Below are positions 1-33,948 of a stretch of DNA of 33,948 bases, one piece after another. A model generated the notes under the pieces. That model saw nothing but the letters and a program-made list of their open reading frames with translations. It had not been told where the DNA came from and did not search any database. The stretch is from contig VGYC01000066.1 in the NCBI GenBank assembly GCA_016873095.1, positions 1 through 33,948 on the forward strand, written 5' to 3'. This DNA is from Planctomycetota bacterium (lineage in GTDB: Bacteria > Planctomycetota > Planctomycetia > Gemmatales > Gemmataceae). The position numbers and the translations under genes are program-made. Positions within the stretch are counted from its first letter, which is position 1. Each line of letters opens with the position of its first letter.

Positions 1-177
1 CGAGACCGCTTGGAACTTATGTCGAATCCATTTCACGATTGACCATGCATCCTGCATGCCCAACATATACACTATGTCAGCTGACGCAAGCAATCCGAAT
101 GTGACAGGTTATTTTGGCGCGACGCCTAACATCCTCTTCCACCCGGCAGGCTATTTCCAATCTCACGGAGGAGATTC

Positions 178-1140
178 ATGTTTCGCTTCATGATCCCTGC
201 GTTATTCATCTTGGCGAATGTCGGAGTCGTTCCGGCGCTTGACACCCGGTTGCTTCCAGATGACACCGAATTCCTACTCCTTGTGAATCTAGAGCAGATT
301 CGCTCCAGCGAGATGTTCCGGGCCAACAAGGAGGAATTGGTTGCTCTCGAAGCGTTACTTGCTGCGCACCTACCTCCTGCCGTGCGCGATTGGCTTTCAA
401 AGGCCGGCATCAACGTGTTGACGGATGTAGCTCGGGCAACGATTGCCCTTCCCGCCAAGAAAGATGGAAATGGCGGCGTCGCGATCATGGAAGGCGAGTT
501 CAACGAAAGGCGCTTTTTTCAGGCCGCCGAGGTGGTTGCAAAAAATGATGCCGACAAGCTCAGAATATGTCGTGTTGGAGGACGGCGTGCGCTCGAACTC
601 AAGACCCCGAACCGCTCGCTTTTTTTGACAATCCCAGACAGGAAGACGATTCTGATTGCCTTGAGTAGCGATTCATTGGCAGCGGCCATCGCGCGCCTCG
701 ATAGTGAAAAAACAGCGAAGCTGAAGAAGCACATCAAGGTGTGTCTCAATACCGTCGACAACAAACAGTCCATCAGATTCGTTACAACTCTTGGGGCAAT
801 TAAGAAACTAACCGCCACAAAGATGTCTGGCGGCGCCGTAAAGCAGGTTGACTTCCTCGATACGGAAATCAATAGTGCTGACGTCGCAACGGTTCAGGTG
901 CGTGTCAGATGCAATGATGCAAAGCACATCTCTGAAGTCGCCGATGTCGTCTGGTTTTTTTCCGCAGTCAGTCGATCTCTGATCGACAAAGCTCTCAGCA
1001 AATCCAGGCCTCTCCGCGAACGAGATGTCTTTGGGCTTTTTCGAATTTCAAAGCAAGAGTCGACGGTGTCAGTTGACTTCGTGGTATTCCAGGACGCTGC
1101 ATCCCAGTTAATCAAGTCCATGTTGCCCCCGAGTAAATAA
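178..1140 (+). CDS. Secreted hypothetical protein
   Basis: This gene encodes 320 residues. The N-terminus (residues 1 to about 20, ending near VVPALD) is a hydrophobic signal peptide, so the product is probably exported. A strong GGAGGAG Shine-Dalgarno lies about 6 bases before the ATG and fixes the start. The mature part begins with LLPDDTEFLLLVNLEQ, an opening that resembles large planctomycete families of secreted proteins of unknown role, and it alternates short beta-like and charged helical stretches. I see no catalytic motif. A C-terminal segment (residues about 285-318) is again hydrophobic but not an obvious membrane anchor. It stands alone on the plus strand, and the next sequence downstream is a gene fragment 22 bases after its stop. 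Function unknown. The reading frame itself is well supported by the ribosome site and signal peptide. Confidence 0.8.
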   Translation: MFRFMIPALFILANVGVVPALDTRLLPDDTEFLLLVNLEQIRSSEMFRANKEELVALEALLAAHLPPAVRDWLSKAGINVLTDVARATIALPAKKDGNGGVAIMEGEFNERRFFQAAEVVAKNDADKLRICRVGGRRALELKTPNRSLFLTIPDRKTILIALSSDSLAAAIARLDSEKTAKLKKHIKVCLNTVDNKQSIRFVTTLGAIKKLTATKMSGGAVKQVDFLDTEINSADVATVQVRVRCNDAKHISEVADVVWFFSAVSRSLIDKALSKSRPLRERDVFGLFRISKQESTVSVDFVVFQDAASQLIKSMLPPSK

Positions 1141-1162
1141 GCGCAGACTCGATTGCCAGCAC

Positions 1163-1339
1163 CTGATCGCCCTCGCCAGCGACATCTACCAGCAGTGTGC
1201 CTTCGAGCGCTTGCCGGAACTGGCGGCGGCGCTGGAGGCGAACGGCTGCCGGGACGCCGACTTGCTGGACCACCTGCGCGGACCGGGGCCGCACGTCCGC
1301 GGCTGCTGGGTGCTGGATCTGGTGCTGGGAAAAGTATGA
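1163..1339 (+). pseudogene. 3' fragment of a Gemmata-type hypothetical gene
   Basis: This stretch reads as the last 58 codons of a protein closely related to the C-terminus of the intact gene at 2365-3066. Both share the order IYQQ.AFE.LPELAAALEA, then NGCRD/HGCRD, DHLRG/GHLRG, and GPHVRGCW.LDLVLGK. There is no start codon or ribosome site for it. In-frame sequence upstream of about 1163 does not match the relative, and the preceding gene ends at 1140. I therefore read it as a remnant left after deletion or recombination, not a functional gene. The two copies are direct repeats about 1.7 kb apart and flank the higBA pair. Confidence 0.75.
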
Positions 1340-1369
1340 ATCGCCGGCAGTTCACGCCCGACCTGCCAG

Positions 1370-1399
1370 TTGACGACGCATACGGCTTTGCCGTATAAT
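1370..1399 (+). promoter_or_regulatory. Sigma70-type promoter of higBA
   Basis: TTGACG (1370-1375) is followed by an 18-base spacer and a perfect TATAAT (1394-1399). The predicted transcription start is near 1406, which is the first or second GTG of the toxin gene, so the mRNA would be leaderless. No Shine-Dalgarno sequence is present. The start sites are inferred; the boxes are read directly. Confidence 0.7.
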
Positions 1400-1405
1400 C
1401 CGGTG

Positions 1406-1717
1406 GTGTTCAGCTTCATTGAGAGCAAGCTCTTCACCGCACTGGTCGAGGACGACCTGACCGACGAGGAATATCAGGCCCTCCAGGCGCTCTTGATCGA
1501 GCAGCCGGAAGCGGGAAAAGTCATTCGCGGCAGCGGCGGCTTGCGCAAGCTGCGCTGGCGGGCACCAGGACGCGGCAAGCGTTCCGGCTATCGTGTCATC
1601 TACTACGTGGCCGAGCAAGATGTGATCTGGATGTTGACGATCTATCCGAAGAACGTCCATGACGACATTCCGAAGGACGTGCTACGCAAGATTCGCAAAG
1701 AGATCGACAATGCCTGA
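1406..1717 (+). CDS. higB: HigB/RelE-type toxin of a toxin-antitoxin pair
   Basis: The product (about 103 residues) belongs to the RelE/ParE-fold HigB group, ribosome-dependent mRNA interferases neutralised by an HTH antitoxin. Recognisable landmarks in order are FIESKLFTAL, LTDEEYQALQ.LL...PEAG..I.GSGGLRKLRW, then GRGKRSGYRVIYYV and a C-terminal strand WMLTIYPKN with a lysine/arginine-rich tail. The conserved arginines of the LRKLRW and GKRSGYRVIYY stretches are present, so it looks intact. The start is one of two consecutive GTG codons at 1403 or 1406; a TTG at 1370 is also in frame but forms the -35 box, which argues against it. The toxin gene comes first and overlaps the antitoxin start by 8 bases, the usual order for higBA. 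Confidence 0.88.
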   Translation: MFSFIESKLFTALVEDDLTDEEYQALQALLIEQPEAGKVIRGSGGLRKLRWRAPGRGKRSGYRVIYYVAEQDVIWMLTIYPKNVHDDIPKDVLRKIRKEIDNA

Positions 1718-1982
1718 CAAGAAACGCAATATCGGCGCCGAGATCTTGGCCGGGCTGCGCGGAATCAAACGCGGCAAGCATGGCCGCGTGATCAACGTAC
1801 CGGACGTGGCCGCCATCCGGGAGAAGACGGGACTATCGCAGGCCCGATTCGCAGAGCTGTTGGGCGTGTCGGCGCGGACGCTGCAAGATTGGGAACAGGG
1901 ACGGCGGGCGCCCTCCGGCGCGGCCCGCACCTTGCTCGCCATCGCCGCGAAGAATCCGCAGGCATTGCTGGATGTCGCTTGA
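1710..1982 (+). CDS. higA: HigA-type HTH antitoxin
   Basis: This is a 90-residue helix-turn-helix protein of the XRE/HigA kind. The N-terminal half is basic (KKRNIGAEILAGLRGIKRGKHGR). The DNA-binding helix-turn-helix follows (IREKTGLSQARFAELLGVSARTLQDWEQGRR, residues about 33-63), and the protein ends in a short alanine-rich helix. HTH antitoxins of this family bind their partner toxin and repress their own promoter. The ATG at 1710 lies inside the last codons of the toxin gene, so the two are translationally coupled. The frame is open further upstream, but that extension is a shadow of the toxin gene. Confidence 0.88.
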   Translation: MPDKKRNIGAEILAGLRGIKRGKHGRVINVPDVAAIREKTGLSQARFAELLGVSARTLQDWEQGRRAPSGAARTLLAIAAKNPQALLDVA

Positions 1983-2039
1983 CTGTCTGGCTCGCAAACA
2001 ACTCAAGGCTTTCCGCCGACGGCAGAGGAGACGCTGGAA

Positions 2040-2243
2040 ATGACCAAACACAGATTTCCAAAAGGCTGGGACGAGGAGCGCGTGGAGAGGTTGATTGCGG
2101 AACTGGATGCACGCACGGACGAAGAATGGATCGCAGCCGACGAGGCCGCCAGCGCCGCGGACAGCGAGCAAGCGGTCATTACCGTGCCCACTACATTGCT
2201 ACCCGAGATACGAAAGCTCCTGGCTGCTCATAAGAGCGTCTGA
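2040..2243 (+). CDS. Small hypothetical protein, possible antitoxin
   Basis: The gene encodes 67 residues and has a good ribosome site (GAGGAG about 9 bases before the ATG). It begins FPKGWDEERVERLIAELDARTDEEWIAADEAA, an acidic helical segment, and ends in VPTTLLPEIRKLLAAH. The same layout (a WDEERV opening, an acidic alanine-rich middle and a final Val-Pro-x-x-Leu-x-Pro-x-[IV]-R helix) is one I associate with short orphan proteins often found beside small toxin genes. That is recollection of a pattern, not proof. It sits 57 bases after the higA stop and could be part of the same transcript. No partner toxin gene follows it; a 9-bp hairpin begins immediately after its stop codon. Confidence 0.65.
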   Translation: MTKHRFPKGWDEERVERLIAELDARTDEEWIAADEAASAADSEQAVITVPTTLLPEIRKLLAAHKSV

Positions 2244-2268
2244 TGCCATGATCGACCGCATCATGGCA
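2244..2268 (+). terminator. Perfect 9-bp hairpin after the small gene
   Basis: TGCCATGAT (2244-2252) and ATCATGGCA (2260-2268) are exact reverse complements around a 7-base loop. The stem starts directly after a TGA stop (2241-2243). There is no T-tract, so it may be a terminator or an mRNA-stability element, or an operator. Confidence 0.45.
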
Positions 2269-2364
2269 GCGATCAGTCGCCGGCGGATGCACGGGTGACG
2301 CTGGCGCGGGCGGAGTTGCTGGGGTGAGGAGAGTCGCAGTAGCATGAAGCGGCGAGAAAATGCC

Positions 2365-3066
2365 ATGACCGAGCAAGAATGGTCAAAATGCTCTAGCCCG
2401 GACAAGATGCTGGACTCATTCCTTCGTCGGAAACGACGCGTTCCTGATCTTGCGCGGTTCCATCCTGCTCACGTAAGTGCCAGAAAACTGCGTCTCTTCG
2501 CCGTAGCGTGCTTTCGGCGCGCCTGGTGTTTGCTTCCCCAAGAGCCGAGCCGCCGAGCTGTTGAAGTCGGGGAAATGCTTGCCGACGGCTACGCAGATCA
2601 CGCTGAAGTCTTTTCATTGGTTGTGGCAACCTCAGCCGATAACTCATTTGAAGCTCAACTTGGTGGCGACGCTCTCAATCCGGATGCCATTGTCGCTGCA
2701 CAGGGTAGTTGCAATGATGCGGTCTTTGCCATCGCAAGGATTCAAGATGTTAAGGACGGGCATAGAGTGGGCTCGCTGGCAACGGCAGCGCGCCGCGAGA
2801 GACGAGAGCAAGCCGACATCCTCCGCGACATCTTCGGCAACCCCTTCCGCCCACCGCCGCCCGTCGACCCATCGCTGCTCACGCCCACCATCACCGCTCT
2901 TGCCGACCGCATCTACCAGCAGCGTGCCTTCGAGCTTCTGCCGGAGTTGGCGGCGGCGCTGGAGGCGCACGGCTGCCGGGACACCGAGTTGCTAGGCCAC
3001 CTGCGCGGAACGGGACCGCACGTCCGCGGCTGCTGGGCGCTGGATCTGGTGCTGGGGAAGCAGTGA
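2365..3066 (+). CDS. Gemmata-type multicopy hypothetical protein
   Basis: The product is 233 residues from the chosen ATG (MTEQEW). The opening, followed by a short variable piece and ARKLRLFAVACFRRAW, then SRRAVEVGEMLADGYAD, is typical of a family that I recognise as present in many copies in Gemmata-type planctomycetes; its function is unknown to me. The C-terminal part (IYQQRAFELLPELAAALEAHGCRD and GPHVRGCWALDLVLGK) is a conserved block shared with the fragment at 1163-1339. There is no signal peptide, so it is probably cytoplasmic. Family members normally start at the MTE motif, hence 2365; an in-frame ATG at 2344 with GAGGAG about 13 bases upstream is the alternative. The family often lies in variable chromosomal regions, which fits the toxin-antitoxin surroundings. 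Confidence 0.75.
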   Translation: MTEQEWSKCSSPDKMLDSFLRRKRRVPDLARFHPAHVSARKLRLFAVACFRRAWCLLPQEPSRRAVEVGEMLADGYADHAEVFSLVVATSADNSFEAQLGGDALNPDAIVAAQGSCNDAVFAIARIQDVKDGHRVGSLATAARRERREQADILRDIFGNPFRPPPPVDPSLLTPTITALADRIYQQRAFELLPELAAALEAHGCRDTELLGHLRGTGPHVRGCWALDLVLGKQ

Positions 3067-3077
3067 CTCAGCGATCA

Positions 3078-3106
3078 TTGCAACCTGATGATTGGCCTGG
3101 TAGACT
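3078..3106 (+). promoter_or_regulatory. Candidate promoter of the orphan antitoxin gene
   Basis: TTGCAA (3078-3083), a 17-base spacer and TAGACT (3101-3106) lie upstream of the ATG at 3115. Each box matches the consensus at four of six positions. The predicted transcript would start 0-3 bases before the ATG, and no Shine-Dalgarno is visible. Confidence 0.45.
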
Positions 3107-3114
3107 CCATAACC

Positions 3115-3357
3115 ATGAGTGACAAAGGCAAGAAACTCCTGAAAGAGGCGTTGCGCTTGTCGGCCAGCGAACGTGAAGCCCTGGCGGGTGAGCTTTTTGA
3201 GAGCCTGGAGTCGGCGGACCCGGAAGCCGAACGAGCCTGGCAGAAAGAGGTGGCCCGGCGCATCGCCGAGCTGGATAGCGGCAAGGTCAAGGCAATCCCC
3301 TGGGATCGGGCCCGGCGAATGATCTTTGGGGATAGGGATGGCTCAGCTCATTCCTGA
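3115..3357 (+). CDS. RelB-like addiction module antitoxin (orphaned)
   Basis: This 80-residue protein fits the short antitoxin family in which an N-terminal helix of the form LLKEALRLSASEREALAGELFESLE is followed by an acidic linker and WQKEVARRIAELDSGKVKAIPWDRARRMIF. The last part is the toxin-wrapping segment with the hallmark ...G.v..ipw...r..l pattern. Its usual partner is a ParE/RelE-type toxin encoded directly downstream with a short overlap, and such a toxin start does occur here at 3338, overlapping the antitoxin end by 20 bases. That toxin is truncated, so this antitoxin has lost its own partner and may persist as an orphan or protect against related toxins elsewhere. An upstream ATG at 3088 is possible but lies between the promoter boxes. 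Confidence 0.82.
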   Translation: MSDKGKKLLKEALRLSASEREALAGELFESLESADPEAERAWQKEVARRIAELDSGKVKAIPWDRARRMIFGDRDGSAHS

Positions 3358-3404
3358 GTTTCATCCGGCGGCTGTCAAGGAAGCGCGTCGGGCCTTCCGC
3401 TGGT
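3338..3404 (+). pseudogene. Truncated ParE-like toxin
   Basis: The ATG at 3338 opens a reading frame MAQLIPEFHPAAVKEARRAF followed by RW, which matches the first strand and helix of ParE-family toxins (typical form: ..l.FhPaA..E...A..wY). After about 22 codons the similarity stops, and the frame runs on as arginine/proline-rich sequence that is antisense to the neighbouring glycosyltransferase gene. The junction is near 3400-3405. The catalytic and core strands of the toxin are missing, so it cannot be active. The opposing gene's stop codon (3375-3377) lies inside the remnant, meaning its last codons are taken from toxin sequence. Confidence 0.7.
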
Positions 3405-4793
3405 CTTGTCCTTCTTCTCCTTTGCAGCCGATCCCGGTCCGCCGCGGGCGAGATCGTGCCGCAACCCGGGCACCAGGCAGGCGAGGGTGAACGCGCCGTA
3501 GCAGAGCAGGACGCCGTCGAGCGGAAGGCGCGGGCCGGACAGGAGATCGGCGTGGCTCAGCAAGTACGGCAGCGGCAGCCAGATGACGGCGATGGCAGCG
3601 AGGCGGGCGGAGCGGCGCCACAGGTAGCTCCAGCGCCAGCCGATCAGGGCCAGCGGCAACATCGCCAGGACGGCGCCGGCGAGAAGAGCAGGGACAAGTT
3701 CCAGCAGCCAGTCGGGCGGCGGCGTCTCGGTGGCGCGGGCTGCGGCCGGCTCGACGAATGTGTTTCGCGTGAACCAGTCCTGTCCGAAGACGAAGTACAG
3801 GCCGGCCCAGAGCCGGCGCTGCAACGTCCCCCCCGGATTATCGACGATCTCCGGCAACAGATCCCGGCCAAGAAGAGTGTAGCGCCGGGCCTGGTTGCTT
3901 TCGGCAAGCAATTCTTGCAGTCGCTTCTCGGGCAGCGACTTGCGCAGGCCGGCTTCGCTCATTGGCCCGCCGCTGCCGGTCCGGCAATTGCCGATCCACA
4001 GGTGCAGCAAGGCCGAATCGGCGACCGGGACGGGGTGGCCAAACGTGCGGAAGTTGCGGACCGCCCACGGGGCCAGGCCATTGGCAAAGCCGAGGAACGC
4101 CAGCAGGGCGGCAAACCAGCCCTTCTTGATCTTGCGGCAACGCAGCAGATACCAGAGGACGGCCAGCGTCGCGAACGGCAACAGAGCGGCGCGGACCATT
4201 GCCAGGCCCGCGGCCGACAGGCCGAACAGCAAGCTGGTGACGGGCCCACCCTCCTGTCCGCCGCGTGTGCCCAGCGCCAGGGTGGCGGCCAGCAGAAACG
4301 TGGCGAGGACGCCGTCGTTCAGCTCCGCGGTGTTGAGGATGTAGAACGGATGCAACGCGACCAGCAGGCCGGCGAGAAAGCCCACCGCCAGACTCTGAAA
4401 GGCGCGACGCGCGAAGAGAAAGTAGCATGCTGCTGTCAGGCTGCCAAGAACGACGTGCAGCCAGCGCATCACCATCTGCGGCTGGTCCAGCCAGCGCGCT
4501 GCCTGGGCCGCAATCCAGCAGTAACCAGGCGCGCGATGGGCGGTCGTCTCCTCCTGATCGGCGAGTGGTGCCCGGCCGGCGAACGACTGCTTGTCCGTCA
4601 AGCTCTCGACGAGGGCGGCCACCTCCGACTTCTTGCCCGACTGGCCATCGACATACGGGTACGAGCCTTGCACTTCAAGAGGCGCCGGGCCGTCATCAGT
4701 GAAAGAATGCACATACCAGCCGCGGGCGCCCCCCGCCACGGCCAGGACCATCAACATCAGCAGGGCATCGCCCATGCGCCAGCGAGTTTCCAT
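3375..4793 (-). CDS. GT-C family membrane glycosyltransferase (GT39/ArnT-like)
   Basis: The 472-residue product has an N-terminal signal-anchor (residues about 9-25) and around ten further hydrophobic segments. Two landmarks point to polyprenyl-phosphate-sugar transferases of the GT39/ArnT superfamily: a periplasmic loop with HRAPGYCW (residues 86-93), and the segment APWAVRNFRTFGHPVPVADSALLHLWIGN (about 243-271), which corresponds to the common PW..RN...FG.....s.....l..GN signature. Such enzymes move a sugar from an undecaprenyl- or dolichyl-phosphate carrier onto lipid, glycan or protein outside the cytoplasmic membrane; the acceptor cannot be told here. A -10-like TATGAT lies only 6 bases before the ATG, so the mRNA may be leaderless. 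The final codons (about KTSGRPDALP) come from antisense toxin-remnant sequence, so the native C-terminus may have been altered by the same rearrangement. Confidence 0.82.
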   Translation of the reverse strand: METRWRMGDALLMLMVLAVAGGARGWYVHSFTDDGPAPLEVQGSYPYVDGQSGKKSEVAALVESLTDKQSFAGRAPLADQEETTAHRAPGYCWIAAQAARWLDQPQMVMRWLHVVLGSLTAACYFLFARRAFQSLAVGFLAGLLVALHPFYILNTAELNDGVLATFLLAATLALGTRGGQEGGPVTSLLFGLSAAGLAMVRAALLPFATLAVLWYLLRCRKIKKGWFAALLAFLGFANGLAPWAVRNFRTFGHPVPVADSALLHLWIGNCRTGSGGPMSEAGLRKSLPEKRLQELLAESNQARRYTLLGRDLLPEIVDNPGGTLQRRLWAGLYFVFGQDWFTRNTFVEPAAARATETPPPDWLLELVPALLAGAVLAMLPLALIGWRWSYLWRRSARLAAIAVIWLPLPYLLSHADLLSGPRLPLDGVLLCYGAFTLACLVPGLRHDLARGGPGSAAKEKKDKTSGRPDALP

Positions 4794-4799
4794 GCGGGT

Positions 4800-4805
4800 A
4801 TCATA
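4800..4805 (-). promoter_or_regulatory. -10 box of the glycosyltransferase gene
   Basis: Read on the minus strand, TATGAT (five of six consensus bases) ends 6 bases before the ATG at 4793, putting the predicted transcript start on the start codon itself. The -35 is poor (TTGAGC at a 19-base spacing). No ribosome site is present. Confidence 0.4.
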
Positions 4806-4964
4806 AGCGCGAAACCGCTCCCAGGCTCAATGGTTTTTCGATTTCCGTTTCCGCGCATGGATCGGCCGAAAACGGAACGCGGCAGGCGGAACACTTGTAA
4901 GTCTGTTTCCCGGCCAGTATTTTATCAGTCTCCGATTGCAACCGACCCTCAACTGGAGGTGATC

Positions 4965-5429
4965 ATGGGACGACGGATCTTGAACCGCAAAGAGATGCGA
5001 GCCGACTTCGACGCCGCCGAGCGCCGCGGCAAGGAAGAGGAAGAACGCGACGAGGATGATGAGGACGAAGACGAAGACGAAGACGAGGAAGAGGGGGACG
5101 CTGGCGACGACGAGGATGAAGACGAGGATGAGGGGGAGGACGACGAGGACGACGAGGAGGGCGGCCCAAAGAAGAAAAAGAAGAAGAAGAAAGTTGCCGC
5201 CGCCCCGAAGCCCAAGGCCAAGCCGCGCACGCGCACGGCCAAGGTCACGCGCATGCGCGTCGTCTGGGGCGTCTTCAGCAATTCCAATCAGTGCGTGGCC
5301 ACCTACGAGTATCCCAAGAAGGACCAGGCCGTCGAGCACGCCGCCAGGCTCACGGCCGACAAGCGCAGCACCCACTTCGTCCAGCCGGTCAAGGAGCCGA
5401 TGGAAGTGAAGAAGGAAAAGGAGAAATAG
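4965..5429 (+). CDS. Acidic-stretch / lysine-patch small protein
   Basis: The gene encodes 154 residues and has a clear GGAGG site 5 bases before the ATG. There are three parts. Residues 1-25 are mixed charge. Residues about 26-66 are almost entirely Asp and Glu. A run of eight lysines and a Pro/Ala/Lys/Arg linker (about 69-92) precedes a compact C-terminal domain (RMRVVWGVFSNSNQCVATYEYPKKDQAVEHAARL, then a conserved-looking TADKRSTHFVQPVKEPM). The reversal from a polyacidic to a polybasic tract gives a strongly dipolar, disordered middle, as in proteins that contact nucleic acids or ribosomes. No known enzyme motif is visible, and the C-terminal domain is the only part likely to be folded. 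The purine-rich DNA (GAGGA/AAGAAG repeats) makes the coding strand strongly asymmetric. The frame is also open far upstream, but that part is only antisense to the glycosyltransferase gene. Confidence 0.8.
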   Translation: MGRRILNRKEMRADFDAAERRGKEEEERDEDDEDEDEDEDEEEGDAGDDEDEDEDEGEDDEDDEEGGPKKKKKKKKVAAAPKPKAKPRTRTAKVTRMRVVWGVFSNSNQCVATYEYPKKDQAVEHAARLTADKRSTHFVQPVKEPMEVKKEKEK

Positions 5430-5450
5430 CTCGGCTTCCGCCCAGACGCT

Positions 5451-6737
5451 TCATGCATCATGCGCCTGAAAGCGGTTCTTGAGCTGATCCAGCTTCGGCA
5501 GACTGTCGAGCACGGCCTGCGACGATGGGCCGAAGTCGATGAGGCAGGCGATCTCCTGCACGCCCGCGGCGACCAGCTGCTTGACGAGATCCACGCAACC
5601 GTCGGGCGTACCCAGCAAGGAACGCTGTCGCAAGAACTTGTCGAAGATCCATTCGATGGCAGCGTTCAGCTCGGCAGGCGAGAGCTTGCCGATGTCGATG
5701 GGCACGTTGCGGCTCTGGGCCAGCTTCTCCAGCAGCTTCATGTTCGACTTGAGATACTCGCAGTATGGCTGATAGGCGTGCTTGCGGACCTGTTCGAGGT
5801 CGTCCGCCAGGAAAGCGTGCAGCGTGACGGCGACCTTGCCGTGTTCAGCTCCCCAGCCGTGTTTTTCCAGCGCTGCCCGGTAAATGCCGATCTTCTCCGC
5901 CAGTTCATCCACGCCTTGATCGAACAGGTGCGTGAGAACGTTGGCGCCTAGCTCGCCGGCCTTTTCAAAGGTCTTCGGGCTGCCAGCAGCGGTCAGCCAG
6001 ATCGGCAGCTTCTTCTGCACCGGCGTCGGGTAGGTGCGGATACTCACGGACTGGCCGGTGCCATCGGGATACGCCAGGCTCGCGCCGCTCCAGAGCTGTT
6101 CCACTTCCTTGATGCGCGCGAACATGGTCTCGTAGCGCTGTGCGTAGGTTCCCGGCGCGAGAGCAAAGTCCTCGGCGTTCCAGCCGGAGGCATAGGACAG
6201 CTCGACCCGGCCATTGGAGAGGTTATCGACGAGGGCCCATTCCTCGGCGACGCGAATTGGATTGTTGAGGGGCAGGACGACGCTGCCCGAGCGCAGGCGG
6301 ATGCGCTTGGTCTCGCGGGCCAGGGCGGCGTGCAGCACGGCGGGGTTGGGGAACAGGCTGCCCATGCGAGTGAAATGCCGTTCCGGCAGCCAGACGGCGG
6401 CGAATCCATGTGCGTCGGCGAAGCGAGCCACATCGATGACCCACTCGTACTTTTCGCGGGCCGCGTCCCCCTCGTCGCCGCCGAAGAACATCAAGCCGAA
6501 GTCCATGGTCGTCTTCGCCTGTCGCGGCTTGACGCGGAGTTCGGTCCATGAGCGGCGCACATAGTCGAGGCACTCGCCGCGCGAGCGTGCGGCCAGGGTC
6601 TCTCGCCAGCCCGCCGGAACCTTCATCTCCGCTGGCCATAGCGAATGCCGGCCACGCTCGTTGACCACAACGCGAAACTGTCCGGAAGCGGGATGCATCA
6701 TGGCCTCTCTTGAGATTGGATGCTGTTCCTGGTTCAT
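5451..6737 (-). CDS. MbtH-like domain fused to MupA/Atu3671-type luciferase-like monooxygenase
   Basis: The protein (428 residues) has two parts. Residues about 20-70 form an MbtH-like domain: FRVVVNERGRHSLWPAEMKVPAGW, then CLDYVRRSWTELR, which keeps the family's N-E, S-x-W-P, P-x-G-W, C-L and W-T-[DE]-x-R positions. MbtH proteins bind and activate the adenylation domains of nonribosomal peptide synthetases. From residue 76 (TMDFGLMFFGGDEG) to the end is a flavin-dependent luciferase-like monooxygenase of the MupA/Atu3671 type (LPERHFTRMGSLFPNPAVLHAALARETKRIRLRSGSVVLP, NNPIRVAEEWALVDNLSNGRVELSYASGWNAEDF), a class known from within or beside NRPS/PKS genes. The gene overlaps the upstream synthetase by ATGA, so the two are made together. 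An internal ATG pair at 6701/6698, preceded by AGAGAGG, is an alternative start that keeps the MbtH part. Likely role: assist adenylation and oxidise a carrier-bound or released intermediate (inference). Confidence 0.88.
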   Translation of the reverse strand: MNQEQHPISREAMMHPASGQFRVVVNERGRHSLWPAEMKVPAGWRETLAARSRGECLDYVRRSWTELRVKPRQAKTTMDFGLMFFGGDEGDAAREKYEWVIDVARFADAHGFAAVWLPERHFTRMGSLFPNPAVLHAALARETKRIRLRSGSVVLPLNNPIRVAEEWALVDNLSNGRVELSYASGWNAEDFALAPGTYAQRYETMFARIKEVEQLWSGASLAYPDGTGQSVSIRTYPTPVQKKLPIWLTAAGSPKTFEKAGELGANVLTHLFDQGVDELAEKIGIYRAALEKHGWGAEHGKVAVTLHAFLADDLEQVRKHAYQPYCEYLKSNMKLLEKLAQSRNVPIDIGKLSPAELNAAIEWIFDKFLRQRSLLGTPDGCVDLVKQLVAAGVQEIACLIDFGPSSQAVLDSLPKLDQLKNRFQAHDA

Positions 6738-9700
6738 GCCTGGTAGACGGCGCAGATCACTTGCACGCCGGCAGCGACTTCGATGAACAGGGCCTTCTCG
6801 CCCTTGCGGAGACCGGCGTTGTCGCGCAGGTGGGCGAGGCAGTGGGCCAGCGACGATGTGAACAGATCCTTGTCGCGGCCAAGGTCCAGGCAGCGCTCTG
6901 CCGGACTCTCGAGAGCATCGGCAATCGCCTTGCGAAAATCACGGCCGGCCTGCGGCGGCACGATCCAGCGGAAGTCGGAGAGCTTGCGTTTCTCCCGATC
7001 CAAGAACTCGGCCACGACGTCGCGCACACACCCGGCAACCCGCTGATGCCAGTCCGGTATCTGCTTCTGGAAGACCACCGGCAGATCGTTGTTGGCGCCG
7101 GTGTAGCACTCGCGTGCCTGGACCAAGTCCGGGAAGGCGAGGGCGCCGAAAGAGATGAACCCCTGGCCGGTGGCGCTGCTCTCCAGCACGAGCGCCGACG
7201 CCGTCTCTTCCAGGCCGAGCAGATGTTCCGGCCAGGTTTGCGCGTTGGTCTCCACCTCGGACGCCAGCAAGAGCGCTCGGCCATTCTTGCCGTGACTGAT
7301 GAGTTCGCTGGCGATGAGCGCGGCCGTCAGCGCGCCGGCGGCGCCATTCATGAGGTCGAGAGCCAGCGTGCGCCGACCGTCCGGCGTTTCGTCGTCGTGA
7401 TTGATCCTCAGTTCGCCGGCGGCGATGGCGGCCAGGGCCGGCTCGCTCAGGTAGTCGGTGCGGTACACGCCGGCATGCAAGACCAGGTCGATCTCAGCGC
7501 GTGCCCGCGATGATACCTGCAAGCACGCCTCGCCGGCCTGTCGAAGCATGGCAATGGTGTCCGCCGCTTCGCCGGCGGCCGCCGGCGTGCCATCCTGCTT
7601 GAGCGGACCGGAAATCGTGCCGATACTCTCCACCTGGACCGGGCGGGGAAGATTCAGGACACGCAGCTCGCCCGGCTTGTCGGTCTTCTCCGGCAGCGGT
7701 TGCTCGATGGGCTCGCGGAGCCGGACCGGCAGGTCATCGAACTTGTAAAGCGCAGTGCCGACCGTTTGCCCGGAGCCGCTGACAGCGAACAGGACGCGGT
7801 CCCCCGGCTCGATATCACCGGCCTGGATGCGTTCATAGACGGCAAGAAAGTGGGTGTTGGTAGCGGTGTTGCCGCGCTCCGCGACGTTGAACACGGTGTT
7901 GCCGCGACTGACCACCTGCTTGCCCAGGGCGCGGTTGATCTCGCGAACCGCGCCGTCCAGCGTCGTCTCCGAGGTCTGGTGCATGATCAGCGCGTCGATG
8001 TTTTCCGGCTCCCAGTGCATGCGCCGCAGCACTTCGACGGCGTGGCTGACCTCCTGCCGGATGGCGACCGCGGTGGCCTTCACGGGATCGGTGTACATCA
8101 TGGCGCCGCCATGAGCCTCGCGCGTCATCTTGGCGACGCACAGGTCGTGATACTTGCCGAGTGTGTACAGCTCGATTTCCTGAAAGCCCACGTCCGTTGT
8201 GGGCGCCTGCTCGAGGATCAATGCGACGCCGGAATCGCCGAGCGTCAGGCACGGCAGCCGCGAGTCCATGAAGTTTTCAATCTCGAGCTGGGCGACGCGT
8301 GTCAGGTGCGTGATGTATTCGCCGCTGACAACCATGGCGCGGCGGATGACCTTGTTTCGCAACAGCCCATCCGCCAGGGTGAGCGCGGTGAAGGTGCCGG
8401 CGCAGGCATTGGTGATGTCGAATGCCAGTGCGTTCACCAATCCGAACTTGTTGCGCAACCGCGAGGCGGTGGTCGGCTCCATGCCGAAACGGAAATTGGG
8501 ACCGTCGAAGCGCGAGATGTTGCAGCAGATGAGCAGGTCGATGTCTTCCGGCCGATGGCGCGTTCGGCGCAGACACTCGGTTGCCGCATTCTCGGCCAGG
8601 TTGATCGAAAACTCGTCCTCGGCCACCACGCGGCGGCTGCGGATGCCCGTGAGACGTTCCAGCGGAAAGTCGAGCTTCTTGCGGCAGCCCTCGATGACGT
8701 CCGTAGTAGTCAACACCTGCTCAGGCAAATAGACGCCGATGCTCTCGACGACGGCGCCAGCAACCGCAATGTCCTTTGAGCGCTCGCGCTGCGGACTGAC
8801 GGCTGCTTCCGCCAGGATAACGGGCTTTGCCTGCGCGGTGGGCGCTGCGGGAGCATGCACGCCATTGCTCAAGGCCCCATTGACGGATCCACAGGCAGCG
8901 GCCAGGTCGGCGACCGTCTGATAGCGAAAGATCATTTCCGGCTCGAGGGCCATGCCGCGGGCGTTGGCCAGCGATACGACTTCGAGGGTCTGAATCGAGG
9001 CGCCGCCCAGGTCAAAGAAGTTGTCGTGCACGCCGAACTTGTCGGTGCCCAGAACTTGCTTCCAGACTTCCCAGAGCAGCGTTTCGGTCGAGTTGCGCGG
9101 CGCGACGATCTCGCGCTGTGCCGCATTGGCATCGGCACTCGGTTCCGGCAAGCGCTTGCGATCCACCTTGCCATAACCGGTGAGCGGAAACGACTCGAGC
9201 GGCATGATTGCCGCCGGCAGCATGTAATGAGGCAGGCGCTCGCGCAGGAAAGCGCGTACTTCGCCGATCGGAAAATCGGCGACGCTCCTGGGCACGACAT
9301 AGGCGGCCAGCGCCGGCTGGCCGTTGTCCTGGCGGGCGAGCACGACGGCATCGGTGACGGCCGGATGCCGCCGCAAGACTTCCTGTATTTCTTCCAGCTC
9401 GACGCGATAACCGCGAATCTTGATCTGATGGTCTGTGCGGCCCAGGAACTCCAGTTCGCCGCATGGGTTCCAGCGCACCAGATCGCCGGTCCGGTACATG
9501 ACGGCATCGTCGGACGCATCGAATGGATTGGGGACGAAGCGCTCCGCCGTCAGCTCGGGCTGATTGAGGTAGCCGGCGGCAATGGTCGGCCCGGCCACGC
9601 ACAACTCGCCGGCCACGCCGATCGGCACCGGTTGCAGCCGGCGATCGACAACGTAGACGCGCACGTTGGGAATCGGCTTGCCGATCGTGGGTGGCTTGCC

Positions 9701-12076
9701 GTCGAAATCCTTCACCTCCTTGCAGGTGGCCCAGACCGTTGTTTCGGTGGGACCATAGAGGTTGAAGAAGCGCCGACCCTTTGACCAGGCCGCCGCCAGC
9801 TCCGCTGGACATGCTTCGCCGGCGACCTGAACATTGCGAACGGACGGCAACGCGTCGGGGGGCAGCGCCGCCAGCGCCGATGGCGGCAGGACGGCGGCAG
9901 TTATCTGCTTGTCGGCAAACAGCTTCACCAGTCCGGGACCGGGCAGCGTGGACGCCTGTGTCCCCATCACCAGGCTGGCGCCCGCCGTCAAGGCCTGCGT
10001 GGTCTCGAACACCGAGGCATCGAAGCTGAACGATGCAAATTGCAGCAACCGATCTGCGGCAGCAAGGCCAAGCTCACGCAAGGACCGCGACATGGCGCAC
10101 AGTCCACGATGCCGCAGCAGCGTCCCCTTGGGTTGCCCGGTTGAGCCTGAGGTGTAAATGATGTACGCGATGTCGTCCGCCGACCGGCTCAGATCGAGAT
10201 TCTCAGCCGCAAGTTTGCTAATCGCATCCCAGTCGCTGGGCAACATGACGGTCGGCAAGGACAGTTCCGGGACCTGCTGTGGCGCGATCAGCACGGCCGG
10301 CTGCGCATCGTGCACCATGCCCGCCAGGCGCTTTGGCGGATACGCCGGATCGAGAAACATGTAGGCGGCGCCGGCCTTCCAGGCGGCCACGATGGCGACG
10401 ATGATGTCCGGTCCGCGCGGCAAGCTGATGGCGACTCTGTCGCCGCGCTTCGTGCCCAGCCCCTGCAGATGCCGGGCCAGTTGATTGGCGCGGCGGTTCA
10501 GCTCGCCATAGGTGATCGTCCGATCCTCGAACAGGATGGCCGGCGCTGCCGGCGATTCGCTGACGCGCTTCTCGAAAAGATCGTGCCAGCAGCCGTCCGG
10601 ATACTCTGTCCGGGTCTGATTCCAGTCCACCAGCATTTGCTGGCGCTCGGCGGCGTTCAGGATCGGAATCTGGCTTAATGGCAGGTCAGGCCGAGCCAGG
10701 ACCTCGTCGAGCAGGGTGTCAAAGTGGCCCGCCATGCGCTGAATCGTCTCGGCGTCGAACAGGTCGGAGTTGTAGCGGTAGCTGGCAGTGAGCGTGTCGC
10801 CGATCTCGAAGACGATGAAGGTAAGATCGAACGGCGCGCCGCGCTGCTCCATGAGCAGCGGCTCCATCTTCAGCGCCTTGCCGTTCAGCTCGGCGCCATT
10901 GCCGGACGAGGCGTCCAGCTCGCGCGGCTTGTCCCAGATGAACACCGTCTGGAAGATCGGCGACCGGCTCGGATCGCGCTGCGGCTGCAACTTCTTGACA
11001 AGCAAGCCGAACGGGAAGTCCTGGTGATCCAGCGCCTGATGCACCTGATCGCGCGTTCGCTCCAGCAGTTGCTCGAAAGACAGATCACTGGAGAAATCGG
11101 CCCGGAGCACAACCTGATTGAGGAAATAGCCGACGAGCCGCTCCCACTCGGGCCTGCCACGGTCAGCGACCGCAGTACCGACCAGCAAGTCGTCTTGCCC
11201 GGTAAGCCGGTGCAGCATGAGCTGATAGACCGAGAGCATCGCAATGAAAGGCGTAACGTGTCGCTCTTTCACCAGGGCTCGCAGTTTCCTGGCAGCGTCA
11301 GGCTTGATCGGCCGGGAGTAGGCGGTGCCGTTGTAAGTCTGCACGGGCGGGCGCGGGCGGTCCGTCGGCAGGCTCAGCACCGGCAATTCGCCGCCGAGCA
11401 CCTGCTGCCAGTAGGCCAGCGCTTTCTGGCCGCGCTGTCCATGCACTGACACCGTCTGCCATCGTACGAAGTCGGCGAACTGCCCGGTGACGGCCGGCAA
11501 GGCGGCTTTTCTACCGGCACGCTCCGCGTGATAGAGCTCTTTCAGCTCCTGCACGAGCAGGTCCGCGGACCAGAGGTCGGCGATGATATGATGAAACACC
11601 AGCAGCAGGACATAGTCGCTGGCCGATTTCTTGAAGAGCTCGATGCGCAAGGCCGGCCCGCGTTCCAGGTCGAACGGCTCGTCGGCCCGCTTGCGGGCGA
11701 AATCCAGCAGCCGCTCGTCAGACCAGCCGGCCGTGTCGGTGATCGGGATGGGGATTTCGAGGCGCTCCTCGATCACCTGCGCTGGCTTGTTGTCCGGCGC
11801 GATGAAGCGGGTCCGCAGCGCGTCGTGGCGTTGCGTCAGGGCCTGACAGGCACGAACGAATGCGTTGTAGTCGAGAGCGCCCGGGATGCGCACCGCATAG
11901 AGAAAATTGTAGGCGGGACTCTTGGGCGCGAGCTGGTGTACAAACCAGAGCGATTGCTGCCCGTAGGAGAGCGGGATGGGGCCGCGAGCGTTGCCGTCAC
12001 GCAGGCTCAGGAGATTTTTCAATAGCTCCCGCTTATCCTCGACGGAGAGCGTCTCCAGCCGTTGCGCTTCTGTCAT
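6734..12076 (-). CDS. NRPS C-A-T module fused to a KASIII domain and a degenerate KASIII-like domain
   Basis: This large protein (1780 residues) starts at the ATG at 12076, which has AGGAGC 4 bases upstream; an in-frame TTG 12 bases earlier is part of that ribosome site. Domains in order: condensation (about 30-480, with HHIIADLWS at 162-170); adenylation (about 490-985, with TSGSTGQPKG at 642-651, NLYGPTETT at 772, YRTGDLVRW at 861, IRGYRVELEE at 887, and the catalytic Lys970 in GYGKVDRK); carrier (LGGAS, phosphopantetheine Ser1027); KASIII/FabH-like condensing domain (about 1104-1450) with Cys1225 in NACAGT, His1366 in IMHQTSE and Asn1403 in ERGNTATNT; then a second KASIII-like half (about 1470-1780) in which the Cys position is Ala1579 and the His position is Pro. 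There is no thioesterase, reductase or epimerase. Reading the adenylation pocket against PheA gives D-A-F-V-Q-A-L-V-W-K, which I cannot assign to a substrate. Expected chemistry: activate one amino acid, join it to an incoming acyl group, then extend or release it at the KASIII domain. Confidence 0.92.
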   Translation of the reverse strand: MTEAQRLETLSVEDKRELLKNLLSLRDGNARGPIPLSYGQQSLWFVHQLAPKSPAYNFLYAVRIPGALDYNAFVRACQALTQRHDALRTRFIAPDNKPAQVIEERLEIPIPITDTAGWSDERLLDFARKRADEPFDLERGPALRIELFKKSASDYVLLLVFHHIIADLWSADLLVQELKELYHAERAGRKAALPAVTGQFADFVRWQTVSVHGQRGQKALAYWQQVLGGELPVLSLPTDRPRPPVQTYNGTAYSRPIKPDAARKLRALVKERHVTPFIAMLSVYQLMLHRLTGQDDLLVGTAVADRGRPEWERLVGYFLNQVVLRADFSSDLSFEQLLERTRDQVHQALDHQDFPFGLLVKKLQPQRDPSRSPIFQTVFIWDKPRELDASSGNGAELNGKALKMEPLLMEQRGAPFDLTFIVFEIGDTLTASYRYNSDLFDAETIQRMAGHFDTLLDEVLARPDLPLSQIPILNAAERQQMLVDWNQTRTEYPDGCWHDLFEKRVSESPAAPAILFEDRTITYGELNRRANQLARHLQGLGTKRGDRVAISLPRGPDIIVAIVAAWKAGAAYMFLDPAYPPKRLAGMVHDAQPAVLIAPQQVPELSLPTVMLPSDWDAISKLAAENLDLSRSADDIAYIIYTSGSTGQPKGTLLRHRGLCAMSRSLRELGLAAADRLLQFASFSFDASVFETTQALTAGASLVMGTQASTLPGPGLVKLFADKQITAAVLPPSALAALPPDALPSVRNVQVAGEACPAELAAAWSKGRRFFNLYGPTETTVWATCKEVKDFDGKPPTIGKPIPNVRVYVVDRRLQPVPIGVAGELCVAGPTIAAGYLNQPELTAERFVPNPFDASDDAVMYRTGDLVRWNPCGELEFLGRTDHQIKIRGYRVELEEIQEVLRRHPAVTDAVVLARQDNGQPALAAYVVPRSVADFPIGEVRAFLRERLPHYMLPAAIMPLESFPLTGYGKVDRKRLPEPSADANAAQREIVAPRNSTETLLWEVWKQVLGTDKFGVHDNFFDLGGASIQTLEVVSLANARGMALEPEMIFRYQTVADLAAACGSVNGALSNGVHAPAAPTAQAKPVILAEAAVSPQRERSKDIAVAGAVVESIGVYLPEQVLTTTDVIEGCRKKLDFPLERLTGIRSRRVVAEDEFSINLAENAATECLRRTRHRPEDIDLLICCNISRFDGPNFRFGMEPTTASRLRNKFGLVNALAFDITNACAGTFTALTLADGLLRNKVIRRAMVVSGEYITHLTRVAQLEIENFMDSRLPCLTLGDSGVALILEQAPTTDVGFQEIELYTLGKYHDLCVAKMTREAHGGAMMYTDPVKATAVAIRQEVSHAVEVLRRMHWEPENIDALIMHQTSETTLDGAVREINRALGKQVVSRGNTVFNVAERGNTATNTHFLAVYERIQAGDIEPGDRVLFAVSGSGQTVGTALYKFDDLPVRLREPIEQPLPEKTDKPGELRVLNLPRPVQVESIGTISGPLKQDGTPAAAGEAADTIAMLRQAGEACLQVSSRARAEIDLVLHAGVYRTDYLSEPALAAIAAGELRINHDDETPDGRRTLALDLMNGAAGALTAALIASELISHGKNGRALLLASEVETNAQTWPEHLLGLEETASALVLESSATGQGFISFGALAFPDLVQARECYTGANNDLPVVFQKQIPDWHQRVAGCVRDVVAEFLDREKRKLSDFRWIVPPQAGRDFRKAIADALESPAERCLDLGRDKDLFTSSLAHCLAHLRDNAGLRKGEKALFIEVAAGVQVICAVYQA

Positions 12077-12268
12077 GATGCTCCTCAAGGCACTCTGGTC
12101 GCAGCGCTCCTCAGCGCGGCTCCCTGGCGCGATTCCTTGATGCCCTTGATGCGAACGCGGGCGCGCTCTGGCTCGGGCTCAGTCCCTTGAGGTGCGTCCA
12201 GAACCGGCTATTTCGGGCGACAACGGGCGGGCCGCTGACAGGCCCTAGATCGCCGTGCGAGACTACCA

Positions 12269-12274
12269 ATTATA
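12269..12274 (-). promoter_or_regulatory. -10 box for the NRPS-monooxygenase operon
   Basis: On the minus strand the sequence reads TATAAT exactly, giving a predicted start near 12262 and a leader of roughly 185 bases before the NRPS ATG. The -35 is weak (TTTCAA at a 16-base spacing). It is the best -10 match upstream of the operon. Confidence 0.45.
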
Positions 12275-12621
12275 CAGCGGCGCGAGGCGTTTGAAAGTTG
12301 AACCGCCGCTTCGCGCATTTTTCCCCAGAATCTTCAGTCGTTACGATTTGCCGCCTAGCCATTTTCATCGGTTCCGTGGCTCGCCATACATTGCGCGTAA
12401 TCGGCAGGCTCTGCAAAGGCCGGCAATTCTTTTCCATTTATCCCATTTAACCAGAATCACGCAATTTGACTTTATTGATTCGGCTTACTTTTTCCAGTCC
12501 CTGTGCCGCGCACGAATAGTTAGCATACTCCGCATATAAGAAGAAAAACTCCCCATGCCAATTTGGTGGCCGACCTTGACCCGCCAGGGGGCAAGGGCAT
12601 AGGATTCCAGCGCTTGTCGGT

Positions 12622-12645
12622 GACTCTGGCTTTCGAGCCGGAGTC
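12622..12645 (+). promoter_or_regulatory. 10-bp hairpin with TTCG tetraloop in a leader
   Basis: GACTCTGGCT (12622-12631) pairs with AGCCGGAGTC (12636-12645), with one T-G wobble, around a TTCG loop. A smaller CCTTG/CAAGG stem lies just upstream (12574-12596). Both sit 58-129 bases before the ATG at 12703. No T-tract follows and no plus-strand gene precedes it, so it reads more like a structured 5' leader than a terminator. Confidence 0.5.
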
Positions 12646-12702
12646 TTCGCCGCATCGTCAGCCCGGTCGTTCTTCGTGGTTGACCAATAACGAGGTATCC
12701 AA

Positions 12703-13602
12703 ATGCTACGCAGCTTATCTCTTGGCGTTTTTGGCATGGTCATCGGTGTCGGCATGCTGATGCTCGTGGATCAGCGGGCGGAACCACAGCAGACCGGACC
12801 GATCGACGTGAAGCCCCAGCCTGTCGCACGGATTCCAGTGGGCACGGTCATCGGCGCCCAACCGCCAGCCGGCTGGAGCCACCTGATCTTGATCGCGACC
12901 CCCACGCTCACCGAACAGGCCTTGAAGGCGGCGCCGAAGCACGCGGAAACCGCCATCTTCTATGCGCGCATGTTCAAGTTTACCGTTCTGGCCGACGTGG
13001 CCAGCACGACCGTGGGCAACCGGCCAACCTACTACCTCAACAAGGTCGCGCGCGGCTTCGCCACGACCGTCAAGGGCCAGGAGACCATCGTCAGCCGCCA
13101 GAATACGCTCGGCGCCAACCTTGGATTCTTCGGCAAGATGATTCTTGATGAGAACGAGCGCATCCTCGACAACGACTTCCGGCAAGTGGCGCGCACCAGC
13201 AACATGATGATTCTGGACGCCCAAGCCGTCGTGCTGCGTGACAAGTCGCACCTCAAGATGATCATGCGTCACGCGATCGTTGTGGACCCGCAAAACGGAC
13301 GGCTGCAATCGTTCATCTGGCTGCTGGACAAGGATTATCAGGCGGCCGAGGCGGTCATCCAGGCGTTGCCGCCGAGTTTCCATGAGCAACGCTGGCTCAG
13401 CATCCTGCCGGACAAATTTGGCCCGCTCGGCGTCCCCAGCCGTGATGCCTTCGCGTTGCGGCAAACTCCGCAAGGCAAGGCCATCAGCTATAACGAGGAT
13501 CTCCGTCGCGTCGCCACGATTCCTACTTTCACTGCCGAAAACGTGCCGCAAACCGAGCGCGTCCTTCTGCACGTGGCCCGCTGGGTGGCCAACTCAAAGT
13601 GA
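12703..13602 (+). CDS. Membrane-anchored hypothetical protein
   Basis: The product has 299 residues. An N-terminal hydrophobic helix (about 4-22, LSLGVFGMVIGVGMLMLVD) without a clear cleavage site would act as signal or anchor. A proline-rich linker (to about residue 50) leads to a globular domain starting PAGWSHLILIATPTLTEQAL. Segments such as FYARMFKFTVLADV, GFFGKMILDENERILDNDFR and VVDPQNGRLQSFIWLLD look like ordinary alpha/beta protein with no catalytic signature I recognise. GAGGT lies 7 bases before the ATG. The stop codon overlaps a possible upstream start of the serine-hydrolase gene (GTGA), and the two are at least close enough to be co-transcribed. I cannot name its function. Confidence 0.78.
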   Translation: MLRSLSLGVFGMVIGVGMLMLVDQRAEPQQTGPIDVKPQPVARIPVGTVIGAQPPAGWSHLILIATPTLTEQALKAAPKHAETAIFYARMFKFTVLADVASTTVGNRPTYYLNKVARGFATTVKGQETIVSRQNTLGANLGFFGKMILDENERILDNDFRQVARTSNMMILDAQAVVLRDKSHLKMIMRHAIVVDPQNGRLQSFIWLLDKDYQAAEAVIQALPPSFHEQRWLSILPDKFGPLGVPSRDAFALRQTPQGKAISYNEDLRRVATIPTFTAENVPQTERVLLHVARWVANSK

Positions 13603-13667
13603 GACGCTGCTCGGGTGCGCGCAGGCTGGACCGAGTGCTGACCCTGGCCGTTGCGGGAGGATTGGCC

Positions 13668-14792
13668 ATGCGCGGCTTGTTCACTGCCTGCGTGTTGATT
13701 CTTGGTTCCCCTCATGCCGACACGCAAGAATCGGACGCGCGCGTCACGGCCAAGGAATTGCGGGCGCTTCTGGAAGAATCCCGTGCCCGGCATGACGTGC
13801 CCGCGCTGGCGGCGGGATTCATTCGAGGAGAGGAGGAGCCGCGCGTGGCCGTCGTCGGGGTTCGCAAGCGCGGCGCCGAGAATCCAGCCACGCCAAACGA
13901 CCACTGGCACCTTGGCTCCAACAGCAAGCCGATCACGGCCCTGCTGGTCGCTCTGCTCATCGACCTGGGCGTGCTCGACTGGGACACATGCCTTGAGCAG
14001 ATCTTTCCCGACGACGCCGCTGACTGGGACGCCGGCCTGAAGAAGATCACGCCAGCGCATCTACTGACCCACACCTCCGGTCTGCCTGCCAACTGGCCAC
14101 GCGGCTGGTTCCTGATCGGCGGCAAAGGGGCGCCTGCCGAGCAACGGAAAGTAGTCGTGAAGAACCTGGGCACGCTTGAACTGGAGAAACAACCTGGTGA
14201 GGCGTATCAGTACTCCAACCTGGGCTACGTGTTGCTCGGGGCGATTCTCGACGCGCGTGGCAAGGCTTCCTGGGAAGAGCAAATTGGGAAGAGAGTATTC
14301 CGGCCGCTCGGCATCAAGAACTGGGGCTTGGGGCCTGTCGGCAACAAGCAGGCTGTCGTGCCCTGGCCGCACCATGCGAGCGGGAAACCGGTAGACCCTG
14401 ACGGTGTGATGGACAACCCGCCGGTCATGAATTCGGCCGGGCGAATCCACATGTCGGTTGCCGACTACAATCGCTTCCTTGCCGAGACACTGAAACTGGC
14501 CCGCGGCCAAAAGGGACTGCTCAAGCCGGCCACGGCCAAGAAGCTGTTCACCAATCCCTATCCGGCCAGTCCTCACAGCCTCAGTGGCTGGCTCGGCTTC
14601 CGCAAAGAGCCGGGCGACAAAGGTCTCATGCTGGGACACGACGGCAGCAACAGCCTCAATTATGCAACCGCCATCGTCGTGCCGGATCAGAACCTGGCAA
14701 TTTGCGTGTTCACCAATCAGGGCACTCCTGGGGGACCAGGCCAAAACGCCTGCCGTGAAGTTGTCAAGAGACTGGCGCCGAAGAATCGCTGA
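13668..14792 (+). CDS. Secreted serine hydrolase (class C beta-lactamase / esterase fold)
   Basis: This 374-residue protein has a signal peptide (MRGLFTACVLILGSPHA, then DTQ). The three motifs of the penicillin-binding-protein/class C beta-lactamase superfamily are present: SxxK as SNSK (Ser84 nucleophile, Lys87) in HLGSNSKPITALL, YxN as Tyr182-Ser-Asn184 in YQYSNLGYVLLG, and the third motif as HDG (His324-Asp-Gly326) in MLGHDGSN. The family includes peptidases, esterases and rarely true lactamases, so the substrate is open. The GGGAGG site 8 bases before the ATG at 13668 decides the start. A GTG at 13599 overlapping the previous stop would add 23 residues before the signal peptide and is less likely. 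The product should act in the periplasm. Confidence 0.88.
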   Translation: MRGLFTACVLILGSPHADTQESDARVTAKELRALLEESRARHDVPALAAGFIRGEEEPRVAVVGVRKRGAENPATPNDHWHLGSNSKPITALLVALLIDLGVLDWDTCLEQIFPDDAADWDAGLKKITPAHLLTHTSGLPANWPRGWFLIGGKGAPAEQRKVVVKNLGTLELEKQPGEAYQYSNLGYVLLGAILDARGKASWEEQIGKRVFRPLGIKNWGLGPVGNKQAVVPWPHHASGKPVDPDGVMDNPPVMNSAGRIHMSVADYNRFLAETLKLARGQKGLLKPATAKKLFTNPYPASPHSLSGWLGFRKEPGDKGLMLGHDGSNSLNYATAIVVPDQNLAICVFTNQGTPGGPGQNACREVVKRLAPKNR

Positions 14793-14834
14793 TCATCCTC
14801 GGCTCCAGCGACTGGCACGATGACTCGATGCAGA

Positions 14835-17800
14835 TTATCGCCAAGTCGCCACCCACGTCTCCCAGCTCAGCGGCGCAATCGGCTTCTCGTTGACGCGTGC
14901 CACACCTGCCAGCCGATAGAATCCATCCAGTGCCGAGTTCATGGCGTCACGCTGACCCGCTGAAAGCTGTTCGAACCAGGCGATACTGTCCAGCCGCGCG
15001 ACCAGCGTGCCGGCACGGTCGTCGATGAACATGCGCAGGCAATCATCCGGCAGATCCGGGCAGCACAGTTCCAGGCAGATGCGGTTGGTCGCAAGACGAA
15101 TGGCGACAAGCTCGATTGACAGGCCTTGCCAGCTGGAGCATTGCCGCAGGATTGCCAGCAACTCCCGCTCCACGAAGCGGCGGACCTCAGTCTCGACGTG
15201 GTGCAAGCCCTCATGAGCGCGTCGCGCCGCCCGACGGCGTCCCTTGCGTCGCGCCTTGCGCAGGCGTGCGAAGAGCTTGGGCACTGTACCGGAATGGAAG
15301 CCGCGACGTAGCAGCCGCGTCACCGTCTCGCCATGTGCGCCGACGATGACCGGGCTCAGGTCGCGCGGGCGGTTGCTGCGATAAAGCCGCCAGTTCTCCT
15401 TGAGCTCCCATACCAGGAAGCCGAAGATGCCGGGAATGCCGGCAACGATCAACCCCGCCAGACCGAAAGCCGTCGGCCTCTCCATGCTGAACGTCACATG
15501 GAAAAAGTCCCTGAGCAGAGGAATGAACGGCAGCAACAGCTTGTGCGACACCGTCACCACCGGAAAGTGCTTGATCGGATTGATTTGCGGCTCGATCAGC
15601 AAGGTGAGGCAAAAGCGCACGACATAGGTGACAAACCGCCAAACCGGGCCGAGCGCGACCTTGAGCGCAAACGTGAACCGGCTTTCGCCACTCTTGAACC
15701 GGAACCACTCGTCGATGGAATAGAGGATGCGCTCGACAAGATCCAGCAGATTCCGGAAAGAGTCCATCACAAAGCGAAACACATTGGGCAGCAGGCTGGT
15801 GCGGAGGCGCTGCCAGTTGTGCGCCAGCCAGTCCACGACCCATTCTTCGAGGTCGCGGCCCAGGCGCGAATTCAGCAGCAACAAACTGAAGGCAAAGACC
15901 GCTCCCGTGACCGGCACCACGACTTCCCATGATGGATCCGCCCACCAGCAAACGGCCAGCGTGAGCGCCCCGATGACGAACGGCTTGGCCAGCCAGCGAT
16001 TGAAGAAGCGCACAGGCCAGCTTGTGACCAGCCAGCGCACCGCCGCCAGCCGGGAGACCGATACCGGCATGTCCACGAAGACTTTTTTCAGCCAGCCGCC
16101 GAGGCGCGACAGCAACCGTAACGTGCCGGTGCGGAACGCCGGCCAGTTCAAGATGCCGAGCAAGAACGTCCCGAGTAGGCCGACATTGACCGGCGTGGAC
16201 AGATGAGAGTGGATGCCGAGAATGTGCAGCAAGTGACTCAAGCCGTCGAGAGCGACGAAGGCGCCGCCGAATGGCAAGGCCGCGAACTGCGTCAGGAAAC
16301 GACCGACGCGCGTGCCGAAGGCCAGCGAGCTGAAGCGTTGTAGCCAGCGGCGATAGATCTCGCCGCGCCGGTACACGCCGTCCAGCAGCACGGCCAGCCG
16401 GCGATTGAGCCGGATCAGCTTGTCGCCCAGTAGGAACTCGCCCGGCCCGGCCAGGTCGGGCAACTTGAGCTGGTTGCGCGACAGGGCATCGCGCAGGTCG
16501 CTGATGTTCACGAAGCCGCGCTCGGTGACGCGGTCCAGCAGTTCCTCGATCAGCTTGTCGTGAGCAATGCGCTCGGGCAGATTCTCAGGCTGAAGGTTCA
16601 CGTCGCGAAGCGCCTGGGCCACAACCGGTCGGAAGCGCTGTCGCAGCTTGTGTTCCATCCGCCTCAATGCATCGTCCAGAAGTTGCCGCAACAGCTGGCG
16701 CTCAGCATCGGCGAGGCTCAGTGCCGGCAAACGATGCTCTGCCCGAAGCAAGTGCCGGAAGCGGAGCACCTCGCGATGCGCCGGCATGGGCCGCGTAATC
16801 CCCAGTTTACCCAGCGACAGCGCCCACTCCACCAGGTCCGATGAATAGATCTCGCGTTCATGGTCGATGCAGACTTTCTGCAGATCGTAAAGCAAACGCG
16901 CCTCGACGCTGCGGAAACCGGCGGCGATGCGCGGCAGCAAGGCGGACAGGGCATGCCGCCACTGGTCCAGCGCGTCGCCGTTCAAGTCAAGCGCCGGCCG
17001 CAGTCGATCGACCAGAAGATCGATGTCGGCACGGGCCTCGGCAAGTGCGTGTTCGGCATTGTCGGTGGATGTCAAGGAGACCGCGCGGCAGCGCAGGATG
17101 GCGGCACGCACGACGTTGCCGCGGCCGCGTGCATGCTCGGCTGCTGCCGTCAGCGTGCGAAAAGCCGCCTCTTGCAGCGGCGCCGCCAGCCCCGCGCTGG
17201 CTGCCGCAAGCGGCGGCGGCGGTTCCGCGGGCGGGGCCACGCCGTCTTCCAGCCGGCATGCTGCCAGCAAGCCCGCCACGTCGATGTCCTCGGCCAGCAA
17301 TGCTTCGACGTCGTCGGGCCTGCCGATGGCCGGGAAGTAGTCACCAACCAGTTCCGGCGCGAAATGCCGCAACTCGAGGAACAGCGCCGCAAACTCGATG
17401 ACGACCGTGACCCGATCACGCGGCGGCAGCAGAAAGTTCTCTTGCGCCAGCACGCTTTCGATCTCCTCGAACTCCGTCAGGCCCACCTGTTCGATACGCT
17501 CGTTCCCCTCCGGCGTTCCCAGCTTGCCTCGTTGATGCAGCTCATCGAAGGCAACATGGACGCAGGCGTGGAACAGGAGCCGCTGACAATCGCGAAGAAG
17601 TGCTTGCTCGCTGCGGCCGATTCGCTCATCGGCCTTTGGCCGGCGCAGCAATATTACGATTGGCGGCCAGGGGCCATCGGCCGGCATGCCCAGTTCGGCT
17701 GGCGCCACCATCTCGGCGAGGTCGGCGCCGCTGATGACATAACTCTTGTGATGTGGAACGCGCAGGCCGATGCCGGGAGGATGGGCGTGGCTCTTGATGA

Positions 17801-17924
17801 CGCGGCGCAGGATGCGTTCCGGTACAAGGAAAGCGGGCGGGTCGGCGGCCCGCAAGCGCCGCTCCAGGTCGGTGTGCTCGATGGCCCGCGCCGGCTCGGT
17901 GAGATGCTTGGTGTCAGGGAGCAT
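14835..17924 (-). CDS. Large multi-pass membrane protein coupled to a PP2C phosphatase
   Basis: The gene encodes 1029 residues from the ATG at 17924 (the preceding in-frame codon is a TTG). The first 550 residues are soluble and rich in charged helices, with a Pro/Ala-rich spacer at about 229-247. Five or so hydrophobic segments follow (roughly 580-596, 648-664, 669-686, 754-778 and 819-840). The C-terminus is soluble again: an Arg/Lys-rich stretch (about 888-905), a long helix, and a final domain ending SWETWVATWR. I recognise no enzyme motif and no standard transporter layout. The start lies within the last codons of the PP2C gene (11-base overlap), so the proteins are probably made together. 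A membrane protein whose phosphorylation is reversed by that phosphatase, or a membrane scaffold for it, is a reasonable inference but unproven. Confidence 0.8.
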   Translation of the reverse strand: MLPDTKHLTEPARAIEHTDLERRLRAADPPAFLVPERILRRVIKSHAHPPGIGLRVPHHKSYVISGADLAEMVAPAELGMPADGPWPPIVILLRRPKADERIGRSEQALLRDCQRLLFHACVHVAFDELHQRGKLGTPEGNERIEQVGLTEFEEIESVLAQENFLLPPRDRVTVVIEFAALFLELRHFAPELVGDYFPAIGRPDDVEALLAEDIDVAGLLAACRLEDGVAPPAEPPPPLAAASAGLAAPLQEAAFRTLTAAAEHARGRGNVVRAAILRCRAVSLTSTDNAEHALAEARADIDLLVDRLRPALDLNGDALDQWRHALSALLPRIAAGFRSVEARLLYDLQKVCIDHEREIYSSDLVEWALSLGKLGITRPMPAHREVLRFRHLLRAEHRLPALSLADAERQLLRQLLDDALRRMEHKLRQRFRPVVAQALRDVNLQPENLPERIAHDKLIEELLDRVTERGFVNISDLRDALSRNQLKLPDLAGPGEFLLGDKLIRLNRRLAVLLDGVYRRGEIYRRWLQRFSSLAFGTRVGRFLTQFAALPFGGAFVALDGLSHLLHILGIHSHLSTPVNVGLLGTFLLGILNWPAFRTGTLRLLSRLGGWLKKVFVDMPVSVSRLAAVRWLVTSWPVRFFNRWLAKPFVIGALTLAVCWWADPSWEVVVPVTGAVFAFSLLLLNSRLGRDLEEWVVDWLAHNWQRLRTSLLPNVFRFVMDSFRNLLDLVERILYSIDEWFRFKSGESRFTFALKVALGPVWRFVTYVVRFCLTLLIEPQINPIKHFPVVTVSHKLLLPFIPLLRDFFHVTFSMERPTAFGLAGLIVAGIPGIFGFLVWELKENWRLYRSNRPRDLSPVIVGAHGETVTRLLRRGFHSGTVPKLFARLRKARRKGRRRAARRAHEGLHHVETEVRRFVERELLAILRQCSSWQGLSIELVAIRLATNRICLELCCPDLPDDCLRMFIDDRAGTLVARLDSIAWFEQLSAGQRDAMNSALDGFYRLAGVARVNEKPIAPLSWETWVATWR

Positions 17925-18651
17925 CAAAAGCCACGATAACGCAGGTGACGTTGTCCTTCGAGCCGCGCTCCAGGGCCAGCTTGACGAGGACCTCCGCCCA
18001 CTCCTGCGGATTGGGATGGGCCTGCCCGCCCAGCGCCAGATCGTCGTCGGTCACGTGGTTGGTGAGGCCGTCGCTGGCGAGCAGCAAGCGATCGCCCACG
18101 TGCGGCGTGAAAGGCTTGACCTCCGCGCTCTCGGTCAGTCCGGCGCAGCCAAGAAACTTGTGCAGGACGTGCTGGTACGGGCTGTGGCGAGCTTCTTCCT
18201 GCGTGAGGGCCCCGCTGGCAACCAGAGCCTGGGCCACGGAATGATCGACGGTGAGCTGCTCGACCTGACCGTCGCGAATGAGATAAGCCCGGCTGTCGCC
18301 GAGTCCGGCGACGTAGACCTGGTTGTCGTCTTCGAGAGCGAGCACGGCGGTGGTGCCCATGCGGCGGCCGGCGGGCTGGTTCTTGCCCGCGGACACAATG
18401 GCGTCGTTGGCCTCTTCCAGAGCACGCTTGACCGCGTCGCAGGCGGCGTCCTTGGCGGCCAGGCGATCACTCACCACGCGCGGAATGATGTCTGCCGCCA
18501 TGGCGCTGGCCTGCTCGCCACGATCCTGCCCACCCATGCCGTCGGCGACGAGAAAGATCTTGCGCTCCAGGTCTGCGACGAAGTTGTCTTCGTTGTTGGG
18601 ACGCAAGCCCTGAGCCGACACTTTGCCAACGCGCATGATTACATCAGACAT
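17914..18651 (-). CDS. PP2C-type serine/threonine protein phosphatase
   Basis: The product has 245 residues. The metal-binding aspartates and motifs of the bacterial PP2C (Stp/PstP) family appear in order: an N-terminal VGKVSAQGLRPNNEDNF (Glu-Asp of motif 1), FLVADGMGGQDRGEQAS (Asp and Gly of motif 2), GTTAVLAL, GLGDSRAYLIRDG, VDHSVAQALVASGALTQEEA, LLLASDGLTNHV, and a final KDNVTCVIVAF. This is the single-domain length with no membrane segment. It removes phosphate from Ser/Thr residues and normally balances Hanks-type kinases, none of which is seen here. ATG 18651 (MSDVIMRVG) is preferred over a GTG at 18690, since family members begin only a few residues before the first motif. The next gene overlaps its 3' end by 11 bases. 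Confidence 0.93.
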   Translation of the reverse strand: MSDVIMRVGKVSAQGLRPNNEDNFVADLERKIFLVADGMGGQDRGEQASAMAADIIPRVVSDRLAAKDAACDAVKRALEEANDAIVSAGKNQPAGRRMGTTAVLALEDDNQVYVAGLGDSRAYLIRDGQVEQLTVDHSVAQALVASGALTQEEARHSPYQHVLHKFLGCAGLTESAEVKPFTPHVGDRLLLASDGLTNHVTDDDLALGGQAHPNPQEWAEVLVKLALERGSKDNVTCVIVAFDAP

Positions 18652-18935
18652 GGCTTCACTTGAACTGGGACGAGTCACGGCCCCCGTCACGGAGCGCGCA
18701 AGGGACCTATTCCATTGTACCCGCCTTTATACAAAGCAGCCACGCCCGGAGGCAAATGTAGCACGCGAACTTTTCCGGAAATGCCGGTTGTGCGCATTGA
18801 ATCGTGGCGAACGGGGAGCATTCGCCACCGCCGTGCGGGAAAGCAGGCGGCGTCGCTATTCCGGTCGCTTACATTACTTTCCCGGCTGCCAGGTTGGTTT
18901 GCCCGTAAACCGCCGCCGCAGCATAATACTCCATC
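18652..18935. promoter_or_regulatory. Divergent promoter region between PP2C and HD-domain genes
   Basis: These 284 bases lie between two divergent starts. On the minus strand TACAAT (plus coordinates 18714-18719) is a good -10 for the PP2C operon with a weak -35. On the plus strand TTGCCC (18899-18904), a 17-base spacer and CATAAT (18922-18927) precede the HD-domain ATG at 18936 by 8 bases. No other gene is apparent. Confidence 0.5.
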
Positions 18936-19520
18936 ATGAACCGCGACGCCGCCTGGCAACTGCTGTTGGAATACACGAAGAGCGCTAGCCTCATCAAGCA
19001 CATGCTGGCCGTCGAGGCGGCGATGCGCGCCTACGCCCGCAAACTCGGGCAGGATGACGAGCGCTGGGGCATCGTCGGCTTGCTGCACGATTTCGATTAC
19101 GAGCGCTGGCCCGATCCGCCGGACCATCCGCTCCAGGGGAGCGCGATCCTCAAGGAACGTGGCTATCCCGACGACGTGATCTACGCGATCTGCTCTCACG
19201 CGGACTACCTGGCCGATCGATTCCCGCGCGTGAACCCGACGGACAAGGCCCTGTACGCTTGCGACGAGATTACGGGGCTGGTCACGGCCACGGCGCTATT
19301 GCGGCCCAGCGGCATCACCGACCTGACGGCTGCCAGCGTGAAGAAGAAGATGAAGTCGAAGGGCTTCGCCCGCGGCGTCAATCGCGACGATCTTGTCCGC
19401 GGCGCGGCCGACTTCGGCGTCGATCTCACCGAGCATATCCAGTTCGTCATCGACGCCATGAAGGGCATTGCCAGTGAACTGGAGTTACTGCAAGGGGAGG
19501 CACGAGAGAGCACTTCATGA
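18936..19520 (+). CDS. HD-domain predicted phosphohydrolase
   Basis: This 194-residue cytoplasmic protein carries the HD metal-site pattern: His22 (IKHMLAVE), the His51-Asp52 doublet in GLLHDFDYERWP, His64 (DHPLQGS) and His88 in CSHADY. The spacing fits the single-domain HD hydrolases related to YedJ-like or HDIG-type proteins, which hydrolyse phosphoesters such as nucleotides. The substrate cannot be inferred here. No Shine-Dalgarno precedes the ATG, but a promoter whose -10 ends 8 bases upstream suggests a leaderless transcript. The C-terminal 70 residues (KKKMKSKGFARGVNRDDLVRGAADFGVDL) form a helical tail, a layout seen in similar family members that act on small molecules. The MOSC gene starts 58 bases downstream in the same direction. 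Confidence 0.85.
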   Translation: MNRDAAWQLLLEYTKSASLIKHMLAVEAAMRAYARKLGQDDERWGIVGLLHDFDYERWPDPPDHPLQGSAILKERGYPDDVIYAICSHADYLADRFPRVNPTDKALYACDEITGLVTATALLRPSGITDLTAASVKKKMKSKGFARGVNRDDLVRGAADFGVDLTEHIQFVIDAMKGIASELELLQGEARESTS

Positions 19521-19578
19521 ACGTAGACATCGGTCAACGAACGCACCGTCCGCCGCTTCCCAAACAATCGAGGCACCA

Positions 19579-20385
19579 ATGATAGGCTCCATCGTCTCCA
19601 TCTGGCGTTACCCGGTCAAGTCGATGCAGGGCGAGGAACTGAATGCTGCTGCCATGACGGACCGAGGCTTGCTTGGCGATCGTGCCTTTGCCCTGGTGGA
19701 TGCTGCGGACGGGAAGGTCGCCAGTGCCAAGAACCCGCGGAAATGGCCGAACCTGTTCGAGTTTCGCGCCCGCTATCGCGACCTGCCGCACGCTGGCAAG
19801 CCGTTGCCGGCTGTGCGCTTTACGTTGCCGGATGGCGTCGAGGTTGACAGCGACGCCCCGGACATCAACCAGATTCTCTCCCGGACAGTGGGCCGGCCGG
19901 CGACTCTCGAGTCCAGGCCGCCGCCGGCGCCTGCGCTGGAGGAATACTGGCCGGATCTCGACGGCCTGCCGCACCGCGACGCCGTCACCGATGAAAAGAT
20001 GCCGGGAGGAGCGTTTTTCGATCTCGCGGCCGTGCACGTGCTGACGACGGCAACCCTGGAGCGCCTGCGCGAACTCGAACCGGCCGCACGCTTCGAGGTG
20101 CGCCGCTTTCGGCCCAATATCGTCATCGCGCCGGCGACAGGCGGCTGCGACTTTCTGGAAAACGCCTGGCTGGGTAGAACGATAGGGCTCGGCGAGGCCG
20201 CGCGTCTGGAGATCACCGGGGCGTGTCCACGCTGCGTGATGACGACGCTGGCCCAGTACGACCTGCCGCGTGACCCAGCCGTCCTGCGCAGCGCCGTCCA
20301 GCACAACCAGGGCAACGTCGGCATCTATGCTCGCGTCACCGCCTCGGGCATCATTCGCCGCGGCGATCCGGTGAGGCTGGAATGA
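19579..20385 (+). CDS. MOSC-domain protein with N-terminal beta-barrel
   Basis: This 268-residue protein belongs to the MOSC family (molybdenum cofactor sulfurase C-terminal-like). Its N-terminal beta-barrel domain (residues 1 to about 110) opens IGSIVSIWRYPVKSMQGEEL, the standard YPVKS.G motif, with DRGLLGDRAFALVD. The catalytic MOSC domain carries FDLAAVHVLTTATLERL, RFRPNIVI, the key-cysteine segment ITGACPRCVMTTL, and a final NQGNVGIYARVTASGIIRRGD. Relatives bind molybdenum cofactor or pyranopterin and act as sulfur carriers or N-hydroxy-compound reductase components. The start is the ATG at 19579 with GAGG 6 bases upstream; the frame extends further upstream but only over the end of the HD gene. 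The 3' end faces the next minus-strand gene with a 17-base gap. Confidence 0.92.
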   Translation: MIGSIVSIWRYPVKSMQGEELNAAAMTDRGLLGDRAFALVDAADGKVASAKNPRKWPNLFEFRARYRDLPHAGKPLPAVRFTLPDGVEVDSDAPDINQILSRTVGRPATLESRPPPAPALEEYWPDLDGLPHRDAVTDEKMPGGAFFDLAAVHVLTTATLERLRELEPAARFEVRRFRPNIVIAPATGGCDFLENAWLGRTIGLGEAARLEITGACPRCVMTTLAQYDLPRDPAVLRSAVQHNQGNVGIYARVTASGIIRRGDPVRLE

Positions 20386-20402
20386 CTTCGAGAGGCAGTC
20401 GA

Positions 20403-20924
20403 TCAGCGCCGCCGAGCGCCGGTGACGGCACCGACTCCGGAACCGACGCTGCGACTCGAACCGACTCCTCCGACTCCTCCGATGCCGCCTCCGAAGCTGC
20501 CTCCGCTGGAGATGCCCCCCTGTTGACCAGAGCCAGTCTGGCCGCCGCGGGACATTGTGCGCCCGCCGCTCGAACCTCCGAGGGTCATGAAATAACGTGA
20601 CTGCGTCATGTAGCCCGAGCGAATTCCTGTGGCTGGCATGGCGATTTCCTTGCCGGCCATGGATGCGTCCTGCAGATTGCTGACGCCCTGCTGCAGCTGA
20701 CCGATGGCAGCCTGCGCCGGGAATTGCGGCTCCACGAGCCCGTAGTAGTTGAGAAACAGCGGCACATCGTTGCGGAACAGGTTCAGGTAGGGGCTGAACA
20801 TCGGCCGCGGCACGTACGTCTGCCGGTACAGCGGAAAGCCTGCCCGATACTGGGCGTGGCTGACGCCGGCCATGGCCAGACTCATGACCACAGACAGGAC
20901 CCAGAGACCGGTTGCTCGTTTCAT
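20403..20924 (-). CDS. Small secreted glycine/serine-rich-tail protein (paralogue A)
   Basis: The product is 173 residues with a signal peptide (MKRATGLWVLSVVMSLAMAGVSHA, cleaved before QYRAGF). The conserved core (PRPMFSPYLNLFRND.PLFLNYYGLVEPQF, then AQAAIGQLQQGVSNLQDASMAGKEI and AMPATGIRSGYMTQSRYFMTLGG) is almost identical to the gene at 30117-30632, while the Gly/Ser/Arg-rich tail differs. The function of this family is unknown to me. It is the last gene of the minus-strand exosortase operon, separated from the TPR gene by 141 bases that contain a perfect 10-bp hairpin. A GAGGT site lies 8 bases before the ATG at 20924. Low-complexity tails of this kind suggest a matrix- or surface-associated protein (inference). 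Confidence 0.85.
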   Translation of the reverse strand: MKRATGLWVLSVVMSLAMAGVSHAQYRAGFPLYRQTYVPRPMFSPYLNLFRNDVPLFLNYYGLVEPQFPAQAAIGQLQQGVSNLQDASMAGKEIAMPATGIRSGYMTQSRYFMTLGGSSGGRTMSRGGQTGSGQQGGISSGGSFGGGIGGVGGVGSSRSVGSGVGAVTGARRR

Positions 20925-20980
20925 GGCCAGCACCTCGCTACCAATCGTGAATGGTTGTTTGGTATGTCCAGTGCGGAGAA

Positions 20981-21013
20981 GGCGAGGCTCCTGCCGAGTC
21001 GCAGAGCCTCGCC
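20981..21013 (-). terminator. Perfect 10-bp GC-rich hairpin between TPR and paralogue-A genes
   Basis: GGCGAGGCTC (20981-20990) and GAGCCTCGCC (21004-21013) are exact reverse complements around a 13-base loop. The position, after the TPR stop at 21066 and before the ATG at 20924, suits an intercistronic terminator or RNA-stability element. Its palindromic form also fits a dispersed repeat. Confidence 0.5.
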
Positions 21014-21065
21014 ACCTCGCCCTCCCCAAACTGGCCCGATTACTTGAGTTCATTGGAACGGCCAT

Positions 21066-24000
21066 TCAGATACTCAGTTCCTTGGCAAGCTTCCTCAGCG
21101 TTGGGCGTTCGAGGACATGTACGCGCTCGATCGCGCGATTCAGATCGGGGATGCTCAAAAGGGCCTGACGGGCCGCGGCCCGGTTGCCGAGTTGCAGATG
21201 AACCTGGGCCAGGTGCAGAAACTTCGTAGCATTCGGCTTGTCTGCGATGGCCGCCTGCAGATCGGCCAGCGCCAGCGCGAGCTGATCACTTTTGAGGTAG
21301 ACCAGCGCCCGGGTGTCGAGCAGTTCCGCCGCGGGTCCGACCTGACGGATAACGCCCTGGATGAGTTCCAGCGGTTCGCTGCCGGCGCCCCCCTTCAGGG
21401 CCAGGAGGTAGGCCAGGTTGTTGCCGGCCATGACGCTGTCCTTGCTGAGTGCCAGTGCCTTGCGATAGCCGGCAATCGCCTGGTCGATTCGACCCTGATA
21501 GTCGCGCAGGCTGGCCAGGATAAGGGGAAGCGCCGGCAGACTGGGATGTTTGGCCTCGGCGCGGGCGATCGCCATTTCAGCTCGCGGTTGATGATCCTCG
21601 CTTGCCTGGCCAGACTGGATGATGACCAGGCAGGTCTCGGCCACGGCCTCGGGCTTGCAGGTCGCCCACGCCTTGTCGCAAACGTCCAGTGCTTCGGCGA
21701 CGCGTCTGTGACGACCCAGAAATCGGGCCAGGGGCAGGACGCTTTCAGATACCTTGGAACTCGTCGCCAGGGTGCGGAAGACCTTTTCCGCCTCCGCCGG
21801 CTGACCCAGTTCTTCAAGCAAGAGGCCGGCGGGAGCCAGCGTCGCGCCTTTTTCCTGAACGTAGCTGGTGAGCAATTCCGTGGCGGCATCGACTCTCTGC
21901 CTCGCTTTGAGGAGGCGTGCCTGCAACTCCACGGCTTCGAACACCCTGGGCCCGGGCCTGACCTGCTTCACGAGCTTGTCCAGCCACGACTGGGCCTGAT
22001 CCAGTTTCCCCTGGCGCAGCAGGCCGCGCACGTAATAGGCGACGTAGGCAGGTTTTTCCTGCTGGCGCAGGATCGCCAGCATCTGACCCTGGACCTGGTC
22101 CCAGCTGCCATACGTCTCGTACAGTTGCGCGAGCAGGAAGCGGGCATCGAGTCCAAGGGCGGCGTCGCGCGGCGACAGGGTCTCGAAAAGCTGGATGGCT
22201 TGCCGGCCATGGCCCGGCTGGCTCGCCAGCACCAACGCCTTGGCCTGCAGGTCTTCTGACGCCGCGCCATTCCTGAGGTTTTCTTCCACCAGCGCCATGG
22301 CCTTCTTGAATTTTTGATAATTGCCTCTGTAGGCGAGGCTCAGGGCCAGGCTGCGGCGTGCCCAGCGAACGAGGGCATCCGGCATCTTGGAATCGATAAT
22401 GTTCTGCAACACCGCGCCGGCCCGGTCTTGCTTGCCGTGCCGCAGGTAGAAGCTTGCCACGTTGCGCAGCACGAGCGGATCACCTGGCTGGGCGGCCAGC
22501 GCTTGCTCATAGAGCTTTTCGGCCTGCTCCACACGGTCGAGCGCTTCGTGGCAAGGTGCCAGTGCCATGGGCTTCTGCCGCTCCGGCAATTTCCGCTCGG
22601 CCCGCGCCAGCTCATTATCGGCCTTCTTGACATCGTGCCTGGCCAGGAACAGAATGAGTGTCACCCAGGTGTCAGCAATATCGCCTCTGAGTTCCACCGC
22701 CTTGCGCAGGGCCCGCTCGGCTTCGTCTGGTTGCGCCGCGGCCCAGGCCATCTGGCCCAGCCACAGGTACTCGCGATGGTCCGTTGATTCCTTGGCGACA
22801 CTCTTGCGGGCGATCTGCAAGGCGCGCTGGCGGCCCAGCATGCCGTCCTGGCCCGTTTCCCTGTCAAAGAGGAACGATTCCGCTGCCAGCCGGCCCCGCT
22901 CCGGACTGGTCAGCGCTGCCTCGGGCAGGTCCTTGATCAGGGCATGCGCTTCCGAGTAGCGCTGGTGCTCGAAGAGAAGCTGCAGCATTCTCCGGTAAAC
23001 CGACAGCTGCTTCACTCCCATGGCGAGGGCAGCCTGGTACTTTTCCAGGGCCTTGTCCGTGCGCTTCTCCTGCTCGTACACCTCGGCCTCGAAGAGGGGC
23101 ACGCGCGACCACGACGGCCGCAGAGCGGCCGCCGTCGCCAGGCGCTGGTGGGCCTCGGCGCAGGCCTTCGTGTCGCCGTCGCGGGCGCGTGCCAGGCACA
23201 GCACCGCCTCGCCATACGCCGTCCAGGCGCCGCTTCCTTCCAGCTCCTCGATTTCCCTGAGGACTCGCTCCGCTCGCTTCCGGTCTTTTTTCTTGTAGGC
23301 AAGCTCGCATAGCAGGCAGCGGACGTTGAAATGGCTGGGCTGGCGCGCGGCCACGGATTCTGCCAGCCGGGCCGCGGTATCATAGTCGCGCAACAAGTAA
23401 TGCGCCTCAGCCAAGGCGATGCGCAAGAGATCGCCCTCGCTCTCCGAATAGGCGGACAGTCGGGATTCCATGCGGATCAGGTGCGGCTGAGCGTCCTGCT
23501 TCTCCTTCCCCGCCCAGTCGCGCGTCCGGGCCAGATCCCATTCGATGCGCCGGCCGGCCAGCTTTTCGGCCAAGTCCAGAAGTGCCGGAATGCCGGCTGC
23601 CTTGCCGTCGCTCTCGGCAATTCCGGCCAGGAAGAGCCAGGGCCCGACCTTCTTCGGCTCCCGATCGCGCTCGGCTTCCGCGACCTGTCGAGCCTCGGCC
23701 GATCTCTGCCGCGCCAGCAACAGATTGGCCCGCAATAGCCGCACCTCAGTCAAGTCCTGCGTTTCCTTCGGCAGGTCGGCAAGGACCTGTTCCATCTCCG
23801 TCCAGTTCCGCTCTCCCACCGGCAGCCGCAGGGTGCGTGCGAACAGGACGCGCGCAAACTCAAGCCTTAGCTCGGGAGCCTGGGTCAACAGCTTGCGGTA
23901 TTCCGCGATCGCCTTGTCCCACTTGCCCAGCGCGGCCAGGCTGGCGGCCATGCCCCGCCGCGCCGGCAGCATGTGGGCATCATCGGCGAGGGCACTGTGG

Positions 24001-25238
24001 TACGCCAGCAGCCGTTGATCCGAGTTTCCCATATGCTCGTGGCACTCCGCCAGCGCCAGCCAGACAGGCTTGACGAGCCAGGTCGGGGTCAGGCGGTTGC
24101 CGCGGACTTGCTCCAGCATCTGCCGGGCCTTGCCCCAGGCGTTCTTCCGCATCAGCTGCTGGGCTTCGAGGTACACAACCTCCGGCAACTTCCCTGGCTT
24201 GCCTAGCTGGGCTATGGCCGTGCTGGCCTGTTCGTCAGCGCCGGCATCGATCAGGAGTTTGGCCAGTTCCCACAGGAGGGCGCGCTCCTCGGGCCACGGA
24301 TTCAGGAAGGGCTGCAAGATTTGCCGGGCCTTCTTGCTCCGGCCATTCCGCAACTCCAGCCGGGCTGTTGCCAGGGACATGCGCAGATCCCCGGGAAACT
24401 GCTGCTGACCTCGCTCCAGGTACGCGCGTGCCTGCGCCGTGTTGCCGAGGACGCGGGCCAGGTCGGACGCCAGCAAGAACAACTCCGGATCCTGGACCGT
24501 TGCGGTGCGCAGCGCTTCTTGCACATGGCGGTCGGCCTGCTTCCACAGGCCGAAGTGCTGATAATAGCGGACAGCGGCCAGCTGCGCCGGCAGGGCGCCC
24601 TGGTTCGCCGCCACCATCACCTCGACAACCTCGTCCGCATCTTCCGCCTTGTTGAGCTTGTCGCGCAACAGAAACGCGTACTGCACGCTCAGCGTGTGAT
24701 CCCTCTTGGCATGCTGAAAGGCCCTATCGAAGGTGTCGGCAGCCTTCTGGTAGTCCTTGGCGCCGACCTCGCACTGGGCCTTGAGTCGCAGCAACTCGAC
24801 GTCATTGGGCGCCACGGTCAGTAACTCCGCCAGCCGGACGCGCGCCTCGGCAAATCGACCCAGCTGCAAGGCCAGCCGGGCCACTTCGCGACGGATGTCC
24901 TGCCGATCGGGGCTGCGACGCAAGGCGTGCTCGAGGATTCGAAACGCATCGGCCCTGGCCCGGAAGCTGTTGTGGGCCAGCTTGTTCAGCAACAGTCCAT
25001 ACTTCGCCAGCACATCCGCATCGGCTGGATCGAAGCCCAGGTACTGTCGCAAGTAATCGGCCGCCTGTCTGTCGTTTCCCTGCGATTCTTCATGCGCGGC
25101 CTGTTCGAGCAGTCCGCCGGCGTTGCGCTTGACCTGAAAGGCATGCAAGAAATGGATGCCCCCGCCCAGAAGCAGCAGCGCGAGGGACAGAATCAGCAAC
25201 GCCTTGCCGTTCAATCGCTTCTTGTGGCGTGCTTTCAT
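21066..25238 (-). CDS. 1390-residue TPR-repeat membrane-anchored protein
   Basis: An N-terminal signal-anchor (about residues 11-30, LLILSLALLLLGGGIHFLHAF) follows a basic head, so the long body is probably extracytoplasmic. The rest is a near-continuous array of tetratricopeptide-like helical pairs, for example LEQAAHEESQGNDRQAADYL, DADVLAKYGLLLNKLA and AYLERGQQQFPGDLRMSLA. Such repeats form a superhelix for protein-protein contacts. Very long TPR proteins recur beside exosortases, where they are thought to help polysaccharide export or sorting of PEP-CTERM proteins. Here the gene begins 4 bases after the EpsI-like gene's stop, consistent with one operon. Family length varies widely. The repeat count cannot be fixed by eye, but the array covers most of the protein. 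Confidence 0.88.
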   Translation of the reverse strand: MKARHKKRLNGKALLILSLALLLLGGGIHFLHAFQVKRNAGGLLEQAAHEESQGNDRQAADYLRQYLGFDPADADVLAKYGLLLNKLAHNSFRARADAFRILEHALRRSPDRQDIRREVARLALQLGRFAEARVRLAELLTVAPNDVELLRLKAQCEVGAKDYQKAADTFDRAFQHAKRDHTLSVQYAFLLRDKLNKAEDADEVVEVMVAANQGALPAQLAAVRYYQHFGLWKQADRHVQEALRTATVQDPELFLLASDLARVLGNTAQARAYLERGQQQFPGDLRMSLATARLELRNGRSKKARQILQPFLNPWPEERALLWELAKLLIDAGADEQASTAIAQLGKPGKLPEVVYLEAQQLMRKNAWGKARQMLEQVRGNRLTPTWLVKPVWLALAECHEHMGNSDQRLLAYHSALADDAHMLPARRGMAASLAALGKWDKAIAEYRKLLTQAPELRLEFARVLFARTLRLPVGERNWTEMEQVLADLPKETQDLTEVRLLRANLLLARQRSAEARQVAEAERDREPKKVGPWLFLAGIAESDGKAAGIPALLDLAEKLAGRRIEWDLARTRDWAGKEKQDAQPHLIRMESRLSAYSESEGDLLRIALAEAHYLLRDYDTAARLAESVAARQPSHFNVRCLLCELAYKKKDRKRAERVLREIEELEGSGAWTAYGEAVLCLARARDGDTKACAEAHQRLATAAALRPSWSRVPLFEAEVYEQEKRTDKALEKYQAALAMGVKQLSVYRRMLQLLFEHQRYSEAHALIKDLPEAALTSPERGRLAAESFLFDRETGQDGMLGRQRALQIARKSVAKESTDHREYLWLGQMAWAAAQPDEAERALRKAVELRGDIADTWVTLILFLARHDVKKADNELARAERKLPERQKPMALAPCHEALDRVEQAEKLYEQALAAQPGDPLVLRNVASFYLRHGKQDRAGAVLQNIIDSKMPDALVRWARRSLALSLAYRGNYQKFKKAMALVEENLRNGAASEDLQAKALVLASQPGHGRQAIQLFETLSPRDAALGLDARFLLAQLYETYGSWDQVQGQMLAILRQQEKPAYVAYYVRGLLRQGKLDQAQSWLDKLVKQVRPGPRVFEAVELQARLLKARQRVDAATELLTSYVQEKGATLAPAGLLLEELGQPAEAEKVFRTLATSSKVSESVLPLARFLGRHRRVAEALDVCDKAWATCKPEAVAETCLVIIQSGQASEDHQPRAEMAIARAEAKHPSLPALPLILASLRDYQGRIDQAIAGYRKALALSKDSVMAGNNLAYLLALKGGAGSEPLELIQGVIRQVGPAAELLDTRALVYLKSDQLALALADLQAAIADKPNATKFLHLAQVHLQLGNRAAARQALLSIPDLNRAIERVHVLERPTLRKLAKELSI

Positions 25239-25242
25239 GGAA

Positions 25243-25947
25243 TCACTGCCGAAGGAGAGTCGTGAGGGCGGTCGCCCGTGCGGAGGGCAAGCTTGCCTGT
25301 TCGCTGTGACCGAGATGTCGTTGCGCTTCTGGTAGGAATTGACGCAGGAAGGTCATGGCCGGATCCGTTTCCAGGGGCTCCTCGACATTTTCCATGCGAT
25401 GGATGACATAGAGCTTGTAGAGGGCAGGATAGCGGGCCAGGCTGAAGCGGGCGTTGTCAGGAGCCATCCAGCGGCCATCGCCGTTCCAGGACCAGAAAAT
25501 CCGTAGCGCTTCTGGAACCGCGGCCCGCGGCTTGTGAAACTTGCCAACCTTGAAATCGACCGGTCCGGGCAGCGAGGCCACTTCCAGCTTGTGGGACAGC
25601 GCCGGTCCATCCTGGCTGAAGCCCGCTCCCGGATAGCAGACCTCCGGCGTATGCAATGACGTGGGTCCGGCACGGCCGCACACCAGCAACAGCGACAGCT
25701 GCTGGCCCGTCACACGATGGACATAGCGTCTCACCAGGTAGCCGTCGATCTCGCCCTTGGCGACTTGCCGGGCATCGAGTTCGCGTTCCTCGCCGCGCCA
25801 GTCGCCGACATGCAGCGGGACGCTCTTGAGTCGCTCCGCCGCCAGGCGGACGGCCGCGGATGCCTGCCAGCGATGCGTCCAGCGCCCTTCGACGACGCCG
25901 TAGCCGGCTACCAGCCCGATCGCCAGCAATAGTGGAAGCAAGCGCAT
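25243..25947 (-). CDS. Exosortase-associated EpsI-like protein
   Basis: The 234-residue protein has an N-terminal membrane helix (residues about 3-19) and an exported domain. The diagnostic motif is SLHTPEVCYPGAGF, with His99-x-Pro and Cys104-Tyr105, the same H-x-P-x-x-C-Y pattern seen in EpsI/DUF3485 proteins fused to, or encoded beside, exosortases. WGG-like elements around residues 48-52 (GDWRG) and FWSWNGDGRW (about 151-160) also fit the family. Its role is not settled; association with exosortase and polysaccharide export is established by gene neighbourhood. It starts 3 bases after the exosortase stop (TGA-TCC-ATG), which indicates translational coupling, and the TPR gene follows 4 bases later. 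Confidence 0.9.
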   Translation of the reverse strand: MRLLPLLLAIGLVAGYGVVEGRWTHRWQASAAVRLAAERLKSVPLHVGDWRGEERELDARQVAKGEIDGYLVRRYVHRVTGQQLSLLLVCGRAGPTSLHTPEVCYPGAGFSQDGPALSHKLEVASLPGPVDFKVGKFHKPRAAVPEALRIFWSWNGDGRWMAPDNARFSLARYPALYKLYVIHRMENVEEPLETDPAMTFLRQFLPEAQRHLGHSEQASLPSARATALTTLLRQ

Positions 25948-25950
25948 GGA

Positions 25951-26958
25951 TCAACCCGTTGCCTTTCCGCCGGTCATGGTCGCGCTGCTTGCCCGGGCCA
26001 TCATGGTCTCTTTCGCCGCCATCCTCGGCAAGGCGGTCCTCGTCAACGTGCCAGGGATCCTCACGATTTCCGGATCCCGGACAGGAAGATCCACCACCAG
26101 CCAGGCGAACAGCCGCATTTCCGCCCACAGCATTGCCAGGGCCAGCGGCATCATCAGCCAGCCGAACAGGTCGTGAAAGACGTAATCCGCCCACGCGCTG
26201 CTGACCGTCTTGTGCAGCACTGCCGTGACCACGATGCGAATGATGTTCGCCGCCAGGGCGATCGGTATGGAACTGGCGAAGATCAACGCCTTCTCGCCCC
26301 ATGGTCTGTCCACGACCAGACACACCGCGGTCGACAGGGCGAAGAAGATCATCAGCATGCTCAGCCCGCTGCAAGCCTCGACCACGCCGATGCGGACCGG
26401 CCCCATGCAAATGACGTTGCCTTCGGAGAAAGCCGCCACGCCCAGCGTTTGCAGGATGTACGTGCTTGCCAGCGTGGCCACGCGCTGCAGTGGATAGGCC
26501 AGCCCCGTCTCGATGCGGTGCGGCAACGGCAGCATGAAGATCAGGAAGGCAATTGCCGGCCAGGACCAGTGCAACGCCCGCCAGCCCCCCGCGAGCAGGC
26601 ACGCCCCCGCCAGGCATGGCAGCAACGCGAGGCCCTGAAGCCAGTCAAGATAGATGTAAGTTCCGAAAAACCGCAGTGCCAGCCCGCCAGCAAGGATCAG
26701 CAGGCCCCAGCCAGTCGGCTGCAAGGCGGCCAGCAGGTCGCGTCGCCGCCACAGCAGGTACAGCGAAAATAACGGCACCGCGTAGCCATGCGAGTATTGC
26801 GAATCGGTCCGCCATCTCCCGGCCACGTCCAACAGCGTCGGCCAGTAGACCCACAACAGACCGACGCCAAGAACAAACGTTGCCAGCTTCCGCGGACAGC
26901 GGCCAAATGAGGCAGCGGCCAGCCAGAGCCGATCGGTCTTCAGAGTGGCGACGCTCAT
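25951..26958 (-). CDS. Exosortase
   Basis: This 335-residue multi-pass membrane protein of the exosortase/archaeosortase family has about eight hydrophobic segments. The three conserved active-site residues are all present: Cys196 in GVVEACSGLSML, Arg241 in ALAANIIRIVVTA and His262 in YVFHDLFGWLM. Exosortases are transpeptidase-like enzymes that recognise PEP-CTERM tails and anchor or release the substrate during export. A likely substrate is encoded at 27674-28465 in the same direction. The EpsI-like protein follows directly. A low-complexity C-terminal tail (about 295-335) is not part of the catalytic core. I recall a planctomycete exosortase subclass with an EpsI partner, but I cannot assign this protein to a subclass with confidence. 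Confidence 0.93.
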   Translation of the reverse strand: MSVATLKTDRLWLAAASFGRCPRKLATFVLGVGLLWVYWPTLLDVAGRWRTDSQYSHGYAVPLFSLYLLWRRRDLLAALQPTGWGLLILAGGLALRFFGTYIYLDWLQGLALLPCLAGACLLAGGWRALHWSWPAIAFLIFMLPLPHRIETGLAYPLQRVATLASTYILQTLGVAAFSEGNVICMGPVRIGVVEACSGLSMLMIFFALSTAVCLVVDRPWGEKALIFASSIPIALAANIIRIVVTAVLHKTVSSAWADYVFHDLFGWLMMPLALAMLWAEMRLFAWLVVDLPVRDPEIVRIPGTLTRTALPRMAAKETMMARASSATMTGGKATG

Positions 26959-27206
26959 GACGGCACGGCAAGACTGCGGGGCGGATGTTCGGGCAACACG
27001 GCAAATCTCCGTAGATCAAATTTCATGCCGCCGGCGAGCGCAAAACGCGAGTCGTTTGATTTGTAGGGCAAATCGAGACTTGCAACGATGCCGCAATCAT
27101 CGGCGCTGGTTGACATGTGTCACGGTTGGTTGACAGTTTGCCGTGGTTGGGAAGATTGTAGGCAGTGGATCCATCTTCTGGATCCGCTATCGAGTGAAAA
27201 GATAAG
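26959..27206. promoter_or_regulatory. Region before the exosortase operon: TTGACA repeats and hairpin
   Basis: Between the exosortase start and the lipoprotein-like gene's stop lie two copies of GGTTGACA 20 bases apart (27108-27115 and 27128-27135), an interrupted palindrome TGACATGTGTCA (27111-27122) and a hairpin (see 27164-27188). I see no clear -10 box for the exosortase operon, which may therefore be transcribed from the PEP-CTERM gene upstream. No gene is present. Confidence 0.4.
27164..27188 (-). terminator. Hairpin after the lipoprotein-like gene
   Basis: GGATCCA (27167-27173) and TGGATCC (27179-27185) are exact complements around a 5-base loop, and three flanking pairs (one wobble) extend the stem to 10. 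It begins 18 bases after the minus-strand stop at 27207. There is no T-tract. It could end, or only attenuate, the PEP-CTERM operon transcript. Confidence 0.45.
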
Positions 27207-27677
27207 TCACGGGCGGGGCCGTGGCTCCAGGAAAATGTCGCAATCTAGCTCGATCGTATCCTGGTGGCTAATCGTAACATGCCCCTTGACGGAGGCGCCA
27301 TGCTCTGGAGATCGCGGCAAGTGTAGTGCCAACTGCAGCAGGTTGTCCCGGTCGAAGCGGATGAGGACGGTATCGCTCTCTAGCTGCACTGTTGCGCCCT
27401 TGGCCAGGACGCCGCGCGATATGCCCTTGTCGCGCAGCAGAGCGCACTCCGCCGGTTTTTCCGGCAGCGACAGATCGTAGTGCAGATAGGGATAGGGCAA
27501 CGGCTGGCCGTCGCCCGCTGTCATGCCCCAGTAGCCACGATAGCACTCAGGAATCAGATCCAACTCGGTCCTTTTTTTCACTTCGACGGGCACGGGAGCT
27601 TGCCGCGGCTGGTTTGTCGGTGCGCAAGCCACCGCAATCATGCCGGCGATGATTGGCGAAGACAGGCGTACGTTCAC
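27207..27677 (-). CDS. Small lipoprotein-like protein coupled to the PEP-CTERM gene
   Basis: This 156-residue protein starts at a GTG at 27677 that overlaps the stop of the PEP-CTERM gene (GTGA), so it is probably translated by coupling. The N-terminus (RLSSPIIAGMIAVACAPTNQ) is hydrophobic and ends in a lipobox-like AVAC with Cys18, suggesting a lipid-anchored secreted protein; the lipobox is imperfect. The mature part begins with a Pro-rich spacer. It continues with KRTELDLIPECYRGYWGMTAGDG, then strands such as ATVQLESDTVLIRFDRDNLLQLALHL and a final HVTISHQDTIELDCDIFLEPRP, which looks like a single beta-rich domain. I recognise no family. Its place beside a PEP-CTERM protein suggests it belongs to the same cell-surface system. 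Reading further upstream in frame only covers the neighbouring gene. Confidence 0.72.
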   Translation of the reverse strand: MNVRLSSPIIAGMIAVACAPTNQPRQAPVPVEVKKRTELDLIPECYRGYWGMTAGDGQPLPYPYLHYDLSLPEKPAECALLRDKGISRGVLAKGATVQLESDTVLIRFDRDNLLQLALHLPRSPEHGASVKGHVTISHQDTIELDCDIFLEPRPRP

Positions 27678-28465
27678 GCGGCCATCCTCATACGCCTTCG
27701 TCTGATCCACAGCAATCCACTGCCGGCGGCCAGCAGTGCGATGGTTGACGGCTCCGGACATGGCGTCAGATCGCTGTCCTTCTCGGCCGTCCAGTCGCCG
27801 AAGCCGCTATTCGCCAGCGCAGTCGCGATGGTGGTCATGTCGCCAGCAGTGGGCAGACCATCGCCATTCTTCTTCTTGAGCGATGTGATATCCCCCTTAT
27901 CGCCGGTGGCCCATTCGTAGCCGGCGATGACGCTGAACTTCTTGTCGCCGAGTTCGACGATCAGCCACGTGTCAAACTTCGCTCCCACGACCGTGGGCGC
28001 ATCACTGATGTGGTATTTCTTTGTCTGACCTGCCGTCGTGTTCTCGGTTTTTTCCTCTTCCGCGTTCCAGTACCATGGGAGGAAGTCATCGGTGGCCTTG
28101 CCGCCCTTTGTGGATTTATAACCTCCATAAACTGGATCGACGATTGGCGGCTTCAAAGCGTCGCCATCGAATTTCGGATTGGTGTCACTTGCAGTCAACG
28201 CGGTGACGACCTGGAACCAGTGAAACTTGAAACAATCCAGCAACGGCAGCACCGCTGCGTTCGTCGTGAAGAGCCCCTCCATCACGACATTGTCTTCGGT
28301 GCCCTTGGTGGTTGTGGCTGTGATCTTGCCAATGTCGGTCGACACGCCGCCGATTTTCAGCTTCACGGGATCGATTGTTATCGAGTCCGCGTGAACGCTG
28401 CCGACGACGGCCAGAATGACTGCGAGGGCCATGGTTGCGACAACGGCCAGCCTTTTCCGGTGCAT
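27674..28465 (-). CDS. PEP-CTERM sorting-domain protein
   Basis: This 263-residue protein has a signal peptide (MHRKRLAVVATMALAVILAVVGSVHA) and, at the other end, a classic PEP-CTERM tail: a CPEPST motif (from about residue 236), a hydrophobic helix (IALLAAGSGLLWI) and an arginine cluster (RRRRMRM). The central domain is acidic and lysine-rich with no catalytic motif and several beta-like segments (KFDTWLIVELGDKKFSVIAGYEWATG). Proteins with this tail are the substrates of exosortases, and one is encoded downstream in the same direction. The ATG at 28465 has AGAAGG a few bases upstream and fits the signal peptide; open frame upstream of it lacks such a site. A 7-bp hairpin lies in its leader (28509-28525). 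Confidence 0.93.
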   Translation of the reverse strand: MHRKRLAVVATMALAVILAVVGSVHADSITIDPVKLKIGGVSTDIGKITATTTKGTEDNVVMEGLFTTNAAVLPLLDCFKFHWFQVVTALTASDTNPKFDGDALKPPIVDPVYGGYKSTKGGKATDDFLPWYWNAEEEKTENTTAGQTKKYHISDAPTVVGAKFDTWLIVELGDKKFSVIAGYEWATGDKGDITSLKKKNGDGLPTAGDMTTIATALANSGFGDWTAEKDSDLTPCPEPSTIALLAAGSGLLWIRRRRMRMAA

Positions 28466-28926
28466 GATCCTTCTCCAAGATTGAGAGTCGCGCGTGCATA
28501 AGCGCAACGGCTCCCACGGGGAGCCCAACGCGTCTCCGGTCCGATATGTCGCAGCGAAACGGTAAGTAGACTGGCATTTCCCGTGCCGGACATGGACCGA
28601 ATTCGATCCTCGGCTGCTGCCCGCGAAAAACCAGGAAGACATGAAAACGTCTCGCCCAAGCAACTCCGTCGTAGCGGCGAAGTGTAAAGAAAACATGTCA
28701 AGGACGCTTGACACATCAGCTCAGGGTGAACGGTCGCCAACATCAGGGGTCGATGGCTGCTTCTTGCAAATCCGCGGCCATTCGCAAGCTGCGGAACCTG
28801 GTCAAAGCAAGCAAGGTTGTCCTGACTTGCCTAGGATAATGATTGAACAAATCGTTCGCGAAGTTCCGATAACGACAGCAGAGTGTGAAAACCCTTGGGT
28901 TTCTGGGTCAAAAAGGGTAAATCGCC
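28466..28926. promoter_or_regulatory. Divergent intergenic region of the PEP-CTERM and export genes
   Basis: This 461-base region separates two divergent starts. It holds a perfect hairpin GGCTCCC/GGGAGCC with a 3-base loop (28509-28525), a sigma54-like sequence TGGCATTTCCCGTGC with correct GG-N10-GC spacing but a mismatched -12 (28572-28586, plus strand), and an exact inverted repeat TGTCAAGGACGCTTGACA (about 28695-28712) that looks like a dimer-binding operator. No gene is visible. The function of each site is inferred from form only. Confidence 0.4.
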
Positions 28927-30036
28927 ATGCCATTCGCTCGTGCCTGCCGCCGCTTGCTTCTCAGGCTGGTGGTGCTTGCTTCCGTGGGCCTGACGGGGTG
29001 CCAGTTGATGAGCAAGCAAGTCGATCCGACCCTGCCCAATGAAAAGGCCAAGATCGCCCTGCCGCCCTATGTCATCGAGCCGCCCGACGTGCTGCAGATC
29101 AACGCCGTCCAGCTCGTTCCCAAGCCGCCGTACAAGATCAAGCCATTCGACGTGATCCTGGTGCAGTTTCCCTCGACCGGCGACATCTTGAAAAAGGAAG
29201 ACCTGGAAGACCTGGACAAGGCTGGCCGCCGCATTGGCGCCAACTTCGTCGTCGAGCCGGAGGGATACGTGAACCTCGGGCCGGTTTATGGCAACGTGCC
29301 GGTTGCCGAGATGACCATCGACAAGGCCCGCGAGGCCGTCACCGAGCGCATCAAGATGTACACCAAGAAGGACCTTGTCGAGGCCGGCAAGGTCCGCGTG
29401 GAACTGGTGCAGAGCCGGGCCATGCAGCAGGTCCTGGGTGATCACCTGGTCCGGCTGGACGGCACGGTGGGCCTGGGTACCTAGGGCGGCGTCTTCGTGT
29501 CTGGGCTGACGCTGGACGAGGCCAAGAGGGCCATCGAAGGCCACCTGTCTCAGTTTGTCGTGAACCCGGAGATCTCGCTGGACGTGAGCGGCTTCAACAG
29601 CAAGGTCTACTACGTCATCTTCAGCGGCGGCGCTTATGGCGATCAGGTGATCCGCATACCGGCGACGGGCAACGAAACCGTGCTGGATGCCATCGGTCAG
29701 GTCTACGGCCTGTCCCAGGTCGCCTCGCGCTGCCATATCTGGATTGCCCGTCCCAGTCTCGGTCTCGAAGAGGGCGAGGATGCCATCTTGCCCGTGGACT
29801 GGAACGCGATCACGCGTCGCGGCTCGTCGGCCGCCAACTACGAGATTGTGCCAGGGGATCGTCTGTTCGTTGAAGCCCGGCCGATCATCTGCATTGACGA
29901 GAACATCGCCCTGTATTTGGCGCCCTTGCAGCGCCTGATGGGTGCGACGATTCTAGCCGTCGGAACCGGCAACGTCGTCAAATTCGCTGGCAGAGGAGGC
30001 GCAGGCGGACTGGGCGGGTTCGGTGGTGGCATTTGA
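28927..30036 (+). pseudogene. Wza-like polysaccharide export lipoprotein interrupted by an in-frame TAG
   Basis: The reading frame encodes a polysaccharide biosynthesis/export protein (Wza/SLBB family, outer-membrane polysaccharide channel) across its whole length, but codon 186 is TAG (29482-29484). Before the stop are a lipobox (LTGC, Cys25), an export-domain opening (YVIEPPDVLQINAV) and the passage FVVEPEGYVNLGPVYGNVPVAEMTIDKA. After it, in the same frame, come GGVFVSGLTLDEAKRAIEGHLS (an SLBB-type turn), a second SLBB-like block (YYVIFSGGAYGDQVIRIPATGNETVLDAI) and a Gly-rich C-terminus. The sense codon was most likely Tyr (LGTYGGV), one base from TAG. No frameshift or other damage is seen, so a fresh nonsense change, a sequencing error or readthrough are all possible. 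The downstream half begins with GTG/TTG codons but no ribosome site, so separate expression is doubtful. Confidence 0.9.
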
Positions 30037-30116
30037 GAGAAAGTCGTGTAGAATAACTCCACAGCAGGCCGACAACGGGTTCTGTACCGCTCAAAGCAAT
30101 TCCCGAGGTGCTGACC

Positions 30117-30632
30117 ATGAAACAAGCAACCTGTCTCTGGGGCTTGTCCCTGGTGCTGTTGGCGACAAGTGCCGCGCCAGGCCATGCTCAGTATCCCGGC
30201 GGGTTCGGCATGTACCGGCAATCGTACATGCCCCGTCCAATGTTCAGTCCGTACCTGAACCTGTTTCGCAACGACGCGCCGCTGTTTCTCAACTACTATG
30301 GTCTTGTGGAGCCGCAATTCCAGGCGCAAGCCGCCATCGGTCAGTTGCAGCAGGGCGTCAGCAATCTCCAGGATGCATCCATGGCCGGCAAGGAAATCGC
30401 CATGCCTGCCACCGGCATTCGCTCCGGCTACATGACGCAGTCAAGGTATTTCATGACGCTTGGTGGTCCGAGCGGCGGCAACACCTTTTCGCGCGGAGTG
30501 CAAAACCGACTCAGCAGGCAAGGCGGCACCGCCGGCGGGGGCGGTTACGGCAGCGGCGCCGGCACGGGCATCGGCTCCAACATCGGGATGGGAAGCGGTA
30601 GCGCTGCCGGAGCAACTACGCCGAGACGGTAA
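30117..30632 (+). CDS. Small secreted glycine/serine-rich-tail protein (paralogue B)
   Basis: The product has 171 residues with a signal peptide (MKQATCLWGLSLVLLATSAAPGHA) and the same core as the gene at 20403-20924: MPRPMFSPYLNLFRNDAPLF, the LNYYGLVEPQFQAQAAIGQL segment, and a long block ending IRSGYMTQSRYFMTLGG. Only the Gly/Ser-rich tail is clearly different. The ATG at 30117 is preceded by a GAGGTG site spaced as in the paralogue. It follows the interrupted export gene by 80 bases in the same direction and is probably on its transcript. The near-identity of the cores indicates a recent duplication or strong constraint. Confidence 0.87.
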   Translation: MKQATCLWGLSLVLLATSAAPGHAQYPGGFGMYRQSYMPRPMFSPYLNLFRNDAPLFLNYYGLVEPQFQAQAAIGQLQQGVSNLQDASMAGKEIAMPATGIRSGYMTQSRYFMTLGGPSGGNTFSRGVQNRLSRQGGTAGGGGYGSGAGTGIGSNIGMGSGSAAGATTPRR

Positions 30633-30752
30633 GGGCATTCCGACCATTCCGTGAAATCTGCGGCATGGCGATCCGCGTCGCAGCCCTGTCGCCAACCTCC
30701 TGTTCAGCTCCACGCCGTGCCGCGTTCGGCCTCGTCCAGTTCAAAACGTGGG

Positions 30753-32102
30753 TTAGCCAAGCAATTCGGAGATTGGGTTGCCGCCGGGCAGGATGGGCAG
30801 CGGGCGGCCCGCGTGGTTGCGAAACTCGTGGCGTCGGTCGATGCCCAGGAAGTGATACAGAGTCGCCAGGAGATCGGTCGGGTGAAGCTGTCGCTCGCGG
30901 GGCCGCTCAGCCCGGCTATCGGTCGCGCCGATGACCTGGCCGACGCGCATGCCGCCGCCGAACACCAGCACCGACATCGCGTATGGCCAGTGGTCGCGCC
31001 CCGGCCGGCCGTCGCGGGTGTCCAGCCGCGGCGTTCGACCAAACTCACCCATGACGATCACCAGGACGCGTTCGCCGAGGCCACGATCGTAGATGTCTTC
31101 CACCAGGGCAGTCAGCGCCTGGTCGTAAACCGGCAAGCGCCGCCGCATGGCGTCGAAGATATCACGGGCAGTCGAGTGATCGTCCCAGCCGCCATCCACC
31201 CCCTCGTAGCTGGCGATCTCCGCCGTGACGAAGCTCACACCGGCTTCCACGAGCTGGCGCGCGAGTAGTAGTTTCTGGCCGGCGTTGCTGCGGCCGTAAC
31301 GGTCGCGCAAGCGTGTATCCACGGCGCTGAGGTCGAAGGCGCGCCTGGCGGCCTCGCCCGTGAGCAGTGCCACCGCTTCGCGCTCGTAGCGATCCATCGC
31401 CGCCATTGTGCCGCGCGCGTCCAGATCCCTGCGCATGCCATCGAAGCCGTGCAACAGCGCGCGGCGGTCGTCCAGCCGCGCGACCACGTCGGCGGCCACT
31501 GCGATGTTGGGGACGCGAAAGGTAGGGCTGCTGGGGTCGCCAGCCGCTACGAACGGCTCATACCCGCGACCCAGGTAAGCAGGCCCAACGAAGCCTATCG
31601 GGTGCGAGATTGCGACATAGGAAAGCTGCCCTTCGAGTGACGAGGGGCGCATCCGCTTGATCACCGAGCCCACCTCGGGATGAACCGAGGTGGTGGTGCC
31701 GCCCCCCGTCAACACGGCCGGCCAGCCGGTCAGCACGTGCTGTGCACCGTCCTGATGGCCGGTGAACTCGTGTGTCAACGATCGGATCAACGTCAGTCGG
31801 TCGGCAATGCGCGCGTGGCGTGGCAGCAACTCGCAGACGTCCAGGCCAGGGACGCAGGTGCGAATCGGCCGGAAGGCGCCACGATACTCCGCAGGCGCCT
31901 CGGGCTTCATGTCATAGGTTTCGAGGTGACTTGGTCCACCGCCCAGCCAGACGAGGATGCAGGCAGTATCCTGCACGGGACGACCCTGCGCCACGGCGCC
32001 AGCGCGAAGCCGCAGCAAGTCGCTCAGTCCTAGCCCCGCCAGGCCGAGCAAGCCTGCTCGGAGGAAATCTCGTCTTTGCGGGACTCCGAGGCGAGTGTGC
32101 AT
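30753..32102 (-). CDS. DUF1501 family secreted protein with Tat-type signal
   Basis: The 449-residue product has a twin-arginine start (QRRDFLRAGLLGLAGLGLSDLLRL), consistent with Tat export. The body matches the DUF1501 family, a sulfatase/alkaline-phosphatase-like fold common in planctomycetes: CILVWLGGGPSHLETYDMKP, the HEFTGHQDGAQHVLTGWP segment, GQKLLLARQLVEAGVSFVT, GGWDDHSTARD, and a C-terminal VIVMGEFGRTPRLD with GRDHWPY. Those Asp, His, Gly and Arg positions form the expected metal-ligand pattern. In planctomycetes such genes often sit beside a DUF1553/DUF1549 cytochrome-type gene; none is present here. The ATG at 32102 has GGAGAG about 10 bases upstream; the frame upstream of it is extra. 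Confidence 0.92.
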   Translation of the reverse strand: MHTRLGVPQRRDFLRAGLLGLAGLGLSDLLRLRAGAVAQGRPVQDTACILVWLGGGPSHLETYDMKPEAPAEYRGAFRPIRTCVPGLDVCELLPRHARIADRLTLIRSLTHEFTGHQDGAQHVLTGWPAVLTGGGTTTSVHPEVGSVIKRMRPSSLEGQLSYVAISHPIGFVGPAYLGRGYEPFVAAGDPSSPTFRVPNIAVAADVVARLDDRRALLHGFDGMRRDLDARGTMAAMDRYEREAVALLTGEAARRAFDLSAVDTRLRDRYGRSNAGQKLLLARQLVEAGVSFVTAEIASYEGVDGGWDDHSTARDIFDAMRRRLPVYDQALTALVEDIYDRGLGERVLVIVMGEFGRTPRLDTRDGRPGRDHWPYAMSVLVFGGGMRVGQVIGATDSRAERPRERQLHPTDLLATLYHFLGIDRRHEFRNHAGRPLPILPGGNPISELLG

Positions 32103-32181
32103 GGTGACTACTCTCCGGCTCCTGAGGCCATGAGCGCCGCGGTGACGATGCTTCAACCTGTGCCGCACATTATAGCGTTCC

Positions 32182-33435
32182 CTACGCTTGGTGCGCCGCC
32201 AATGGCGTCTCTGCCTGGGCCGCGAACGCCTTCAAGTCCTGCCCCTTGAGCACGGCAGCCAGCAGGTCGGGCAACCGATCCGGCACGCAACCGAAGCAGG
32301 GCATGCCCATGTTCGAAAGTTTCTGCGCGAGGTCGTGGTTGTACGATGGCTTGCCATGGTCGGTGATGGCGAGCAGTGTCATCGCCTTGACGCCGCTGGC
32401 GAGGATCTCCGCCATCTTCTGCACGAACTTTTTCTCGTTGGGGCTGGTGTCGTAAAGGTCGGCGAGAAGGATGTACAGCGTTCGCGCCGGCGTGTGCATG
32501 AACTGCTCACAGTAGCGCGTGGCCATCCAGTAATCCTCCGCTCCGCCCAGCTGGATGCCGAACAGGAGATCGACCGGATCGTCGCACTGGGCGGTGAGGT
32601 CCACGACATCCTGTTCGTTGAAGGCGACGACGTGCGTCTCGACGGCTGGCATGCTGGCCAGGATTGCCCCCATCACGCCGCCGTAGATCAGCGACGGCGC
32701 CATCGATCCTGATTGATCCATGGCGATGATGACGTTCCATTCGTTGCGGCGCTGATGCCGGCTGAAAAACGACAGGTGTTCCGGGATGATCGTCTTCAGT
32801 TCGGGCAGATAATTCTTGAGATTGCGGCGGATGACGCGCTGCCAGTCGAGGTTGGCGAGACTGCGAAACGACGTGTGCTGGTTGCGGTTGAGGGCGCCGC
32901 GGATGGCCTGCCGCATGCGCGATTCGAGCCGCTTGCGCAGCTCCTCGACAACCTTGCGGACGACCTCGCGGGCGGCGGCCTTGGCCTTTTCGGGAACCAG
33001 GCTCTTCAGCGACAGGATCATCGACGCCAGATCGACGGACGGCTCGACTTGCGAGAGTATCTCCGGCTCGAAGAGCAGCTGCTTGAGCCCGCGCCGCTCG
33101 ATGGCGTCTCTCTGTACCAGGACGACGACGTCCTTGGGAAACAGCCGGCGAACCTCGCCCAGCCAGCGTGCCACCTTCGGCAGGCCGCGTCCCTTCACGG
33201 GACTGTGCTTGCTGCCGGGGTCGCGCTCCCACTCCTCGCGCGTCAATTCGCCGCTGTCGTCGGCCTCGCCCGCGCCGGGGTAAACCAGTTCGAGTGCCTC
33301 GTCGATGGCCGTGCCGTCGCCGTCGAGCAGGCTGGCGTCGCGCAGCCAGCCGGCGAGCCGGCCCAGCGCGCACAGCTCGTCATCGGCAGACTTGCCAAGG
33401 ATGAGACGCCAGCGAAGAAGTTGATCGTGGGACAT
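32182..33435 (-). CDS. VWA-domain (CoxE-like) protein
   Basis: The protein has 417 residues and a C-terminal von Willebrand factor A domain with the MIDAS motif D-x-S-x-S as Asp240-Gln-Ser242-Gly-Ser244 (NVIIAMDQSGSMAPSL). Downstream lie ETHVVAFNEQDVVDLT (MIDAS threonine region) and TLYILLADLYDTSPNEKKFV. The N-terminal two-thirds is a charged helical region with no membrane segment. Related VWA proteins are metal-dependent chaperone-like partners of MoxR-type AAA ATPases; no such ATPase is found in the window, though the upstream side is cut by an insertion. It follows the truncated dehydrogenase with a 13-base gap and precedes the DUF1501 gene by 79 bases on the same strand. Confidence 0.85.
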   Translation of the reverse strand: MSHDQLLRWRLILGKSADDELCALGRLAGWLRDASLLDGDGTAIDEALELVYPGAGEADDSGELTREEWERDPGSKHSPVKGRGLPKVARWLGEVRRLFPKDVVVLVQRDAIERRGLKQLLFEPEILSQVEPSVDLASMILSLKSLVPEKAKAAAREVVRKVVEELRKRLESRMRQAIRGALNRNQHTSFRSLANLDWQRVIRRNLKNYLPELKTIIPEHLSFFSRHQRRNEWNVIIAMDQSGSMAPSLIYGGVMGAILASMPAVETHVVAFNEQDVVDLTAQCDDPVDLLFGIQLGGAEDYWMATRYCEQFMHTPARTLYILLADLYDTSPNEKKFVQKMAEILASGVKAMTLLAITDHGKPSYNHDLAQKLSNMGMPCFGCVPDRLPDLLAAVLKGQDLKAFAAQAETPLAAHQA

Positions 33436-33448
33436 GAGCTTCGTTTCG

Positions 33449-33836
33449 CTAGGCCTGACATTCACGCTGCGAGACATTTCCCGGGGCCGCAACTCCGAGG
33501 GTGCTCGTCAACCGCCGCCACTTGTGCTGAAAGGTCGGCCGGGCGAACACGTCGCGATTGACGACGCCGGCCGGCTGTCGCCCCTGGGACACATCCACCA
33601 TGCCCTGGCAGACGGCCCGGCCGATGTCGCGAAAGAGCTCGTGAGTCCAGGCGATGCTGTGCGGCGCCAGCAGCACGTTGTCCAGCCTGGTGAAGCGATG
33701 GTCGGCGCCGATCGGCTCGCCGGCGAAGCAGTCGAGCGCGGCACCGGCAATGCGCCTGGCAAGCAAAGCGGCGTGGAGCGCGTCCTCATCGACGATGCCG
33801 CCACGCGCCGTGTTTAGCAAGTATGGCCCGTCGCAA
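33449..33836 (-). pseudogene. 5'-truncated D-2-hydroxyacid dehydrogenase
   Basis: The readable part is the C-terminal end of a D-isomer-specific 2-hydroxyacid dehydrogenase: YLLNTARGGIVDEDALHAAL, LARRIAGAALDCFAGEPI and the active-site segment LDNVLLAPHSIAWTHELFRDIGRAV (the His of the family's catalytic H-[ST]-A type region). About the first two-thirds, including the substrate domain and the GxGxxG NAD motif, is missing. Homology breaks just before GPYLLN (near 33833). Beyond it is unrelated sequence with a transposase start facing the other way. The gene was therefore cut by an insertion or rearrangement. It was probably co-transcribed with the VWA gene before this. Confidence 0.85.
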
Positions 33837-33948
33837 TAAATCTGCAACATCTCTATTGACACATAGAGCCTGTCTATTGTCTAGTTTGCGGTTATGGAAA
33901 GCAGTAACCAAGGAAGGTACTCGACCCTTGATGTACGGGTGCGAGCTG
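33837..33948. mobile_element. Left end of an insertion sequence (IS630-like), continuing past the window
   Basis: Sequence starting near 33837 is AT-richer than its surroundings, interrupts the dehydrogenase gene and leads into a transposase start. TCTATTG occurs twice (33852-33858 and 33873-33879), and a TTGACA (33856-33861) could serve as the -35. The exact element boundary and terminal repeats cannot be fixed because the element runs off the window. Confidence 0.6.
33894..33948 (+). CDS. Transposase N-terminus (partial, IS630-like)
   Basis: The ATG at 33894 opens the frame MESSNQGRYSTLDVRVRA, which runs off the end of the window after 18 codons. The GRYST..VR.RA opening resembles the helix-turn-helix start of IS630-type transposases, in which a similar short leader precedes ...AV..G......A. 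The identity is inferred from only 18 residues. The gene lies head-to-head with the truncated dehydrogenase. Confidence 0.55.
   Translation, partial: MESSNQGRYSTLDVRVRA

Follow-up and report, generated by a model that had tools for sequence, protein, structure and literature searches.

The window (the whole 33,948-nt stretch of DNA that was analysed) carries on its minus strand a 428-aa open reading frame that encodes, as one polypeptide, an MbtH domain and a luciferase-like monooxygenase (LLM). The features of this gene and of the synthetase gene that it follows are given in Table 1. In the Pfam search, the MbtH profile PF03621 matched residues 18-61 of the fusion protein with 66.3 bits, far over the cut-off of 27, and Bac_luciferase matched residues 78-394 with 169.7 bits. 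TIGR04020, the MupA/Atu3671 family and thus the LLM subfamily known from natural-product pathways, aligned over its full length (profile positions 1-341 of 341) with residues 80-420 and scored 465.7 bits (cut-off 244). The fusion gene was the sole MbtH found by a genome-wide profile search of the 8.4-Mb genome (70 bits), and the fusion protein alone exceeded the TIGR04020 cut-off in this genome. An earlier note on this DNA had placed an MbtH signature at the N-terminus of a flavin monooxygenase encoded directly after the synthetase with an ATGA overlap; the profile search bore out the homology and the domain order, and the overlap was confirmed. Elsewhere on the minus strand (25243-28714), translations read by eye gave an exosortase-like membrane protein (25951-26958), an EpsI-like protein (25243-25947) and a protein with a C-terminal PEP-CTERM-like tail (27674-28714). 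On the plus strand, ORF 3456-5429 ends (about 4960-5429) in codons for a highly acidic run (DEDEDEDE) and then poly-Lys; this part may be a small gene of its own that converges with the fusion gene.

Table 1. Positions in the window of the fusion gene, its partner synthetase and their parts.
Feature	Position	Strand	Basis or remark
MbtH-LLM fusion gene	5451..6737	-	428 aa; 60% identity to the G027 fusion
TIGR04020 (MupA/Atu3671 family) FMN-dependent LLM domain, residues 80-420	5478..6500	-	profile, 6KET match
End of MbtH region and short interdomain linker, residues 62-79	6501..6554	-	Pfam/NCBIfam domain borders
MbtH domain, residues 18-61	6555..6686	-	PF03621; interface tryptophans Trp34 and Trp44 present
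ATGA stop/start overlap, synthetase gene/fusion gene	6734..6737	-	same overlap in G027
Partner synthetase, 1784 aa: C-A-T, then KASIII, then KASIII-like	6734..12088	-	Pfam, NCBIfam, active-site motifs
Degenerate KASIII-like domain, residues 1480-1784, NGAAG for NACAG (no Cys)	6737..7651	-	no separate Pfam N-terminal match
Active-type KASIII domain, residues 1112-1450, NACAG/MHQ/RGN (Cys-His-Asn)	7739..8755	-	
Adenylation domain of partner synthetase	9167..10576	-	PF00501, PF13193
Pro853 of partner A domain, at Trp-pocket contact position	9530..9532	-	ERFVPNPF vs FVADPF

The PDB matches of the fused MbtH domain were MbtH structures (2khr, 8gic, SlgN1, ObiF1 and YbdZ). Its motif string reads NERGRHSLWP...PAGW...WTELRV. 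Compared with the consensus NxExQxSxWPx5PxGW...L...WTDxRP, which includes both pocket tryptophans (PMC6668435), the N, the S, both W, both P, the G and the L were retained, and the E, the Q, the D of WTD and the final P were altered; the fused MbtH domain of ObiF1 likewise has no WTDxRP. Instead of the usual free-standing form of about 70 aa, MbtH is here the N-terminal domain of a 428-aa protein. Because natural MbtH fusions are known, this state is a variant trait and does not exclude the domain from the MbtH family.

The joining of two genes by misassembly or a frameshift, or an internal start giving a plain oxygenase, had to be weighed against a real fusion. The internal starts at 6701 and 6698, which the earlier note had raised as a possible objection, correspond to Met13 and Met14. 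Both come before the MbtH domain, whose first residue is 18, and trim 12-13 residues only, therefore leaving the whole domain in place; the Shine-Dalgarno-like sequence was better at the 6701 start (AAGAGAGG). In this genome, translation from the ATG of Met78 (6504-6506), at the beginning of the oxygenase, could yield an oxygenase alone. However, no ribosome site was visible upstream of it, and the residue is Ile in a second fusion, at L029:12309-13568 in G027, a genome from another genus of the same family. A search for other MbtH-LLM fusions and their neighbours had found this one further case, 60% identical to the fusion in the window and lying behind an orthologous synthetase gene with the same ATGA overlap. 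The G027 MbtH domain scored 50.6 bits against PF03621 and was the only MbtH in that genome; the LLM domain scored 466.7 bits against TIGR04020. The G027 linker was longer and divergent, and ALWP stood in place of SLWP (Ser to Ala), but both tryptophans of the A-domain pocket were kept in both fusions. Since fusion, overlap and synthetase recur in a second genus, in an independent assembly and at 60% identity, the fusion is not an assembly error. Between the two fusions the MbtH parts were 56% identical (dN 0.40, dS 1.38, dN/dS about 0.29) and the LLM parts 61% identical (dN 0.33, dS 1.38, dN/dS about 0.24), ratios that are rough because synonymous sites are near saturation. Purifying selection is similar on the two domains, and the MbtH part is clearly maintained. 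This selection on the MbtH codons also speaks against an artefact, a reading that is largely refuted and that we consider extremely improbable.

MbtH was present in two of the 95 genomes of the family, fused in both. An MbtH match was found in 19 of 397 genomes in the class-wide search and in 7 of 392 in the phylum-wide search; beyond the two fusions, no MbtH frame in these searches (about 790 genomes) was long enough for a fused oxygenase. No place in 72,556 plasmid records matched both halves of the fusion, and a scan of viral contigs gave no relative. A contig scan across genomes, with patterns that reach close relatives only, returned one unfused LLM relative. Outside Planctomycetota, coverage consisted of this close-relative scan, the plasmid records and the viral contigs. 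The fusion is real, and it is rare among the Planctomycetota genomes searched. Two candidates were rejected: a 389-aa frame around MbtH in G585 was a shadow frame of an NRPS ahead of the start of a free-standing MbtH, and a Methylosinus match (H16) from residue 53 onwards was the N-terminal oxygenase of a PKS protein, where Pfam found no MbtH. Weak MbtH-like fragments broken by stop codons, possibly decayed MbtH genes, were seen at L027 (G316) and L028 (G100). A literature search whose coverage left out most subscription papers found no description of an MbtH-luciferase fusion.

The partner synthetase has C, A and carrier domains in one chain (Pfam), that is, an NRPS C-A-T module. Of the two KASIII copies behind it, the first has all the Cys-His-Asn catalytic residues and the second is without the Cys; distant PDB matches of the tandem include PqsC. 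The G027 orthologue of the synthetase was 53% identical over 1794 aa. Around the G027 gene pair lie genes for a FAAL-ACP-KS-AT-methyltransferase-ACP synthase, another FAAL-ACP protein and a fatty acid desaturase, and orthologues of both FAAL proteins (52-54% identity) were found in the window's genome on other contigs. A sister module on contig C68 has C-A-T with a separate tandem KASIII protein, and no LLM or MbtH. Near its end, contig C68 (L035) also holds a second PKS-NRPS region; its 3537-aa PKS-NRPS protein is divergent from the C-A-T and tandem KASIII genes of the sister module. The tandem of an active-type and a Cys-less KASIII (window 6737-8755, L029, L035:16304-18370) thus occurs either fused after C-A-T or as a separate gene. 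A lipo-amino-acid product is suggested by the related parts, and the product is likely to be an acylated amino acid or a short lipopeptide. The A-domain substrate codes, read by hand at the GrsA positions, are DAFVQALVWK-like in the window, a code of unclear specificity, and DAYTIAAVCK-like (Phe-like) in G027; they serve as leads only. The stieleriacine clusters were considered for the N-acyl amino acid theme and set aside; neither a luciferase nor a monooxygenase nor a ketoacyl synthase is mentioned in the 2025 paper.

In complexes of MbtH with A domains, two tryptophans of MbtH take up between them an alanine of the A domain, Ala433 in SlgN1 and Ala841 in ObiF1 (PMC6668435). When mapped through the SlgN1 and ObiF1 numbering, the contact position was the third residue of FVADPF. 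Pro rather than Ala stood there in each of four A domains: the partner A domains of the window and of G027, and the two on C68. Ala was rare, at 2 of about 23, in planctomycete A domains from genomes mostly without MbtH. Beside SLWP-type MbtH genes the contact residue was Ala in 24 of 24 A domains and beside SIWP-type MbtH genes it was Pro in 10 of 11, counts that take repeated modules of one gene separately and amount to about 12 and about 5 loci. The sample for this pairing comprised loci L042-L071, L106-L107 and L123-L132 together with window 9530-9532. A pairing of SLWP with Ala and of SIWP with Pro is a possible rule for MbtH and A domains. The fused SLWP (window) or ALWP (G027) with Pro fits neither class. 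Pro at the contact is not prohibitive, however, because SIWP-type MbtH genes sit beside Pro-type A domains in planctomycetes.

The earlier note had further suggested that the fusion tethers the oxidase to the A domain. Adjacency, the presence of both domains and the kept Trp pair agree with this; the contact residue, Pro in both partners, does not. Tethering of the oxygenase to the A domain is likely but unproven. Binding between MbtH and the A domain is plausible, given that both tryptophans are kept, but would have to be non-canonical at the Ala/Pro position, or else the partner is another one, since SLWP or ALWP with Pro falls outside both classes. MbtH might be a docking or solubility domain, non-canonical for the partner A domain, that binds either a different surface or some other adenylating enzyme of the pathway, such as a FAAL or the A domains of C68. 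Pro at the contact in all four A domains and the mismatch with both pairing classes favor such a partner. Against it, the fusion gene overlaps precisely this NRPS gene in both genera, and Pro-type A domains occur beside SIWP-type MbtH genes; on balance we regard it as unlikely. An AlphaFold monomer of the fusion with one homologue had a mean pLDDT of 45, and the structure was left out of all readings.

The closest LLM (57%) is encoded on a Leptolyngbya plasmid, where it forms the first domain of a PKS protein placed after a FAAL-ACP-KS-AT protein. At the same place (L057:6883-16605), the LLM separates the two halves of a PKS dehydratase domain, across a gene boundary. The best solved match of the LLM domain was the PuwE oxygenase (6KET, 381 bits), which is proposed to place a 2-hydroxyl on a FAAL/PKS-made chain (PMC4219810). 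LLMs of the TIGR04020 subfamily have been described as alpha-hydroxylases or Baeyer-Villiger type enzymes that act during chain assembly (PMC8739492). With the nearest oxygenases sitting inside FAAL-PKS modules and in PuwE, oxidation of a carrier-bound intermediate is plausible and is our best guess; from the relatives we infer FMNH2-dependent action on a carrier-bound natural-product intermediate. Oxidation on the assembly line, as the earlier note had supposed, is thus favored by the FAAL/PKS-embedded oxygenases and PuwE, with the type of reaction taken from these relatives. A simple gene fusion would leave the tether without function: MbtH would activate the A domain, and the oxygenase would separately oxidise a free precursor or the finished product. 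Some TIGR04020 proteins are indeed free-standing beside NRPS/PKS genes without MbtH, and in the ichizinone cluster MbtH and LLM are both free-standing. By contrast, fusion and gene order have been conserved here over a divergence deep enough to bring synonymous sites near saturation, and the nearest relatives of the oxygenase are themselves integral to synthases; we give a functionless tether a rather small chance.

The explanation that we prefer, with a probability of roughly 0.5, is a bifunctional helper-oxygenase in which MbtH docks the LLM on the partner A domain and the LLM oxidises the carrier-bound chain. MbtH would bind the A domain of the 6734-12088 synthetase and so hold the oxygenase where the FAAL/PKS-made acyl chain passes to the NRPS module. 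There the oxygenase would oxidise, most likely alpha-hydroxylate, the carrier-bound acyl or acyl-aminoacyl thioester before the chain is completed or released by the KASIII pair. The MbtH adaptor would stand in for the covalent link by which the closest relatives are held within PKS modules. In favor of a helper-oxygenase are the intact domains; the fusion, ATGA overlap and partner conserved in two genera; the selection on MbtH; its being the only MbtH in both genomes; the Trp pair; the closest oxygenase in a FAAL-ACP-KS-AT module; the likeness to PuwE; and the FAAL genes around the G027 pair. Further, the fused MbtH of ObiF1 acts on a non-adjacent A domain (PMC6668435). Against it are the contact Pro in both partner A domains, the Ala of G027 at the Ser of SLWP, the location of this genome's FAAL-PKS genes on other contigs, and the C68 sister module without MbtH or oxygenase. 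More tentatively, and somewhat short of an even chance, MbtH may be a portable adaptor for docking, one that brings a tailoring enzyme acting in trans to an NRPS module, with the interface shifted to a Pro-type A domain.

An MbtH-oxygenase fusion bears on why MbtH proteins exist at all, apart from their help in A-domain folding, and is a direct natural test of whether MbtH can position other enzymes on the assembly line. If true, MbtH as a docking adaptor would be a second role beyond activating adenylation. The fusion itself would be a part ready to use for directing tailoring enzymes to modules of choice. The pairing of Ala or Pro with SLWP or SIWP offers a checkable rule for the fit between MbtH and A domain.

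Like SlgN1 and NikP1, the protein is a natural MbtH fusion in an NRPS pathway with the Trp pair kept. In those two, however, MbtH is N-terminal on the A domain that it activates, whereas here MbtH is joined to a tailoring oxygenase, the product of the next gene. In ObiF/ObiF1 (C-A-T-TE-MbtH), MbtH sits on a non-neighbouring domain and still activates the upstream A domain; it is C-terminal on the synthetase itself with contact Ala841, compared with a separate oxygenase and a contact Pro here. The LLMs of PuwE, palmerolide and Leptolyngbya NIES-3755 belong to the same oxygenase subfamily as the fused LLM and share with it the proposed alpha-hydroxylation on a carrier; for PuwE and Leptolyngbya, a FAAL-started chain is a further common trait. 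These LLMs are covalently part of the synthase, while the one described here is a separate protein with an MbtH domain. The ichizinone cluster has the same two functions in one NRPS cluster as two separate genes, here joined in one polypeptide. The fusion is thus a variant of the known MbtH fusions (SlgN1, NikP1, ObiF1), and the first found that puts MbtH on a tailoring oxygenase.

Follow-up and report, generated by a model that had tools for sequence, protein, structure and literature searches.

Among the closest described counterparts of the genes considered here are the OPX/beta-barrel pairs of Myxococcus (WzaX/S/B or EpsY/ExoA/WzaB, with a barrel of 18 strands), as set out in the accessible portions of two papers (PMC9603273, PMC9601211). 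The word stem 'planctomycet' is absent from the main text of both, and polysaccharide export across the planctomycete outer membrane is poorly known. A second point of reference is the PEP-CTERM/exosortase system (Haft 2006, PMC1569441) which, going by the available part of that paper, is matched in the DNA analysed here by an exosortase, an EpsI-like protein, a PrsT-like TPR protein, an OPX protein and a PEP-CTERM protein. A third is a region of Stieleria maiorica (PMC7293339) which, in the available part of its description, is likewise a planctomycete locus joining PEP-CTERM and exopolysaccharide genes. The open-licence literature searched contained no paper joining planctomycetes, exosortase and polysaccharide export and no description of the small secreted family treated below. 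This unnamed, OPX-linked family is a stronger finding than the bracketing of an exosortase locus by two of its members, from which the analysis started.

The exosortase locus and the genes at its two ends

The window, by which the whole analysed stretch of 33,948 nucleotides from a member of the Gemmataceae is meant, contains the following features:

20403-20924, minus strand: copy A, a small Sec-type secreted protein of 173 residues (ATG at 20924) with core and Gly/Ser tail, solo, without an OPX gene of its own
20925-21065, minus strand: gap of 141 bp between TPR gene and copy A, with a diverged copy of a dispersed palindrome (exact 16-mer at 20981-20996)
21066-25238, minus strand: TPR protein of 1390 residues, PrsT-like (TIGR02917 below cut-off)
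25243-25947, minus strand: EpsI-type protein (PF11984, DUF3485)
25951-26958, minus strand: exosortase (PF09721), with no second one found in the source genome
27207-27761, minus strand: small protein without a family match, in which a later in-frame start would, from the sequence, give a lipoprotein-like signal
27674-28465, minus strand: PEP-CTERM protein and probable substrate of the exosortase, with an ORF open from 28714 and a signal peptide starting at 28465
28927-30036, plus strand: OPX gene (Poly_export), lipobox-like start, with an in-frame TAG at 29482-29484 in this assembly
30104-30116, plus strand: leader of copy B, 13 nt with a ribosome-binding site, matching that of copy A in 12 of 13 bases
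30117-30632, plus strand: copy B, a small secreted protein of 171 residues (ATG at 30117) in the canonical OPX-linked position

An earlier note on this DNA had described a duplicated gene at both ends of the locus in opposite orientation, each copy being the last of its own gene run. Both observations hold, since A and B are oppositely oriented, one at each end, and the flanking genes converge on them (19468-20385, plus strand, below A; 30753-32168, minus strand, above B). The cores, called almost identical, are so as protein, with 76 of 78 residues shared (residues 39-116), and are not so as DNA, where they differ at 23 of about 54 synonymous sites. Ahead of the core 13 of the first 25 residues and 7 of the 13 at positions 26-38 are identical, and the Gly/Ser tails diverge as the note had observed (26 of 57 alignment columns identical). 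This likeness is not due to chance, as a search of the whole genome recovered B with 100% and A with 73% identity at an E value of 1e-70. Outside the genes the two copies have no DNA in common except the 13-nt leader.

The OPX gene in front of copy B, whose stop codon lies 80 bp before the ATG of B on the same strand, scores 42 bits with PF02563 before the TAG (cut-off 28) and falls below the cut-off after it; the OPX genes of relatives are uninterrupted at this point. A second OPX gene of the source genome, on contig C99, has its frame broken near the C-terminus. The two breaks may be errors of the assembly or genuine decay, and it could be argued from them that the exporter of this genome is decaying. 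Elsewhere in the window, a 1784-aa ORF on the minus strand (6734-12088) was judged by eye to combine a condensation-adenylation-carrier NRPS module with a ketosynthase III-like part.

A small secreted family and its OPX neighbours

Neither A nor B has a Pfam or NCBIfam match. When 68 aligned members were compared with the two collections only isolated matches of single members appeared, the best with an E value of 0.0095, and a PDB sequence search with the family gave no match. A pattern search of named genomes with B alone returned 33 matches, none of which is a relative. A family profile built on 16 rows, with A, B and the copy on C99 among them, finds three copies in the source genome, namely A (E 6e-36), B (1.2e-35) and the C99 copy (4.3e-35), which is a distant member on another contig. 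The profile is positive in 66 of 95 Gemmataceae genomes, with members known in Gemmata, Fimbriiglobus and other Gemmataceae, and further families within the class Planctomycetia also carry the small secreted protein. A phylum-wide search found it in at least 23 of 392 genomes, all of the same class; this search scored 12 candidates per genome, which makes absence outside the class weak evidence. Scanning with a nine-row alignment yielded 53 loci, most of them titled planctomycetes; one bears the title Kuenenia, a genus from a different planctomycete class, and one the title Bacteroidales, though its contig probably comes from the Gemmataceae. So far the family is almost confined to the Planctomycetia. 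Its plan consists of a signal peptide ending in A-Q, the block SPYLNL...NYYGxVRP, a variable middle, the block TGHxxxFxNxxxYF and usually a Gly-rich tail (32% Gly over 114 tails), and the OPX-partner proteins in the family measure about 120-270 residues. Of the 131 family proteins 112 end in a basic residue (Arg or Lys), compared with 110 of 426 crude gene calls.

Gene context was taken from 80 Gemmataceae stretches together with the window, 27 stretches from other families and the 53 named loci, 22 of them with genes absent from the earlier set. The Gemmataceae have 118 profile places, two of which are the window copies, and the 80 examined from the other 116 are mostly the stronger matches. 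Of the 131 family genes collected in this way, six are cut by contig ends and 125 can be assessed, and 118 of these are preceded by an OPX gene on the same strand. The figure is 77 of 78 in the Gemmataceae (76 by script, plus L104, which has a wrongly called ORF start), 21 of 26 in other families and 20 of 21 for the genes that the named loci add, with a median gap of 76 bp over 97 scripted pairs. In L146, L153 and L236 the OPX gene lies head-to-head beside the family gene, and in L147 and L150, which come from one genome, and in L151, with 1.5 kb visible, no OPX gene is seen. Copy B is a normal OPX-partner gene with the exporter gene directly upstream, and copy A, which has a TPR gene in that place, is the sole one of the 78 assessable Gemmataceae copies without an OPX gene of its own. 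Both belong to the family by the profile match of their cores, A by sequence and not by position. The usual neighbour across the 131 genes supports the note's view of a duplicated component of a surface-polysaccharide system.

The association extends to the sequences themselves. The distance matrices of OPX and family proteins correlate with r = 0.57 over 95 pairs (two of the 97 were left out for length), and shuffling partners within genomes, which preserves the species tree, gave a mean r of 0.44 for 19 genomes with 41 loci; none of 2000 shuffles reached the observed value. Paired OPX proteins score at least 194.8 bits with their own profile, whereas unpaired OPX proteins of clearly other types reach at most 168.4. 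The source genome has four OPX genes (C66, C99, C131, C334), with family members beside those of C66 and C99, and the OPX proteins of C131 and C334 are clearly different types. Twenty extra OPX stretches were also taken; 14 contain an ORF matching the OPX profile and three of these are of the paired type. Two of the three (L172, L181) end at the contig edge just after the OPX gene. In the third (L178) the OPX gene is followed by an ORF (1874-2461) for a secreted protein that is rich in Gly, has NNYGHWY-like motifs and finishes in a basic end; it has no profile match and is perhaps a very divergent family member.

The link to the exosortase that the note had emphasised is partly right. At the level of genomes the family is present in 65 of the 82 Gemmataceae genomes that have an exosortase and in 1 of the 13 that lack it (P 1e-6, which is optimistic because the genomes are related, with 7 of the 13 exosortase-free ones from a single genus). 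Proximity does not hold, as an exosortase gene is present in 20 of the 108 stretches of the first set and in 1 of the 53 named loci. OPX, which is adjacent nearly always, is therefore the primary partner. In one stretch from a relative with an exosortase gene beside OPX and family gene (L059), a Wzz/tyrosine-kinase-like gene (2585-4804) lies between exosortase and EpsI; unlike in L059, EpsI directly follows exosortase in the window.

What the family may do and how copy A may have arisen

From linkage and co-variation we infer that A and B are paralogs of a family serving as a dedicated secreted accessory of a Wza-like OPX exporter, a reading to which a probability of about 0.5 is given. It is favoured by the OPX gene upstream of nearly every member, by the shuffling result, by the distinct profile score of the paired OPX proteins and the resemblance of one of them to Wza (below), and by a strongly constrained core (dN/dS about 0.03) combined with a basic last residue. 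Copy A and the three distant copies in L147, L150 and L151, none with a visible OPX gene, count against it, as do the two broken OPX frames of this genome. The family protein would leave the cytoplasm by Sec export, after which its two motif blocks may bind the OPX ring from the periplasmic or the outer side, and the Gly-rich tail with its basic end may extend towards either the polymer or the cell surface. Copy B would be the normal partner of the exporter. Copy A, a second copy now lacking OPX in the slot which in some relatives holds TPR gene, OPX and family gene, is probably expressed with the exosortase, EpsI and TPR genes and could supply more, or a differently tailed, subunit to the same exporter. 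No fold backs any mechanism, since AlphaFold2 with 68 sequences models copy B alone with a pLDDT of 62.5 and a pTM of 0.26. The low-confidence model has a signal helix and a main helix (67-89), no strand of three or more residues and no helix in the C-terminal part, and a PDB fold search with it gave a single, meaningless match (E 9.3).

The first alternative is that the family provides a matrix or coat protein which, once outside the cell, binds to the exported polysaccharide, being co-expressed with the exporter without forming part of it. The signal-peptide-like N terminus, the low-complexity Gly-rich tails with their basic ends, the conserved aromatic motifs without a confident fold and the co-occurrence with exosortase at genome level would all suit such a protein, which is close to what the earlier note had proposed. 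This proposal is possible and the less favoured one, as it needs neither a position behind the exporter in case after case nor copy-by-copy co-variation with it inside one genome, yet both are seen. A third reading, to which we give a rather low probability, is that the gene is a mere passenger in an OPX cassette, with a periplasmic or regulatory role unconnected with the exporter. Inheritance of the two genes as one cassette would yield the same statistics as an accessory role and by itself explains the co-variation, but the pairing recurs with small gaps in Gemmataceae and other Planctomycetia families, and copy A is under purifying selection even though it has no OPX gene of its own.

That selection also accounts for the likeness of the two cores, which the note had attributed to gene conversion between inverted copies, an idea suggested by near-identity of the core next to differing flanks. 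By Nei-Gojobori counting the core has a dS of 0.63 and a dN of 0.017, the signal peptide the same dS with a dN of 0.39, and the tail a dS near 2 in an alignment that is unreliable there. The core does not show significantly less synonymous change than the preceding 38 residues (P 0.64), and the longest run free of such change, 10 codons, is what shuffling would produce (P 0.48). The core is held by strong purifying selection on the protein and the tails are free to vary. Recent conversion is rejected on these values and on the lack of common DNA beyond the leader; an older event is conceivable and not needed, which leaves conversion very improbable as the cause. Least likely of all is that A and B are exosortase substrates anchored by their C-termini, as their place beside the exosortase locus and their basic ends might suggest, since neither has a PEP-CTERM match or a hydrophobic helix ahead of the basic end and the locus has a separate PEP-CTERM protein. 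Taken as a whole, the earlier interpretation is partly supported.

A and B are paralogs, probably duplicated specifically in this lineage, and so similar a pair is exceptional, as core identity between paralogs does not exceed 48% in the 19 genomes with several loci. In six relatives (L063, L068, L090, L092, L101, L152) a TPR gene that is akin to that of the window and 1,442-1,476 codons long is followed after 67-223 bp by OPX and then by the family gene; in the window copy A stands behind the TPR gene with no OPX in between. The gap carries the palindrome, of the GGGAGGGCGAGGCTCCTGCCGAGCC type, whose 16-bp core has 217 matches in the genome with up to one mismatch compared with 7 for a reversed control, and whose copies often lie inverted to each other at a distance of about 53 bp, in the manner of REP doublets. 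A promoter and terminator scan of 20250-21200 found none. Duplication of the whole cassette with loss of one OPX gene at the palindrome is an attractive possibility, and duplication of the family gene alone fits equally well. Solo copy A is a natural case of a partner parted from its exporter gene and still kept.

Comparison with described systems

Compared with the PEP-CTERM/exosortase system, as far as the available part of its description extends (PMC1569441), A and B differ in having no sorting signal and the family in lying away from exosortase in most genomes. The accessible text on the Stieleria maiorica region (PMC7293339) mentions no small secreted protein behind the exporter.

The likeness to the Wza-type OPX translocon lies in the neighbour protein. 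The four paired OPX proteins scanned all match Poly_export, with sub-threshold SLBB in two, and the model of one (L055; pLDDT 88.2) matches Wza (2j58) with a Z-score of 15.0, an rmsd of 2.9 and 165 aligned residues, as against 13.2, 6.5 and 158 for the class 3 protein WzaB. A difference may lie at the C-terminus, where the four scanned proteins have no match to Wza_C or another C-terminal family; the L055 model predicts a helix of about 20 residues (312-331), a second one (334-347) and a short tail. In an alignment the partner OPX proteins, too, carry a short Gly/Asn-rich tail at the C-terminus, frequently with F, R or P as the last residue. The family, which almost always accompanies this one planctomycete OPX class, is a candidate for a missing exporter part and a simple marker for planctomycete OPX export loci. 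A bolder and unlikely version would have the Planctomycetia use a two-piece outer-membrane exit in which many copies of the small secreted protein, folding only on a Wza-like periplasmic ring, complete the pore or its surface cap. If true, such an exit would replace the helical barrel of Wza or a beta-barrel partner, and a differently tailed duplicate would retune it for the exosortase pathway.

An outer-membrane beta-barrel partner of the Wzp type, which is 18-stranded and goes with class 3 OPX proteins, was considered for A and B and rejected on their size of 171-173 residues and the strandless low-confidence model. The Myxococcus pairs, within the accessible parts of their descriptions, differ accordingly in structure, as the planctomycete partner is Gly-rich and predicted to be mostly unfolded with one helix in place of a barrel. 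What the two share is the arrangement, in which an OPX gene is adjoined by a clade-conserved gene of initially unknown function that is taken to be its export partner.
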